From: a virus | IMG/VR virus record: IMGVR_UViG_3300032116_000456 | Location: 1-41,937 of that record | Direction: 5' to 3' (one strand) | DNA length: 41,937 bases | Shown here: positions 1-41,937 of the stretch, in pieces | How the letters are laid out: the number at the start of each line of letters is the position of its first letter | Numbering within the stretch: the stretch's first letter is position 1 | Program-made: the position numbers and the translations under genes | The notes under the pieces: generated by a model | Database searches by the model: none | What the model saw: the letters and a program-made list of their open reading frames with translations, nothing else | What the model was told of the DNA's origin: nothing

Positions 1-145
1 CCCTCGGCCGAGAAGTAGCTGTGCTGCCCAAAACGGCACTTTGGGACCACCCTTTTTTCCATCTCAAGCCCTCCTGATCGAGTATTTACCCCTAACCCAT
101 TGAAAAGATTACACAATTTTTTTTCTTAAAACCGGCACTTTTCTA

Positions 146-185
146 TTGACATTTTCTTAAAACTTTGATAAGATCTAGATAATGG
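146..185 (+). promoter_or_regulatory. Sigma-70-like promoter, repeated family, copy 1
   Basis: TTGACA at 146-151, a 17-base spacer and TAAGAT at 169-174 are followed at once by CTAGATAATGG (175-185), which covers the predicted start of transcription. The same arrangement occurs at 18707, 19170, 19430 and 39513. It would drive the small membrane peptide at 204 and the genes after it. The host holoenzyme is the inferred reader. Confidence 0.85.
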
Positions 186-203
186 ATTGGAAAGGGTAGT
201 CAA

Positions 204-314
204 ATGTTACAGGAAATCTACGCAGTAGTCTCAGCTTATATGCTCCCGATCTCGGTGGCCGTCACGGGTCTCACGATCTCGGCGATCTACGAAATCTTCT
301 TTATGAAGGGTTGA
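204..314 (+). CDS. Small single-span membrane peptide (36 aa)
   Basis: Not a family I recognise. The reading frame encodes 36 residues starting MLQEIYAVVSAYML. Nearly all of it is hydrophobic (LPISVAVTGLTISAIYEIFF), so it should sit in the inner membrane as one helix. It lies 20 bases downstream of a strong repeated-family promoter, with an AAAGGG ribosome-binding site 8-13 bases before the ATG. Promoter placement and RBS are the main support. Tiny promoter-proximal membrane peptides are common among phage early genes, where they often disturb host membrane processes, but no function can be assigned here. Confidence 0.55.
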   Translation: MLQEIYAVVSAYMLPISVAVTGLTISAIYEIFFMKG

Positions 315-358
315 ACTATGAACAAGCGCAGGTTGGTGACTCAGCGCGAAAATAACGG

Positions 359-386
359 TGTACAATTGTACGTAAAAGTGTATAAT
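359..386 (+). promoter_or_regulatory. Possible sigma-70-like promoter
   Basis: TGTACA (359-364), a 16-base spacer and a perfect TATAAT (381-386) lie just before the gene at 415. The ten bases immediately upstream (AAAATAACGG, 349-358) are identical to those preceding the -35 boxes at 19430 and 39513, which supports a real promoter although the -35 is weak. Confidence 0.45.
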
Positions 387-414
387 GGTAAGATTAGATC
401 ACGGAGACCCGCCA

Positions 415-798
415 ATGACGATGCACCTGCTTCCAGTATACTTCAACGACCTCAAGACCCGTAAGAAGCCTCGCGCAGCCAAGTCGTTCGGCAGCCTCCC
501 ACGCGTCGACATGGCCAAGCTCAAGCACGCTCAGTTCATCCACAAAGTCACGGGCGGCAAGAAGGCAGACCGCGACGTGCTGCGCAGCGACTGGCTCAAC
601 GAGTACAAGAGCACCATGCAGGTCGATCGCTCCGACTACCAAAGCGCCGGCATGTCGTCGAGCTCCGCACCAAAGCCCGAGGCCAAAGTCTACACCGGCG
701 GCAACCTCAAGGGCATCGCGACAATGCACAAGTCGAACATGGTTCCCGTCTTCAACTCACAAGACGCCGAGGACATCTCCAAGATGCGACGAGGGTGA
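415..798 (+). CDS. Conserved T4-like phage protein, unknown function (127 aa)
   Basis: A basic, soluble protein. The C-terminal pattern YTGGNLKGIATMHKSN, then a VPVF segment and an ending in SKMRR, matches from memory a small protein widespread in T4-like phages of cyanobacteria and alphaproteobacteria, always annotated as hypothetical. The start is placed at ATG 415 because GGAG at 402-405 sits 9 bases upstream; an upstream GTG or TTG in frame would lack this site. It precedes the tail-tube-fold gene and uvsY, a region that carries baseplate genes in T4, so a virion or assembly role is possible but unproven. No membrane segment or known catalytic motif is visible. Confidence 0.7.
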   Translation: MTMHLLPVYFNDLKTRKKPRAAKSFGSLPRVDMAKLKHAQFIHKVTGGKKADRDVLRSDWLNEYKSTMQVDRSDYQSAGMSSSSAPKPEAKVYTGGNLKGIATMHKSNMVPVFNSQDAEDISKMRRG

Positions 799-800
799 TT

Positions 801-808
801 GATAAATA
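801..808 (+). promoter_or_regulatory. Possible gp55-type late promoter element
   Basis: GATAAATA lies 4 bases before the ATG of the tail-tube-fold gene. It matches the NATAAATA late element known from T4-like cyanophages and resembles T4 TATAAATA. Transcription from it would start at about the ATG and leave almost no leader, so this is a tentative call. Confidence 0.3.
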
Positions 809-812
809 AAGC

Positions 813-1373
813 ATGGCCATAGACTTAACGACCACCATCAGTGCTGCGAACACCGGGATGCTCTTCACGCAACCCGGTGATACGAACTTTCTGTCGCCGC
901 TCGGCTTCAGGTTTAAGCTCAAGCGCGCCCCGAACCTCAACTTCTTCGCGACCGACGCGAACATCCCGTCTTTCGAGATCGGGTACATAAACGTGCAGAC
1001 TCCGTTCAAGAAGATGGAGATCCCCGGTGATAAGCCGAGCTTCGGCGACTTCATCCTGACGTTCAAGGTCGATGAGAACCTAGCGAACTACTTGGAGATA
1101 TACGTCTGGCTCATGAAGCTCGGCTTCCCCGAGAGCTTCGAGCAGTACGCGTCGCTCAAGAACGCCGCGATAGGATCCGGCGAGGGAACCGTGTCGGACG
1201 GAACGCTCACCGTGCTCAACAGCTCGATGGCTCCGACCACCGAGGTTCAGTTCACCAACATGTTCCCATACAGCTTGAGTGAAGTCAACTTCACCACGGC
1301 TGACACCGCCCTCAACTACGTGACCGCGAGGGTTGGATTCAAATTCAACATCATGAAGATCGTGTCTCTCTGA
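813..1373 (+). CDS. Tail-tube-fold structural protein (gp19/gp54-like)
   Basis: A 186-residue protein with the alternating hydrophobic pattern of the T4 gp19 tail-tube family. An early LGFRFKLKRAP strand is followed by FEIGYINVQTPFKKMEIPGD, the FGDFILTFKVDEN segment (matching the FDDWTVTVMNDE region of gp19), and a final VTARVGFKFNIMKI strand like TFEVTLALDYWE in gp19. Such proteins stack as hexameric rings around the DNA channel. It could be the tube protein itself or a baseplate-proximal relative (gp54 or gp48 type), since only one such gene is visible and it lies next to uvsY, as baseplate genes do in T4. No obvious Shine-Dalgarno sits close to the ATG; GAGGG is 17 bases away. Confidence 0.65.
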   Translation: MAIDLTTTISAANTGMLFTQPGDTNFLSPLGFRFKLKRAPNLNFFATDANIPSFEIGYINVQTPFKKMEIPGDKPSFGDFILTFKVDENLANYLEIYVWLMKLGFPESFEQYASLKNAAIGSGEGTVSDGTLTVLNSSMAPTTEVQFTNMFPYSLSEVNFTTADTALNYVTARVGFKFNIMKIVSL

Positions 1374-1391
1374 CGCGAGTGAGGATACACT

Positions 1392-1826
1392 ATGAAGCTG
1401 GACGAAATCCACGCCCTGTGGTCGCAGGACTGCGACATCAATCGCATCGAGCTCGGTGAAGAAGCTCTAAAGATCCCAAAGCTGCACAGTAAATACTTAC
1501 GGATGTTCTCCGACGAGAGGATGCTGCTGCGCAAGCTTGAAGAAGATCGAAGCACACTCAAGCTTCTTAAGATCGACTACTACCGCGGCGTCCTACCTGA
1601 GGAAGACTTGCGTGCGAACGGTTGGGAACCCTTCCGCTTGTCCGTACTGAAGTCCGATTTGCCGATGTACCTTGACGCCGACCAAGACATCATTAAGATC
1701 AACCTAAAGATCTCTGTTCAGCAAGAGAAGGTCGACACTCTTGAAGCGATTATAAAATCGATAAGCAACAGAGGATATTTGATAAAGAGTGCGATAGACT
1801 TTGAGCGGTTCAAGGTGGGTGGATAA
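1392..1826 (+). CDS. uvsY: UvsY recombination mediator
   Basis: UvsY loads the UvsX recombinase onto gp32-coated single-stranded DNA during recombination-dependent replication. The 144-residue product is close to the 137 residues of T4 UvsY. It shares the N-terminal LxSKYLRMFSDER block (T4 YSKWLNKHSSIK), the central LKIDYYRGVL segment (T4 LKARLDYYSGR), and the C-terminal IKSISNRGYLIKSAIDFERF (T4 IKSRGFAIKHIQDMRAF). GTGAGGATA gives a good ribosome-binding site. It overlaps uvsW by 8 bases, as expected for co-expressed recombination partners. Confidence 0.93.
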   Translation: MKLDEIHALWSQDCDINRIELGEEALKIPKLHSKYLRMFSDERMLLRKLEEDRSTLKLLKIDYYRGVLPEEDLRANGWEPFRLSVLKSDLPMYLDADQDIIKINLKISVQQEKVDTLEAIIKSISNRGYLIKSAIDFERFKVGG

Positions 1827-3264
1827 GGTGCACCTTCGCAAGATCAATGAGACTTATCTCAGGGTCGAAGCCGAGCCGTCAGTAGTACAGGAGCTGTCGG
1901 ACCAACTAACGTTTGAAGTTCCCGGCGCGAAGTTTATGCCGGCCGTCCGCAACAGGTTCTGGGATGGAAAGATTCGCCTGCTCAACGCGCTCACCGCGAT
2001 CACGTACGCCGGACTGGTCGAGGAGATCAGGAAGTTCTGCAAAGCTCGCGACTACGAGTTCAGCGTCGACGACAGCTTTAAGCCAACCAAAAAGATCGAC
2101 GAAGCGGAGACGATAGAGTTCCTCAAGTCTCTCAACTTAACCATGAAGCCGAGGGGCTATCAGGTCGAAGCCTTCATGCGCGCGGTCAACAGCGACCGAG
2201 GAGTGTTCCTCTCGCCGACCGCGTCGGGCAAGTCGTTCATCATCTATCTCATCACTAGGTACTACAATGCGCGCACTCTTATCATCGTACCAACTACTTC
2301 TCTTGTTTCTCAGCTTGCCTCTGATTTTGCTGACTATGGCTTCGACTCTTCCACTAACGTTCATAGTGTATTCTCTGGACAGGACAAACGCTCGCCTAAG
2401 CCAATCACCATCTCAACTTGGCAGAGCATATACAAACTACCTAAGGGTTATTTCGAAGACTATGACTTGATCATAGGCGACGAGGCGCACCAGTTCAAGG
2501 CTAAGTCGCTGACTACCATCATGGAGAAGATGGAGAACACGAAGTACAGGTTCGGGTTCACCGGTACTCTCGACGGCTCGCTGACGAATGAGATCACGCT
2601 GACCGGACTCTTCGGTCCAGTCCACAGGGTAACCACCACCAAGTCCCTGATGGACGACGGGAAGGTCGCGAAGCTCAGCATCAAGGTCATCATACTGAAG
2701 CACAAGAAGGAAGACAGGAAGCTCATCTCAAAGGCCAACTATCAGGACGAGGTGGACTGGATAGTCTCAAACCCCGTGAGAAACAAGTTTTTGAGAAACC
2801 TCACGCTCTCAGCCGAGGGCAACACACTTTTATTGTTCCAGTTTGTTGACAAACACGGTAAACTGTTGTATGATAGCATTAAGTCGAAAGATCCGAACAG
2901 AAAGGTGTTCTTCATACATGGCGGAGTCGACGCAGAAGACCGAGAGAACGTCAGAAGAATCGTTGAGAGCGAGTCTAACGCTGTTATCGTGGCTAGCTTT
3001 GGCACCTTTTCTACCGGCATTAACATTCGCAACCTTCACAACATCGTACTTGCTTCTCCGTCAAAGTCAAGGATAAGGCTGCTGCAGTCGATAGGTCGAG
3101 GCCTTCGACTCTCAGACACCAAAGACTCGGTGACGGTGTACGACGTAGGCGACGACCTTCGCCACGGCGACAGAACCAACTACACGCTCCAGCACTTGAC
3201 CGAGCGCATGGAGATCTACAACTCCGAAGACTTTGACTATAAAATATACACGGTGGATTTATGA
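1819..3264 (+). CDS. uvsW: UvsW ATP-dependent helicase
   Basis: UvsW is a superfamily 2 helicase that remodels stalled forks, Holliday junctions and R-loops, and switches T4 from origin- to recombination-dependent replication. An N-terminal substrate-binding domain (NRFWDGKIRLL, as in T4 NWDGRIRLL) precedes the helicase core: Q-like RGYQVEAF, Walker A SPTASGKS, motif II GDEAH, motif III FTGTLDG, and motif VI QSIGRGLR. The start is set at GTG 1819 (MDKVHLRK), which aligns with T4 MDIKVHF and has AAGG just upstream; a TTG at 1801 is also in frame. It is about 100 residues shorter than T4 UvsW. Confidence 0.94.
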   Translation: MDKVHLRKINETYLRVEAEPSVVQELSDQLTFEVPGAKFMPAVRNRFWDGKIRLLNALTAITYAGLVEEIRKFCKARDYEFSVDDSFKPTKKIDEAETIEFLKSLNLTMKPRGYQVEAFMRAVNSDRGVFLSPTASGKSFIIYLITRYYNARTLIIVPTTSLVSQLASDFADYGFDSSTNVHSVFSGQDKRSPKPITISTWQSIYKLPKGYFEDYDLIIGDEAHQFKAKSLTTIMEKMENTKYRFGFTGTLDGSLTNEITLTGLFGPVHRVTTTKSLMDDGKVAKLSIKVIILKHKKEDRKLISKANYQDEVDWIVSNPVRNKFLRNLTLSAEGNTLLLFQFVDKHGKLLYDSIKSKDPNRKVFFIHGGVDAEDRENVRRIVESESNAVIVASFGTFSTGINIRNLHNIVLASPSKSRIRLLQSIGRGLRLSDTKDSVTVYDVGDDLRHGDRTNYTLQHLTERMEIYNSEDFDYKIYTVDL

Positions 3265-3827
3265 ATAAGCCAGTGCCTAAACACTACGTCGACAACAAGA
3301 AGTTCTTTACGGAGATCATACACTACAAGCAGCGCGTGCTCGAGGCCAAGGAGCGCGGCGATGAGAAGCCGCGGATCCCACCGTACATAGGTGAGTGTCT
3401 GTATAAGATCGCGTTTCGCCTGTCGCTCAAACCAAACTTCGTGAACTACACCTTTCGCGAGGACATGGTGGCCGACGGGCTTGAGAAGTGCATCGCGTAC
3501 TTCGACAACTTCGATCCTGAGAAGTCGAGCAACCCGTTCGCCTACTTCACACAGATCATCTACTACGCGTTCCTCGCGAGGATCAACGGTGAGAAGAAGC
3601 ACCTATACATAAAGCAGAAGACGCTTGAGAACTTCTACTTCGAGGGTATGCTCGCTGAGCAGGGCATGGACGGCGACGAGCGCGCGGTGAACGTCGACCT
3701 CGACAACGAGTACATGAAGAACTTGGTCTCCACCTACGACAAGAAGCAGGAGGAGAAGAAGGCTAAGATCAAGGCGAAGAAGACCGCCGGCAACCTAGAT
3801 AAGTACTTTGGTGAGTTACCTGAATGA
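3261..3827 (+). CDS. 55: gp55 late-transcription sigma factor
   Basis: gp55 is the T4-family sigma protein that directs host RNA polymerase to late promoters (TATAAATA) and is activated by the gp45 clamp through gp33. The 188-residue length matches T4 gp55 (185). The conserved core is visible: YIGECLYKIAFRLSLKPNF (T4 IGLAIMLIAEGLSKRFNF), REDMVADGLEKCI (T4 KQEMIADGIEASI), and FDPEKSSNPFAYFTQIIYYAFLARI (T4 KNPHAYITQACFNAFVQRI). ATGA overlaps link it to uvsW and gene 47. TATAAATA elements at 20915, 24641 (minus) and 37423 (minus) are plausible targets. Confidence 0.93.
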   Translation: MNKPVPKHYVDNKKFFTEIIHYKQRVLEAKERGDEKPRIPPYIGECLYKIAFRLSLKPNFVNYTFREDMVADGLEKCIAYFDNFDPEKSSNPFAYFTQIIYYAFLARINGEKKHLYIKQKTLENFYFEGMLAEQGMDGDERAVNVDLDNEYMKNLVSTYDKKQEEKKAKIKAKKTAGNLDKYFGELPE

Positions 3828-4894
3828 AGATCGCACTTATAACGGACACACACTGGGGAATCAGAAACGATTCTCCGGTGATGCTGAGCCAGATGAAGAA
3901 GTTTTTAGATGAAGTTTTCTTTCCTACGATCGATAGTCAAGATATCTATACTGTTATCCATCTGGGGGATCTTGTTGATCGCCGCAAGTACATTAATTAT
4001 GTGACGGCGAAGCGCCTGCGCGACGACTTCCTTGAGCCACTTCGCCGACGCAACATCGACGTGCACATCATCGCCGGCAACCACGATACGTACTTCAAGA
4101 ACACGAACGACATCAACAGTCTTCGTGAGCTGCTTGATCGTAAGTATCCCAACATCAACATATACGACAACGTTGCAGCGGAGATGATCTTCGCGGATAA
4201 GACCAAGATATTCATGCTGCCGTGGATCTGCGACGAGAATCGCGATCAGTGCATGAAGGCGATCGACGAGACCAACGCCCCGATACTGATGGGGCACTTG
4301 GAGCTCAACGGATTTGAGATGTACAGGGGACAGGTGAATGAACACGGCGATGATCCTAAGATCTTTGATAAGTTCGATCTCGTATGCTCTGGGCATTATC
4401 ATACTCGCTCCTCTCGCTCTAACATTCACTACCTTGGCACTCCTGCTCAATACACTTGGTCTGATTACGGAGACACTAAGGGCTTTTATGTGCTGGATAC
4501 GGAAACTCGAGGGTTGACATTTATCGAAAACCCGTATAAGATATTCTTTAAGTTTCACTACGACGACATCAACAAGCAGATGGACGAGGTCTTGGTGTTC
4601 GACGCCGCGCAGTACAAGGATACGTACGTCAAGGTGATCGTCAAGAACAAGACCAACCCGTACTGGTTCGACCTTGTGATCGATAAGATCGAGAAGTCCG
4701 GACCCGCCGACATCCAGATCGTCGAGGATCACTTCAACCTGAACCTTGAGGACGACAACGACATCGTCAACGAGGCTGAGGACACCATCACCATCATACG
4801 CAAGTTCGTCGACTCGATGAACGTGAACACCGATAAGAAGCGCGTTGAAAACATCATCCAGTCACTATACATTGAAGCGCACGAGATAGAATGA
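3824..4894 (+). CDS. 47: gp47 recombination nuclease subunit (SbcD/Mre11-like)
   Basis: This is the catalytic subunit of the gp46/gp47 complex, which resects double-strand ends for UvsX-driven recombination and takes part in host DNA degradation. All metallophosphoesterase motifs are present: DTHWG near residue 8, HLGDLVDRR near 46, GNHDTY near 85, GHLE near 159, and a GHYHTRS motif near 190. At 356 residues it is slightly longer than T4 gp47 (339). It overlaps gene 46 by 4 bases (ATGA), which fits equal production of the two subunits. Confidence 0.95.
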   Translation: MKIALITDTHWGIRNDSPVMLSQMKKFLDEVFFPTIDSQDIYTVIHLGDLVDRRKYINYVTAKRLRDDFLEPLRRRNIDVHIIAGNHDTYFKNTNDINSLRELLDRKYPNINIYDNVAAEMIFADKTKIFMLPWICDENRDQCMKAIDETNAPILMGHLELNGFEMYRGQVNEHGDDPKIFDKFDLVCSGHYHTRSSRSNIHYLGTPAQYTWSDYGDTKGFYVLDTETRGLTFIENPYKIFFKFHYDDINKQMDEVLVFDAAQYKDTYVKVIVKNKTNPYWFDLVIDKIEKSGPADIQIVEDHFNLNLEDDNDIVNEAEDTITIIRKFVDSMNVNTDKKRVENIIQSLYIEAHEIE

Positions 4895-6606
4895 TCTACT
4901 TCAAAGCAATCCGTTGGAAGAACTTCTTATCAACAGGAAACGCTTTCACCGAGCTGAAGTTGAACCAGTCGGACACCACACTCATCGTAGGTGAGAACGG
5001 TGCCGGCAAGTCGACGCTGCTCGATGCATTGTCGTTTGTACTGTACAACAAGCCATTCCGCAAAGTCAACAAGTCTCAGCTGATGAACTCGATCAACAAG
5101 AAAGATACGTTGGTTGAGATCGACTTCGACATTGGGTCGAACCGATACCACATCAAGCGCGGCATGAAGCCGAACGTCTTCGAGGTTCACCAGAACGGTA
5201 AGCTGCTCAACCAAGAGGCGGCGGACCGCGACTATCAGACTGTGCTTGAGAAGCAGATCCTAAAGCTGAATCACAAGAGCTTCTGTCAAGTCGTGGTGCT
5301 CGGCTCAGCCTCGTTCGTCCCGTTCATGGAGCTTCCCGCCGGTCAGCGGCGCGAGGTGATCGAAGACTTGCTCGACATCCAGATATTCTCGGTGATGAAC
5401 TCACTGCTCAGGGAAAAGATCTCAGGCAACAACGCCGCGATCACCAAGGTCGAGTACGAATGCGACCTGACGTCTGAGAAGATCAAGATGCAGACGCAGA
5501 TCATCGAGAGCACGAAGCTTCTCAACGACACATACGTGGCGAAGCTCAAGGAAGAGCTAAATAAGAACACAGACAGGATAGAGGAGGAGCGCGATGCTGT
5601 TAAGCGACTCAGCGAGAAAGCAGTATCCCTTAAAGCCGAGATCGAAGACCAAGAGTCGATCGGCGAGCGTCAAAAAAAGCTACAACGACTCGAGGTACAA
5701 CTCGCTGATAAAGTTGCCAAACTCACGGCTGACATCGAGTTCTTTTCTTCACACGATAGCTGTCCTACATGCAAGCAGGACATTGACCATACCTTTAAGT
5801 GTGAGACTGTCGGTGATAAACAGGGCCAAGTTCAAGAAACACGGGACGCAATCGATAAACTACAAGTGGAGATCACGCGAGTTCTTGATAGGCTACAATC
5901 CATCGCACGGGTGGCTGCTGACATTAATTCCGTGAACATCGAAGTCATCACCAAGAACAACACGATCAGCAATTTGATCGACCAGTGCAAGTCGCTCGCG
6001 GCTAAGATCAAGGAGACTCAGGAGTACAACGATAAGCTCGTGATCGACGACGGCGTCATGAAGGAGCTCGAGAGAACGCTCGGTAGACTCTCCGACGACA
6101 AGGCCGAGCTGCTGCGCGACAAAGACGCCCTCAACGTCGCGTCGATCATCCTCAAAGATACCGGCATCAAGGCTAAGATCATCAAGCAGTACGTGCCGGT
6201 CATCAACCGACTCATCAACAAGTACCTGTCGGCGATGGACTTCTTCGTCAACTTCGAGATGGATGAGAACTTCGAGGAGAAGATCAAGTCGCGATTCCGC
6301 GATGAGTTCTCATACGCATCGTTCTCAGAGGGCGAGAAGATGAGGATCAATCTGGCGATCCTATTCACGTGGCGGGCGATCGCCAGACTCCGCAACAGCG
6401 CGTCGACGAATCTACTGATCATGGACGAGGTGCTCGACGGGTCGCTCGACTCCAACGGCACCGATGAGTTCCTCAAGATAATCAGCAACCTGACGCTCGA
6501 CACCAACACCTTCATCATCAGCCACAAAGTGGATCAGATGGTGGATAAGTTCGCCAACGTCATCAAGTTTGAGAAGCACAAGAACTTCAGTAGGATAGCG
6601 GCGTGA
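4891..6606 (+). CDS. 46: gp46 recombination nuclease ATPase subunit (SbcC/Rad50-like)
   Basis: This is the ABC-type ATPase partner of gp47. Walker A GENGAGKST lies near residue 34. Long coiled-coil arms flank a zinc hook CPTCKQD near residue 293, used for dimerisation. The C-terminal lobe has a signature FSEGEKMRINLA (about 488) and Walker B LLIMDEVLDGSLD (about 518), followed by a conserved switch His in FIISHK. Length (571) is close to T4 gp46 (560). It ends in a GTGA overlap with an unrelated, AT-rich methyltransferase gene. Confidence 0.95.
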   Translation: MIYFKAIRWKNFLSTGNAFTELKLNQSDTTLIVGENGAGKSTLLDALSFVLYNKPFRKVNKSQLMNSINKKDTLVEIDFDIGSNRYHIKRGMKPNVFEVHQNGKLLNQEAADRDYQTVLEKQILKLNHKSFCQVVVLGSASFVPFMELPAGQRREVIEDLLDIQIFSVMNSLLREKISGNNAAITKVEYECDLTSEKIKMQTQIIESTKLLNDTYVAKLKEELNKNTDRIEEERDAVKRLSEKAVSLKAEIEDQESIGERQKKLQRLEVQLADKVAKLTADIEFFSSHDSCPTCKQDIDHTFKCETVGDKQGQVQETRDAIDKLQVEITRVLDRLQSIARVAADINSVNIEVITKNNTISNLIDQCKSLAAKIKETQEYNDKLVIDDGVMKELERTLGRLSDDKAELLRDKDALNVASIILKDTGIKAKIIKQYVPVINRLINKYLSAMDFFVNFEMDENFEEKIKSRFRDEFSYASFSEGEKMRINLAILFTWRAIARLRNSASTNLLIMDEVLDGSLDSNGTDEFLKIISNLTLDTNTFIISHKVDQMVDKFANVIKFEKHKNFSRIAA

Positions 6607-7244
6607 CCAAGAAGCAATATCTTAACAACTTTCATTCAACTGAACTCGCTGATAAGATAAAGAAACTTTACAGCTGCGAGTTGATCACACACGATCAATA
6701 TATGAATATGAATCCTAGAAAAAGTTTAATTTATCAGTATTTTACTATTGACACTTTCTACTATTTGGATATGATATTTGACAATGAAGACTACGACTAT
6801 TACGATATAGGTTGTGGTGATAATTTTTTTAAGAAAATTTATAGCGACAAGTTTAATGTAATAGGTATAGATACTAATGATGATGCTGATCTTCACTGTA
6901 CCTTTGAAGAATTTTTGAGTAAGAATAGAAACAAAGTCGATAGAGCCTTTGCCATCAACTCTCTGCATTTTGTACCATTTGAAAGAATAAAAGATAGAAT
7001 CATAGAATACATATCAATGTTCAAGAAAGATGGTAAAGGGCTAATCACGTTCAATATAGGTATGATGAATAGGCTTAATAAAGTTCATCAGACTAAATAC
7101 GTATTCGTTGAAGCGATGCAGAGTTTAAAGAATGATCTAAAAGATAAAGTCGACTTCTTCTTCGTTGAAATAAGCGATGAAGGAGCGAACGGAATCGACG
7201 GTACCACTAAGATATGCTTCAAAGTTTTAGAAGAGATTGAATGA
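6603..7244 (+). CDS. Class I SAM-dependent methyltransferase-like protein, AT-rich
   Basis: A 213-residue protein with a Rossmann-type SAM-binding motif I, YDIGCGDNFFKKI (about residues 62-74), an acidic GIDTNDDAD strand end and a later INSLHFVPFE segment in the motif IV region. This fits a class I methyltransferase; the substrate is unknown, and it lacks the NPPY or DPPY motif of DNA adenine methylases. The gene is strikingly AT-rich and uses A/T-ending codons, unlike both neighbours, so it was probably acquired recently. It starts with GTG overlapping the gene 46 stop (GTGA) and stops 1 base before the deformylase ATG, so it is well integrated into the operon. Confidence 0.7.
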   Translation: MTKKQYLNNFHSTELADKIKKLYSCELITHDQYMNMNPRKSLIYQYFTIDTFYYLDMIFDNEDYDYYDIGCGDNFFKKIYSDKFNVIGIDTNDDADLHCTFEEFLSKNRNKVDRAFAINSLHFVPFERIKDRIIEYISMFKKDGKGLITFNIGMMNRLNKVHQTKYVFVEAMQSLKNDLKDKVDFFFVEISDEGANGIDGTTKICFKVLEEIE

Positions 7245-7245
7245 T

Positions 7246-7749
7246 ATGACAGAGATCGTAAAGTTTCCTAACCCCATACTAAGGATGCCGACGCGCCAGT
7301 TCAACTTCGTCAACCCAGAAGTTGATCCACATGAGCTCGTGCAGGAGATGCTTCAAGTTATGAACGACAACAAGGGTATAGGTCTGTCGGCGAATCAGAT
7401 CGGCTACAACCTACGCGTATTTGTGATGCGCGGTTTAGAACAGAACTACGCCTGCTTCAACCCAAAGATCGTGAGCTTCGGCGAAGGCACGAACGTTCTT
7501 GAAGAGGGATGCCTATCTTTTCCCGGTCTGAACGTAAAGATCAAGCGATTCAACAGCCTGCGCCTAAGGTTCCAGACCGCGTCAGGCGACGTGGATACGA
7601 TCAACGTTTCAGGTCTGACGGCCCGTGTCGTGCAGCACGAGATCGACCATCTAGATGGATACGAGTTCTTCAATCGCGCGAATAAGTTTCATCGCGACAA
7701 AGCGTTCAAGAAGCAGAAGGAATACTTAAATGGAACTAGATCAGCATAA
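7246..7749 (+). CDS. def: Peptide deformylase
   Basis: Removes the formyl group from the initiator methionine of nascent proteins. All three signature motifs are present: GIGLSANQIG (residues 44-53), EGCLS (87-91, metal-binding Cys) and QHEIDHLDG (130-138, two metal-binding His and the catalytic Glu). Deformylases of this short type, lacking a long C-terminal tail, are common in T4-like phages of cyanobacteria and marine bacteria. The start is ATG 7246, one base after the previous stop, with AGAAGAG upstream; a TTG at 7237 is less likely. At 167 residues it is full length. Confidence 0.93.
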   Translation: MTEIVKFPNPILRMPTRQFNFVNPEVDPHELVQEMLQVMNDNKGIGLSANQIGYNLRVFVMRGLEQNYACFNPKIVSFGEGTNVLEEGCLSFPGLNVKIKRFNSLRLRFQTASGDVDTINVSGLTARVVQHEIDHLDGYEFFNRANKFHRDKAFKKQKEYLNGTRSA

Positions 7750-7996
7750 GCGTCCTGGGTTCAGGATCAAAGACTACTTCATCAGCTTTCCGGAAGGTGA
7801 GTTTGTCCATGAAAACGACGACGGGACCATGTCATTAGATATTGACATTTTCCGTATCGATGGTAATAATAACCTTGTAGCCATGGATGAAGCCAGCAAA
7901 GACGCGGAGATCGAAGCCCTTCGGCCAGAGATCGAGGCGTGGGTAAACACAGCTCTAGAAGAAGCTATCAAGCGAGCCGAGGAAGAACATAAGTGA
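7730..7996 (+). CDS. Small acidic phage protein, unknown (88 aa)
   Basis: No family recognised. It is an acidic soluble protein, with a beta-rich first half (FRIKDYFISFPEGEFV, MSLDIDIFRIDGNNNLVAM) and a helical Glu-rich tail (EEAIKRAEEE). It overlaps deformylase by 20 bases and the next gene by 4 bases (GTGA), so it is translated within the same operon. Codon use matches its neighbours. The first half could be a small substrate-binding or coat-type beta domain, but this is a guess. Confidence 0.65.
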   Translation: MELDQHKRPGFRIKDYFISFPEGEFVHENDDGTMSLDIDIFRIDGNNNLVAMDEASKDAEIEALRPEIEAWVNTALEEAIKRAEEEHK

Positions 7997-8532
7997 ACAT
8001 ATTCTACATCAGTGAAGACCCGTTCGAAGCCGCCCAGATGATGGTCGACAAGCACGTGGTCAAGATGATCCTCGAGTCGGCGCAGCTTCTATCGACCGCG
8101 CACCGTCTCATCGACGGCGAGGAATTCGTCGGTCAGTCTCTCTCCGGTCGCAAAGCAAAGCGCTGGCGTCTTCCAGACTTTCGCGACGCGGTCTTATATC
8201 AAGCCACGCACATCAACCACCCGTCGGCGGTCTGGTGTCGCGAGTCCCGCGAGAACTACAACTGGCTGTTCAGGCACTTCGCCGCGCTGATGGCCGAGTA
8301 TACCCATCGCTACGGTAAGCACCACAAGTGCGAGGGTCAGCTCGCTGAGTACTTGATGCAGTCACCAAACAACATCGCCAAGGGCGGCTTGACCAAGATG
8401 CCTTCGGCCATGGCCGACGAGTACAAGATCAGCGACGACCCGTTGACAAACTACAGAAACTATTATAAGATCGGTAAATCTAGAATGCATAGATGGACCA
8501 AACGCCAACCGCCGGAATGGATAGCAGCATGA
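7993..8532 (+). CDS. Conserved phage protein of the MNIFYISEDPFEAAQ family, unknown
   Basis: A 179-residue protein that I recognise as a family common in T4-like phages of cyanobacteria and alphaproteobacteria. Conserved features are the N-terminal MNIFYISEDPFEAAQMMVDK, the KHVVKMILESAQLL helix, a HINHPSAVWCRESRENYNWL block and a terminal YRNYYKIGK...PPEW. Several His, Trp and Arg residues in these blocks look like an active or nucleic-acid-binding site. Some databases link related proteins to pyrimidine-dimer glycosylases, but I see no clear match to T4 DenV, so function stays open. The GTG start overlaps the previous stop. Confidence 0.7.
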   Translation: MNIFYISEDPFEAAQMMVDKHVVKMILESAQLLSTAHRLIDGEEFVGQSLSGRKAKRWRLPDFRDAVLYQATHINHPSAVWCRESRENYNWLFRHFAALMAEYTHRYGKHHKCEGQLAEYLMQSPNNIAKGGLTKMPSAMADEYKISDDPLTNYRNYYKIGKSRMHRWTKRQPPEWIAA

Positions 8533-8930
8533 GCAAAGACTGGGTACACGACATCGCGATGATGCATGAGCACTACAAAGTGCATCCCGTCATCGAGAAC
8601 ATGGATAAAGAAACCCTTGAGAAGTTTCTCAAGTTCCGCATCAACTTCCTCAAAGAAGAACTCGACGAGCTTCGCGACGCTGAGAACGCCGAAGACGTCG
8701 TCGACGCGCTCATCGACCTCTGCGTCGTGGCGATCGGTACGCTTGACACCTTCAAGGTGGACTCACACAAAGCTTGGGACGCGGTTCTGGAAGCCAACAT
8801 GAACAAGAAGACCGGTGTCAAGGCGAGCCGCCCGAACCCGCTTGGACTTCCAGACCTGATCAAGCCGGAAGGCTGGGAGCCCCCAAGCCATTCAAACAAT
8901 TACGGTTTTTTAAGTAAAATCTTTGGTTGA
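8529..8930 (+). CDS. MazG/HisE-like NTP pyrophosphatase
   Basis: An all-alpha nucleoside triphosphate pyrophosphohydrolase. The metal-binding signature ExxE...ExxD is visible as EELDELRDAENAEDVVDALIDL (a run broken here only by naming), followed by a helix and an AWDAVLEANMNKKTG segment typical of the phosphoribosyl-ATP pyrophosphohydrolase-like phage proteins. In a phage that carries dCMP hydroxymethylase it could serve as the dCTPase (role of T4 gp56) that keeps dCTP out of the pool; this is inference. Start ATG 8529 forms an ATGA overlap with the previous gene; an in-frame ATG at 8493 would overlap it by 40 bases. Confidence 0.72.
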   Translation: MSKDWVHDIAMMHEHYKVHPVIENMDKETLEKFLKFRINFLKEELDELRDAENAEDVVDALIDLCVVAIGTLDTFKVDSHKAWDAVLEANMNKKTGVKASRPNPLGLPDLIKPEGWEPPSHSNNYGFLSKIFG

Positions 8931-8955
8931 CATTTTAATCTACTCATTGTATACT
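8927..8955 (+). promoter_or_regulatory. Consensus sigma-70-like promoter
   Basis: TTGACA (8927-8932), a 17-base spacer and TATACT (8950-8955). The -35 box overlaps the stop codon of the MazG-like gene. It opens the nucleotide-metabolism and DNA-modification operon that starts at 8997. Confidence 0.85.
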
Positions 8956-8996
8956 ATAAAAGTATCCTGCGCTGAGCGCTTAATTCGGAGAAAAAT

Positions 8997-9581
8997 ATGA
9001 GTGACCTTGCTACCTACGCCGACAAGATTTTGTCGGCTGAACCTGTAAAAGTCCAAAGAACAGAAGAGCTAAATAAAAAGTTCACGGATATAGCGAATGA
9101 GATTTATCGCTGTCCTTTTCGCAATAAGAATCGTCGTGAATTTAAGACTGTGTTTGAGTCCGTCGAAAAGATGGTCATTGAACACGCACTATCAAAGCTC
9201 ACTGGACTTGCGATGAACTGGCAATCTTTTGATCACACCAATCGTGATACATACGCTTGGGACGTGATTGATCTAGAAACTAAAAAAACTTTTGAGTGCA
9301 AGCGCTGGGCCGAGAAGTGGTTTTCATTCAACAATAAAGATATCTCAACGTTCACAAAAAACATCGACATCATCGACTACTTCGTGTCGGGCAAAGTGTT
9401 TCGCACGCCGTCTTTCTATACGGTGGCTTTTCACTTGGTAGCCGACGCGAAGTCGTTCGAGAAGTATGTTCGCCCATCACAGTACACAACAAAACTGTAC
9501 TACGATCACCACACGGCTATGAAGAAAGGTGACGCTTTCTTTCGTGACCACGTCTATTTTGAGAATGGAACAGCAGCATGA
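8997..9581 (+). CDS. Candidate PD-(D/E)XK nuclease-fold protein
   Basis: The first gene behind a consensus promoter, with CGGAGAAAAAT before its ATG. The 194-residue product has an early helix with Glu (MVIEHALSKLTG), then a strand-turn-strand WDVIDLETKKTFECKRW, in which D...ECK fits the D-x(n)-ExK active site of PD-(D/E)XK nucleases. Charged and aromatic residues follow. Such enzymes cut DNA or RNA or resolve junctions. No T4 gp49 (endonuclease VII) gene is visible here, so a junction or repair nuclease role is possible. This is a motif-level call; it could also be an inactive relative. Confidence 0.5.
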   Translation: MSDLATYADKILSAEPVKVQRTEELNKKFTDIANEIYRCPFRNKNRREFKTVFESVEKMVIEHALSKLTGLAMNWQSFDHTNRDTYAWDVIDLETKKTFECKRWAEKWFSFNNKDISTFTKNIDIIDYFVSGKVFRTPSFYTVAFHLVADAKSFEKYVRPSQYTTKLYYDHHTAMKKGDAFFRDHVYFENGTAA

Positions 9582-9943
9582 CAGACAAAGAATCCGTGAA
9601 AGTGCTTCAAGAGTGCATCGACCTGCAGCTCAAGAAGTCTCAAGACTATCAGAACCCGAACTCAAACGTGGTTCAAGCCATGCACTACCGCCGCGGCATC
9701 GATACGATCCACGACACGCTTCAAGGCAAGCTCTATCGCGCCCAATCGCTTCTTGAGTCCGGCCGCGCCGACCAAGCGAACTTCGAGTCGCTTGAGGACA
9801 CGTACAAAGATCTCATCAACTACGCTTCCTTCGCAGTGTCTTGGCTTCGCGGCAAGATCGAAGGCCAAGATCCCGAGCGCGACATCTTCAACAAGAAGCG
9901 CGAGCAGTCAAAGTACTATTACGAGAAAGATCGCAACAAATGA
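9578..9943 (+). CDS. Nmad1/DUF1599-like nucleotide-modification-associated protein
   Basis: A 121-residue helical protein with the pattern KKSQDYQNPNSNVVQAMHYR, then a DTIHDTLQGKLYRAQSLL segment and ESLEDTYKDLINYASFA. This matches, from memory, the Nmad1 (DUF1599) domain, a family named for its association with modified-nucleotide gene clusters. The acidic EDxxKDLxNY motif recalls the metal site of all-alpha NTP pyrophosphatases. Sitting directly before gp42 (4-base overlap), it is a second candidate for a nucleotide-pool enzyme in the hydroxymethylcytosine pathway. Confidence 0.6.
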   Translation: MTDKESVKVLQECIDLQLKKSQDYQNPNSNVVQAMHYRRGIDTIHDTLQGKLYRAQSLLESGRADQANFESLEDTYKDLINYASFAVSWLRGKIEGQDPERDIFNKKREQSKYYYEKDRNK

Positions 9944-10587
9944 TGACGATCGACGAGATACGACTTCGCTTCAAGTACGACTACGACCTCGAAGTCTTTG
10001 TGACCGATAAGTCAGGCGTCAGGATGCTCGAGATCATGAACGCCAGCTTCATCGCCGATCGACCGACGATCTTCGGCACGATCAACGAAGACTACGTCAA
10101 GCGCGAGCTTGAGTGGTACGAGTCTATGTCGCGCAACGTCAACGATATTCCCGGCGGGCCTCCGGCGATCTGGCAGCAGGTCGCGAGCGAGAGCGGTGAG
10201 ATCAACTCCAACTACGGTTGGTGCATCTGGTCGGACGCGAACTACGCACAGTACGACAACGTAGTCGCCGAGCTTCAAAAGAACCCAGAGTCTCGACGCG
10301 CGACCATGATCTACACACGCCCAAGTATGTGGCTCGACTACAATCGCGACGGCATGAGCGACTTCATGTGCACCAACACCGTGCAGTATATGATCCGACA
10401 CGATCGCCTGCACGCTCTCGTGTACATGCGTTCGAACGACGTCGTGTTCGGCTACAAGAACGATCGCGCTTGGCAGAAGCACGTGCTCGATCGCCTCTGC
10501 GATGAGCTCGGCTACGAGCCCGGAAACATCTACTGGAACGTCGCCTCGCTCCATGTGTATGAGAGGCACTTCGACCTTGTCCGGTAA
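9940..10587 (+). CDS. 42: dCMP hydroxymethylase (T4 gp42)
   Basis: Converts dCMP to 5-hydroxymethyl-dCMP using methylene-tetrahydrofolate. It is a thymidylate-synthase-fold protein with near-verbatim T4 gp42 blocks: INSNYGWCIWSDANYAQYD, IYTRPSMWLDYNRDGMSDFM, and MRSNDVVFGYKNDRAWQK. The nucleophile is Cys144 (in FMCTNTVQ). Asp175 occupies the place of the Asn that thymidylate synthases use for dUMP, which is the specificity switch to dCMP. At 215 residues it lacks about the last 25 residues of T4 gp42 (246). Two adjacent ATGs (9940, 9943) are possible starts. It overlaps the Nmad1-like gene by 4 bases and dCMP deaminase by 11. Confidence 0.95.
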   Translation: MMTIDEIRLRFKYDYDLEVFVTDKSGVRMLEIMNASFIADRPTIFGTINEDYVKRELEWYESMSRNVNDIPGGPPAIWQQVASESGEINSNYGWCIWSDANYAQYDNVVAELQKNPESRRATMIYTRPSMWLDYNRDGMSDFMCTNTVQYMIRHDRLHALVYMRSNDVVFGYKNDRAWQKHVLDRLCDELGYEPGNIYWNVASLHVYERHFDLVR

Positions 10588-11077
10588 GTGGATCGATAAG
10601 TACTTCAAGCTCGCTGAGCAGGTGTCGAGTTGGTCGAAAGACCCAAGCACCAAGGTCGGTGCGATCGCCGTCGGCGCGAAGGGTCAGATCCTGTCGCAGG
10701 GATACAACGGGTTCCCACGCGGGATCGAGGACAGTGAAGCTCGGCTGAGCGATCGCGGACAGAAGTATAAGTTCGTGGTCCACGCCGAGCAGAACTGCAT
10801 CTACAACGCGACGCTGAACGGGGTCAGCCTGTCAGACGCCGATATGTACATCTGGGGACTTCCTCTCTGCTCGGAGTGCGCGAAGGGTGTCATCCAAGTG
10901 GGCGTCAAGCGCGTCTTCATGTGCTACCCTTCTGAGATCCCAAGTAAATGGAGCGACTCGTTCGAGCTGACGGCCGCTATGTTGAATGAAGCTAAAGTTG
11001 AGTGGAAGTGCTATGAATCGAGTCTTAGTAGTAGGTATGAACCCGTCGAACACTCCGGGAACGACGACGGGCGTTGA
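10577..11077 (+). CDS. cd: dCMP deaminase
   Basis: Deaminates dCMP to dUMP for dTMP synthesis; in T4 it is part of the dNTP-synthesising complex with gp42. Conserved blocks are STKVGAIAV, GYNGFPRG, the zinc and catalytic HAE (69-71) and the PLCSEC zinc motif (Cys98, Cys101). The start is set at TTG 10577 because GAGAGG (10561-10566) lies 10 bases upstream; ATG 10559 is in frame but without such a site. A TTG start and 11-base overlap with gp42 suggest coupled translation. At 166 residues it is shorter than T4 Cd (193). Confidence 0.92.
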   Translation: MSGKWIDKYFKLAEQVSSWSKDPSTKVGAIAVGAKGQILSQGYNGFPRGIEDSEARLSDRGQKYKFVVHAEQNCIYNATLNGVSLSDADMYIWGLPLCSECAKGVIQVGVKRVFMCYPSEIPSKWSDSFELTAAMLNEAKVEWKCYESSLSSRYEPVEHSGNDDGR

Positions 11078-11390
11078 GCGCAAGAACTCAACGTTCGATC
11101 GCCTGCACAAGTGGTTCGATCACGCCGGCGTTCACTACTTCTCTTTCGTAAATACAACCGACAAGCGCGGTGAGATCAAGCCGGTCGACATCGACTGGGA
11201 TACACTCAAGCTGTGTCTCAAAGGTCACACCAAGATTATTGCACTCGGCGGCTTCGCCTCGACGGCGCTTGGCAGGCTAAATATAGAACACTACACTTTG
11301 CCGCACCCGTCACCTCGCAACAGGAAGTTCAACGACGCGGCCTATGAACCAATGGTCATGGAAGACTTGAGAAGGTACGTTACAAAATGA
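11013..11390 (+). CDS. Uracil-DNA-glycosylase-superfamily-like protein
   Basis: A compact 125-residue protein. It opens with VLVVGMNPSNTPG (5-16), equivalent to the substrate-binding motif of family 4/5 uracil-DNA glycosylases, has an IIALGGFASTALG strand-loop (75-87), and ends with HPSPRN (98-103), equivalent to the HPSxxN motif. It lacks the iron-sulphur cysteines of family 4 and is much smaller than usual. It could excise a base or only bind a nucleotide. Its place between dCMP deaminase and the glucosyltransferase (4-base overlap) suggests a role in cytosine or uracil quality control. Confidence 0.6.
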   Translation: MNRVLVVGMNPSNTPGTTTGVERKNSTFDRLHKWFDHAGVHYFSFVNTTDKRGEIKPVDIDWDTLKLCLKGHTKIIALGGFASTALGRLNIEHYTLPHPSPRNRKFNDAAYEPMVMEDLRRYVTK

Positions 11391-12619
11391 AAGTTGCGAT
11401 TCTCATGGGACGCGGCATCGAGGGATGCGGCGTCTCTAAGTTTACTATCGAGATGGCGAAGTACCTGCAGAAGCACGGTCACGAATACGTCGTCATCGCG
11501 GCCAAGGACAAGACTTGGTCGCGAAAGAACTCTCATGAGATGCCCAACCTCATGTACATCAAGTTCGCCGAGGACGGCGCGGTCGATCACGTTGCCGACG
11601 CCTGCAACACCTGCGACTTGGTCGTCATCAACTCGCTGCCTCCGTTCGCCTACAAGAAGAACTTGAACTACGACGTCAAGGTCGCTGAGAACTTCCGCAA
11701 GATACTGCAGAAGATCCAAGCGCCTACGGTGTTGTTTCAACACGACCATAATAAGATCTCAATCACGCGCAACGACTGCCTTAAGGAATCTATCGAGAAG
11801 TCGAAGGCTCTGTTCGCCCACTCACCGACCGGCGACTTCGCGACGGTAGTCGAGTCGCTGTCTGAAGTCGGCGGGGTGTTAGGGTTCTTTGGCGCTGAGC
11901 CTGTGAAGCGTGAGATCTTAAACTTCCAGCCCGGGATGTATTTCGACGAGGTGCGCAAGAAGTACTGGAAACCCATCGAGCAGACGGACAAGATGTGTCA
12001 CCGTTGGATCGGCCGCATGGCGCTGTGGAAGGGTCCGCGACTGATGTTCGACTTCCATGAGAAGCACCTGCGCAAGATGAACGCGCTGACGATCCTCGAG
12101 GGCATGGAGAAGTCGCTGGCTTTCGTCGAGATCAAGCAGAAGTACTCATTCCAGTACTTCAACACCGAGAACCCCGACAACGTCGACTTTACTAAATACT
12201 ACGGCGACACCGCGACAGTGTTCTCATTCTACAAGAACCATGAGCTGCTCGAGCGCCTCTCAAAGTCGGGATACGGGTACCAGCTCTCGCTTCTGGACTC
12301 AAGGTACATCAAGCGATCGATCGAGTACACACACTGCGAGGTCGCCGCCGCCGGAGCGATTCCAGTCTTTCATCGCGGATACGGCGAAGCCTGCACGCAT
12401 CGAGTCCTCGGCAAGCCCTTGACAGAATGCGCCGACAGTGGTACAATCTGGCTATCAAACGACAACATGGAGCAGTGTGCTGATTTGATCGCGACGCTCA
12501 ACACAGACGACGGCCTTCGCGACGAGTATCGCGAGAAGGCCTATGAGTTCTATAAATCACACCAAGACGCAGACGCTGTCTTCGACGAAGCGTTCAAACT
12601 GATCGGAGAGGCGAAATGA
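11387..12619 (+). CDS. agt: DNA alpha-glucosyltransferase (T4 Agt-like)
   Basis: Transfers glucose from UDP-glucose to 5-hydroxymethylcytosine in DNA with alpha linkage, protecting phage DNA from host nucleases. The 410-residue protein matches T4 Agt (400 residues) over its length: MGRGIEGCGVSKF (T4 MARGLEGCGVTKF), AAKDKTWSRKNSHE, FQHDHNKISITRN, HRWIGRMALWKGPRLMFDFH (T4 NRWIGRTTTWKGFYQMFDFH), LSKSGYGYQLSLLD, and RSIEYTHCEVAAAGAIPVF. It has the two-domain GT-B layout. GAGAAGG precedes the start. It overlaps the C5-methyltransferase gene downstream by 4 bases. Confidence 0.96.
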   Translation: MKVAILMGRGIEGCGVSKFTIEMAKYLQKHGHEYVVIAAKDKTWSRKNSHEMPNLMYIKFAEDGAVDHVADACNTCDLVVINSLPPFAYKKNLNYDVKVAENFRKILQKIQAPTVLFQHDHNKISITRNDCLKESIEKSKALFAHSPTGDFATVVESLSEVGGVLGFFGAEPVKREILNFQPGMYFDEVRKKYWKPIEQTDKMCHRWIGRMALWKGPRLMFDFHEKHLRKMNALTILEGMEKSLAFVEIKQKYSFQYFNTENPDNVDFTKYYGDTATVFSFYKNHELLERLSKSGYGYQLSLLDSRYIKRSIEYTHCEVAAAGAIPVFHRGYGEACTHRVLGKPLTECADSGTIWLSNDNMEQCADLIATLNTDDGLRDEYREKAYEFYKSHQDADAVFDEAFKLIGEAK

Positions 12620-13812
12620 AGCACGCAACAATCGTACCGCTCATAGGCGGTGAGACCCTAGGCTCTGAAAAAGCTTTCGGAAGCCGCCCAGTCTGGCTCG
12701 CTTCGTATGAAGCGTTTCAGGCAAACGACAGCCACCTGCTTAACTACTACAACAACGAGGTTCCGTATCACCTGATCGACAAGGGAAGCTTCCCAACCGA
12801 GAAGGTCGACGTCATCAGCACAGTGTGTCCATGCGCCGGCCTGTCGCAGCTGTCGCACGGCTTCGGCGACCACAACCCGAACAACAAGTGGATGATCGAG
12901 ACGGCGAAGTACGTGCTCGGCGAGCTTAAGCCCGAGGTGTTCTGGGGTGAGAACGCCCCAGGATTCGCAGGCAAGATCGGTGAGAACGTTCGCAACCAAG
13001 TGCGCCAGATCGGTCTCGACAACGGATACAGCATGACGGTCTACCGCACGCGCTCGCTCCTTCACGGGGTGGCGCAGGTGCGCGAGCGAGCTTTCTACTT
13101 CTTCTGGCGCGGCGACAAGGTTCCCGTGTTGAACTTCTACCAGCGCGAGCGTCCGACGATTGAGGACACGATACTCAGCGTCACGTCTAACTTCCAGATG
13201 GATCCGATCAATCCAAAGACTCCGTCGAAGGACGATCCCTACTACCGCTTCATCCTTGAGCACATACACGGAGGCGTGAGTCATCGCGACTTCTGTAAGA
13301 ACGTCGAGCCCGCCAAAGCGCGCGGACAGGACGTCTTATCATATATAGAACGCGTGGGCGTCGACTACGACGAGGTCGCCGAGTGGATGGGAGCCAACGG
13401 CTATCCCAAAGAAGTTGAGAAGTGCAAGGGTCGCAAGGCCAAGATTGCGGCCGGCGGAAACATCATGCGCCGCGGAACCATAGTCCCACGAGACTACATC
13501 GGCGCGTTCGTCGGTCACTACCCAATGATGCTGACGCATCCCGTCGAAGACCGCTACATAACATACAGGGAAGCCATGACGATCATGGGACTCCCGCAAG
13601 ACTTTGAGCTGCTCAACCCAAAGAAGAGCGCGAACCACATCTGTCAAAATGTACCAGTGAGCACCGCACATGACATGGCAACCGAAGTCCGTGAATATCT
13701 TGAAGGAAAGCGAGAACTCGTATCGTCTCGTCTCGCTTTCCAATACAACTTCTCTAGAACAAATGAGTTTACTGATGAACGAACAACCTCTGCGCTCGAT
13801 GCCTTCTTCTGA
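12616..13812 (+). CDS. C5-cytosine DNA methyltransferase homologue
   Basis: Has the ordered motifs of C5-cytosine methyltransferases: a degenerate motif I (IGGETLGSEKAFG, 10-22), motif IV with the catalytic Cys in CPCAGLS (Pro72-Cys73), motif VI as ENAP (112-115) in place of the usual ENV, motif VIII QVRER (154-158), a long variable target region, then motif IX-like YITYREAMTIMGLPQDF and motif X-like CQNVPVSTAHDMA. So it probably flips and attacks a cytosine C5 in DNA. What it does in a phage predicted to carry glucosyl-hydroxymethylcytosine is unclear. GGAGAGG is a strong RBS, and it is coupled to agt by a 4-base overlap. Confidence 0.85.
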   Translation: MKHATIVPLIGGETLGSEKAFGSRPVWLASYEAFQANDSHLLNYYNNEVPYHLIDKGSFPTEKVDVISTVCPCAGLSQLSHGFGDHNPNNKWMIETAKYVLGELKPEVFWGENAPGFAGKIGENVRNQVRQIGLDNGYSMTVYRTRSLLHGVAQVRERAFYFFWRGDKVPVLNFYQRERPTIEDTILSVTSNFQMDPINPKTPSKDDPYYRFILEHIHGGVSHRDFCKNVEPAKARGQDVLSYIERVGVDYDEVAEWMGANGYPKEVEKCKGRKAKIAAGGNIMRRGTIVPRDYIGAFVGHYPMMLTHPVEDRYITYREAMTIMGLPQDFELLNPKKSANHICQNVPVSTAHDMATEVREYLEGKRELVSSRLAFQYNFSRTNEFTDERTTSALDAFF

Positions 13813-14134
13813 GCTTAAGCACCTTGGGCTGGAAGATGTCGTGGTGAAAAAAAAGGACTACAAGTACAACGAAGACCTGTACATTTCAGAAATCGCGGAT
13901 TATATTGGTAAGACATACGGTGAGCACTACTCGCGGAACAAGTTCCAAGCGACTGAGTTCATCATAGATTCCGGTCACGGCACCGGCTTCTGCGTCGGCA
14001 ACGTCCTAAAGTACGCGCAGCGCTATGGGCGCAAGGGCTCACCGGACGACTGGAGGAAAGACCTCATGAAGGTGATCCACTACGCGATCATCCAGCTTCA
14101 CGTTCACGATACAACCTACGAGGACGACAAGTGA
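13775..14134 (+). CDS. DUF3310-like phage protein
   Basis: The C-terminal half has the DUF3310 (SaV-like) pattern: FIIDSGHGTGFCVGNVLKYA, QRYGRKG, then WRKDLMKVIHYAIIQL. The family is frequent in tailed phages near nucleotide and DNA-modification genes; function unknown. The protein is soluble, with no membrane segment. The start is uncertain because the reading frame is open back into the methyltransferase gene: ATG 13775 is preferred (37-base overlap), with ATG 13763 or 13799 possible. It ends in a GTGA overlap with the next gene. Confidence 0.68.
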   Translation: MNEQPLRSMPSSELKHLGLEDVVVKKKDYKYNEDLYISEIADYIGKTYGEHYSRNKFQATEFIIDSGHGTGFCVGNVLKYAQRYGRKGSPDDWRKDLMKVIHYAIIQLHVHDTTYEDDK

Positions 14135-14319
14135 ACAAGTTTCTACAATATGTAAAGCATTCAAACATACACGTGTCGCTTAGCTTGAATCCGTTCAAGT
14201 GGCGCGTTATTATTGATTGTTCTAGACGCAGCGATATGGATCCTGGGCTGTTGCTAGATTTTCTAATGATTTTAGGTCCACTAAAGATTGCAATGATCAT
14301 CGATGACGGGAGTTGGTAA
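14131..14319 (+). CDS. Small conserved phage protein (62 aa), unknown
   Basis: Product starts MNKFLQYVKHSNIHVSLSLN and continues with a strand-rich PFKWRVIIDCSRRSD, then a hydrophobic LLLDFLMILGPLKIAMIIDDG. The HVSLSLNPFKWRV pattern recalls short phage proteins annotated as hypothetical in many siphoviruses and myoviruses. GTG start overlaps the previous stop (GTGA), with GAGGAC upstream. It stops just before the glycosyltransferase gene. A beta-sheet core is more likely than a membrane helix, because charged residues interrupt the hydrophobic stretch. Confidence 0.6.
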   Translation: MNKFLQYVKHSNIHVSLSLNPFKWRVIIDCSRRSDMDPGLLLDFLMILGPLKIAMIIDDGSW

Positions 14320-14321
14320 CG

Positions 14322-15188
14322 ATGGAAATCCAGATTAAAGTTGAAGAGCTGCAGAAGAAGAAACTCTTCGTGGCTACACCTATGTACGGCGGACAGTGTA
14401 ACGGCATGTACGCCCGCTCGATGTGTGACCTCACTGCCATGTGCTTGAAGTACGGCATCGAGATGCGCTCATACTTCTTGTTCAATGAGTCGCTCATCAC
14501 TCGAGCCAGAAACTATTGTGTTGACGAATTCCTGCGCTCGGGTTATACTCACCTTATGTTCGTCGACTCGGACATCGGATTCAATCCCCAAGACGTGCTC
14601 GCTCTTCTCGCTCTCCAGACCGACGAGTCTCCATACGACATCATCGGCGGTGCGTACCCGAAGAAGTGCATCACTTGGGAAAAGATCAAGATGGCCGTCG
14701 ATAAGGGAGTCGCGGATCAGAACCCAGCGCTTCTTGAAGACTTCGTCGGCGACTTCGTCTTCAACCCAGTGATGGAGAAGGGCGAAGCTTCCAAGTCGAT
14801 CAAGCTCGACGAGCCGGCGGAAGTGCTTGAGATCGGTACTGGCTTCATGATGGTTCGCCGCGCGACCTTCGAGGAGTACGTCAAGAAGTACCCAAACATC
14901 ATGTACAAGCCCGACCACGTCCGCACCGCTGAGTTCGACGGCACGCGCCGCATCGGCATGTACTTCCAAGCCGAGGTCGACCCTGAGTCCGAGCGCTACT
15001 TGTCGGAAGACTACCTCTTCTGTCAGAACTCACGCAAGGCCGGAATGAAGGTTTGGCTCTGCCCATGGATGCACCTGCAGCACGCAGGCTTCTACACCTT
15101 CGGCGGCAAGCTCGCGGCTTTGGCATCTATCGGTGCCTCCGCGACGGCAGACCCCGCACAGATCGCCGCAACAAAAGCAAAGAAGTGA
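14322..15188 (+). CDS. GT-A-type glycosyltransferase-like protein
   Basis: A 288-residue protein with a family 2-like nucleotide-sugar fold: KLFVATPMYGGQCNGMYARS at the N-terminus, then THLMFVDSDIGFNPQDVLALL, where DSD is the metal-binding DxD motif, YDIIGGAYPKK, and an EDYLFCQNSRKAG acceptor-site segment. Similar proteins occur in many T4-like cyanophages and pelagiphages. It may glycosylate DNA, virion protein or host surface; position just after the DNA-modification block makes DNA or nucleotide sugar chemistry possible, but not shown. The start is ATG 14322 (GGGAG 10-14 bases upstream); TTG 14313 is also in frame. Confidence 0.75.
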   Translation: MEIQIKVEELQKKKLFVATPMYGGQCNGMYARSMCDLTAMCLKYGIEMRSYFLFNESLITRARNYCVDEFLRSGYTHLMFVDSDIGFNPQDVLALLALQTDESPYDIIGGAYPKKCITWEKIKMAVDKGVADQNPALLEDFVGDFVFNPVMEKGEASKSIKLDEPAEVLEIGTGFMMVRRATFEEYVKKYPNIMYKPDHVRTAEFDGTRRIGMYFQAEVDPESERYLSEDYLFCQNSRKAGMKVWLCPWMHLQHAGFYTFGGKLAALASIGASATADPAQIAATKAKK

Positions 15189-15204
15189 TTGGAGACTATA
15201 CATT

Positions 15205-15867
15205 ATGAAGTTGAGTGACAACACCATCGCGATTCTCAAGAACTTCGCGACCATCAACCCGTCGATCCTGGTCCGTCCAGGATCGACACTCTCCACCATC
15301 TCACCTCAGAAGTCGATCTTCGCGAAAGCTCCGGTCGAGGAGTCGTTTCCTCGCGAGTTCGCCATCTATGAGTTGAGCAAGTTCCTCGGCGTCCTCTCGC
15401 TCTTCAACGAGCCTGAGATCGAGTTTAAAGAAAAGTCGATGCTCATCAAGTCCGGCAAGCAGCAGATCAGCTACACATACGCCGAGCCGTCGATGATCGT
15501 CGGCGCGCCTGAGAAGGACATCACCTTCCCTGAGCCTGAGATCGACTTCAACATCACTCAGGAGGAGCTCCAGAAGGTCGTCCGCGCGACCGGCGTCCTC
15601 CAAGTTCCAGACGTCAGCATCCAAGGCAACAAGGAGAAGGTTCGCGTCTACGCCATGAACGCGAAGAACCCGACCACCGACACCTTCAGCATCGACGTCG
15701 GCGAGACCGACAAGCACTTCGACATGATCTTCAAGGCCGAGAACATCATCAAGCTCGTTCCGGCGAACTACAACGTAAAGATCTCGTCGAAGGGTTTAGC
15801 CCTGTACACTTCCGATAAAATAAGTTACTATGTAGCTACTGAGTCCAACAGCAGCTATCAGGGGTGA
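15205..15867 (+). CDS. 45: gp45 sliding clamp
   Basis: Trimeric ring that tethers DNA polymerase to DNA and, in T4, also activates late transcription by contacting gp55 and gp33. The N-terminus MKLSDNTIAILKNFATIN is almost identical to T4 gp45 (MKLSKDTTALLKNFATIN); later AIYELSKFLGVLSLFNE matches T4 AIYDLNGFLGILSLVND, and the C-terminus SYYVATESNSSYQG matches T4 NYVVALEADS. Length 220 versus 228. TTGGAGACTATACATT before the ATG is a plausible RegA-type AU-rich initiation region. It overlaps gene 44 or abuts it, depending on the gene 44 start. Confidence 0.96.
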   Translation: MKLSDNTIAILKNFATINPSILVRPGSTLSTISPQKSIFAKAPVEESFPREFAIYELSKFLGVLSLFNEPEIEFKEKSMLIKSGKQQISYTYAEPSMIVGAPEKDITFPEPEIDFNITQEELQKVVRATGVLQVPDVSIQGNKEKVRVYAMNAKNPTTDTFSIDVGETDKHFDMIFKAENIIKLVPANYNVKISSKGLALYTSDKISYYVATESNSSYQG

Positions 15868-15869
15868 GC

Positions 15870-16805
15870 ATGGAAGAGTTCCTTTGGGTCGAGAAGTATC
15901 GGCCAAAGACTATCGAAGAATGCGTCCTTCCCGACGAACTAAAGAGCACCTTTCAGAAGTTCGTGGAGAAGGGCGAGATCCCAAACCTACTTTTAACTGG
16001 CGGCGCCGGCGTCGGTAAGACCACGGTCGCTCGGGCCATGCTCGAGCAGATCGGCGCCGACTACATAGTGATCAACGGGAGTATGAATGGAAACATCGAC
16101 ACACTACGAAACGAGATCCTACAGTTTGCTTCCTCAGTTTCTTTTACTGGAAGCAGGAAATACGTCATCCTTGACGAAGCAGACTACCTCAACGCCAACT
16201 CAACCCAACCAGCTCTACGAAATTTCATGGAGGAATTCTCAAGGAACTGTGGGTTCATACTCACCTGTAACTTCAGAAACCGCATCATCGAGCCCCTACA
16301 CTCTCGTTGTTCCGTTGTCGAGTTCAAAATTTCCAAAGCGGATCTTCCTCGACTTGCAGCTCAATTCTTCAAGCGCGTCCTTTCAATTCTCGATGGAAAT
16401 GGCGTAAAGTATGATAAAGCTGTTGTTGCTGAGCTTATTCAGCGCCACCTGCCTGATTGGCGTCGCGTGCTTAATGAACTACAGAGATACTCCGTAAATG
16501 GAACCATCGACACTGGAATCTTTGCTAACCACGGCGCTTCTGCTTTTACTGATCTGGTCGACATTCTGAAGCAGAAGAAGTTCGGCGAGATGCGTAAGTG
16601 GGTGGGTGAGAACTCCGACATGGACTCGACCACGCTCTTCCGTAAGTTCTACGACACCGCCTACGAGAAGGTCAATCCCAAGTCCATCCCTGAGCTCGTC
16701 CTCATCATCGCCAAGTACCAGTACCAAGCGGCGTTCGTGGCCGACCATGAGATCAACACGGCGGCCTTCCTCACCGAGGTCATGATGGCGACGGAGTTCA
16801 CATGA
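15870..16805 (+). CDS. 44: gp44 clamp-loader ATPase subunit
   Basis: AAA+ ATPase that, with gp62, opens and loads the gp45 clamp. Present are the EKYRPKTIEECVLP entry, Walker A GGAGVGKTT (about 45-53), Walker B ILDEAD (about 100), a sensor 1 TCNFRN, and the SRC arginine-finger motif. Length is 311 residues (T4: 319). ATG 15870 has AGGGG at a suitable distance; GTG 15864, overlapping the gene 45 stop (GTGA), is an equally reasonable start and adds two residues. It overlaps gene 62 by 4 bases. Confidence 0.95.
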   Translation: MEEFLWVEKYRPKTIEECVLPDELKSTFQKFVEKGEIPNLLLTGGAGVGKTTVARAMLEQIGADYIVINGSMNGNIDTLRNEILQFASSVSFTGSRKYVILDEADYLNANSTQPALRNFMEEFSRNCGFILTCNFRNRIIEPLHSRCSVVEFKISKADLPRLAAQFFKRVLSILDGNGVKYDKAVVAELIQRHLPDWRRVLNELQRYSVNGTIDTGIFANHGASAFTDLVDILKQKKFGEMRKWVGENSDMDSTTLFRKFYDTAYEKVNPKSIPELVLIIAKYQYQAAFVADHEINTAAFLTEVMMATEFT

Positions 16806-17224
16806 GTCCATTCGACTTCGTCAACGCGATAAACACGACCAAGAAAGACCTGATCCGCGACTCGGAGAACCCCGAGCTCGCGGAGAAGTCGTACAACCCG
16901 TTCCTGATAAACAGGGCCCTGTCTTACTTCGTCGACACCCTGCTGTACGCGAATGAGATGAACCTGCACAATACCGTCGAAAAACAGCTGCAAAACGATT
17001 ATCTGATAAATAGTATCAGGAAAGGTAAGCGTTTCTCGAAGTGGGCGAAGGCCGTCGAGGAACCTGATGTTCAGTGCGTGCAGGAATTCTACAAGATAAG
17101 CTACAGACGGGCTCTAGATGTCTGCGGTGTCCTTACGAAAGAACAGATCGACCTTATAAAAGAAAAGTTAATAAAAGGTGGTACTGATGTTCAATCTAAG
17201 CCAGCTGGTCGAGGTTCGACTTAG
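16802..17224 (+). CDS. 62: gp62 clamp-loader small subunit
   Basis: Non-catalytic partner of gp44 in the 4:1 clamp loader. It is recognised by position between genes 44 and regA and by SIRKGKRFSKWAKAVEEPD, which matches T4 VPRGKRYGKWAKLVED. It is helical and shorter than T4 gp62 (140 versus 187 residues). Its start forms an ATGA overlap with gene 44, and its end overlaps regA by 38 bases, so regA translation probably depends on gene 62. Confidence 0.9.
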   Translation: MSPFDFVNAINTTKKDLIRDSENPELAEKSYNPFLINRALSYFVDTLLYANEMNLHNTVEKQLQNDYLINSIRKGKRFSKWAKAVEEPDVQCVQEFYKISYRRALDVCGVLTKEQIDLIKEKLIKGGTDVQSKPAGRGST

Positions 17225-17600
17225 ATCCCCAGAAGACTTCTTAAAAGTCAAGGAGACCCTCTCAAGGATCGGTCTCGCTTCCAAGAAAGACAACACCCTC
17301 TATCAGTCCTGCCACATCCTGCATAAGCAGGGTCGCTACTACATCGTGCACTTCAAGGAGCTGTTCATGCTCGACGGCAAGCCCGCCGACTTCTCAGAGT
17401 CGGACGTTGCCCGCAGGAACAGGATAGCGCTGCTGCTCGATGAGTGGTCGCTCGTCGAGATCGTTGATAAGTTCAAAGTTCAGGAGCCGGTGTCTCCCAT
17501 CAATCAGATAAAGATAATCCCTCACAAGGAGAAGTCTCAATGGAACTTGGTGGCGAAGTACACGATCGGCGGTGGTCGAGCATCTGGACTGAAGGTTTGA
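17187..17600 (+). CDS. regA: RegA translational repressor
   Basis: Binds initiation regions of phage early mRNAs and blocks ribosomes, including its own mRNA in T4. Strong identity to T4 RegA: RSPEDFLKVKETLSRIG (T4 KKPEDFLKVKETLTRMG), TLYQSCHILHKQGRYYIVHFKE, and the terminal WNLVAKYTIG (T4 WKLVPKYTIG). Length 137 versus 122, with a short extra N-terminus (MFNLSQLVEV) and a C-terminal tail. ATG 17187 is chosen because AGGTGG lies 5 bases upstream; an in-frame GTG at 17178 is also possible. Confidence 0.95.
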   Translation: MFNLSQLVEVRLRSPEDFLKVKETLSRIGLASKKDNTLYQSCHILHKQGRYYIVHFKELFMLDGKPADFSESDVARRNRIALLLDEWSLVEIVDKFKVQEPVSPINQIKIIPHKEKSQWNLVAKYTIGGGRASGLKV

Positions 17601-17623
17601 AGTGATACTATGGAAAGAACGTT

Positions 17624-18697
17624 ATGCTGAAGGTGCATCAGGAGTGGGATCCTCTTAAAGTATGTGTGGTAGGTAAGAACTATCCGCCCGAGTTCTACTC
17701 GTTCATGAAGAACGCAAAGATGCGCGATCTCTTTGAGAAGATCGCGCGCGAGACTGAAGAAGACTACCAATCGCTCATCAAGATCTTAAAGTCGTTCAAC
17801 GTCGAGGTGCTTCGTCCCGACGTACCGGACGTCGTCCCGCAGGAGTACATCGATCAGAACCTACCGATCCCAGCGCCGGTGAGCTCTATCCCGCGCGACC
17901 AGATGATCATGATCGGTGAGACGTTCTTTCTCTTCCCGTACTTCAGGGTGAACCAGAAAGTAAACTGGCGATACGAAGACCAGCGCCAGTTTAAGAACTT
18001 CGATGTATGCTGGCAGGGAATCCTTGACTACGTCGCTTCCAAGGGAAACAAAGTCGTCAACAAGCAGGATGACGAGGACTTAGCGTGGATCAAGGTCAAC
18101 GGCATCTATAGGATAGGCAAGGACCTGTTCTTTGGATCGAAGGGTGAAATGTCGGACTGGAGGGTGCTCGACGCGATCGACATAATGAAGAACACATATC
18201 TCCAAGACTATACGACGCATGCAGTTACAACAGGCGGACACATCGATGGTGTATTTAGTCCTCTCAACCCAGGACTGATATTCAGCGCATACGACGCGGA
18301 GACATACGAACACACGTTCCCCGACTGGGAGGTGGTGTACTTTGAGCAGAACCGGATGAACGCCCTTGGCGAGTGGATGTATCTAAAGGAGAAGAACAAC
18401 GGTAAGTGGTTCATTCCCGGTGTCGCCGACGACGATGAGATAATAGAGTACGTTGAGCACTGGCTTCAAGACTGGCTGGGATACGTCGAGGAGACGATCT
18501 TTGACGTGAACGTCTTAATGATCGATCCAAAGAACGTCGTGGTTTCATCCTACAACGAGAAAGCTTTCAAAGCCCTTGAAAGACATGGGATCACGCCCCA
18601 CATATCCCCTATGAGACACCGGTTCTTCTGGGACGGGGGAGCGCACTGTATAACCGCTGAGCTCCATCGCGAGGGCGAGAGGAAGACTTTCTTCTGA
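17624..18697 (+). CDS. Amidinotransferase-family (pentein) protein, paralogue 1
   Basis: A 357-residue protein of the guanidine-modifying (pentein) superfamily, closest in layout to glycine amidinotransferases. The catalytic His lies in GGHIDGVFSPL (His206), and the catalytic Cys in DGGAHCITAEL (Cys342), near the C-terminus as the family requires. The opening WDPLKVCVVGKNYPPEFY matches the family N-terminal strand. Such enzymes move an amidino group from arginine or hydrolyse guanidines. Substrate here is unknown. A paralogue with 394 residues sits at 24655. It follows regA by 23 bases and ends just before a repeated-family promoter. Confidence 0.85.
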   Translation: MLKVHQEWDPLKVCVVGKNYPPEFYSFMKNAKMRDLFEKIARETEEDYQSLIKILKSFNVEVLRPDVPDVVPQEYIDQNLPIPAPVSSIPRDQMIMIGETFFLFPYFRVNQKVNWRYEDQRQFKNFDVCWQGILDYVASKGNKVVNKQDDEDLAWIKVNGIYRIGKDLFFGSKGEMSDWRVLDAIDIMKNTYLQDYTTHAVTTGGHIDGVFSPLNPGLIFSAYDAETYEHTFPDWEVVYFEQNRMNALGEWMYLKEKNNGKWFIPGVADDDEIIEYVEHWLQDWLGYVEETIFDVNVLMIDPKNVVVSSYNEKAFKALERHGITPHISPMRHRFFWDGGAHCITAELHREGERKTFF

Positions 18698-18706
18698 TCT
18701 TTTCTA

Positions 18707-18746
18707 TTGACAATTCTATGTAAATAGTGTAGGATCTAGATAATGG
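18707..18746 (+). promoter_or_regulatory. Sigma-70-like promoter, repeated family, copy 2
   Basis: TTGACA (18707-18712), 17 bases, TAGGAT (18730-18735), then CTAGATAATGG. It directs transcription of the exported His/Gly-rich protein at 18760. Confidence 0.85.
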
Positions 18747-18759
18747 ATTGGAGAACGAC

Positions 18760-19050
18760 ATGATCAAGAATGCGCTCGTGGCTGTCGCGTTACTGGCCGG
18801 AACCGCGTCAGCCCAAGCCGACGGGTACTTCCCTAGGCATGGACACCATCACCAGCACTTTCGCCACAACAACGGGGGTGGAGACGCCGGTGCCGCCCTC
18901 ATAGGAGGCCTGATCGGAGGCATGATCTTGAACCAGATGATGCAGCCCCCTCGTCCCCACTACTACCAGCCTATGTGCCAGACGGTCTTCTTGGGACGGG
19001 TCTGGAACGGGTACACTTGGGTCGAGCAGTACCAGCGGATATGTGACTGA
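18760..19050 (+). CDS. Exported His- and Gly-rich protein (96 aa)
   Basis: Has a clear Sec signal peptide: MIKNALVAVALLAGTASAQA, with a likely cleavage after ASA. The mature part has a His cluster (RHGHHHQHFRHNN) that could bind metal, a glycine-zipper stretch (AGAALIGGLIGGMILNQMM) typical of small envelope proteins, and a C-terminal domain with two cysteines (MCQTVFLG...RICD) that may form a disulfide. This looks like a bacterial envelope protein carried by the phage. GGAG lies 6 bases before ATG 18760, and it has its own promoter and terminator, so it is a single-gene unit. Function unknown. Confidence 0.75.
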   Translation: MIKNALVAVALLAGTASAQADGYFPRHGHHHQHFRHNNGGGDAGAALIGGLIGGMILNQMMQPPRPHYYQPMCQTVFLGRVWNGYTWVEQYQRICD

Positions 19051-19093
19051 AAAAACCTAATCTTTTCAACCACTTAGAAAAACTGAATCTTTT

Positions 19094-19131
19094 CAATGGC
19101 TTAGGAACCTCCCTCCTAAGCCATTGTTTTT
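19094..19131 (+). terminator. Intrinsic terminator
   Basis: A 13-base-pair stem (CAATGGCTTAGGA with TCCTAAGCCATTG), a short loop and a run of five T. It ends the single-gene unit of the exported protein at 18760. Confidence 0.88.
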
Positions 19132-19169
19132 ATTACATAATTTTTTTTCTTATTCCTATCACTTTTTTA

Positions 19170-19209
19170 TTGACATTTCTGTAGAACTTTGATAAGATCT
19201 AGATAATGG
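19170..19209 (+). promoter_or_regulatory. Sigma-70-like promoter, repeated family, copy 3
   Basis: TTGACA (19170-19175), 17 bases, TAAGAT (19193-19198), then CTAGATAATGG. Similarity to copy 1 extends upstream for about 35 bases through an AT-rich block. It drives the gene at 19227. Confidence 0.88.
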
Positions 19210-19226
19210 CAAAAGGGAATAGAGAC

Positions 19227-19433
19227 ATGGACATAGCACAAGCCTCTCAGATCATAGACAAAGTTCGCGCCGAGAACGGCTTCGGTCTCCTTGAGATGTT
19301 GGAGATCATGACCGACGAGTATCATTCGGGTGGTCTCGGATACTTCCGTGAAACATACACTCACGAAGAACGTACGGCCTATCTCATTCTTATGAACGGC
19401 TTTCGTGAATTCTTTGGTGAAAATAACGGTTGA
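19227..19433 (+). CDS. Small acidic phage protein (68 aa), unknown
   Basis: No family recognised. A helical acidic protein, MDIAQASQIIDKVRAENGFG, continuing LLEMLEIMTDEYHSGGLGYFRETYTHEERTAYLI; the YHSGGLGYFRETYT block with HEERTAY looks like a conserved protein-interaction surface. An in-frame ATG at 19206 lies at the predicted transcription start, so a leaderless form with seven extra residues is possible. ATG 19227 is preferred because AAGGG lies upstream. The stop codon overlaps the -35 box of the next promoter. Confidence 0.6.
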   Translation: MDIAQASQIIDKVRAENGFGLLEMLEIMTDEYHSGGLGYFRETYTHEERTAYLILMNGFREFFGENNG

Positions 19434-19469
19434 CATTCTTATCAAAATAGTATAAGATCTAGATAATGG
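19430..19469 (+). promoter_or_regulatory. Sigma-70-like promoter, repeated family, copy 4
   Basis: TTGACA (19430-19435, overlapping the upstream stop codon), 17 bases, TAAGAT (19453-19458), then CTAGATAATGG. The ten bases before the -35 box (AAAATAACGG) are the same as at 349 and 39503. Confidence 0.88.
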
Positions 19470-19491
19470 CAATTGAAAAGGAACCTAGACT

Positions 19492-19764
19492 ATGAAGAAA
19501 GACTTCGCCTCTGCGATCTCGTACATCCTCACTTCAGCTTCAAACGACGAGTTGAACTCGATCTATGAAGCCATTGTCAATCGTCGTCAGTCACTGTCGC
19601 GCACCGCCCGTGTCAAGTTCATGTCGGGCGACAAAGTGAAGTTCTCAGCGCGCGGTGTCGACTACTCGGGCGTCATCAAAGACGTCAAGATCAAGAAAGC
19701 TTCGGTCAAGATGACGAACGGTCAAACGTACTTGGTCCCCCTCAACATGTTGGAGGCAGCATGA
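19492..19764 (+). CDS. Small phage protein with SH3/KOW-like tail (90 aa)
   Basis: An N-terminal helical segment (ISYILTSASNDELNSIYEAI) is followed by a basic linker and a beta-rich C-terminus, KFMSGDKVKFSARGVDYSGV then IKDVKIKKASVKMTNGQTYLV. The GDxVxF...G.I..V pattern is that of KOW or SH3-like nucleic-acid or protein-binding barrels. A role in transcription or translation control is possible. The leader contains a nine-codon reading frame from the ATGG at 19466 that ends in an ATGA overlap with this start. A 4-base overlap joins it to the next gene. Confidence 0.65.
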   Translation: MKKDFASAISYILTSASNDELNSIYEAIVNRRQSLSRTARVKFMSGDKVKFSARGVDYSGVIKDVKIKKASVKMTNGQTYLVPLNMLEAA

Positions 19765-19952
19765 AGTACTACGTCCTCACCTTCCACGCGGTCAAAAACG
19801 ATGGATCATACGGACCCATGTACGGCAATCCAATGATCTTTGTCACCCGCGAAGACGCGATCGAGTATGGTCGTCATCGAGTAGACTATTCAAGAACCGA
19901 CTTCAAAGTAAATGAAACTATCGTCACCAAACACGTAGTAGGAACAAAATAA
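19761..19952 (+). CDS. Small phage protein (63 aa), unknown
   Basis: Begins MKYYVLTFHAVKNDGSYGPM, with later MIFVTREDAIEYGRHRV, a strand-helix pattern of a small alpha/beta domain. No family recognised. ATGA overlap with the gene before and 1-base overlap with the DUF932 gene after place it inside a tight operon driven by the promoter at 19430. Confidence 0.65.
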   Translation: MKYYVLTFHAVKNDGSYGPMYGNPMIFVTREDAIEYGRHRVDYSRTDFKVNETIVTKHVVGTK

Positions 19953-20899
19953 TGGCACACTTAGTAGAAACGATGGCATACGCAGGCGAGACACCATGGC
20001 ACGGCTTAGGCGTCCCAGTACACAACGACCTCACTCCGGCCCAGATGCTTGAGAAAGCTGGACTCGATTGGACCGTCGAGAAGGTTCCAACGTTCTGTGA
20101 GTTCAAGGACGAGCTCATCCCAACGGACGACTACGCTTTGGTTCGCTCAAGCGACAGCAAGGTGTTGACGACGGTCTCGGGCGACTGGGAACCAATTCAG
20201 AACCACGAAGCTTTCGAGTTCTTCAACGACTTCGTCATGGCCGGCGACATGGAGATGCACACAGCGGGCTCACTCGACGGCGGTCGAAGCGTCTGGGCTC
20301 TCGCTAAGATCAAGGAGTCTTTCGACATCGTGACGGGCGACAGGGTCGAACCCTACCTCCTCTTCTCCAACCCGCACACATACGGCAAGTGTGTCGACAT
20401 TAGGTTCACAGGCATTCGAGTGGTGTGCAACAACACGCTCACAGTCGCTCTTAACGGCACCACCGACATGATGGTACGCCTGAACCACCGCAACAAGTTC
20501 GACGCCGAGTCGGTCAAGCACACGATGGGAATGGCCAGCAAACGGATGGGCACCTACGTAGATGTGGCTAAGTACCTCACGACCAAGCGCATCACCGACG
20601 ACACGGTTAAGAACTACTTCCGGACCGTTTTCCCATCGATGGTCAAGGACGACACCGACTACCTCGATCGCCCGCTCTCGCGTCCGGCGTCGATGGCGCT
20701 CGAGGTTCTCGAAACCCAACCGGGGGCCGAGTACGGTACCGGAAGTTGGTGGCAGGCGTTCAACGCGGTAACATATACCACTGACCACCTGCTCGGACAC
20801 TCGGCAGACTCACGGCTTAAGTCGGCTTGGTACGGACAGAATCGCCAGCGCAAGATCAAGGCGCTTGAAACAGCAGTGGAATTCGCGGACGCGGCTTAA
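19952..20899 (+). CDS. DUF932 phage/plasmid-like protein
   Basis: A 315-residue member of DUF932 (the family also known as phage/plasmid-related TIGR03299). Diagnostic segments are the N-terminal AYAGETPWHGLGVPV, a central DIRFTGIRVVCNNTLTVAL, and the C-terminal WQAFNAVTYTTDHLLGH. These proteins are widespread on phages and plasmids of many bacteria; the biochemical role is unknown, although conserved Asn/Asp and His residues suggest nucleic-acid binding or enzymatic activity. It is full length. It closes the operon from 19430 and is followed by a late-promoter-like element. Confidence 0.88.
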   Translation: MAHLVETMAYAGETPWHGLGVPVHNDLTPAQMLEKAGLDWTVEKVPTFCEFKDELIPTDDYALVRSSDSKVLTTVSGDWEPIQNHEAFEFFNDFVMAGDMEMHTAGSLDGGRSVWALAKIKESFDIVTGDRVEPYLLFSNPHTYGKCVDIRFTGIRVVCNNTLTVALNGTTDMMVRLNHRNKFDAESVKHTMGMASKRMGTYVDVAKYLTTKRITDDTVKNYFRTVFPSMVKDDTDYLDRPLSRPASMALEVLETQPGAEYGTGSWWQAFNAVTYTTDHLLGHSADSRLKSAWYGQNRQRKIKALETAVEFADAA

Positions 20900-20914
20900 G
20901 CCGCGTCTCCCTCG

Positions 20915-20922
20915 TATAAATA
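20915..20922 (+). promoter_or_regulatory. T4-type late promoter TATAAATA
   Basis: An exact match to the T4 late-promoter consensus, in the 40-base gap between the DUF932 gene and the gene at 20940. Transcription would start near 20929, just before the GGAG ribosome-binding site. The matching sigma factor, gp55, is encoded at 3261. Confidence 0.6.
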
Positions 20923-20939
20923 GGAACATGGAGTGAACG

Positions 20940-21176
20940 ATGCCTAAAGTTACAGTAGAACTTGAATATGAACAGATCGACGCGATCACGCTCGGTGAAC
21001 TCAAGTCTTCCTACGAGCAGCTCGTCAAAGACTGGGAAAACAACGTTCGAGTCTATGACGATCCCGACGATCACTGGAATCTGATGGTCGGCTTCGAGAA
21101 AGTGATCCAGTACTTCATGGTGCACAGTGAGTTCAACGACTACATGGCATCCTTCCCCCTCCGCAAAAGGGATTAA
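20940..21176 (+). CDS. Small acidic phage protein (78 aa), unknown
   Basis: Begins MPKVTVELEYEQIDAITLGE and continues LKSSYEQLVKDWENNV, with a mid-region DPDDHWNLMVGFEKVIQYFM. This strand-plus-helices layout is shared by small phage proteins of unknown role. GGAG 7-10 bases before ATG 20940 supports the start. It stops directly before the GATase-like gene (adjacent TAA-ATG). Probably late-expressed if the TATAAATA at 20915 is used. Confidence 0.65.
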   Translation: MPKVTVELEYEQIDAITLGELKSSYEQLVKDWENNVRVYDDPDDHWNLMVGFEKVIQYFMVHSEFNDYMASFPLRKRD

Positions 21177-21839
21177 ATGAAGCCAGTCGTTTCGGTCTAC
21201 CACAATCACCCCTATTGTTCGACCGACTCGGCTTTGGGCGTCGCCAACGCCCTGCAGGAAGAATTCGACGTCAAGTTCTTTACGAACGACGACTTCGACT
21301 TAGCTCTCGAGCGATCGGCCATGATCGTGTTCCCCGGAGGGTTGGGCGACGCCGATCAGTTCGATAAGATACTCGGCGACAAGAAAGAAAAAGTCAAAAG
21401 CTACGTTGCGAACGGTGGTAAGTACTTAGGCATCTGCATGGGTGCATACTGGGCAGACCACTGGTACTTCGACCTCCTACAAGATCTGGAGTGCAATCGC
21501 TTCATAAAGCAGACTAACAGCGAAACTACCAGATCATACGGTACGGTCGTCGACGTGATTTGGTATGGTGTGAGTGAACCGTTGAAGATGTACTTCTACG
21601 ACGGCTGTGTGATCGAGGGGACCGGCAGGTGTGAGATCGTGGCGAAGTACGCCTCAAATCACGGCTGGGCAGCGGTCATACAGGGAAACGTTGGTGTGAT
21701 AGGAATGCATCCAGAATCGACCAAGCACTGGTTCACTTACAAGACCCATAAGTACATGAAGGCCCTGTGGCATGAGGGACGGCAACACAACCTGCTCGCG
21801 GATGTGGTCGCCCGAATGATCAACGACAGGGACTGCTAG
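21177..21839 (+). CDS. Class I glutamine-amidotransferase-like (BPL_N-type) protein
   Basis: A 220-residue protein of the class I GATase-like fold, nearest to the N-terminal domain seen in eukaryotic biotin-protein ligases (BPL_N). The opening VSVYHNHPYCSTDSALGVAN is typical, IVFPGG lies near residue 53, the nucleophile elbow is GICMGAYWA (Cys near 89), and GMHPESTKHWF supplies the conserved His. Substrate unknown; family members are thought to act on peptides or to supply ammonia. Its TAG stop shares a base with the following tRNA gene. Confidence 0.72.
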   Translation: MKPVVSVYHNHPYCSTDSALGVANALQEEFDVKFFTNDDFDLALERSAMIVFPGGLGDADQFDKILGDKKEKVKSYVANGGKYLGICMGAYWADHWYFDLLQDLECNRFIKQTNSETTRSYGTVVDVIWYGVSEPLKMYFYDGCVIEGTGRCEIVAKYASNHGWAAVIQGNVGVIGMHPESTKHWFTYKTHKYMKALWHEGRQHNLLADVVARMINDRDC

Positions 21840-21913
21840 GACGGGTAGCTTAAAGGTGAAGCCGGCCGCTCATAACGGTCTAAGTGTAGGTTCGAGTCCT
21901 ACCCTGTCCACCA
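21839..21913 (+). tRNA. tRNA-Met (CAT), or lysidine-type tRNA-Ile
   Basis: Complete cloverleaf: acceptor GGACGGG with CCTGTCC (one G-T pair), D-stem GCTT/AAGC, anticodon stem GGCCG/CGGTC with loop CTCATAA (anticodon CAT), T-arm GTAGG/CCTAC, and encoded CCA. The lack of three G-C pairs in the anticodon stem argues against initiator tRNA. A CAT anticodon could also be a lysidine-modified tRNA-Ile, which T4 itself encodes. Confidence 0.92.
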
Positions 21914-21921
21914 TTTTTTTA

Positions 21922-21950
21922 TTGACAAACGTCGCACACTACGGTATAAT
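21922..21950 (+). promoter_or_regulatory. Consensus sigma-70-like promoter
   Basis: TTGACA (21922-21927), 17 bases, and a perfect TATAAT (21945-21950), just after the tRNA gene. It drives the two small genes at 21983 and 22177 and probably the radical SAM gene. The seven T before it could act as a terminator tail for the tRNA transcript. Confidence 0.88.
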
Positions 21951-21982
21951 GGAATATATAGTCTACAACATGGAGATACCCT

Positions 21983-22180
21983 ATGTCTATCTACCCAGCA
22001 TCCTACAAGTACGTCGTGGAGTTCGAGAAGTTCTTCACCAAGGGTAACCTGAAGTCCCTAACCATCAAGGATCGGTTGCACTTCGCCACCGAGCGGGACG
22101 CGAAGGACTGGGTCGACGCCGTCGGCAAGCTCAACAGGGACGGCAAGTTTTTCAACTTCAAAGTGAGGAGTGCAGCATGA
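21983..22180 (+). CDS. Small basic phage protein (65 aa), unknown
   Basis: Begins MSIYPASYKYVVEFEKFFTK and includes LHFATERDAKDWVDAVGKL, a strand-strand-helix layout suggesting a small alpha/beta domain. No family recognised. TGGAGATACC before the ATG and the consensus promoter immediately upstream support expression. It shares a 4-base overlap with the membrane protein downstream. Confidence 0.65.
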   Translation: MSIYPASYKYVVEFEKFFTKGNLKSLTIKDRLHFATERDAKDWVDAVGKLNRDGKFFNFKVRSAA

Positions 22181-22362
22181 AGTTTCACGAGTACTTAACC
22201 TACGCCATCATCGCGTTCATCGTCGTAGATCTCATCTACAGGCTCTTCAGCCAAGACTGGGGCAACATCGGCCTGTCGATCACAGCCCTCATCGGTTGGT
22301 TCTACGTCCAAGGCTACGAGCGTCAGGAGCGCCTCGAGCGCGAAGCGAAGTTCACGCCTTAA
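22177..22362 (+). CDS. Small membrane protein (61 aa)
   Basis: Two hydrophobic segments, YAIIAFIVVDLIYRLF and IGLSITALIGWFYVQGY, are separated by a short polar turn, and the C-terminal tail is charged (ERQERLEREAKF). This predicts a two-helix inner-membrane hairpin. The ATGA start overlap and 1-base overlap with the radical SAM gene put it in one operon. Function unknown; small membrane proteins of this size can be holin-like or regulators of host transporters, but nothing specific is visible. Confidence 0.7.
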   Translation: MKFHEYLTYAIIAFIVVDLIYRLFSQDWGNIGLSITALIGWFYVQGYERQERLEREAKFTP

Positions 22363-23405
22363 TGTATAAGTACGAAGACGTCAGGGTGGTTCACCTTGAG
22401 ATAACCGGCAAGTGTCAAGCCGGCTGCTCGATGTGTTCAAGAAACGATGAGACCGACAGCGACATCCTTGTGGCTCCAACCACTGCTGAGCTGAGCTACG
22501 AAGACTGTGTCAAGATCTTTCCAAAGGACCTGATCAAGCAGCTCAGCGGCATGTATATGTGCGGCAACTACGGCGATCCCATCATCGCCAAGGATACGCT
22601 TGAGGTGTTCGAGTACTTTAGGTATGCTAATCGCGACATGGAGCTGAATATGTACACCAACGGTGGGGCACGATCCCCGACGTGGTGGAAGGACTTGGCC
22701 GGAATACTTCAGCACGGAAAAGGAAGGGTCGTCTTCGCGGTCGATGGTCTTGAGGACACAAATCACATCTACAGGGAGAACGTTCGCTGGAACAACGTCA
22801 TGTCGTCGGCGAAGGCCTTCATCGCCGCCGGCGGCGAAGCGCGATGGCACTACTTGGTTTTCAAACACAACGAGCATCAAGTTGAAGAAGCGAGGGAGCT
22901 GGCGAAGAAGATGGGATTCGCCTCCTTCGTCGTCAAGCGAACGAGCAGGTGGCAGGGTCAGACCACGTATAAGCACCTGTCTCAACCTGAGAAGAAGGAA
23001 TACGTTCACCAAGTCAACAACATCAAGGCGCAGATCGTTAAGATCTACGGATCATTTGATAACTTTGTGAATAAAACGAGTATAAGTTGTAGGGTGCAGA
23101 AGGAGAGGGGCATCTACATAACGGCCGAGGGGCTCATGGTTCCCTGCTGCTGGCTCGGTGGATCCGCCATCTACGACGCCGATAAGCGCTCATACAAAGA
23201 GGGTGAACTGTTTCAACACATGGGCGGCGATAAAAGCAACATCAACGCTAAGGTTCACGGGATAAAGAAGATCTTAGAGGACGGCTTCTTCGATAAGATA
23301 GAGAAGTCGTGGAGCTCAGGCTCCACGACCAATGGTAAGCTTAAGACCTGCGCGAAGGTGTGTTCCGTGGATCACGACAACTTCGGCGAGCAATTCATAA
23401 AATGA
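22362..23405 (+). CDS. Radical SAM protein with C-terminal SPASM-like cysteines
   Basis: A 347-residue radical SAM enzyme. The [4Fe-4S] motif CQAGCSMC (CxxxCxxC) lies near residues 17-24 after the usual hydrophobic strand (VVHLEITGK). GNYGDPI is the GGE-like SAM-binding strand, and NMYTNGG is typical of the core barrel. The C-terminus has further cysteines (ISCRV, VPCCWLG, CAKVCS) spaced like a SPASM or twitch domain holding auxiliary clusters, as in enzymes that modify peptides or small molecules. No precursor peptide is evident. Start ATG 22362 is set by the overlap with the previous stop. Confidence 0.85.
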   Translation: MYKYEDVRVVHLEITGKCQAGCSMCSRNDETDSDILVAPTTAELSYEDCVKIFPKDLIKQLSGMYMCGNYGDPIIAKDTLEVFEYFRYANRDMELNMYTNGGARSPTWWKDLAGILQHGKGRVVFAVDGLEDTNHIYRENVRWNNVMSSAKAFIAAGGEARWHYLVFKHNEHQVEEARELAKKMGFASFVVKRTSRWQGQTTYKHLSQPEKKEYVHQVNNIKAQIVKIYGSFDNFVNKTSISCRVQKERGIYITAEGLMVPCCWLGGSAIYDADKRSYKEGELFQHMGGDKSNINAKVHGIKKILEDGFFDKIEKSWSSGSTTNGKLKTCAKVCSVDHDNFGEQFIK

Positions 23406-23735
23406 TCACTGTGAGTTGTTCGACGCGCTAACGTATGCGTTCGCGCCAAAGAACGTAGCGACGACACCAGCTTGGGCTATGTAGAACATCTGCAGGAGCG
23501 ATCCAAGCGCGGCAACCTTCTCTATAGACACCAACGGTGAGAACAGTATGCCGGTGAAGATCACCATGCTGCCCATAGCGACCCACGCCATCTGGCGAAG
23601 CTGGTCTTCCTTCTTGTCCTTATTCTCAAACTCAATCATGTGTTCCATCTTCTTCATCTCGTCGTCGGAAACCACTCCGTCGCCGTCCGCGTCGTACTGG
23701 TTGTACTTTGAGTTCTTCTCAAGCGATTTAGCCAT
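23406..23735 (-). CDS. EF-hand membrane protein (109 aa)
   Basis: The N-terminal part carries one canonical EF-hand calcium loop, DADGDGVVSDDEM (residues about 15-27). Two membrane helices follow (MAWVAMGSMVIFTGILFSPLV and a LGSLLQMFYIAQAGVVATFF segment). A calcium-sensing or calcium-stabilised small membrane protein is predicted. It is the last gene of a minus-strand three-gene membrane operon (24455 to 23406) opposed to everything around it, and it ends immediately beside the radical SAM stop. AAAGGGA precedes its ATG. Related proteins occur in T4-like marine phages, without a known role. Confidence 0.8.
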   Translation of the reverse strand: MAKSLEKNSKYNQYDADGDGVVSDDEMKKMEHMIEFENKDKKEDQLRQMAWVAMGSMVIFTGILFSPLVSIEKVAALGSLLQMFYIAQAGVVATFFGANAYVSASNNSQ

Positions 23736-23739
23736 CAGT

Positions 23740-24024
23740 TCATCCCTTTGATTTTATCATTGACGTTAAGTTGTTGATCAACTCACCGCCGAAGCCTATC
23801 GATCCTGTGATCACTCCGGCGAACGCTAAAGCTATGACGATCATGGTCAAACATATCAGCCAGACGCTTGAGGTGCCAAGGTTGTCCTCGATCTCAATGA
23901 TCTGATTCTTCAATATCTCGAGCTGCTCCTTAGGGTGTCCGTCGGCTTTATCGTAGTCCTGCAGCCATGGGTGCGCGGCGACTTCGTCGGACAACTTATC
24001 TGGAGACTTCCTTTTCTTCTTCAT
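23740..24024 (-). CDS. Single-span membrane protein (94 aa)
   Basis: A basic N-terminus (MKKKRKSPDKLSDEV) is followed by a helical amphipathic segment (KEQLEILKNQIIEIEDN) and one long hydrophobic helix (VWLICLTMIVIALAFAGVITG). The N-terminal domain is probably cytoplasmic. Its start overlaps the upstream stop (ATGA), so translation is coupled to the coiled-coil gene. Part of the minus-strand operon of three membrane proteins. Holin, spanin or virion-assembly roles are possible; none is proven. Confidence 0.72.
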   Translation of the reverse strand: MKKKRKSPDKLSDEVAAHPWLQDYDKADGHPKEQLEILKNQIIEIEDNLGTSSVWLICLTMIVIALAFAGVITGSIGFGGELINNLTSMIKSKG

Positions 24025-24455
24025 AGGAACTTAAACGCTAAGAATAAGCCGCTGCCGATGAAGACGATGAGAAAGACGATGGCGACGATGATCCAAACGG
24101 TTTCCCAGAACTCTTCCTTCCTGCGAGCCTCTTCCCTGCGCAGGCGCTCAGCTTCCTTCGCCGCTTCAACCTTCGCCTTGTAGTAGGCTTCACGTTGAGC
24201 CTTCGACATCTTCATTAGCGCGGCTTTTTCTTGCTCAGCTACGATCTCACGCATCGCCTGCTCGCGAAGCGCGTTGTTCATACGAACTACCTGATTGTTG
24301 ATCTCGGTGACTTTGTTGCGAGCTGCGACCTTGGAGTTGTTCTCAGCCTTGATTCGCTTTGAGTCGCGAACCGTATCGACGATTCCAAAGATTGAGTTGG
24401 TTAGACCCTTACCGATTGAGTTGCCGAACTTCGCGGCTGACTTTGGATCCATCAT
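24021..24455 (-). CDS. Coiled-coil protein with C-terminal membrane anchor (144 aa)
   Basis: The central region is a long charged helix (LREQAMREIVAEQEKAALMK, then KAQREAYYKAKVEAAKEAER and LRREEARRKEE), expected to form a coiled coil. The last 28 residues are one hydrophobic helix (TVWIIVAIVFLIVFIGSGLF). The N-terminus is Gly/Ser-rich. This is a tail-anchored layout. AAGGAACGGA before the ATG is a strong RBS. First gene of the minus-strand operon; a TATAAATA late element on the same strand lies about 180 bases upstream (24641-24634). Confidence 0.75.
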   Translation of the reverse strand: MMDPKSAAKFGNSIGKGLTNSIFGIVDTVRDSKRIKAENNSKVAARNKVTEINNQVVRMNNALREQAMREIVAEQEKAALMKMSKAQREAYYKAKVEAAKEAERLRREEARRKEEFWETVWIIVAIVFLIVFIGSGLFLAFKFL

Positions 24456-24633
24456 GATTCCGTTCCTTACTTTTATTCCAAATCATTCTGTATCTCTCTC
24501 AAGTCGCAGCCGAAGCTTCTCGGCTATCTGTGATTTTTTTGTTAAAAAAACAAGCGCTCCAGACTTACTGTAGACGCTGAAGTAAACCTGCCCTGATGTG
24601 AATCTTCTTCTTACTATTAAATACATCGCATAG

Positions 24634-24641
24634 TATTTATA
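24634..24641 (-). promoter_or_regulatory. T4-type late promoter TATAAATA (minus strand)
   Basis: TATAAATA read on the minus strand, facing the three-gene membrane operon that starts at 24455. It would give a leader of about 170 bases. The rest of the 199-base divergent gap (24456-24654) shows AT-rich sequence but no gene. The plus-strand RBS AAAGGTG for the gene at 24655 lies right beside it. Confidence 0.5.
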
Positions 24642-24654
24642 AAGGTGAAACATA

Positions 24655-25839
24655 ATGGTGAACAGTTGGGACGAGTTTCAGCCGCTTCAGGAGTTGGTCC
24701 TCGGCAGCTTCTACGACAGGAGCTTCTTTGAGGATATACGAAACCCTAGGATCAGAGACGTGCTCGTACAGATCGCCGACGAGACGCAGGAAGACCTAGA
24801 GAACTTCAAAGAGAAGATGAAGTCACACGGAGTCTCAGTTGTGCAGTACACGCCGGAGGAGCTCGGCTACAAGGAGAGCATCCTCGACTACGTCGACATA
24901 TACGGCAGGCTGAGTCTCGAAGGATCAAACAAGCACAACTACCCGCTGAAAGCAAACATGCTTCCGGCGCCTCCGCTTGAGCCTCGAGACAACATCATAG
25001 TCATGGGAGATAAGATCTTCGTTAGCGATCCAACGTACGCTTCTAAGAAGATATCTGAGAAGCTTAAGGAGACTTACGGCGTTGATAGCGTCGACGACTC
25101 ACTCAGCGACGACAACACCAAGTTTCGTCGCGGTAGAGAAAACATACTATCTAGACTTAAGCGCACGATGGATCACGACGCCGTCGACCGCATGTCAGAC
25201 GATGAGATCGATCGACACTCCGCAAGCACCATGCTCACCGGCTTCTGCAGCCCTAACTTGACGCGCATAGGCTCAAAGTGCTTGGTCGATGTCGCTCAGA
25301 CCGAGGACGCCGTACCATTTCTTGAGAAGAACTACCCTAAGTTCAAGTACGATAAGCTCAACCTAGGCGGACACAACGACAGCATCTTCGGCGTTCTAAA
25401 GCCGGGACTCGTCATCGCGTCTAAGTTCTTAGCCGAGTGCAAGCAGGAGAGCGTGTTTGAGAAGTGGAAGGTCATCTACTTCGACGATCCGGTATGGGAC
25501 CGCGTCGGTAAGTTCAAGAAGCTGCGCAGGAAGAACCTAGGCAAGTGGTGGGTTCCCGATCAAGAGGACAACGACGACTTCACCTACTTCGTCGAGTACT
25601 TCCTTGAGAACTTAACCGGTCAAGTCGATGAGACGGTGTTCGACGTAAACGTATTGGTTATCGACGACAAGCACGTCGTGGTCAACAGCGCGAGCAAGGA
25701 GCTGTTCAAGGTTCTACGGGAGAACGGCATGGAGCCGATCCACTGTCCGATAAGACACAGGTTCTTCTTCGACGGCGGATGGCACTGCTTGACGCTCGAC
25801 ACCATAAGGAAGGGGGAGCAGGTTGATTACGGAATTTAA
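24655..25839 (+). CDS. Amidinotransferase-family (pentein) protein, paralogue 2
   Basis: A 394-residue paralogue of the protein at 17624. Both share the opening (WDEFQPLQELVLGSFYDRSF versus WDPLKVCVVGKNYPPEFY), the catalytic His motif GGHNDSIFGVL (His240), the NLGKWWVPD block (NNGKWFIPG in the other), ETVFDVNVLVID, and the catalytic Cys motif DGGWHCLTLD (Cys378). About 40 extra charged residues are inserted before the His motif (145-190). It should transfer or hydrolyse guanidino groups; the substrate is unknown. AAAGGTG precedes the ATG. It overlaps the next gene by 17 bases, suggesting a joint function. Confidence 0.85.
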   Translation: MVNSWDEFQPLQELVLGSFYDRSFFEDIRNPRIRDVLVQIADETQEDLENFKEKMKSHGVSVVQYTPEELGYKESILDYVDIYGRLSLEGSNKHNYPLKANMLPAPPLEPRDNIIVMGDKIFVSDPTYASKKISEKLKETYGVDSVDDSLSDDNTKFRRGRENILSRLKRTMDHDAVDRMSDDEIDRHSASTMLTGFCSPNLTRIGSKCLVDVAQTEDAVPFLEKNYPKFKYDKLNLGGHNDSIFGVLKPGLVIASKFLAECKQESVFEKWKVIYFDDPVWDRVGKFKKLRRKNLGKWWVPDQEDNDDFTYFVEYFLENLTGQVDETVFDVNVLVIDDKHVVVNSASKELFKVLRENGMEPIHCPIRHRFFFDGGWHCLTLDTIRKGEQVDYGI

Positions 25840-26332
25840 GGAAGACGTTGAGAAGTGGATCGTCGACTGGGTCAGCGTATACAACGAGAACTTAAAGCAC
25901 ATCCCGTGCCCGTTCGCAAAGAAGGCCATGCTCGACGGTCAGATCGAGTGGAGCTTCGTTGAGAGCATCGAGGAGCTGAAGGCACTGCTTCAAGAAGCAT
26001 ACTTCGACAAGGAAGTGTGGATGATCGGCTTCGATCCTGAGAAGATCGAAGCCGGTGGGCTCTCGGAGGAGGTGCATCGGTTCAACTCGGACTACATGCC
26101 GAAGGGAATCATAGCGCTCGAGGATCACCCTCACGACAAGGAAGTCATACTCGGCGAACGGATGAACCAAGGAAAGTGGGGTTGGGTTGGCGTGCAGAGG
26201 CTCGCTAAGATCGACAGGGCGAGCCAGCAGCTCGCTAGAACGGGCTACTACGACCTATGGCCCGAAGAAACGTACGCCGACGTGGTCGCTTGGAGGCACG
26301 ATGAGAAGCTCAGGAAGGTAGAATCTAGATAA
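25823..26332 (+). CDS. Conserved phage protein with CPFA motif, partner of amidinotransferase
   Basis: A 169-residue protein with VYNENLKHIPCPFAKKAM near the N-terminus. Cys and the following hydrophobic-basic stretch look like a conserved site, and I associate this pattern with uncharacterised proteins in marine phages and bacteria. Later segments are WMIGFDPEK and a YDLWPEETYADVVAWR tail. TTG start with AGGGGGAG 6 bases upstream, lying inside the end of the amidinotransferase gene (17-base overlap), so the two are translationally coupled. A role in the same guanidino or amine chemistry is inferred only from this coupling. Confidence 0.65.
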   Translation: MITEFKEDVEKWIVDWVSVYNENLKHIPCPFAKKAMLDGQIEWSFVESIEELKALLQEAYFDKEVWMIGFDPEKIEAGGLSEEVHRFNSDYMPKGIIALEDHPHDKEVILGERMNQGKWGWVGVQRLAKIDRASQQLARTGYYDLWPEETYADVVAWRHDEKLRKVESR

Positions 26333-26350
26333 GAGCTATTCACTTTTGTA

Positions 26351-26379
26351 TTGACAAAACCGTGAGTCGGTATTATATA
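26351..26379 (+). promoter_or_regulatory. Sigma-70-like promoter of hsp20
   Basis: TTGACA (26351-26356), 17 bases, TATATA (26374-26379), followed by a roughly 55-base leader and AGGAGG before ATG 26440. No heat-shock-type element is evident, so expression is probably constitutive early or middle. Confidence 0.82.
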
Positions 26380-26439
26380 TAACAGGTGGCCGCCTAATGG
26401 GGTCACTAAACATCAACCTTGCTTCAACAGGAGGTCTAT

Positions 26440-26931
26440 ATGACTAGCTTCGACCCATTTTCGTTTCTCGATTCTAAGTTCTTCGTCGGCTATGAGCCGA
26501 TGCTCAAGAGAGTCAACGAACTCTCGCAGACTGTATCGAAGGCGATCCCAAACTACCCACCGTACAACATCGTTAAGGTCGACGAGAACAAGTACGTAAT
26601 CGAGATGGCAGTCGCCGGATTCGGCAAGCACAACCTCGATCTAGAATTCCAAGACGGCACGCTCGTGATCTCGGGCAACTCCGCGCTTGGCAAAGAAGAC
26701 GAAGCAGCCGGTGAGTTCCTCTTCAAGGGAATCGCCGACCGCGCATTTACCCGCAAGTTCTCCCTCGCAGATACCGTGGAGATTAAGAACGCCGAGCTCA
26801 TCAACGGCATGCTTAAGATCTGGCTTGAGAACATCATCCCAGACTCAAAGAAGTCGAAGAAGATCGACATTACTGATGCAGCGTCTGAGAACAAACCTTC
26901 CGACAAGCAGCTTTTAAAAGAAGACAAGTAA
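26440..26931 (+). CDS. Hsp20/IbpA-type small heat-shock protein
   Basis: A 163-residue alpha-crystallin-domain chaperone. The N-terminus MTSFDPFSFLDSKFFVGYEP is like bacterial IbpA. The alpha-crystallin domain runs from YNIVKVDENKYVIEMAVAGF (about 45-65) through a LVISGNS strand to RAFTRKFSLADTVEI and the GMLKIWLENIIPDSKK end, which contains the IxI/P-type C-terminal anchor region. Small heat-shock proteins hold unfolding proteins and are frequent in T4-like cyanophages, where they may help virion assembly. A perfect AGGAGG at 26430-26435 sets the start. It overlaps the DUF1127 gene by 1 base. Confidence 0.93.
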   Translation: MTSFDPFSFLDSKFFVGYEPMLKRVNELSQTVSKAIPNYPPYNIVKVDENKYVIEMAVAGFGKHNLDLEFQDGTLVISGNSALGKEDEAAGEFLFKGIADRAFTRKFSLADTVEIKNAELINGMLKIWLENIIPDSKKSKKIDITDAASENKPSDKQLLKEDK

Positions 26932-27089
26932 TGCAAACGATCATAGGAAACATAGCTCGCTGGCTTGATCGCCGCGCGAAGATAATAAAGACTGTTCGCG
27001 AGCTTGAATCGCTCAACGATCGCGAACTCTCAGACATCGGCATTCACAGGTCGATGATCTACAGGATCGCGAGGGACACAAATGTTTGA
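26931..27089 (+). CDS. DUF1127 small protein (52 aa)
   Basis: A 52-residue basic protein whose C-terminal half, LNDRELSDIGIHRSMIYRIA, is the DUF1127 signature (LDDRxLxDIGLxRxxI). This family is typical of alpha- and gammaproteobacteria, where members act in RNA maturation or turnover and in phosphate and carbon metabolism; it is rare in phages. The upstream half (MQTIIGNIARWLDRRAKIIK) is an amphipathic basic helix. The gene starts within the hsp20 stop codon (TAATG) and is co-transcribed with it. Its short length means it is easily missed. Confidence 0.85.
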   Translation: MQTIIGNIARWLDRRAKIIKTVRELESLNDRELSDIGIHRSMIYRIARDTNV

Positions 27090-27144
27090 TGCCCTCAGAC
27101 TTCTCGTAGCATCGATCACCGATCGCTTCATCAAGTTTAGCTGA
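27082..27144 (+). CDS. Possible 20-residue microprotein
   Basis: ATG 27082 overlaps the end of the DUF1127 gene and opens a 20-codon frame, MFDALRLLVASITDRFIKFS, an amphipathic helix. CGCGAGGGACAC upstream contains a usable GAGGG ribosome-binding site. Only spacing and RBS support it. Confidence 0.35.
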   Translation: MFDALRLLVASITDRFIKFS

Positions 27145-27153
27145 GGTGATCAC

Positions 27154-27210
27154 ATGTGGCCGTATACAGCAGATGAGCTCGTTATAATCAACGAAGGCTC
27201 AAAGAAGTAA
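27154..27210 (+). CDS. Possible 18-residue microprotein
   Basis: ATG 27154 begins an 18-codon frame, MWPYTADELVIINEGSKK, with GAGGTG 7 bases upstream, ending 2 bases before the terminator stem. The strong RBS and position between DUF1127 and terminator suggest translation. Function unknown. Confidence 0.4.
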   Translation: MWPYTADELVIINEGSKK

Positions 27211-27211
27211 C

Positions 27212-27238
27212 AAAAAGGGGGAGCGATCCCCCTTTTTT
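27212..27238 (+). terminator. Intrinsic terminator after hsp20-DUF1127 unit
   Basis: Stem AAAAAGGGGGA with TCCCCCTTTTTT around a GCGA loop, followed by a T run. It separates the hsp20 unit from the DNA polymerase promoter, whose -35 box begins three bases later. Confidence 0.92.
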
Positions 27239-27240
27239 AG

Positions 27241-27269
27241 TTGACATTTAGACCGGTGTGTTTTATAGT
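27241..27269 (+). promoter_or_regulatory. Sigma-70-like promoter of DNA polymerase gene
   Basis: TTGACA (27241-27246), 17 bases, TATAGT (27264-27269). The predicted start is at or within the ATG codons at 27270 and 27276, so transcripts from here would have little or no leader. Confidence 0.78.
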
Positions 27270-27275
27270 ATGACT

Positions 27276-29825
27276 ATGTCAAAGTTCTACACCAACGCTT
27301 TCTTGTTCCACGACTCGATCTTCCTTCGCGGCTTCGAAGAGGGTCGACGCGTGATGAAGACGATCCCATGCAAGCCGTACGTATTCGTGAACTCGAAGCG
27401 TCCGAACGCCGAGTTCAAGACGCTCAAGGGTCAGCCGGTCGATAAGCTTCAGTTCGATCGACCCGCTGAAGCGCGCGACTTCCTTCGCCAGTATGAGAAC
27501 GTCAGCGGCTTTGAAGTCTACGGTATGACGCAGTGGCTCTATCCGTTCCTCAACGACTACTATCCCGGTGAGATCGACTACGATCCCAAGATGGTGTCGG
27601 TCGTAAACATCGACATCGAGGTCGCCGCCGACGACGGGTTCCCCGACGTTCACGTGGCCGACAAGCCGATCACCGCGATCACCGTAAAGAAGAACGACAT
27701 CTACGTCGTGCTCGGCTGCGGCGACTTCGTCACCAACGACGATAAGATCAAGTACTTGAAGTGTGAGAACGAAGAGAGACTTCTCCTTAAGTTCCTCGAC
27801 GTCTGGCGAAGCGAGTGGTTGTCGCCCGACGTCATCACAGGTTGGAACATCGATAAGTTCGACATCCCGTACATCGTCAACCGCATACGACGTGTGCTTG
27901 GACACGAGATGCACAAGAAGCTCTCGCCGTGGGGAATGGTCGAGGAGCGCGAGATCATCCGCGGCAAGTCGGCGGCTCGAGGCGGCAACGGGATCGACGA
28001 TCGCAAAGACGTGGTGTATGAGATCTACGGCATCACCTCGCTCGACTACCTTGAGACTTATAAGAAGTTCTCGTTTAAGAACCAAGAGTCCTACCGACTC
28101 GACTACATCGGCGAGGTTGAGCTCGGCGTCAAGAAGCTCGACTACTCCGAGCACGGCTCGCTGCTTGAGCTCTATAAGCAAGACTATCAGAAGTTCATCG
28201 AGTACAACATCCGCGACGTTGAGATCGTATCGAAGCTCGACGACAAGCTGAAGCTCATCGAGCAGGTGTTCGCCATCGCGTACGACGCGAAGGTCAACTT
28301 CTCCGACGCGTATGGGTCCGTTCGCATCTGGGACGTCATCATCCACAACTACCTCATCAACCAGCGCGTCGTCATCCCGCAGAAGCGCCCGAGCCACAAG
28401 GACAAGCAGATCATCGGCGGATACGTCAAAGATCCCCTGCTCGGCATGCACGACTGGGTGGTGTCTTTCGACTTGAACTCGCTCTACCCACACCTGATCA
28501 TGCAGTACAACATCTCTCCTGAGACCTATGCAGGCAAGCTGCCGCTCAGCGAGGAGACTTCGGTGCAGCGGATACTCGATGGGTACCTCGACGAGCTTCA
28601 CGTTCGCAACGAGATGACCGCGAGAAACTTAACCGTGACCGGCTCAGGCGTGATGTTCGAGCGCGATAAGCAGGGCTTCCTTCCTAAGCTGATGGAGAAG
28701 ATGTACGAAGACCGCGTCGTGTATAAGAAGCGAATGCTTGAAGCCGAGCAGCAGTACCAGAAGACTCCGACACCCGAGCTTGAGAAAGTCATAGCGCAGA
28801 ACAAGAACATGCAGCTCGCGCGAAAGATTCAGTTGAACTCAGCCTACGGCGCGCTGTCGAACAAGTACTTCCGCTGGTACGACGACACGCTCGCCGAGTC
28901 GATCACGCTCTCAGGTCAGCTGGCGATCATGTGGATCGCCCGCGACATGAACAAGTACCTCAACAAGCTATTCACGACGAAGGACGCCGACTATGTCATT
29001 GCATGCGATACGGATTCTATGTACATTACGCTTGGCAAACTTGTCTCTAAATGCGGCCTTGAGGGGTCGCCGACTTCTGAGATCGTCAAATTCCTTGACA
29101 ACGCGATTGAAAGTAAGATTGAACCTTTCATTGAGTCAAGCTACGGGCGTCTTGGCGGAATGGTTAATGCCTACGCCCAGAAGATGAAGATGAAGCGCGA
29201 GGCGATCGCCGACAAGGGTATATGGACCGCGAAGAAGCACTACATCCTCAACATCTGGAACAACGAGGGTGTGGCGTACGCGGAACCCAAGGTGAAAGTC
29301 GTCGGCATCGAAGCGGTGAGGTCCTCGACGCCTCAAGCTTGTCGCGAGAAGATCAAGCAGTGTCTCAAGGTCATCATGGGTAAGACCGAAGACGACGTCA
29401 TCAAGTTCATCGCGCAGTTCCGTGACGAGTTCGTCAAGATGTCGTACGAAGAAGTCGCGTTCCCTCGTGGATGCAAGGGCCTCAGTGAGTATGCGGATCG
29501 CGACAGTATCTATAAGAAGGGTACGCCGATCCAAGTTCGCGGCGCGCTGCTGTACAACCACCACGTCAAGCAGAAGAAGCTCAGCACGAAGTATGAGCTG
29601 ATCAAGGAAGGCGACAAGATCAAGTTCTGCTACATGAAGCTTCCCAACCCGATACGCGAGAACGTCGTCGCATCGCTCGGCGCTCTTCCTCCCGAGCTTG
29701 GTCTCGAGACGTATATAGACTACGAGCTGCAGTACTCAAAAGCTTTCGTCGAGCCGCTGAAGACGATCCTAGACGCGATCGGCTGGCGCACCGAGAAGAA
29801 AGCGTCGATAGAAAGTTTCTTCTGA
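27276..29825 (+). CDS. 43: gp43 DNA polymerase
   Basis: Family B replicative polymerase with 3'-5' exonuclease. Exonuclease motifs are NIDIEVA (Exo I), GWNIDKFDIPYI (Exo II) and YNIRDVEIV (Exo III); polymerase motifs are SFDLNSLYPHLI (A), KIQLNSAYGALSNKYF (B) and ACDTDSMYI (C). The C-terminal KKASIESFF is a clamp-binding peptide like T4 EKASLDFLFG. About 849 residues (T4: 898). ATG 27276 is preferred; ATG 27270 adds two residues. No Shine-Dalgarno precedes either start, and a promoter lies directly upstream, suggesting leaderless or unusual initiation. No intron or intein is visible. Confidence 0.96.
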   Translation: MSKFYTNAFLFHDSIFLRGFEEGRRVMKTIPCKPYVFVNSKRPNAEFKTLKGQPVDKLQFDRPAEARDFLRQYENVSGFEVYGMTQWLYPFLNDYYPGEIDYDPKMVSVVNIDIEVAADDGFPDVHVADKPITAITVKKNDIYVVLGCGDFVTNDDKIKYLKCENEERLLLKFLDVWRSEWLSPDVITGWNIDKFDIPYIVNRIRRVLGHEMHKKLSPWGMVEEREIIRGKSAARGGNGIDDRKDVVYEIYGITSLDYLETYKKFSFKNQESYRLDYIGEVELGVKKLDYSEHGSLLELYKQDYQKFIEYNIRDVEIVSKLDDKLKLIEQVFAIAYDAKVNFSDAYGSVRIWDVIIHNYLINQRVVIPQKRPSHKDKQIIGGYVKDPLLGMHDWVVSFDLNSLYPHLIMQYNISPETYAGKLPLSEETSVQRILDGYLDELHVRNEMTARNLTVTGSGVMFERDKQGFLPKLMEKMYEDRVVYKKRMLEAEQQYQKTPTPELEKVIAQNKNMQLARKIQLNSAYGALSNKYFRWYDDTLAESITLSGQLAIMWIARDMNKYLNKLFTTKDADYVIACDTDSMYITLGKLVSKCGLEGSPTSEIVKFLDNAIESKIEPFIESSYGRLGGMVNAYAQKMKMKREAIADKGIWTAKKHYILNIWNNEGVAYAEPKVKVVGIEAVRSSTPQACREKIKQCLKVIMGKTEDDVIKFIAQFRDEFVKMSYEEVAFPRGCKGLSEYADRDSIYKKGTPIQVRGALLYNHHVKQKKLSTKYELIKEGDKIKFCYMKLPNPIRENVVASLGALPPELGLETYIDYELQYSKAFVEPLKTILDAIGWRTEKKASIESFF

Positions 29826-30469
29826 TGAAGCTACACACATCGCAGGGCGACGTCATCATAGACATACCCGAAGAATACACGAAGATCGGCATCAAGATCT
29901 CTGGTGGAGCCGACAGCGCCCTTCTCGCCTACATGCTTGCACTGTACAAGAAGCACGAGAGAGACGTAGACCTGATACCTATCACGGTCATCAACGCGAT
30001 CAAGCCGCACCAGCACATCTTCGCGCAGAGGGTGGTCAAGTTCGTCGAAGATAAACTGAGCGTGAAGTTCAATCACCATCAGATAAAGCCTGAGCCGGTA
30101 GATCCTCAGAGGTACGGTGAGGAGCAGTCTATCTTCGTTAGAAGCTTGAGGAAGCAGGAGATAATCGAGACGCACTTCACAGGTATAACTGAGAATCCAG
30201 ACGTTGAGCTTAAGACCGACTACACCGGCGATTCAACAAGAAACAAAGATCTTGGGTCTAAACCCACGAGAGACCTGTATTCATTCCATCCGTTCGCCAA
30301 CATAAATAAGAAAGCCATAGCCGAACTTTATGAAAGCTATGGACTTATGGACACTCTCTTCGCGATAACAAGAAGCTGTGAAAACAGCAAGATTCACTTC
30401 ACCGAACCACACTGCGGAAAGTGCTGGTGGTGCCTCGAGAGGCAGTGGGGATTCGGTAGGCTCGAATAG
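29825..30469 (+). CDS. PP-loop ATPase (QueC-like N-type ATP pyrophosphatase)
   Basis: A 214-residue protein with the PP-loop SGGADS (26-31) of N-type ATP pyrophosphatases, which adenylate a substrate carbonyl before amination or thiolation. Its C-terminus has CENSKIHF...CGKCWWCLERQWGF (Cys185, 197, 200, 203), a four-cysteine zinc site like that of QueC, the preQ0 synthase. QueC itself, an asparagine-synthetase-like enzyme or a tRNA-thiolating relative are all possible. No other 7-deazaguanine genes (folE, queD, queE, dpdA) are visible here. It overlaps the DNA polymerase stop by 1 base. Confidence 0.72.
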   Translation: MKLHTSQGDVIIDIPEEYTKIGIKISGGADSALLAYMLALYKKHERDVDLIPITVINAIKPHQHIFAQRVVKFVEDKLSVKFNHHQIKPEPVDPQRYGEEQSIFVRSLRKQEIIETHFTGITENPDVELKTDYTGDSTRNKDLGSKPTRDLYSFHPFANINKKAIAELYESYGLMDTLFAITRSCENSKIHFTEPHCGKCWWCLERQWGFGRLE

Positions 30470-30477
30470 GTGCAGCA

Positions 30478-30702
30478 ATGGCAAAAGAAACAGACGACTA
30501 CGACTTCGGCTTTGAGTTCGCCGACGACATGACGGAAGCGGTCGACACCGCTCAGAGCAAAGCACAGCAGATCTACGACGCGATCATGCCGCTTCTCAAC
30601 AACCTTAAGCTCAATCCCGAGAAGCCGAATATTGTTTGGCCCGACCGCGTAAAAAAGATTGACAATTTTATCAAAAAGTTGGATAATATACTTAAATCAT
30701 GA
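30478..30702 (+). CDS. Small acidic phage protein upstream of uvsX (74 aa)
   Basis: Sequence begins MAKETDDYDFGFEFADDMTE and ends in a helix, IVWPDRVKKIDNFIKKLDNI. The YDFGF...F start and the PxxxxxIxWPxRxxKIxxFIxK end are conserved in T4-like phages of marine bacteria next to uvsX. It is helical and acidic. AATAGGTGCAGCA supplies an RBS. The uvsX promoter lies inside its 3' end. Role in recombination is only inferred from position. Confidence 0.7.
   Translation: MAKETDDYDFGFEFADDMTEAVDTAQSKAQQIYDAIMPLLNNLKLNPEKPNIVWPDRVKKIDNFIKKLDNILKS
30659..30687 (+). promoter_or_regulatory. Sigma-70-like promoter of uvsX
   Basis: TTGACA (30659-30664), 17 bases, GATAAT (30682-30687), embedded in the end of the upstream small gene. 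It would give uvsX a leader of about 25 bases holding the GGAG ribosome-binding site. Confidence 0.7.
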
Positions 30703-30717
30703 ACATGGAGCGTGAAC

Positions 30718-31782
30718 TTGTCTCTCATCAATCGACTCATTAAGAACTCAACCATCGACCAATCATCCGTCCTCACGGAAAGTAAGATCTACAACCGTAA
30801 GGATATGATCACAACTAGCGTTCCTATGGTGAACGTAGCGCTCTCGGGACGCATCGACGGTGGATTGACACCGGGACTCACCATCATGGCGGGTCCATCG
30901 AAGCACTTCAAGTCGGCCTTTTCCCTCCTTATGGCCGGCGCCTACATGAAGCAGTATCCCGAGAGCGTTCTTTTATTCTATGACTCCGAATTTGGTACAC
31001 CCAAGAGCTACTTCGATGCGTTCAACATCGACATGGATCGAGTGGTTCACACACCGATCACGGACATCGAGAAGCTGAAGTTCGACATCGTCAAGCAGCT
31101 CGAGGAGATCGGTCGCGACGACAAGGTGGTCATCGTCATCGACTCGGTCGGCAACCTCGCGTCGAAGAAAGAAACCGACGACGCGCTCGAGGGTAAGTCG
31201 GTCGCGGATATGTCGCGCGCGAAAGCTCTCAAGTCTTTGTTCCGCATGGTGACGCCGCACTTGACGCTCAAAGATATTCCCTTGATCGTGGTCAATCACA
31301 CGTACAAGGAGATGGCGATGTACCCGCGCGACATCGTCTCCGGCGGCACCGGCATCTACTACTCAGCCGACACGATCTGGATCCTTGGTCGTCAGCAGGA
31401 GAAAGACGGCAAGGACATCACCGGCTACAACTTCGTCATCAACGTTGAGAAGTCTCGCTACGTCAAGGAGAAGTCAAAGATCCCGATCACAGTGTCCTAC
31501 GAGGGCGGCATCAAGAAGTGGTCGGGCTTGCTCGACTTGGCGCTTGAGGGTGGATACATCGCGAAGCCTACCGCACAGTCCTATCAGTTCGTCGATCGCT
31601 CGACTGGTGAGCTCACCGGTCCGAAGTTCAAAGCCTCAGAGATCGAGGACAACGGCGACGCTTGGAAGACCCTGCTCTCGACGACGGACTTCGCCGAATG
31701 GATCAAGAAGAAGTACACAATCGCAACCGGCTCACTCGTCAATCACGACGACGAACCACTGATCGAGGACGACGATGACTGA
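30718..31782 (+). CDS. uvsX: UvsX recombinase (RecA-like)
   Basis: Forms presynaptic filaments and catalyses strand invasion in recombination-dependent replication. Conserved with T4 UvsX: SRLIKAST-like INRLIKNSTID, PMVNVALSGRIDGG, Walker A-like AGPSKHFKS (T4 AGPSKSFKS), LLFYDSEFGTP, IDSVGNLASKKETDDAL, MSRAKALKSLFRMVTP, and NVEKSRYVKEKSKIPI. Like T4 it has SKxFKS instead of GKT. At 354 residues it is shorter than T4 UvsX (391). The start is TTG 30718 (MSLINRL, like T4 MSDLKSRL) because GGAG lies 7 bases upstream; GTG 30712 would be only one base from it. The C-terminus is acidic (EPLIEDDDD). Confidence 0.95.
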   Translation: MSLINRLIKNSTIDQSSVLTESKIYNRKDMITTSVPMVNVALSGRIDGGLTPGLTIMAGPSKHFKSAFSLLMAGAYMKQYPESVLLFYDSEFGTPKSYFDAFNIDMDRVVHTPITDIEKLKFDIVKQLEEIGRDDKVVIVIDSVGNLASKKETDDALEGKSVADMSRAKALKSLFRMVTPHLTLKDIPLIVVNHTYKEMAMYPRDIVSGGTGIYYSADTIWILGRQQEKDGKDITGYNFVINVEKSRYVKEKSKIPITVSYEGGIKKWSGLLDLALEGGYIAKPTAQSYQFVDRSTGELTGPKFKASEIEDNGDAWKTLLSTTDFAEWIKKKYTIATGSLVNHDDEPLIEDDDD

Positions 31783-31975
31783 AGCTAACTACCCGCATGT
31801 TGAGAGGCGCATCGAGCGCTTAATGCTTCCGGTAGAAACTCAGATAATGATGTGCGACGACCAGAACGACTTGCTTCTTCTGGCCGTCGGTATGCTCCGC
31901 AAAGCCATCTTAATCTTTGACAACCAGTACAACGTCGACGGTAGGAAAGCAGTCATAGAAAGCTTCAACAAATGA
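31775..31975 (+). CDS. Small phage protein between uvsX and 41 (66 aa)
   Basis: Helical acidic protein, MTEANYPHVERRIERLMLPV, continuing ETQIMMCDDQNDLLLLAVGM and LRKAILIFDNQYNVDGRKA. This pattern recurs in T4-like marine phages between uvsX and the helicase gene; function unknown. It overlaps uvsX by 8 bases and the next gene by 4. No catalytic motif is seen. Confidence 0.68.
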   Translation: MTEANYPHVERRIERLMLPVETQIMMCDDQNDLLLLAVGMLRKAILIFDNQYNVDGRKAVIESFNK

Positions 31976-32364
31976 ACAGTAAAGAGTTGTTTTCACTTGA
32001 AGACCTGCTGCCTGAAGTTTCCAATGAGCACAAGCTCGCCGTAACTCAGTGGGTCTTCAAACATGTTGTCGAACAAGCGAGAGAGGGCGGGTCTTATCGC
32101 TACTTGATCTATGATCGCCTTGGATTCGGGCCTGAAGCTTACGTCCCCCTGTGCAACGATGGGTTGACAATATCCAACGAGTTTGATATATCTCAGATGG
32201 ATGAGATCAAAAAGATCGTTCGCGAGCATGAGTACTCAGCACTCAAGCATATCCTCGGGATGTGTGACGAGCACGACTGCTACAAGGACGCGAGCTGCGG
32301 ATGGCCGACCGATGAAGGCTACCGCCGCACATGCCACGCACACATGAAAGTTGATAATGATTGA
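31972..32364 (+). CDS. Conserved phage protein upstream of helicase (130 aa)
   Basis: No named family. Features are a helical N-terminus (LFSLEDLLPEVSNEHKLAV), SYRYLIYDRLGFGPEAYVPL with the LYDRLGF-type motif of small phage proteins near replication genes, GLTISNEFDI, and a C-terminal Cys/His cluster (MCDEHDCYKDASCGW, TCHAH) that could bind zinc. It overlaps gene 41 by 8 bases. A replication accessory role (for example helicase loading, for which no gp59 is visible) is conceivable but unsupported. Confidence 0.65.
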   Translation: MNSKELFSLEDLLPEVSNEHKLAVTQWVFKHVVEQAREGGSYRYLIYDRLGFGPEAYVPLCNDGLTISNEFDISQMDEIKKIVREHEYSALKHILGMCDEHDCYKDASCGWPTDEGYRRTCHAHMKVDND

Positions 32365-33736
32365 GCAGACTATACTCTCTCACCTGATATACAATGAGTC
32401 GTACGCGAGGAAGACGCTTCCCTTTCTCAAGGACGAGTACTTCCACAACTTGGCCGATAAGACCGTCTATCGCCTGATCGACGACTATGTCAAGAAGTAC
32501 AACAGCACACCTACTAAAGAGGTGCTGATGATCGAGCTCAACAACCGCGACGGTATGACTGAGAACTCGTTCAAGGAGTCGAAGCGACTCATCGAGGACC
32601 TGCAGGTCGACAACACCGAGCTCAAGTGGCTGCTCGACTCGACCGAGAAGTTCTGTCAAGAGAAGGCTATCTACAATGCTATCATGGCTTCGATCAAGAT
32701 CATCGACGACAAGTCTGGAGCGAGCTCTACTGGAGCTATACCCACTCTCCTATCAGATGCCCTTGGCGTCAGCTTTGACGTTAGCATTGGCCACGACTAC
32801 TTTCTTAACGCTGACGATCGATACGATTTCTATCATCGCAGGGAAGAGCATATACCATTCGACCTCGAGTACTTCAATAAGATCACTAAGGGCGGACTTG
32901 TTAGAAAGACTCTTAACATTGCCTTGGCCGGCACGGGCGTGGGCAAGTCTCTTTTCATGTGCCATTGTGCTTCTCATAATCTGACGCAGGGTAAGAACGT
33001 ACTCTACATCACGATGGAGATGGCCGAGGAGAAGATCGCCGAGCGCATCGACGCGAACCTGCTCAACGTCACGGTCGACGAGCTCGCGACTCTACCTAAA
33101 GACGCCTACGACAAGAAGATCGCACGGGTGAAGGAGAAGACAGTCGGTAAGTTGATCATCAAGGAGTATCCCACCGCTTCAGCGGGCTCGGCGAACTTCA
33201 GACACCTTCTCAACGAGCTTCGCATCAAGCGAAACTTCGTGCCCGACATCATCTACATCGACTACCTTAACATCTGCTCGTCGAGTCGCATCAAGGCCGG
33301 CGCCAACGTAAACTCGTACACATACATCAAGGCGATCGCCGAGGAGCTTCGCGGCCTCGCCGTTGAGTTCAACGTTCCAGTGGTCTCCGCCACTCAAACC
33401 ACTCGAGGCGGCTACGGGAATTCCGACGTCGAGCTGACCGATACCTCTGAGTCTTTCGGTCTGCCGGCAACCGCCGACTTGATGTTCGCCCTGATCTCCA
33501 CCGAGGAGATGGAAGACTTATCGCAGCTGATGGTCAAGCAGCTCAAGAATCGCTACAACGATCCGACGATTCACCGACGCTTCGTGGTTGGGATCGACCG
33601 AGCCAAGATGCGTCTCTACAACACCGAAGACTCAGCTCAGGACGGGATCATGGACGACACACCGGTATTCAACAAGACCACGTTCGGTGCCGCCGACGAG
33701 GATCGCAAGCGCAGGCTCAAGGAGTTCATCACATGA
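32357..33736 (+). CDS. 41: gp41 replicative DNA helicase
   Basis: DnaB-like hexameric helicase that unwinds the fork and forms the primosome with gp61. The N-terminus MIEQTILSHLIYNESYARKT and the LPFLKDEYF that follows match T4 gp41 (EIIFNQLLFNENYASKTLPFL). Walker A is AGTGVGKSLF (about 190-200), followed by VLYITMEMAEEKIAERID (H1a), IIYIDYLNIC (Walker B), VVSATQTTRGGYG (H3) and GIDRAKMRLY near the end. Length 459 (T4: 475). ATG 32357 is preferred over TTG 32351 by alignment. ATGA overlap with the following gene. Confidence 0.95.
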   Translation: MIEQTILSHLIYNESYARKTLPFLKDEYFHNLADKTVYRLIDDYVKKYNSTPTKEVLMIELNNRDGMTENSFKESKRLIEDLQVDNTELKWLLDSTEKFCQEKAIYNAIMASIKIIDDKSGASSTGAIPTLLSDALGVSFDVSIGHDYFLNADDRYDFYHRREEHIPFDLEYFNKITKGGLVRKTLNIALAGTGVGKSLFMCHCASHNLTQGKNVLYITMEMAEEKIAERIDANLLNVTVDELATLPKDAYDKKIARVKEKTVGKLIIKEYPTASAGSANFRHLLNELRIKRNFVPDIIYIDYLNICSSSRIKAGANVNSYTYIKAIAEELRGLAVEFNVPVVSATQTTRGGYGNSDVELTDTSESFGLPATADLMFALISTEEMEDLSQLMVKQLKNRYNDPTIHRRFVVGIDRAKMRLYNTEDSAQDGIMDDTPVFNKTTFGAADEDRKRRLKEFIT

Positions 33737-33978
33737 TCGTCGACAACGATAACGACGACTACGCAGAAGTGGTAGCCGACTACATCATGACCTACTTGGT
33801 CCAGCAGCAGGCCGCCGGAAGAACCGTAGTGTACGAGTCTGAGATCTTCAAGCTTCTCGGATCAGAGATTCCCGAGGGCAAAGAGGATCGAGCTTTCGTG
33901 TTGAAAGAATACACTCAAGTCAAAGTCTCAGACAACGTCGTGTCGATGCAGGAATATAAATCTAGAATAAAAAATTAG
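33733..33978 (+). CDS. Small acidic phage protein after gene 41 (81 aa)
   Basis: An acidic helical protein, MIVDNDNDDYAEVVADYIMT then YLVQQQAAGRTVVYESEIFK and LLGSEIPEGKEDRAFVLKEY. No family recognised. The ATGA start overlap shows coupling to gene 41, and the stop is a base before the next -35 box. It closes the uvsX-41 operon. The layout (helices plus a short strand) resembles small winged-helix fragments, but the match is weak. Confidence 0.62.
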   Translation: MIVDNDNDDYAEVVADYIMTYLVQQQAAGRTVVYESEIFKLLGSEIPEGKEDRAFVLKEYTQVKVSDNVVSMQEYKSRIKN

Positions 33979-34007
33979 TTGACATTTACTTCTACGTGAT
34001 ATATAAA
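33979..34007 (+). promoter_or_regulatory. Sigma-70-like promoter of a short transcript
   Basis: TTGACA (33979-33984), 17 bases, TATAAA (34002-34007). It directs a roughly 110-base region with little coding capacity, ending in a hairpin. Confidence 0.8.
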
Positions 34008-34013
34008 AGATAA

Positions 34014-34133
34014 AGCAGACCCACACGGGCCTCATGCTCGTTATACTCTGCTTCCGTTGTAGACGAAACGTGGGATGGGCTGTCTATACGGGGTTTGGTG
34101 GTTTTCCTGACACAAGAAAAACCACCGCTTCTC
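34014..34133 (+). ncRNA. Candidate small RNA or leader with terminal hairpin
   Basis: Transcript predicted from the promoter at 33979. It contains a GCAGA...TCTGC pairing near its 5' end and ends in a strong hairpin, GGTGGTTTTC with GAAAAACCACC (about 34097-34126). A second promoter (34147) follows at once. A 38-residue frame overlaps the same region, so this may be coding, noncoding or both. Confidence 0.35.
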
Positions 34134-34150
34134 AGAAAAAAAGTTGTTGA
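34034..34150 (+). CDS. Possible 38-residue CxxC peptide
   Basis: ATG 34034 opens a frame MLVILCFRCRRNVGWAVYTG followed by FGGFPDTRKT and a Ser/Lys tail. CxxC and GWAVYTGFGGFP look protein-like, but there is no clear ribosome-binding site, and most of the frame lies in the predicted hairpin region. It is listed because it is the only reading frame in a promoter-bounded unit. Confidence 0.28.
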   Translation: MLVILCFRCRRNVGWAVYTGFGGFPDTRKTTASQKKSC

Positions 34151-34175
34151 CAATTTTTTTCTACTGAGTTATTAT
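34147..34175 (+). promoter_or_regulatory. Sigma-70-like promoter
   Basis: TTGACA (34147-34152), 17 bases, TATTAT (34170-34175). It drives the small HTH-like gene at 34216. Confidence 0.82.
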
Positions 34176-34215
34176 TTGAAAGTGGGACTCAGTCCTTTTT
34201 AACATGGAGTATATT

Positions 34216-34467
34216 ATGACTAGCACTGAACGAGTACTTGACGCATTGTACAACGGTGAGGAGCTCACCGCCAAGCAGATTAAGTCGCGCTACGGCGTGG
34301 CCAATCCGACGGCCATGATCACGCACCTCCGCAAGGAAGGTCACGCGATCTACTTGAACAATCGCAAGACCGCTCTCGGCACGACCGCGAAGTATCGCGT
34401 CGGTACACCCAGCCGCCGCGTGGTTGCAGCCGGCTACGCCGTTCTCGGCGCTGAAGCGTTTGCTTGA
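34216..34467 (+). CDS. Small winged-helix/HTH-like phage protein (83 aa)
   Basis: The sequence reads MTSTERVLDALYNGEELTAK, then QIKSRYGVANPTAMITHLRK and EGHAIYLNNRKT, a helix-turn-helix followed by a wing (HAIYLNNR). This family, with ELTAKQI...NPTAxIxxLRxEG, is frequent in T4-like marine phages and is annotated as a putative transcriptional regulator. The start ATG 34216 has GGAG 6 bases upstream; ATG 34204 is less well placed. It stands alone between a consensus promoter and a strong terminator, as expected for a monocistronic regulator. Confidence 0.78.
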   Translation: MTSTERVLDALYNGEELTAKQIKSRYGVANPTAMITHLRKEGHAIYLNNRKTALGTTAKYRVGTPSRRVVAAGYAVLGAEAFA

Positions 34468-34488
34468 TATATAGTTAGCCTAAACATT

Positions 34489-34511
34489 GAGGGGGCTTCG
34501 GCCCCCTCTTT
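34489..34511 (+). terminator. Intrinsic terminator
   Basis: Perfect 8-base-pair stem GAGGGGGC/GCCCCCTC with a TTCG tetraloop and three T. It ends the HTH-like gene, just before the tRNA cluster. Confidence 0.9.
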
Positions 34512-34516
34512 AGTAT

Positions 34517-34591
34517 TTCGGAGTAGCACAGCGGTAGTGCATTCGACTGTTAATCGAAGGGTCGCTGGTTCGAATCCAGCCTCCGGAGCCA
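34517..34591 (+). tRNA. tRNA-Asn (GTT)
   Basis: Acceptor TTCGGAG with CTCCGGA, anticodon stem TTCGA/TCGAA with loop CTGTTAA (anticodon GTT), T-arm CTGG-type stem with TTCGAAT loop, discriminator G and encoded CCA. Confidence 0.95.
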
Positions 34592-34592
34592 T

Positions 34593-34669
34593 CTGCCTGT
34601 AGCGCAGTCTGGTAGCGTACTTGATTTGGAGTCAAGGGGTCGTAGGTTCAAATCCTACTAGGCAGACCA
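34593..34669 (+). tRNA. tRNA-Pro (TGG)
   Basis: Acceptor CTGCCTG with TAGGCAG (C1-G72 as in bacterial tRNA-Pro), D-stem GCGC/GCGT, anticodon stem CTTGA/TCAAG with loop TTTGGAG (anticodon TGG), T-arm GTAGG/CCTAC, and encoded CCA. It starts two bases after tRNA-Asn. Confidence 0.95.
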
Positions 34670-34670
34670 T

Positions 34671-34729
34671 CGGGAGGGCGTGCTGGAAACAATCGCCGTA
34701 ATTGAGGTTCAATCCTCAACTCCCGCCCA
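34671..34729 (+). other. tRNA-like relic or minimal tRNA-like element
   Basis: An acceptor-like pairing CGGGAG/CTCCCG, an intact T-stem TGAGG/CCTCA with a short TTCAAT loop, and a 3' CCA after one discriminator base. Only about 25 bases lie between acceptor and T-arm (41 are normal), so no D-arm or anticodon arm fits; GGCG/CGCC with a 13-base loop is the only pairing. Probably a tRNA with an internal deletion. Confidence 0.5.
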
Positions 34730-34745
34730 GTTTTAAGGAATCGAT

Positions 34746-34994
34746 ATGTTTGAGTGGTTCGTAGCTTTCTTTGGTATGTTCTCGGTCGATATCTTGCACG
34801 CGATCTACATCAAGAGTGTGCAGAACGACAGACCAATCATAGCTTCCGGCTACGCGGCGGTCATATATGTTGCGGCGAGCTGGGTCACCATCAGCTACGT
34901 TGGAGACGCATGGATATTGATTCCGGCTACGTTGGGAGCCGCGGCAGGTACGTACGGCGGCGTCTTAATAAATAAAAAGTTTAAGTCGGTGTAG
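34746..34994 (+). CDS. Small membrane protein (82 aa)
   Basis: Three hydrophobic helices are predicted: FEWFVAFFGMFSVDILHAIY, ASGYAAVIYVAASWVTISYV and WILIPATLGAAAGTYGGVLI. The short loop has QNDRP, and the end is basic (NKKFKSV). This pattern recurs in small integral membrane proteins of marine T4-like phages. AAGGAA precedes the ATG. Its last ten bases overlap the predicted tRNA-Trp acceptor strand. Transport, holin or membrane-remodelling roles are possible. Confidence 0.72.
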   Translation: MFEWFVAFFGMFSVDILHAIYIKSVQNDRPIIASGYAAVIYVAASWVTISYVGDAWILIPATLGAAAGTYGGVLINKKFKSV

Positions 34995-35058
34995 TGTAAC
35001 GGTAGCACAACGGCCTCCAACTCCGTTAGTCAGGGTTCAAATCCTTGCACCTTCGCCA
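34985..35058 (+). tRNA. tRNA-Trp (CCA) with imperfect acceptor stem
   Basis: Anticodon loop CTCCAAC (anticodon CCA) on a stem ACGGC/TCCGT with one mismatch, D-arm GTGT...GCAC, T-stem CAGGG/CCTTG with TTCAAAT loop, discriminator G and encoded CCA. The acceptor GTCGGTG pairs with CACCTTC except at positions 2 and 3. The first ten bases are also coding for the upstream membrane protein. Confidence 0.72.
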
Positions 35059-35073
35059 ATCTTAGGGGTACAG

Positions 35074-35274
35074 ATGAAAGACTTACAGGAATTTGATAAG
35101 TACATCGGCAGGAAGTACTCGGAAGTTATGTTTGAGCTTAAAGACCTTGCGAAGGGTAAGTTTGTGTTCTCATGGCCCGATGGAACGCCGGTAGTATCTC
35201 GCGACGGCGACACAGTCTTAGTAATCATCAACAACTCAGTCGACGGTGTAATTGTCAGGTTTGAAAACGGCTGA
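35074..35274 (+). CDS. Small phage protein (66 aa), unknown
   Basis: Sequence begins MKDLQEFDKYIGRKYSEVMF. The second half, VFSWPDGTPVVSRDGDTVLV then IINNSVDGVIVRFENG, is a run of short beta strands and turns like the wedge of small protease inhibitors (I78 type), but the match is too weak to name. TTAGGGGTACAG provides an RBS. It lies between the tRNA-Trp and a tRNA-like relic. Confidence 0.6.
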   Translation: MKDLQEFDKYIGRKYSEVMFELKDLAKGKFVFSWPDGTPVVSRDGDTVLVIINNSVDGVIVRFENG

Positions 35275-35278
35275 TAAG

Positions 35279-35331
35279 AATTCGGTAGGCAGTACTGTTG
35301 GTCAGGGGTTCAATTCCCCTTGCCCGCTCCA
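35279..35331 (+). other. tRNA-like relic (3' half)
   Basis: A perfect T-arm AGGGG/CCCCT with loop TTCAATT, a 3' acceptor-type strand TGCCCGC, discriminator T and encoded CCA are present, but the 5' acceptor partner and the anticodon arm are missing; a TTCGGTAGGCAGT segment may be left from a D-arm. It appears to be a decayed tRNA gene. Confidence 0.5.
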
Positions 35332-35336
35332 AAAAG

Positions 35337-35364
35337 AAAGGGAGGGTTTTTGCCCTCCCTTTTT
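35337..35364. terminator. Bidirectional intrinsic terminator
   Basis: GGGAGGG/CCCTCCC stem flanked by A and T runs on both sides, so it works in both directions. It ends the tRNA region transcript (plus) and the large exported-protein gene (minus), whose stop lies 5 bases away. Confidence 0.9.
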
Positions 35365-35368
35365 ATCA

Positions 35369-37330
35369 TCAAAACTTAATCACAAGTCCGGCCATGATGT
35401 ATGAGTTACCGTAGTTGGTACCCTGATCGTATCCTGCCGAGACGTTGAAGTATACGTTGTTGGTGATCTTCTTCTTGACGATCACCTTGGCCCCGGTCAC
35501 TTGACCGTATTGAGCGGTCTGCATAGTCTTCACCTCGATCGTGACGTCTTCACCGATCGTCTTCCTAGCGCCTACGTATGGATTGACGTAGGACTTAGAT
35601 CCGGTCTCAGGTGGATTCGACAAGAGCGAACTTCCGCTTTCATTGACCGAGTCGATAGTGCTTGTGATGAAAGTCGAACCGATGAACGGTTGAACGCCGA
35701 GTATCTCATTGGTCGAATAAAGAGCGATGTCACCGTAGTACAGAGACTGCTTGGCTTTGGAGCTGTTCTCCAAGTTCAAGGAAGATATAAACACGCGGCT
35801 GTTGTACTCCATCATCGAGTAGCCGATCGTACCCTTCACCGTCACGGGATCCATGTTGGTTACCACGTAGACGCTGCCGGCATACTTATTGCCGCTCATA
35901 AGAGAGTTGTTGTAGTTGCCGCTCTCCAATCCACCGGCCTGACCGGCGAACCCAAGGATGTTACCCTCGCCAGACATCTGGTGACCGAAGCTCAACGCCT
36001 TGGTCGTGAGGGATCCTGAGGTGCTGCTCGTGACGAAGGTCGGAGCCGCCCATGATCCGTTCGGGGTATTGAATGGGTCGATCATGAATGGGTTGACTAT
36101 CGCCGCGTCTATCATATCCTGCATACCGGCCACTGAAGCCGAATCGCTGGAAGTGGTGACGTTGGTCGTGACTTGGTTTGAGAACGAAGTCGTGGTGACC
36201 ACAGTGTTGGTGACCGATGAAGTCGTGGTCGCCGTTCCGGCCGCAGTGGTCGTGGTGCCATTGCTCCACGTAGTCACGGTGTTAGGTGTAGTCGTGGTGT
36301 TGGTAGTCACCGGTGTCGTCGCCGTGGTGACTGTGGTGACCGGAGTAGTGGTGGTTGTCGTCGTTGTCCTATTGACGATGACCGTGTTGCCCTCACGTGT
36401 AGCTGCGTCTGAGTCAGACGATGTTACCACCGGAGTACCGTAGGTGTTCACCGAAGTCGTGACGGTAGCACCTGTCGTTGAAGTTGAAGTGACGGTTGGT
36501 GTTCCCGGTGCCGTGCTTACGACTGTAGGCGATCCACCGCCGCTCGGTGCAACACCGCCGTTGTTTACGGTTGCGAGGATCGTTGTAGATGTCAAAGTGG
36601 AGGTGTAACCGCCCGCTTGTCCGGTCGTGGTACCACCAGTCGCGCTGTATCCGCCGCCGCTCATGTTCGCCGTGACGCCTGAAGCGTTGGTGACGCACGC
36701 AGCTGATCCACTGACGGTACCGCAGACGCCTGAATAGTTGGTGCTTGAGGCCCAGCCCTGCGCCTGAACGCCGTTAGGGTCAACGCCGAACTCAGGGTTG
36801 TAGAGGATGTTTGCGGTACCGCCGTTGAACGTCAAAGTAGGCATCTGCCACTGTGGACCGTAGTTGCCGGCCCACCACGAACTGTCTGTACCTATGAGTG
36901 TTACTTTAACGTAAGCAGTCTGTGCTGCATCCGATGCTGAAAGAGTATAAGTATGTGTTATAGTAGTCCATGGCTCGGAGTTGTCTCCAGGAGCAGAAGA
37001 CCATGAATTCATCTGTAGAAGATTGTTTGAATAAGTGCTTTGCGTCGACGTAATCAAAACACCAGATGAGTTATAGAACTCAAGCTTCACGTTACCGGTG
37101 TCGTGCTGCAGGTTGCGGCCGCCGCCGGCGTGGGCGTTGACGGAGAAGTCGAAGGTTCCGCCGGCCTGCATATTTGAGTCGAACACGATGTTCTGGCTAA
37201 TAGTTGAATTAGCCTGATAGCTCATGTTGACGGTGTTGTAGTTGGAACCTGAATTGAACTGCGCGAAAGCTGAGGGCGCAAAAAGCATCGTCGCGGCCAA
37301 GACGACCAGCGCGTAGAATTTCTTAAACAT
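35369..37330 (-). CDS. Exported Thr-rich protein with C-terminal beta-barrel-like domain (653 aa)
   Basis: A clear Sec signal peptide (MFKKFYALVVLAATMLFAPS, cleavage after AFA) opens the protein. The mature N-terminal domain is Ser/Gly/Asn-rich with beta strands, containing a lectin- or carbohydrate-binding-like FDFSVNAHAGGG...VKLEFYNSSG section. A long low-complexity Thr/Val stalk (about residues 270-405, for example NRTTTTTTTTPVTTVTTATT) follows. The last 200 residues are alternating amphipathic strands ending in Phe (SYIMAGLVIKF), as in outer-membrane beta-barrels and autotransporters. GAGGAAAT precedes ATG (37330). A TATAAATA late element lies upstream on the same strand. Confidence 0.8.
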   Translation of the reverse strand: MFKKFYALVVLAATMLFAPSAFAQFNSGSNYNTVNMSYQANSTISQNIVFDSNMQAGGTFDFSVNAHAGGGRNLQHDTGNVKLEFYNSSGVLITSTQSTYSNNLLQMNSWSSAPGDNSEPWTTITHTYTLSASDAAQTAYVKVTLIGTDSSWWAGNYGPQWQMPTLTFNGGTANILYNPEFGVDPNGVQAQGWASSTNYSGVCGTVSGSAACVTNASGVTANMSGGGYSATGGTTTGQAGGYTSTLTSTTILATVNNGGVAPSGGGSPTVVSTAPGTPTVTSTSTTGATVTTSVNTYGTPVVTSSDSDAATREGNTVIVNRTTTTTTTTPVTTVTTATTPVTTNTTTTPNTVTTWSNGTTTTAAGTATTTSSVTNTVVTTTSFSNQVTTNVTTSSDSASVAGMQDMIDAAIVNPFMIDPFNTPNGSWAAPTFVTSSTSGSLTTKALSFGHQMSGEGNILGFAGQAGGLESGNYNNSLMSGNKYAGSVYVVTNMDPVTVKGTIGYSMMEYNSRVFISSLNLENSSKAKQSLYYGDIALYSTNEILGVQPFIGSTFITSTIDSVNESGSSLLSNPPETGSKSYVNPYVGARKTIGEDVTIEVKTMQTAQYGQVTGAKVIVKKKITNNVYFNVSAGYDQGTNYGNSYIMAGLVIKF

Positions 37331-37415
37331 GTCTATTTCCTCATTGGTTGGATGACGAGTCACTCAATCAATGCAGCATAGGCATGAAAAAGATGTTGTA
37401 AATAATAGTATACAC

Positions 37416-37423
37416 TATTTATA
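37416..37423 (-). promoter_or_regulatory. T4-type late promoter TATAAATA (minus strand)
   Basis: TATAAATA on the minus strand about 85 bases before the start of the Thr-rich exported protein. It is inside a small palindromic stretch (ACTATTTATAGT). This is the second of two minus-strand units with such an element. Confidence 0.55.
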
Positions 37424-37436
37424 GTAAAGGGTTAAT

Positions 37437-38090
37437 ATGGCCTTTATAAACGCAAACGTTCCACCGATCGAGTGTTACGTACGCTCAAACTTCTTGCAAA
37501 ATAGGCCGCATAAATTTGAGTCGACCGACACCTATCTTCCGGCAGTTATAGTCGCGGTGTCATCCATCCCGCATCGAATACCATTATTCAACTTCATCAT
37601 GGAAGACGGCGGCGTCTGGTGGCGTATGCCAATTCACGCTTTCTGCTCACGACCTGACGTCGAGCAGCAGGAAGCACACAACCTCGTCTTGTGGGACAGC
37701 TTCTCCTATCACATATCCGTTAGTCGCATCGACTTCTTTAAGGAGAAGCGTATGTGCTACACGGATAGGTATAAGAATCAAGTGTTCGGTAAGTATCTAT
37801 TCACCCTTGACTGGGCGAACGAGGACTCCAACGTCATCGACGTTGGTTTCTCTGAGATTCCGGGACAACACAAGTGCGGTCATGTGATTCAGCTCGACAA
37901 TGGCAACTACGCCATACAACCTAACAACAGGGTTAAACTTTTTGAGCCGTCTTTTGTTACTAAGTGGGGACAGAATATAATCGAGCGAAAGTTAGGAACT
38001 GAGTACTTCAGCGTAGAGAATCAGCCTCGTTGGCTTCTTTCTGATGATGACAGGTTTGAGTATGATATGAAGGACACTTTAAAGAAATAA
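37437..38090 (+). CDS. Conserved T4-like phage protein, unknown (217 aa)
   Basis: A soluble protein with MAFINANVPPIECYVRSNFL at the N-terminus, a VSSIPHRIPLFNFIMEDGG block, WWRMPIHAFC, and DSFSYHISVSRIDFF. I recognise this pattern in proteins widespread in marine T4-like phages and annotated as hypothetical. Conserved Trp, His and Cys residues cluster in the first half. It starts just after the divergent late promoter, with AAAGGGTTAAT upstream. Codon use fits its neighbours. No enzymatic motif is evident. Confidence 0.72.
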   Translation: MAFINANVPPIECYVRSNFLQNRPHKFESTDTYLPAVIVAVSSIPHRIPLFNFIMEDGGVWWRMPIHAFCSRPDVEQQEAHNLVLWDSFSYHISVSRIDFFKEKRMCYTDRYKNQVFGKYLFTLDWANEDSNVIDVGFSEIPGQHKCGHVIQLDNGNYAIQPNNRVKLFEPSFVTKWGQNIIERKLGTEYFSVENQPRWLLSDDDRFEYDMKDTLKK

Positions 38091-38103
38091 TTGGAGATTT
38101 GAT

Positions 38104-38511
38104 ATGAAGATAGGATTCACCTGCTCAACTTTTGATTTGCTGCACTCCGGCCACATCCTCATGTTGAAGGAGTGCGCCTTGAACTGTGACTACCTGATAG
38201 TAGGCCTTCAGTCCGATCCGACACTTGATCGACCCGACACAAAGAACAAGCCGGCGCAGGGAATGTACGAGCGCTGGACTCAGCTCAAGGGCTGCAGGTA
38301 CGTTGATGAGATAATCCCCTACTCGACTGAGGAAGACCTGATGAACCTCCTCGCGAGCCAGAAGATCGACGTCAGGTTCGTCGGCGAAGACTACATGGAT
38401 AAGGACTTCACGGGAAAGCAGTGGTGCATCGACAATAATGTCACACTGTTCTACAATAGTCGAAAACACAGCTACTCCACAACAAATTTACGTAGAAAGA
38501 TGGCTCTATAG
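38104..38511 (+). CDS. Glycerol-3-phosphate cytidylyltransferase-like protein
   Basis: A 135-residue nucleotidyltransferase of the cytidylyltransferase family. The HSGH active-site motif (HxGH) follows FTCSTFDLLHSGHILML (about 7-20), and the C-terminal signature is HSYSTTNLRRK, matching the family RxxxISTTxLR motif. The family makes CDP-glycerol or other CDP-alcohols for polymer or lipid synthesis; phage copies are common in marine T4-like viruses. Whether it acts on virion, DNA or envelope sugars here is unknown. TTGGAGATT precedes the ATG. Confidence 0.88.
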   Translation: MKIGFTCSTFDLLHSGHILMLKECALNCDYLIVGLQSDPTLDRPDTKNKPAQGMYERWTQLKGCRYVDEIIPYSTEEDLMNLLASQKIDVRFVGEDYMDKDFTGKQWCIDNNVTLFYNSRKHSYSTTNLRRKMAL

Positions 38512-38516
38512 CCGTT

Positions 38517-38550
38517 TTGTCATCCTACTGTAATATAAGCGAAATATATA
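38517..38550 (+). promoter_or_regulatory. PhoB box and -10 element of pstS
   Basis: Two 7-base repeats, TTGTCAT (38517-38523) and CTGTAAT (38528-38534), are separated by 4 bases (CCTA), the spacing of a Pho box (CTGTCAT, 4, CTGTCAC-type). TATATA (38545-38550) lies 10 bases downstream, as in PhoB-activated promoters that lack a -35 box. This suggests control by the host phosphate-starvation system. Confidence 0.7.
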
Positions 38551-38587
38551 CGGATGCAGCAATAGGGCTGCGCATGAGGAACTACGT

Positions 38588-39460
38588 ATGTTAAAGAAAA
38601 TTGCAGCGATCGCGATCGCAACATTGATGTCAACACAAGTCTACGCCGGTGAAGCCACCGGTGCCGGATCATCATTCTTCTTCCCCCTCGCTTCTAAGTG
38701 GGCGAACGACTATAGCAAGAAGACTGGAAACAGGATAAACTACCAGAGCGTGGGTAGCAGCGCCGGCGTGAAGCAGCTCGACAACAAGACCGTCGTGTTC
38801 GCAGCGACCGACGTTCCTATGAAGCCGGAAGATCTCGACAAAAAGAATCAGGTTCAGTTCCCGATGGTAGGTGGTGAGATCGTCATCGCGGTCAACGTTG
38901 CCGGAGTCGATAAGATCAACCTCAGCGTCGACGTTATCGCGAAGATCTACGCAGATAAGATTAAGAAGTGGAACGATAAGGAGATCGCCGATCTAAACCC
39001 AAGCGCGAAGCTCCCCGATCTTCCGATCATCAAGGTTCGCAGGAGCGATGGATCAGGCACTACTTGGAACTTCACCAAGTTCCTCGCGGATTCAAACGAA
39101 TCTTGGAAGAAGGAAGTCGGCTTCGGATCGACCGTTGAGTGGCCGGGAAACACAGTCGGCGCGAAGGGCAACGACGGTGTAGCTTCAAACGTGCAGCAGA
39201 CCAACGGCACCATCGGATACGTAGAACTATCGTACGCGAAGCAGAACAAGCTTACCGTAGCTGCCATCCCAACGTCGATAGTGGCGACCGTATACGCGGT
39301 GATGTATAAAACAAACGACGATCCCGCTGCAGCTAAGCAGGCGATCGACTTCTTCAGCTTCTGTCTGGCTTCAGACCAGCAGGCTTTGGATCTGGACTAT
39401 AAGCCACTGAGCCCTGAGAAGAAGGCTGAGGTCTCGAAGGTCGTTTCTCAGATAAAGTAA
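38588..39460 (+). CDS. pstS: PstS-like periplasmic phosphate-binding protein
   Basis: Substrate-binding protein of the high-affinity phosphate ABC transporter. A Sec signal peptide (MLKKIAAIAIATLMSTQVYA) is followed by GAGSSFFFPL, SVGSSAGVKQL, ATDVPM and the phosphate-binding RRSDGSGTTWNFTKFL, then GTIGYVELSYA. All ligand-binding loops are present. At 290 residues it is shorter than E. coli PstS (346), as other phage versions are. Phage-borne pstS is a known auxiliary gene that raises phosphate uptake during infection. GAGGAACTAC precedes the ATG, and a Pho box lies upstream, so the phage gene probably follows host phosphate status. Confidence 0.95.
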   Translation: MLKKIAAIAIATLMSTQVYAGEATGAGSSFFFPLASKWANDYSKKTGNRINYQSVGSSAGVKQLDNKTVVFAATDVPMKPEDLDKKNQVQFPMVGGEIVIAVNVAGVDKINLSVDVIAKIYADKIKKWNDKEIADLNPSAKLPDLPIIKVRRSDGSGTTWNFTKFLADSNESWKKEVGFGSTVEWPGNTVGAKGNDGVASNVQQTNGTIGYVELSYAKQNKLTVAAIPTSIVATVYAVMYKTNDDPAAAKQAIDFFSFCLASDQQALDLDYKPLSPEKKAEVSKVVSQIK

Positions 39461-39473
39461 GGTGTCAGAAAAA

Positions 39474-39512
39474 CCGTTATTTTTCAATGGGTTAGCCCTA
39501 GGAAAATAACGG
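39474..39512 (+). terminator. Inverted repeat between pstS and the next promoter
   Basis: CCGTTATTTT (39474-39483) pairs perfectly with AAAATAACGG (39503-39512). It can act as a pstS terminator hairpin, and its right arm sits directly against the next -35 box (39513). The right arm sequence also occurs at 349 and 19420, where no left arm is present. Confidence 0.6.
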
Positions 39513-39552
39513 TTGACATTTCTCCAAGATTGTTGTAATATCTAGATAATGG
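39513..39552 (+). promoter_or_regulatory. Sigma-70-like promoter, repeated family, copy 5
   Basis: TTGACA (39513-39518), 17 bases, TAATAT (39536-39541), then CTAGATAATGG (39542-39552). It drives the run of small genes from 39576 to about 41361. Confidence 0.88.
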
Positions 39553-39575
39553 CAAATCAAACGGAGACCTATACT

Positions 39576-39899
39576 ATGAGAACTTCAACCTATCGATGCA
39601 CCGTTCAAAGTCTCGATGACAAAGTCATTGAGATGTATCGCACTCAAGCCAAGATCGGTAACATGTTTGGTCGCGCATACGACGCCTCGCTTCTCGCTTC
39701 TGGTTCAAAAACGCCGCGTTATACCAAGCGTCTGCGTGTTCGCGTTCGCGGCCGTCTCGGCAAGAACAGCCCGTACGCACACCTCTATAAGAAGGGTGGA
39801 CCGCACTATCAGTGGACTTCACAGGACATTCGTCCCGAGCACGCTTCGCGCTTCGACGTCTACGTCCACGAAGTCTCAGTTCCTTTCACGGGGCGCTGA
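39576..39899 (+). CDS. Basic small phage protein (107 aa), unknown
   Basis: Begins MRTSTYRCTVQSLDDKVIEM. The middle is very basic (SKTPRYTKRLRVRVRGRLGK), suggesting nucleic-acid binding, and the C-terminus is beta-rich (ASRFDVYVHEVSVPF). ATG 39576 is used, since GGAG lies 11 bases upstream in the same arrangement as at 19492. An in-frame ATG at 39549 lies at the predicted transcription start, so a leaderless form with nine extra residues is possible. Confidence 0.6.
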   Translation: MRTSTYRCTVQSLDDKVIEMYRTQAKIGNMFGRAYDASLLASGSKTPRYTKRLRVRVRGRLGKNSPYAHLYKKGGPHYQWTSQDIRPEHASRFDVYVHEVSVPFTGR

Positions 39900-39900
39900 C

Positions 39901-40080
39901 ATGAACGATCTATTAGTTATAGCCGAGCGCCTCGAGCGCATCGTCAGCCTCAAGGGAACTTTAGGCTACGACTCCGCCGACGTCGTCGAGCTGGTGCATG
40001 AGTACGCGAAGATGCTTCGCGAGCAAGCAGATGAGATTGAACGTAACTTTGTTATTGATCAGGGAGTACAAGATGGCTGA
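39901..40080 (+). CDS. Small helical phage protein (59 aa), unknown
   Basis: MNDLLVIAERLERIVSLKGT, then LGYDSADVVELVHEYAKMLR and EQADEIERNFV: two amphipathic helices that could pair as a coiled coil. No family recognised. It starts one base after the previous stop (CACGGGG upstream) and overlaps the next gene by 8 bases. An upstream in-frame extension to 39616 runs inside the previous gene and is rejected. Confidence 0.6.
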   Translation: MNDLLVIAERLERIVSLKGTLGYDSADVVELVHEYAKMLREQADEIERNFVIDQGVQDG

Positions 40081-40315
40081 CGACGTCTACACCGAAGAAG
40101 AGATCATGGAGAACTACTTGAAGTACGGTTCGTCCAGCTACAATAAGAGGCAGCGGATCATGGACTACATGGACGTGCTGCACACCGAGATCCTTCTCCT
40201 TCGCAGCCGCATCCAGCCCGAAGACACCGGTCACCTGCACACGACGGTCAACGTTCTTTGGAACAGGCTGTCTGAACTTGAGAAGATGTATGACGAAACG
40301 CTCGTCGAAGTCTGA
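40073..40315 (+). CDS. Small acidic helical protein (80 aa), unknown
   Basis: Sequence MADDVYTEEEIMENYLKYGS, with RQRIMDYMDVLHTEILLLRS and LWNRLSELEKMYDET forming two long helices. Likely a coiled-coil or helical-bundle protein; no family recognised. AGGGAGTACAAG is a good RBS. It is part of the small-gene operon behind the promoter at 39513. Confidence 0.65.
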   Translation: MADDVYTEEEIMENYLKYGSSSYNKRQRIMDYMDVLHTEILLLRSRIQPEDTGHLHTTVNVLWNRLSELEKMYDETLVEV

Positions 40316-40316
40316 C

Positions 40317-40484
40317 ATGATCCGACGGGTTCGCTACGTCTTTGGTGAGCTTCCGGCCCGATACGAGATGAAGGCCTACGCCAAGAAGTATGGCTTCATC
40401 ATGGTGTCGGGTCCGACGCTCGTCACCGAGGGTCAGTGGGAGGGCATGTACAAGTATGAGTTCGACGAACCTAGACAAAGATGA
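40317..40484 (+). CDS. Small basic protein (55 aa), unknown
   Basis: MIRRVRYVFGELPARYEMKA, then YAKKYGFIMVSGPTLVTEGQ and WEGMYKYEFDEPRQR. Strand-helix-strand-strand layout. It starts one base after the previous stop. The 3' end overlaps the next gene by 29 bases. Support is limited to operon position, a protein-like composition and matching codon use. Confidence 0.5.
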   Translation: MIRRVRYVFGELPARYEMKAYAKKYGFIMVSGPTLVTEGQWEGMYKYEFDEPRQR

Positions 40485-40674
40485 ACGATTCAAGCGCGCG
40501 TTTTGGGACTGGTTCGACTCATTAAATAAAGAGGAGAAGAACCGGTTCTGGTACTACACCGCCGACATGTCGAAGATCTACTTTTATAATAAACACTATG
40601 CCAAAGTACTCGCGAATAAACTTGAGAGCGACAAAGTACAAGACGTTCGAGCAGGGATGGAAGTTTCTTCATAA
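40456..40674 (+). CDS. Small protein (72 aa), overlapping both neighbours
   Basis: MSSTNLDKDERFKRAFWDWF, then DSLNKEEKNRFWYYTADMSK and IYFYNKHYAKVLANKLESDK. Aromatic-rich and helical in the first 45 residues, which look real; the last part overlaps the following gene by 77 bases. GAGG lies 12 bases before ATG 40456. The overlap on both sides means one of the three frames may be shorter than stated. Confidence 0.45.
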   Translation: MSSTNLDKDERFKRAFWDWFDSLNKEEKNRFWYYTADMSKIYFYNKHYAKVLANKLESDKVQDVRAGMEVSS

Positions 40675-41029
40675 CGTCGACGTCTATCTTCTAAACGAGA
40701 TCTATAAGAAGTACTGTCGCTACAAGAAGTTCGAGAGCGTCATGCCGATCTTCTACGGAGAGTACACCGACCTTCACAGCGACGTCATAGGCTACTACGA
40801 AGGTGAGCGACTCATCGCGTTCAGCCTGATAAAGATACACGATTATGAGAACGTTGAGTGCGTTCAGTTCGCTTGGGACTATGAGAACCCTAAGCTTCGC
40901 CTAGGCATAGAGAGCTTGAAGCACGAGTGCGCCCTCTACAGGGACAAGGGATTCAAGTACATGTACCTCGGTGAGGCGGCTGAATACAAGAGCACCATCG
41001 ACGGCTACGAGGAGCTAGGACCTATATAA
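40598..41029 (+). CDS. GNAT/ATE-like acyl- or aminoacyl-transferase-fold protein
   Basis: A 143-residue protein with SDVIGYYEGERLIAFSLIKI, FAWDYENPKLRLGIESLKHE and GFKYMYLGEAAEYKS. The last two segments resemble the C-terminal half of aminoacyl-tRNA-protein transferases (FLxWDYxxPxLxLGxxxL, YxYLG) and, more broadly, GNAT-fold proteins. The catalytic residues of the arginyl-transferase N-terminal cysteine domain are absent. It shares a 1-base overlap with the next gene. Function is a fold-level guess. Confidence 0.5.
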   Translation: MPKYSRINLRATKYKTFEQGWKFLHNVDVYLLNEIYKKYCRYKKFESVMPIFYGEYTDLHSDVIGYYEGERLIAFSLIKIHDYENVECVQFAWDYENPKLRLGIESLKHECALYRDKGFKYMYLGEAAEYKSTIDGYEELGPI

Positions 41030-41361
41030 TGGACATCTATCACGTATGGGCGAACAAGGCCGGCGACATCTCCGACGACAAGTGGGTCGCGAGGATGCGA
41101 TCGTTCCTAGATCACTTGGTCGAAGAGGGTAAGATGGTGTCCTATCGCATCACCCGCTGTAAGATGGGCTTCCGCAGCTTAGACATTCCAGAGTGGCACA
41201 TCATGATGGAGTTCACCGACATGGCGCAGATGGACAACGCGTTCAAGCGCGTCGCGAAGCGCGAGGGTGATCTCGAGAGGAAGCACGTTTCATTCAATCA
41301 GTTCGTAGGAGACGACATCCAGCATGCCCTTTACAGGGACTGGCCGGACGAGGTCACGTAG
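41029..41361 (+). CDS. DUF6614-like protein (110 aa)
   Basis: MDIYHVWANKAGDISDDKWV, then FLDHLVEEGKMVSYRITRCK, MGFRSLDIPEWHIMMEFTD and FVGDDIQHALYRDWPDE. From memory this is the pattern of DUF6614, a dimeric alpha-beta-barrel-like family found mainly in alphaproteobacteria (HVWxxLKPG...HIMIE...ALYRDFPD). It looks like a host-derived gene. Its last ten bases overlap the tRNA-Arg gene. Function unknown; small dimeric alpha-beta-barrel proteins include monooxygenases and ligand-binding proteins. Confidence 0.7.
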   Translation: MDIYHVWANKAGDISDDKWVARMRSFLDHLVEEGKMVSYRITRCKMGFRSLDIPEWHIMMEFTDMAQMDNAFKRVAKREGDLERKHVSFNQFVGDDIQHALYRDWPDEVT

Positions 41362-41428
41362 CTCAGCAGGATAGAGCATCGGTTTCCTAAACCGAGGGTC
41401 GGATGTTCGAGTCATCCCGTGATCGCCA
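41352..41428 (+). tRNA. tRNA-Arg (CCT)
   Basis: Acceptor GGTCACG with CGTGATC, D-stem GCTC/GAGC, anticodon stem TCGGT/ACCGA with loop TTCCTAA (anticodon CCT), T-arm GGATG/CATCC with TTCGAGT loop, discriminator G, and encoded CCA. The first ten bases overlap the upstream gene. Confidence 0.95.
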
Positions 41429-41429
41429 A

Positions 41430-41504
41430 GCTGCCTTAGCTCAGTGGTAGAGCACTTCATTGGTAATGAAGAGGTCGACAGTTCAATCCTGTCAGGCAGC
41501 ACCA
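41430..41504 (+). tRNA. tRNA-Thr (GGT)
   Basis: Acceptor GCTGCCT with AGGCAGC, D-stem GCTC/GAGC, anticodon stem CTTCA/TGAAG with loop TTGGTAA (anticodon GGT), T-arm GACAG/CTGTC, and encoded CCA. One base separates it from tRNA-Arg. Confidence 0.95.
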
Positions 41505-41537
41505 TTAAATAGCAGATCGACAACTTGGGAGGATCCC

Positions 41538-41825
41538 ATGAGATACCTGTTACCCATAGCATTGATCTTATCCACGCCGGCGTTCGCTCAACCCTGCAGC
41601 GACGCCAACGAAGTTCATAAGCTTCTTGAGAAAGACTACAGCGAGAAGCCGTTCATCGAGATGGACGACAACCTTGGTCGTCACCTCGTCATCTACTTAA
41701 ACGCGTCGACTCTTTCGTGGACCGCGGTCTCCTTGGATAAGGAGAAGAAAATCACGTGCGCGGTCGCAGCTGGAAGCAACTTCAAGCCTGCAAATCTCAA
41801 AGAATTCTTTGGTGACCCAAGCTGA
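41538..41825 (+). CDS. Small exported protein (95 aa)
   Basis: Signal peptide MRYLLPIALILSTPAFAQPC with a likely AFA cleavage site. The mature part, beginning QPCSDANEVHKLLEKDYSEK, has two cysteines (PCSD and KITCAVA) able to form a disulfide and a beta-rich centre (HLVIYLNASTLSWTAVSLD). Such short periplasmic proteins are known in alphaproteobacteria and their phages; no function assigned. GGGAGGA 6 bases before the ATG is a strong RBS. It is one of four exported proteins in the window. Confidence 0.75.
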   Translation: MRYLLPIALILSTPAFAQPCSDANEVHKLLEKDYSEKPFIEMDDNLGRHLVIYLNASTLSWTAVSLDKEKKITCAVAAGSNFKPANLKEFFGDPS

Positions 41826-41937
41826 TGAGAAACACCTCACCCTCGTATGCTACAGGAGTGGCTACGGGGGTGACTTCCTATGCGCACTCATCGATGAAGC
41901 CCTAGGTAACTCTAGCTTTCAATCGAGGGACGGGAAA
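41812..41937 (+). CDS. Partial gene cut by window end (GxGGDFL protein)
   Basis: From GTG 41812 the frame stays open to the window end: MTQADEKHLTLVCYRSGYGG, then DFLCALIDEALG. The strand VCYRSGYGGDFL is the type of glycine-rich loop found at the N-terminus of sulfotransferase-like phage proteins. Overlap of 14 bases with the exported-protein gene. Start uncertain. Confidence 0.5.
   Translation, partial: MTQADEKHLTLVCYRSGYGGDFLCALIDEALGNSSFQSRDGK

Follow-up and report, generated by a model that had tools for sequence, protein, structure and literature searches.

A clade of phage cytosine C5-methyltransferase homologues with altered cofactor-pocket residues and a polymerase-like tail resides in hydroxymethylcytosine loci

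Introduction

Ordinary cytosine C5-methyltransferases (C5-MTases) can act in vitro on cytosine that is already modified. According to the available portions of the respective reports, M.SssI couples cysteamine to hydroxymethylcytosine (hmC) in vitro (PMC7176277) and M.MpeI acts on hmC in vitro with a presumed loss of the hydroxymethyl group (PMC11347137); within the portions of the literature covered here, C5-MTase action on hmC is described in vitro only. In M.HhaI, the conserved cofactor-pocket residues Q82 and N304 were shortened by engineering for the transfer of bulky groups, as described in the accessible part of that work (PMC10666283). A natural change at the N304 position, to arginine, is found in CmoX, whose definition includes this residue together with an SPPC motif (PMC12783734).

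Here, we analyzed a stretch of viral DNA of 41,937 nt (positions 1 to 41,937 of the IMG/VR record IMGVR_UViG_3300032116_000456; hereafter, the window), which encodes a C5-MTase homologue, P0001, within a hydroxymethylcytosine locus. The natural clade to which it belongs would make the evolution of C5-MTases on already modified cytosine testable in public genomes with named hosts (i.e., S-TIM5 and its relatives, XG4 and G).

Results

P0001 (12616..13812, on the plus strand like the locus genes and motifs below) runs from an ATG at 12616 to a TGA at 13812 and encodes 398 amino acids. Residues 10-357 match the Pfam family DNA_methylase (PF00145; E 4.3e-19, 69.5 bits, cut-off 22), and the NCBIfam model dcm gives 28.6 bits, far under its cut-off of 100.65. 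The AlphaFold2 model of P0001 (mean pLDDT 85.2) finds its best fold match among those listed in M.HaeIII (1dct; Z 22.1, r.m.s.d. 3.0, 268 residues), and structure comparison places the C5-MTase fold over residues 1-362/365. The profile match and the M.HaeIII-like predicted fold bear out the assignment as a C5-MTase homologue, made in a first-pass annotation of the window from sequence alone. P0001 is also matched by 23 PADLOC models named MTase_II, DruM and DrmMII; a defence-system reading was rejected, as these matches say no more than the fold.

In a phylogenetic tree, P0001 and its relatives form a clade (support 100/99) that includes neither CmoX nor any of the 30 canonical enzymes. At least 585 IMG/VR stretches encode a relative (585 of the 600 pattern-matched stretches listed), and the clade reaches Pseudoalteromonas phage XG4, cyanophage S-TIM5 and Bacillus phage G. 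A search of MAG contigs yielded ten loci, nine of them with a P0001-type gene; given their T4-like neighbours, these nine are read as phage contigs. A total of 151 loci, including the nine from MAG contigs, were merged to 98 distinct ones by identical methyltransferase sequence. Two of three pairs tested within the clade were unsaturated and gave dN/dS values of 0.06-0.08. Together with the number of matching stretches, these values place the observation above chance. Judged by its sequence relatives, P0001 is neither a product of decay nor a lone oddity; it is a clade member.

The P0001-type gene is embedded in a locus with the order hydroxymethylase, dCMP deaminase, a swap slot, the P0001-type gene and, usually, a GT-A glycosyltransferase and a sliding clamp. 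In the window, a nucleotide-modification-associated domain 1 (DUF1599) protein (9578..9943; PF07659, E 4.9e-05, 24.0 bits, just below the cut-off of 25) is followed by a dCMP hydroxymethylase-type thymidylate synthase homologue (9943..10587; PF00303, phrog_160), whose start codon was chosen by eye and whose protein was scanned from 9946. Next come the dCMP deaminase (10502..11077; phrog_174, E 9.7e-38) and the swap slot, filled here by agt for a DNA alpha-glucosyltransferase (AGT; 11387..12619; PF11440, E 2.9e-75, phrog_2888). The ATG of P0001 meets the agt stop codon in ATGA (12616-12619), in agreement with the overlap of 4 bases noted before. Downstream lie a GT-A-fold glycosyltransferase (14313..15188; phrog_1574, AlphaFold2 pLDDT 87.9), with viral A197 (Z 16.8) and lysyl hydroxylase LH3 (Z about 15) as closest folds, and a gp45-type sliding clamp (15133..15867; phrog_223, E 8e-75) as candidate docking partner.

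The hydroxymethylase of the window has an aspartate at the position of thymidylate synthase Asn177, which we take to be the mark of the dCMP hydroxymethylase type. The same aspartate occurs in 74 of 74 distinct copies, and asparagine in two thymidylate synthase controls. Together with a true AGT, this homologue bears out the hydroxymethylcytosine phage setting proposed at first pass. For the counts on loci and tails, the window itself (L081) was dropped; XG4, S-TIM54 and phage G (L082-L084) were excluded from the two counts that follow and are reported apart. A hydroxymethylase accompanies the P0001-type gene in every locus whose upstream sequence exceeds 5 kb (57/57). In XG4, S-TIM54 and phage G, the distance between the two genes is at most about 5, 3 and 15 kb, respectively; the hydroxymethylase is therefore present in all four lineages observed. 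The GT-A glycosyltransferase is found downstream in 67/70 loci and is not a universal partner, since none was seen in the MAG loci L090-L093, where uvsX comes after the P0001-type gene. A MazG-like protein (PRA-PH, PF01503) is encoded in 64 of the 76 loci that extend over 6.5 kb upstream (duplicates included).

The slot before the P0001-type gene has several alternative fillings. The first-pass view of an enzyme coupled to the glucosyltransferase is too narrow, as agt is only one of these fillings; hydroxymethylase, dCMP deaminase and GT-A glycosyltransferase are the steadier partners. The locus appears modular, with hmC decorations (glucose, perhaps galactofuranose, others) that seem to be exchanged around a constant core. 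The AGT of the window matches 627 phage records, whereas a P0001-type gene is present in only 8 records. Hence, hmC can be made and glucosylated without a P0001-type gene, an observation that speaks against the main reading discussed below.

Residue equivalences were derived from MAFFT and HHalign alignments, which are ambiguous at E40 and D60. The clade alignment comprises 41 of 84 relatives, hand-picked for spread, and the canonical set 30 high-scoring matches, one per genome, from 120 genomes of one phylum, with L154-L163 (mostly clade members) left out. As the canonical ORFs were picked by the patterns PC, E[NI][VAPT] and QxRxR (one ORF from each of 30/30 loci), canonical conservation at these motifs is partly built in, which does not apply to G20 and N304.

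The residues for covalent catalysis are intact. Equivalents of C81, E119, N120, R163 and R165 are kept in 41/41 clade rows, and the catalytic Cys, the Glu and both Arg are invariant in members down to 23% identity. P0001 itself carries Cys73 followed by Ala74 (12832..12837; canonical PCQ), motif VI as E112-N-A-P115 (12949..12960) and motif VIII as Q154-V-R156-E-R158 (13075..13089; both Arg in 41/41 rows, Gln in 40/41). A disrupted catalytic cysteine, named at first pass as a possible refutation, is not the case, since Cys73 and QxRxR are intact. The reading of ENAP for ENV in motif VI holds as well, all four residues being invariant (41/41).

The residues of the cofactor and C5 pocket are changed. 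Motif I, rightly described as degenerate, reads V-P-L-I-G-G (residues 7-12; 12634..12651) instead of F-A-G-x-G-G, and its PLIGG is fixed or near-fixed among relatives. The F18 equivalent is Val or Ile in 40/41 rows; that of G20 is Leu in 40/41 and Phe in 1/41 (Gly in 30/30 canonical enzymes); that of F84 is Leu in 41/41; and that of V121 is Ala in 41/41 (Val in 30/30). At the Q82 position, the clade has Ala in 39 and Ser in 2 of 41 rows, and 28/30 canonical enzymes have Gln. Within motif X (C343-Q344-N345-V346-P347; 13642..13656), Gln344 occupies the position of M.HhaI Asn304, which is Gln in all 41 clade rows and Asn in 30/30 canonical enzymes. The dcm-type signature (motif I F-x-G-x-G-G plus Asn304) is accordingly absent, with G20 and N304 replaced in 41/41 rows. 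Three phage C5-MTases (from Melnitz, Fnu1 and Elbi) keep G20 and V121 in 3/3 and N304 in 2/3 cases. Because Gln is longer than Asn, the change at 304 does not correspond to an enlargement like N304A. Nor are the missing motif I residues proof that SAM binding is lost, since the G22 equivalent is retained (41/41), Y31 may replace W41 and the alignments at E40 and D60 are ambiguous.

P0001 ends in LDAFF (13795..13809), a putative sliding-clamp (gp45) binding motif. The pattern for an LxxFF-like tail was defined after viewing both P0001-type and polymerase tails. Of the 83 relatives that have a stop codon, 75 match it, as do 13/13 distinct DNA polymerase C-ends and 32 of 1407 other ORFs; among the 83 relatives, it does not occur in XG4, S-TIM54, phage G, L047, L052, L053, L063 and L066. 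The tail is shared by most of the clade with the DNA polymerase and the slot proteins. We take it to be a putative gp45 clamp-binding motif, on a definition that also draws on the gp43-type polymerase of the window (27258..29825; phrog_262), our tail reference, which ends in KKASIESFF. Such a tail would tie base modification to replication. For T4, the available part of one study describes that the alpha-glucosyltransferase co-purifies with the gp45 clamp and that the level of alpha-glucosylation is not mainly set by clamp binding (PMC13216743), so an enzyme with such a tail is not necessarily bound to act at the fork.

The first-pass annotation saw no TET/JBP oxygenase in the window, and a Tet_JBP profile search agrees, with no match there. 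An earlier search had found no Tet_JBP match in 50 records (0/50), but no control matched either; it was therefore repeated with Melnitz as positive control. The control matched, and none of the 17 other records did (0/17), 16 of them carrying a P0001-type gene and most being fragments, with the window phage itself a 42-kb record. The suggested methylate-oxidise-glucosylate route thus finds no support in these 17 records or the window. A CmoA homologue was found in 0/48 other records, many of them fragments, with the S-B43 control matching below the curated cut-off, and an SPPC motif in 0/41 clade rows. We rejected membership of P0001 in CmoX, given no SPPC, no Arg at the N304 position and no CmoA found. 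S-B43, the CmoX phage, has no PF00303 match. An orphan ORF in the window (6603-7244), SAM-methyltransferase-like by eye, was dropped as a candidate Cx-SAM-type synthase; it has no phage relative and no Pfam or PHROG match and is absent from the other loci examined.

Discussion

Freshly replicated phage DNA is the probable substrate of P0001, through an activity that has not been described so far. Our preferred reading, held tentatively and at somewhat less than an even chance, is that the clade represents a clamp-tethered enzyme of covalent catalysis on nascent phage DNA. Its likeliest point of action would be the C5 substituent of hmC, with the SAM step altered or absent. In this scheme, the LxxFF tail would dock the enzyme on the gp45 clamp and so place it next to the polymerase, with newly synthesized phage DNA as substrate. 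The base flipped out and attacked would be hmC; as is general for C5-MTases, Cys73 would add to C6 while Glu112 and Arg156/Arg158 activate the ring. Rather than methylating C5-H with SAM, the enzyme might then alter the C5 hydroxymethyl group by substitution or transfer via an enamine or exocyclic-methylene state, with the help of another cofactor or without any. We propose a change at the hydroxymethyl group because of the small residues at the Val121 and Gln82 positions, the Gln at that of Asn304 and the loss of the motif I Gly and Phe. The product may stand beside the group that the interchangeable slot enzymes add, or be used ahead of it. In a bolder version, which we give rather less credence and regard as unlikely, a SAM-independent enzyme would attack hmC and expel water; it would then couple the exocyclic methylene to hydride or a small nucleophile, and the result would be an undescribed base made by a clamp-tethered enzyme at the fork in many T4-like phages.

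Among the four options raised at first pass, re-purposing for the hydroxymethyl carbon fits the sequence data best, its chemistry being what we infer. Editing of host DNA is disfavoured, since the tail shared with polymerase and slot proteins suggests phage DNA at the replication fork as the substrate. Action before full modification is disfavoured by the same tail and by the dCMP hydroxymethylase pathway; this enzyme makes hmC ahead of DNA synthesis.

The intact catalytic residues and methyltransferase fold, together with a tail suggesting work at the fork, could also belong to a clamp-tethered, SAM-dependent methyltransferase that patrols nascent phage DNA and methylates residual unmodified cytosine from leftover dCTP, thereby shielding it from phage or host nucleases. 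It needs no new chemistry and accounts for the independence from slot genes. Nevertheless, pocket positions fixed or nearly so in the 30 canonical enzymes are replaced clade-wide, the MazG-like protein could already clear dCTP, and most AGT-bearing T4-type phages do without a P0001-type gene, so we judge it improbable, if worth keeping in mind. Following the principle of CmoX, a modified SAM other than Cx-SAM might instead give a larger group to cytosine C5, with Gln344 replacing CmoX Arg350 in reading that group. The N304 position of CmoX contacts the transferred group, matching engineered M.MpeI N374K (PMC12783734), and CmoX, with Ser at the Q82 position, shares a small residue there with the clade. 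Yet the CmoA search was empty where its S-B43 control matched, no alternative cofactor synthase was noticed among the scanned locus proteins, and these phages are expected to contain little unmodified C5-H; we consider this distinctly improbable.

Removal of the hydroxymethyl group of hmC as formaldehyde at selected sites, so that unmodified cytosine is restored there to serve signalling, packaging or transcription, would agree with a lost SAM pocket, and C5-MTases are reported, in the accessible part of the source, to lose the hydroxymethyl group of hmC, some without SAM (PMC11347137). However, a phage has nothing obvious to gain from erasing a protective base at the fork, and nothing in the data examined supports this reading specifically, which leaves it very unlikely. 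Slightly fainter still is the prospect of an ordinary orphan methyltransferase for host DNA or regulation, placed in an hmC locus by accident: C5-MTase homologues are encoded in numerous other phage records (gp301 of phage G has 82 matches), but the hydroxymethylase neighbour in 57/57 loci and near the gene in XG4, S-TIM54 and phage G, the polymerase-like tail and the fixed pocket changes stand against it. Hardly credible, finally, is a role without catalysis, in which the protein flips bases as a reader or scaffold and offers hmC to the GT-A enzyme and the slot transferase; the agt overlap and the usual transferase neighbours would suit it, but not a Cys, Glu and both Arg that stay invariant across so divergent a clade.

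Compared with canonical C5-MTases (M.HaeIII, 1dct, and M.HhaI), P0001 shares the fold over residues 1-365 (Z about 22), motifs IV, VI and VIII (Cys, Glu-Asn, Gln-x-Arg-x-Arg) and the Arg-Glu of motif IX. In contrast, the clade replaces F18, A19, G20, Q82, F84, V121, G303 and N304 by fixed or near-fixed residues, does not conserve E40, usually bears a polymerase-like tail and resides in a hydroxymethylcytosine locus. CmoX of Synechococcus phage S-B43 (PMC12783734; PDB 8yf3), a DNA cytosine C5-carboxymethyltransferase, is likewise a phage relative of C5-MTases in a hypermodification locus, with changed N304 and Q82 positions and a fold close to P0001 (Z 21.3). It forms a separate clade, however, and keeps F18, G20 and V121, which the P0001 clade does not; the latter has Gln at 304, no SPPC and no CmoA partner found. 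Methylophilales phage Melnitz-3, whose genes suggest a C5-MTase with TET/JBP, also places a C5-MTase homologue beside a base-hypermodification gene, but its enzyme keeps F18, G20, ENV and SPPC with Leu at 304, and its Tet_JBP adjoins (44.4 bits), whereas no Tet_JBP match accompanies the P0001 clade in the records searched. With the T4 alpha-glucosyltransferase system, the P0001 phages share a dCMP hydroxymethylase and a DNA glycosyltransferase; they differ in adding an enzyme of C5-MTase fold and usually a GT-A enzyme, and in many of them AGT is replaced.

A conserved clade of C5-methyltransferase homologues in phages

PHROG matches in the window give a replication and recombination gene set (SbcC-type protein (gp46), clamp, clamp loader, regA-type repressor, DNA polymerase, UvsX and replicative helicase), and the window is therefore part of a T4-like phage genome. 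The first-pass annotation had read the ORF at 12616-13812 (+; 398 codons) as a cytosine C5-methyltransferase (C5-MTase) homologue, which is borne out by Pfam (E 4.3e-19) and by fold comparison. Here, an AlphaFold2 model (pLDDT 85.2, pTM 0.85) superposed on M.HaeIII, M.HhaI and CmoX, the DNA cytosine C5-carboxymethyltransferase of phage S-B43, with Z-scores of 22.1, 21.7 and 21.3, respectively.

Of the 600 pattern-matched IMG/VR stretches listed, 585 encode a relative, so at least that many exist. Named phages account for only eight matching records, with identities of 25-32%: one from XG4, five from S-TIM5-type cyanophages and two from Bacillus phage G. An IQ-TREE phylogeny of 47 proteins splits off 16 family rows by one branch (support 100/99) from 30 canonical enzymes plus CmoX, with several long end branches, including that of phage G. 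Two of three family pairs gave dN/dS values of 0.08 and 0.06, the third being saturated at synonymous sites. A decayed gene was considered and rejected, given the separate clade, the low dN/dS and the many relatives. Among the titles and abstract openings listed from the open-access literature, none described the clade or its locus.

Further window proteins were recorded. The product of 6603-7244 resembles a class-I SAM methyltransferase by eye, and Pfam, PHROG and phage-relative searches returned no match for it. Two paralogues (17624-18697 and 24655-25839; 30% identity, E 4e-52) without a Pfam match are, by eye, candidate amidinotransferase-like proteins. A QueC-like PP-loop protein (29825-30469; PF06508, E 2.5e-06), a radical-SAM-like protein (22170-23405; PF04055, just under the cut-off) and a Thr/Ser-rich protein of 664 aa (35369-37363, -) are also encoded. 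The last of these has no Pfam match, and its N-terminus looks signal-like by eye.

A constant gene beside a variable slot

The window gene order is MazG-like, an ORF, DUF1599, hydroxymethylase, dCMP deaminase, a UDG-like ORF, agt, the MTase homologue, DUF3310, a GT-A glycosyltransferase, clamp and clamp loader. A first set of 80 family loci was read, and loci with a distinct gene copy were counted according to available flank. The hydroxymethylase was present in 57/57 loci with >5 kb upstream (70/74 at >3 kb), the dCMP deaminase in 54 of these 57, and the GT-A enzyme in 67/70 loci with >2.5 kb downstream. In L090-L092 the GT-A enzyme is absent and uvsX follows the gene, as it does in L093. All 74 distinct hydroxymethylase copies carry Asp at the thymidylate synthase Asn position, which we take to mark a hydroxymethylase; two thymidylate synthase controls have Asn. 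The Asp type also occurs in XG4, S-TIM54 and phage G (gp319), at ~5, ~3 and ~15 kb from the gene, respectively. PF00303 matched 15 of 17 records, the exceptions being the CmoX phage S-B43 and a 46-kb record (L048) that stops at the gene. The small UDG-superfamily-like protein between dCMP deaminase and agt (10986-11390; PF03167, E 0.0046, below cut-off) also recurs: of 76 loci with >6.5 kb upstream, counted without deduplication, 32 encode a relative.

The proposed coupling to the glucosyltransferase holds in part: the ATG lies within the agt stop (ATGA, 12616-12619), but agt is not constant. PF11440 matches 22 of 50 records, and those without a match include the 158-kb XG4 record and five contigs between 95 and 174 kb long. 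Where agt is missing, dCMP deaminase and the MTase homologue flank a slot with other contents. One filling pairs a UDP-galactopyranose mutase with a phrog_14998 protein, to which some loci add an epimerase. Another combines an epimerase with a UDP-glucose dehydrogenase and a protein whose T4 beta-GT match falls below threshold. Further loci have a protein matching group-1 glycosyltransferases, likewise below threshold; a glycosyltransferase-like protein next to a nucleotidyltransferase; an HMUDK_hel-like protein next to an inositol-phosphate synthase; or a threonine-dehydratase-like protein accompanied by others. The constant gene should serve a step common to these phages and independent of decoration.

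The mutase occurs in L032 (3111-4145; PF03275, E 3.5e-50), L047, L057, L062 and other loci; together with the second slot protein and, in some loci, the epimerase, it suggests galactofuranosyl-hydroxymethylcytosine DNA in some phages. Arabinosyl-hydroxymethylcytosine is described for RB69 (PMC6024577). Two slots (L054:5032-8395 and L076:4705-8068) contain inositol-phosphate synthase, nucleoside 2-deoxyribosyltransferase-like and HMUDK_hel-like genes, possibly for a non-sugar or inositol decoration of hydroxymethylcytosine (hmC).

A polymerase-like C-terminal tail

The MTase homologue ends in LDAFF, similar to the IESFF of the phage's own DNA polymerase. We defined the tail as [LIM]xx[FY][FLIVYW] followed by at most one residue. 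Of the 83 relatives whose stop codon is present, 75 carry it (39/46 distinct ends), as do 13/13 distinct DNA polymerase ends and the single gp41-type helicase end of the window. For other ORFs of >=100 aa the figure is 32 among 1407 distinct C-termini. None of 13 AGT, 27 hydroxymethylase and 42 GT-A ends carries it, nor do XG4, S-TIM54, phage G and five other relatives. Among the matches listed, 24 of 33 pattern-bearing ORFs of >=150 aa lie in the slot directly upstream of the gene (hand count). We infer that the tail binds the sliding clamp. T4 alpha-GT co-purifies with gp45 and beta-GT does not (PMC13216743). An ORF with a VEGxxSFF-like end (L015:19884-20591, -; similar in L021, L049, L058, L064 and L080; ~235 aa long except in L021, where it has 153 aa) is possibly another clamp-binding phage protein.

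Altered residues where cofactor and C5 substituent meet

As first noted, no TET/JBP oxygenase is visible in the window (Tet_JBP, 0 matches in the 41,937-base record). A methylate-oxidise-glucosylate route gained no support beyond it: Tet_JBP matched 0 of 17 other records, mostly fragments, with the control Methylophilales phage Melnitz-3 matching, and 0 of 50 in a search where no control matched. CmoA, the partner of CmoX, was found in 0 of 48 other, mostly fragmentary records, with S-B43 matching. In Melnitz-3 (L206:4010-6194), the Tet_JBP protein adjoins a C5-MTase that has the SPPC motif and carries Leu at the Asn304 position, likely a methylate-oxidise system of that phage.

In C5-MTases, a Cys attacks C6 of the flipped cytosine. 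Comparing 41 aligned family rows with 30 canonical enzymes (M.HhaI numbering), Cys81, Ser85, Glu119, Asn120, Arg163 and Arg165 are kept in 41/41 rows and Gln161 in 40. Phe18 is replaced by Val/Ile, Ala19 by Pro and Ser305 by Asn (40/41 each), Gly20 by Leu (40) or Phe (1), and Gln82 by Ala (39) or Ser (2); Phe84 is Leu, Val121 Ala, Gly303 Cys/Ala and Asn304 Gln throughout (41/41 each). No conserved acid stands at the Glu40 position (E 25, S 9, K 4, T 2, D 1), in a region of uncertain alignment. Shortening the conserved pocket residues Gln82 and Asn304 of M.HhaI lets in bulky groups (PMC10666283), and in CmoX Asn304 is replaced by an Arg that touches the carboxymethyl group (PMC12783734). Judged from the alignment, the family thus departs from canonical enzymes at the meeting point of cofactor and C5 substituent.

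Most simply, the family would act on hmC, by a reaction that we infer, because the covalent machinery is intact, the Val121 and Gln82 positions hold smaller residues, the cofactor side is changed and a hydroxymethylase is always nearby. Known C5-MTases are thought to shed the hydroxymethyl group from their hmC adduct (PMC11347137), and this adduct can also take a thiol, as described for M.SssI with cysteamine (PMC7176277).

Follow-up and report, generated by a model that had tools for sequence, protein, structure and literature searches.

A probable compact virus operon of CP[FY]A, ATE_C-like and DUF6614 genes with AGAT-fold penteins, split in a T4-like phage genome

Described systems and their likeness to the phage genes

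The gene set explored in this study, found in a T4-like phage, is made up of variants of known enzyme families, and its combination of parts matches no known system that we compared. Its two penteins (pent1 and pent2) resemble the AGAT family, comprising human AGAT, HsvA, StrB1, SxtG and CyrA/AoaA, in profile, in His and Cys and in the HxD and PRD Asp residues. In phages, a putative glycine amidinotransferase clusters with five radical SAM genes in Campylobacter phages CP220 and CPt10 (PMC2853527), which are T4-like as the phage studied here and likewise carry an amidinotransferase-like gene among radical SAM genes. An earlier note on this DNA had placed guanidino chemistry outside known T4 biology, which cannot be upheld, since such genes were already annotated in these two phages (PMC2853527). 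The CP220/CPt10 pentein differs, however, in belonging to subfamily I and in keeping Asp254, and neither genome has a match to the CP[FY]A protein or to GNATx, a small GNAT-fold protein of the set. Synechococcus phage S-SCSM2R also has two penteins (its 'glycine/inosamine amidinotransferase' genes), each with 2OG-Fe oxygenases in its neighbourhood and one of them also with a radical SAM gene; it differs by the lack of a GNATx match, by a CP[FY]A homologue located elsewhere (57 kb) and by the glycosyltransferase-rich surroundings of one pentein.

Two further systems are related to the set through its partner enzymes. GNATx shares with the ATE1/Bpt aminoacyl-tRNA-protein transferases an ATE_C match over cut-off and the ATE1 fold, but at 143 aa it is far shorter than the ATE1 chains of the PDB (approximately 490–510 aa), and unlike ATE1/Bpt it shares an operon with pentein and DUF genes, its use of tRNA being a prediction. 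In HsvABC, an amidinotransferase and partner enzymes build the amino-acid-polyamine conjugate phevamine A (PMC13123061). The likeness to our set consists in an amidinotransferase plus partners, where the homology comparison covers HsvA only.

The gene set in the window

The window, by which we mean the whole analysed stretch of 41,937 nucleotides (IMG/VR record IMGVR_UViG_3300032116_000456), contains the set among replication genes and split over three places, at 17.6, 24.7–26.3 and 40.6–41.4 kb, with GNATx and DUF6614 located 14 kb downstream of the pent2/CPFA pair. Its genes and other features of the window are as follows:

11387–12619, DNA alpha-glucosyltransferase
17624–18697, plus strand, pent1, AGAT-fold pentein of the virus clade, subfamily II, 357 aa
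21177–21839, plus strand, class-I GATase/BPL_N-like protein (Pfam), between pent1 and pent2
22365–23405, plus strand, radical SAM protein (Pfam match), SPASM-like
24655–25839, plus strand, pent2, second, deep-branching pentein in the clade of pent1, 394 aa
25810–25818, plus strand, Shine-Dalgarno-like sequence AAGGGGGAG, 5' of the CPFA gene's TTG at 25823
25823–26332, plus strand, CP[FY]A protein, 169 aa, possibly DUF6875/DUF1415-like, CPFA motif at residue 29, TTG start
29825–30469, plus strand, QueC-like PP-loop protein
40598–41029, plus strand, GNATx, small GNAT-fold protein, 143 aa, ATE_C-like (PF04377)
41029–41361, plus strand, DUF6614 protein, 110 aa, start overlapping the GNATx stop by 1 base

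Both pentein reading frames described in the earlier note exist, 5.96 kb apart (given there as 6 kb), and with approximately 30% identity they are indeed diverged. The catalytic His and Cys, which had been called intact, are present as H206/C342 in pent1 and H240/C378 in pent2, so that equivalents of AGAT His303 and Cys407 are found in both, and the HxD Asp (D208 and D242) and PRD Asp (D92 and D112) are kept as well. The phage-pentein profile matched solved enzymes of the AGAT family, namely HsvA (E = 5e-29), human AGAT (8e-28), SxtG (2e-27) and StrB1 (7e-24), with 5wpi, 2jdx, 6u1r and 1bwd as the matched structures (E 7e-24 to 5e-29). The AGAT catalytic site also includes Asp254 (PMC3684758), and here both penteins depart from the family: the position is Lys157 in pent1 and Cys198 in pent2, and the catalytic Asp is thus lost in both. 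Of 70 relatives, 34 have Asn at this position and 11 have Asp; in pent1, E290 and D337 are candidates for taking over its role. Pent1 and pent2 fall into a clade without Asp254, pent1 being nested inside the module-linked pentein clade, while phage penteins keeping the Asp form a separate clade (support 99/97), and window-type penteins share the new conserved motifs ETxFDVN and RHRxFxDGGxHC. Values of dN/dS against relative L005 are 0.033 for pent1 and 0.038 for pent2, and we therefore consider both to be maintained proteins. With Asp254 lost in both, the name 'amidinotransferase' is unproven; of the earlier reading as amidinotransferases, the AGAT-family profile and the His and Cys residues stand, while for this Asp254-less clade the transfer of an amidino group from arginine is only a prediction. 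From their sequences, penteins of this type may have altered or absent transfer chemistry.

Pent2 had further been described as fused in translation with the CPFA protein. The 17-base overlap was recovered, with the TTG start at 25823 inside pent2 and the Shine-Dalgarno-like stretch as a candidate for the internal ribosome-binding site that had been proposed, and an overlap of the same length is present in L005. Instead of fused, the two genes are better called overlapping and probably translationally coupled. Relative L007 retains the CPFA gene, but its locus yielded no pent2. DUF6875 is matched by 21 of 28 CP[FY]A family members (best E 9e-5, Pfam), and the sole Pfam match of the window's own copy is DUF1415 at E 0.14, under the cut-off. 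Its fold gave no match at E 0.001 in the PDB, and the good matches in BFVD are all unnamed or uncharacterised viral proteins.

While the penteins and the CPFA gene had been recognised in the earlier note, two further members of the set, GNATx and DUF6614, had been overlooked. The window copy of GNATx scores 27.1 bits against Pfam ATE_C (cut-off 25), which is matched by 15 of 20 GNATx members at E 1 or better, and its best PDB folds are ATE1 (TM 0.72). The N-terminal ATE domain is absent from this protein, ATE_C being its single Pfam match, and the acetyl-CoA motif [QR]xxGx[GA] was found in none of the 20 members. For DUF6614 (PF20319), homologue L042 scores 85.5 bits (cut-off 25); the window copy is 60–78% identical to 13 aligned relatives and has a dN/dS of 0.009 against the nearest one. 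No literature on this family was found in the collection searched. Purifying selection is seen for all parts of the set. A tRNA-Arg adjoining DUF6614 in the window was considered as a member and rejected, as it is not conserved: only 1 of 114 loci has one at a distance of 1.5 kb or less.

The neighbourhood of radical SAM, GATase-like and glycosyltransferase genes pointed out earlier could be confirmed, the first two by Pfam and the third as the DNA alpha-glucosyltransferase. The radical SAM protein matches PF04055 at its cut-off (29.5 bits) and carries CxxxCxxC at residues 17–24 (CQAGCSMC) and later Cys residues at 242, 261, 262, 329 and 333. The GATase-like protein, taken here as a neighbour of the set, is conserved in L005.

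Operon layout and distribution across viruses

A lack of co-occurrence in other phages had been named beforehand as a refuting outcome, and the proposal is not refuted: tight operons were found in many uncultivated viruses. Locus L083 is a compact example, with CP[FY]A, GNATx, a pentein and DUF6614. Defining a complete set as CP[FY]A, GNATx and DUF6614 within 5 kb, we obtained 118 non-identical copies, pooled from pentein-anchored and partner-anchored scans. A pentein lies inside the operon in 50 of these and beside it in 7; it is absent nearby in the other 61, and we therefore regard the pentein as an accessory of the core three genes. Another ORF of at least 90 aa interrupts the operon in only three sets, and 193 of 273 same-strand junctions overlap. 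Around GNATx, CP[FY]A was present in 52/52 loci, DUF6614 in 46/52 and a pentein in 20/52; around DUF6614, the corresponding numbers were 54/55 for CP[FY]A, 55/55 for GNATx and 26/55 for a pentein. Many loci have common T4-type synteny, so these locus counts are not independent. Of 150 module loci, 67 have a radical SAM gene of the window's family no more than six genes away. The wide co-occurrence of pentein, CPFA-type, ATE_C-like, DUF6614 and radical SAM genes in tight operons supports the unrecognised pathway proposed earlier, and very probably reflects a compact virus operon of CP[FY]A, ATE_C-like GNAT and DUF6614 genes, joined by one or two AGAT-fold penteins and in many cases by a radical SAM gene, which is split in the window.

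Close relatives of GNATx were found in at least 479 viral-contig stretches and those of DUF6614 in at least 533. None occurred among 50,697 phage genomes. Approximately 85,000 cellular genomes gave no relative of DUF6614 and, for GNATx, one small MAG contig, which also carries CP[FY]A and a pentein. At the level of close relatives the set is virus-restricted. A search for known defence systems gave no convincing PADLOC match.

Predicted chemistry and competing readings

Taken together, these genes appear to encode a chemical pathway of viruses that has not been described before. As the best explanation overall we put forward, at a probability of roughly 40%, a virus-restricted multi-enzyme set with tRNA-dependent transfer, guanidine and radical SAM chemistry. 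Homology, operon layout, purifying selection and virus restriction were observed directly, and the enzyme chemistry that we infer could proceed as follows. The ATE_C-like enzyme would transfer an amino acid, for which Arg is a candidate, from its charged tRNA to an amino group, either that of a small amine or the N terminus of a protein; polyamines, peptides and other amines are candidate acceptors. The pentein Cys would attack the guanidine of arginine, either free or within the GNATx product, and the amidino group would be passed to an amine or water, before the radical SAM enzyme would finish the product. For such a pathway HsvABC is the best analogue, by its composition; an ATE-like enzyme is not known to take part in it. 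The ATE-like partner in our set favours an aminoacyl-tRNA-dependent product. That amino-acid transfer from tRNA and guanidine chemistry act on the same product is a tentative prediction. Equally tentative is the full extension, in which hundreds of uncultivated T4-like phages would join a tRNA-derived amino acid to an amine and remodel the guanidine by a new Asp-less pentein class, often with radical SAM finishing, giving a virus-specific conjugate or protein modification.

Instead of such a pathway, the penteins could serve host arginine metabolism as deiminase- or dihydrolase-type hydrolases degrading arginine for nitrogen, energy or polyamines. Family membership and the kept Cys, His and two Asp residues would fit, as would C-terminal matches to arginine deiminase, dimethylargininase and arginine dihydrolase models, but these reach 12–17 bits against curated cut-offs of at least 300, the profile matches are AGAT-family transferases, and a simple catabolic enzyme would need no ATE_C-like, DUF6614 and CP[FY]A operon partners, which leaves this reading unlikely. 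A stand-alone auxiliary metabolic gene for guanidinoacetate or creatine, as suggested for ocean viruses, in which GAMT is enriched and the creatine pathway discussed (PMC11360552), would agree with the homology to human AGAT; given the loss of Asp254 in both copies and relatives in tight operons with unrelated enzymes, we hold it to be extremely improbable. Inherited T4-like synteny without functional link would explain why baseplate and gp46-type genes recur on the flanks of many loci. However, the genes remain together even where their order and strand differ, the pentein is nearly the sole guest gene in the operon, and the split set of the window keeps every part under selection, so that synteny alone appears very unlikely.

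Two further readings concern the substrate. Decoration of a modified base in the phage genome is suggested by the C5-cytosine methylase-like, thymidylate synthase-family and DNA alpha-glucosyltransferase genes at 9.8–13.8 kb and by the position of the set among replication genes. Co-occurrence gives no support to this part of the earlier proposal: of 41 contigs that carry the module or its penteins, only two, namely the window and a near relative, have the glucosyltransferase, and none has Tet_JBP, in a search without positive control. In other phages the set adjoins a gene for the baseplate hub, as seen at 68 of 150 loci. DNA-base modification is therefore also very unlikely. That baseplate position argues rather for modification of a virion protein, in which a structural (e.g. 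baseplate) protein would be N-terminally aminoacylated and subjected to guanidine or radical chemistry. ATE1-class enzymes have proteins as substrates, the radical SAM protein is SPASM-like, and in S-PM2 and S-RIM32 gp25 is preceded by a CP[FY]A homologue. Yet the baseplate position may merely be T4 synteny, the window's set lies among replication genes, and a precursor peptide is probably not provided by the conserved 62-aa ORF beside the set (59 loci). This candidate RiPP precursor is shared with the jumbo phages Atu_ph07 and Phosso, which yielded neither GNATx nor DUF6614, and is therefore probably an ordinary phage gene. Virion-protein modification thus remains doubtful, with a modest chance of being correct.

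If the multi-enzyme pathway is real, it would constitute a widespread virus-encoded route that couples transfer of the aminoacyl-tRNA type to guanidine chemistry. Close counterparts of its core genes are nearly absent from the cellular genomes and absent from the phage genomes searched, and the operon would make a product of viral radical-SAM-type chemistry approachable through a small number of genes. Against the multi-enzyme reading, as does the L007 locus, speak the radical-SAM-rich contigs G002–G004, which carry 2–3 penteins but gave no match to GNATx or CP[FY]A. Up to 21 radical SAM matches occur in related phage contigs, and a PP-loop family is found near the module in 11 loci.

Core gene set and accessory pentein

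The ORFs claimed in the earlier note are present in the window sequence as described, including the 17-base overlap of pent2, the second of two amidinotransferase-like (AGAT-fold) pentein genes, with the CPFA gene, a member of the CP[FY]A family. GNATx, a small GNAT-fold, ATE_C-like protein, and DUF6614 had not been noticed.

17624-18697, pentein ORF (pent1)
24655-25839, pentein ORF (pent2)
25823-26332, CPFA gene, starting at TTG 25823, 17 bases within pent2, with AAGGGGGAG ahead of the start
40598-41029, GNATx
41029-41361, DUF6614

The overlap is identical in the related locus L005, against which dN/dS amounts to 0.033 for pent1, 0.038 for pent2 and 0.29 for CPFA. Pentein relatives are encoded on at least 584 viral-contig stretches. 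In 62 non-redundant pentein loci, CP[FY]A (31), GNATx (144 aa; 26) and DUF6614 (17) recur as top neighbours, start/stop codon overlap being typical between the commonest ones. To avoid pentein bias, GNATx or DUF6614 was additionally used as query. Of 52 GNATx-anchored loci, all contained CP[FY]A, 46 DUF6614 and 20 a pentein; of 55 DUF6614-anchored loci, 54 contained CP[FY]A, all 55 GNATx and 26 a pentein. Pooling all scans yielded 118 complete CP[FY]A–GNATx–DUF6614 sets, with other ORFs intruding in 3 and with 193 of 273 same-strand junctions overlapping. Since the pentein lies inside 50 of these sets and is absent from 61 (beside 7), the three genes form the core, to which the pentein is often added as an accessory; we consider the claim of a module strong. 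In the relative G001, GNATx and DUF6614 reside at the opposite contig end, which fits a split arrangement common to G001 and the window. The window-family radical SAM gene, whose product has SPASM-like later cysteines in the window, is found at most six genes away in 67 of 150 loci. None of these counts are independent, since the loci have common ancestry and synteny. Just downstream of the module, a nucleosidase-like ORF (MTA/SAH nucleosidase by eye) was seen in L154 (11272-11814) and 8 other loci, and could recycle radical SAM by-products.

Occurrence in viruses and other pentein settings

The gene set is real and conserved, and so far comes almost only from uncultivated viruses. In scans detecting fairly close relatives only, GNATx matched at least 479 viral-contig stretches and DUF6614 at least 533, and neither matched any of 50,697 phage genomes. 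Among about 85,000 cellular genomes DUF6614 had zero matches and GNATx one, on a 6.3 kb MAG contig also carrying CP[FY]A and a pentein; there (L259, 2101-6106), a 2OG-oxygenase-like ORF run was seen by eye directly 3' of the module. More distant DUF6614 members may exist elsewhere, since a Pfam model exists. Relatives of CP[FY]A and of the penteins are present in some sequenced phages. For CP220 and CPt10, clusters of five radical SAM genes with a putative glycine amidinotransferase were described in 2010 (PMC2853527); however, their pentein belongs to subfamily I and the window penteins to subfamily II, and neither CP[FY]A nor GNATx matched these genomes. In S-SCSM2R, two penteins lie near 2OG oxygenases, one of the pair in a stretch with glycosyltransferases. 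Penteins also occur in another setting, since each of G002-G004 (80-138 kb viral contigs, those of L011, L013 and L016) has 2-3 penteins together with 16-21 radical SAM matches, but no GNATx or CP[FY]A match.

Pentein active sites and partner proteins

The two penteins share about 30% identity. Pfam gave no match and PHROGs only family 25854, annotated as of unknown function, while searches with phmmer and with a profile built on 18 phage relatives reached HsvA, human AGAT, SxtG and StrB1. D92/H206/D208/C342 of pent1 and D112/H240/D242/C378 of pent2 align with AGAT Asp170/His303/Asp305/Cys407. PMC3684758 lists Asp254, His303 and Cys407 as catalytic in AGAT, and Asp254 is replaced by Lys157 in pent1 and Cys198 in pent2; of 70 diverse relatives, 34 have Asn and 11 have Asp in this column. 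In the tree, subfamily I (8 Asp-keeping rows: CP220, CPt10, the second S-SCSM2R gene and five contigs) splits from subfamily II (66 others) with support 99/97. Both window penteins fall in subfamily II, pent1 nested in a clade with module-linked penteins and pent2 on a deep, long branch of unsure placement. Because of the lost Asp254 and this placement, "amidinotransferase", applied to the two window genes, describes likeness to the family rather than an established activity. The pentein of marine virus AG-345-D19 (L020, 8001-9296) has GLDGIT where the catalytic Cys has been lost, its PRD and HxD motifs are also partly lost, and it is probably a dead paralogue. Between pent1 and pent2 lies a DUF932/TIGR03299 protein (19952-20899; 86-98% identity in related loci L005 and L007), and three small minus-strand ORFs (23406-24455), the first with an EF-hand-like stretch, separate the radical SAM gene from pent2.

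The window GNATx scores 27.1 bits against Pfam ATE_C (cut-off 25), which 15 of 20 members match; its predicted model (pLDDT 93.5) is nearest in fold to ATE1 (TM 0.72), and no acetyl-CoA signature was found among the members examined. The CP[FY]A protein resembles DUF6875/DUF1415 with scores around or under threshold, and its confident model (pLDDT 93.1) found no fold match in the PDB. Our literature search found no mention of DUF6614.

Proposed chemistry and DNA modification

Beyond the families, operon, selection and, at close-relative level, virus restriction, which we regard as established, we hypothesize that GNATx would transfer an aminoacyl group from tRNA to an amine, that the penteins would perform guanidine chemistry via Cys and that radical SAM would carry out a radical finishing step. 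The hsv operon of phevamine A, an amino-acid-polyamine conjugate, offers the closest analogue. Its enzymes, including the amidinotransferase-like HsvA, make phevamine A (PMC13123061), and a paper that PMC12833800 cites calls HsvA a polyamine amidinotransferase in its title.

As to the earlier idea of DNA-base modification, the window holds AGT (DNA alpha-glucosyltransferase), C5-methylase-like and thymidylate synthase-family genes, but of 41 contigs just 2 have AGT and none Tet_JBP (the latter a search without positive control), so that co-occurrence lends a possible DNA role of the set no support. Within 9841-13812, the thymidylate synthase-family gene (dCMP-hydroxymethylase-like by eye), a dCMP-deaminase-like ORF (by eye), AGT (11387-12619; E 3e-75) and the C5-cytosine methylase-like gene stand in a row, perhaps for T4-style glucosylated cytosine. 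A periplasmic-binding-type protein (38588-39460; PBP_like_2, E 6e-39) recalls cyanophage pstS.
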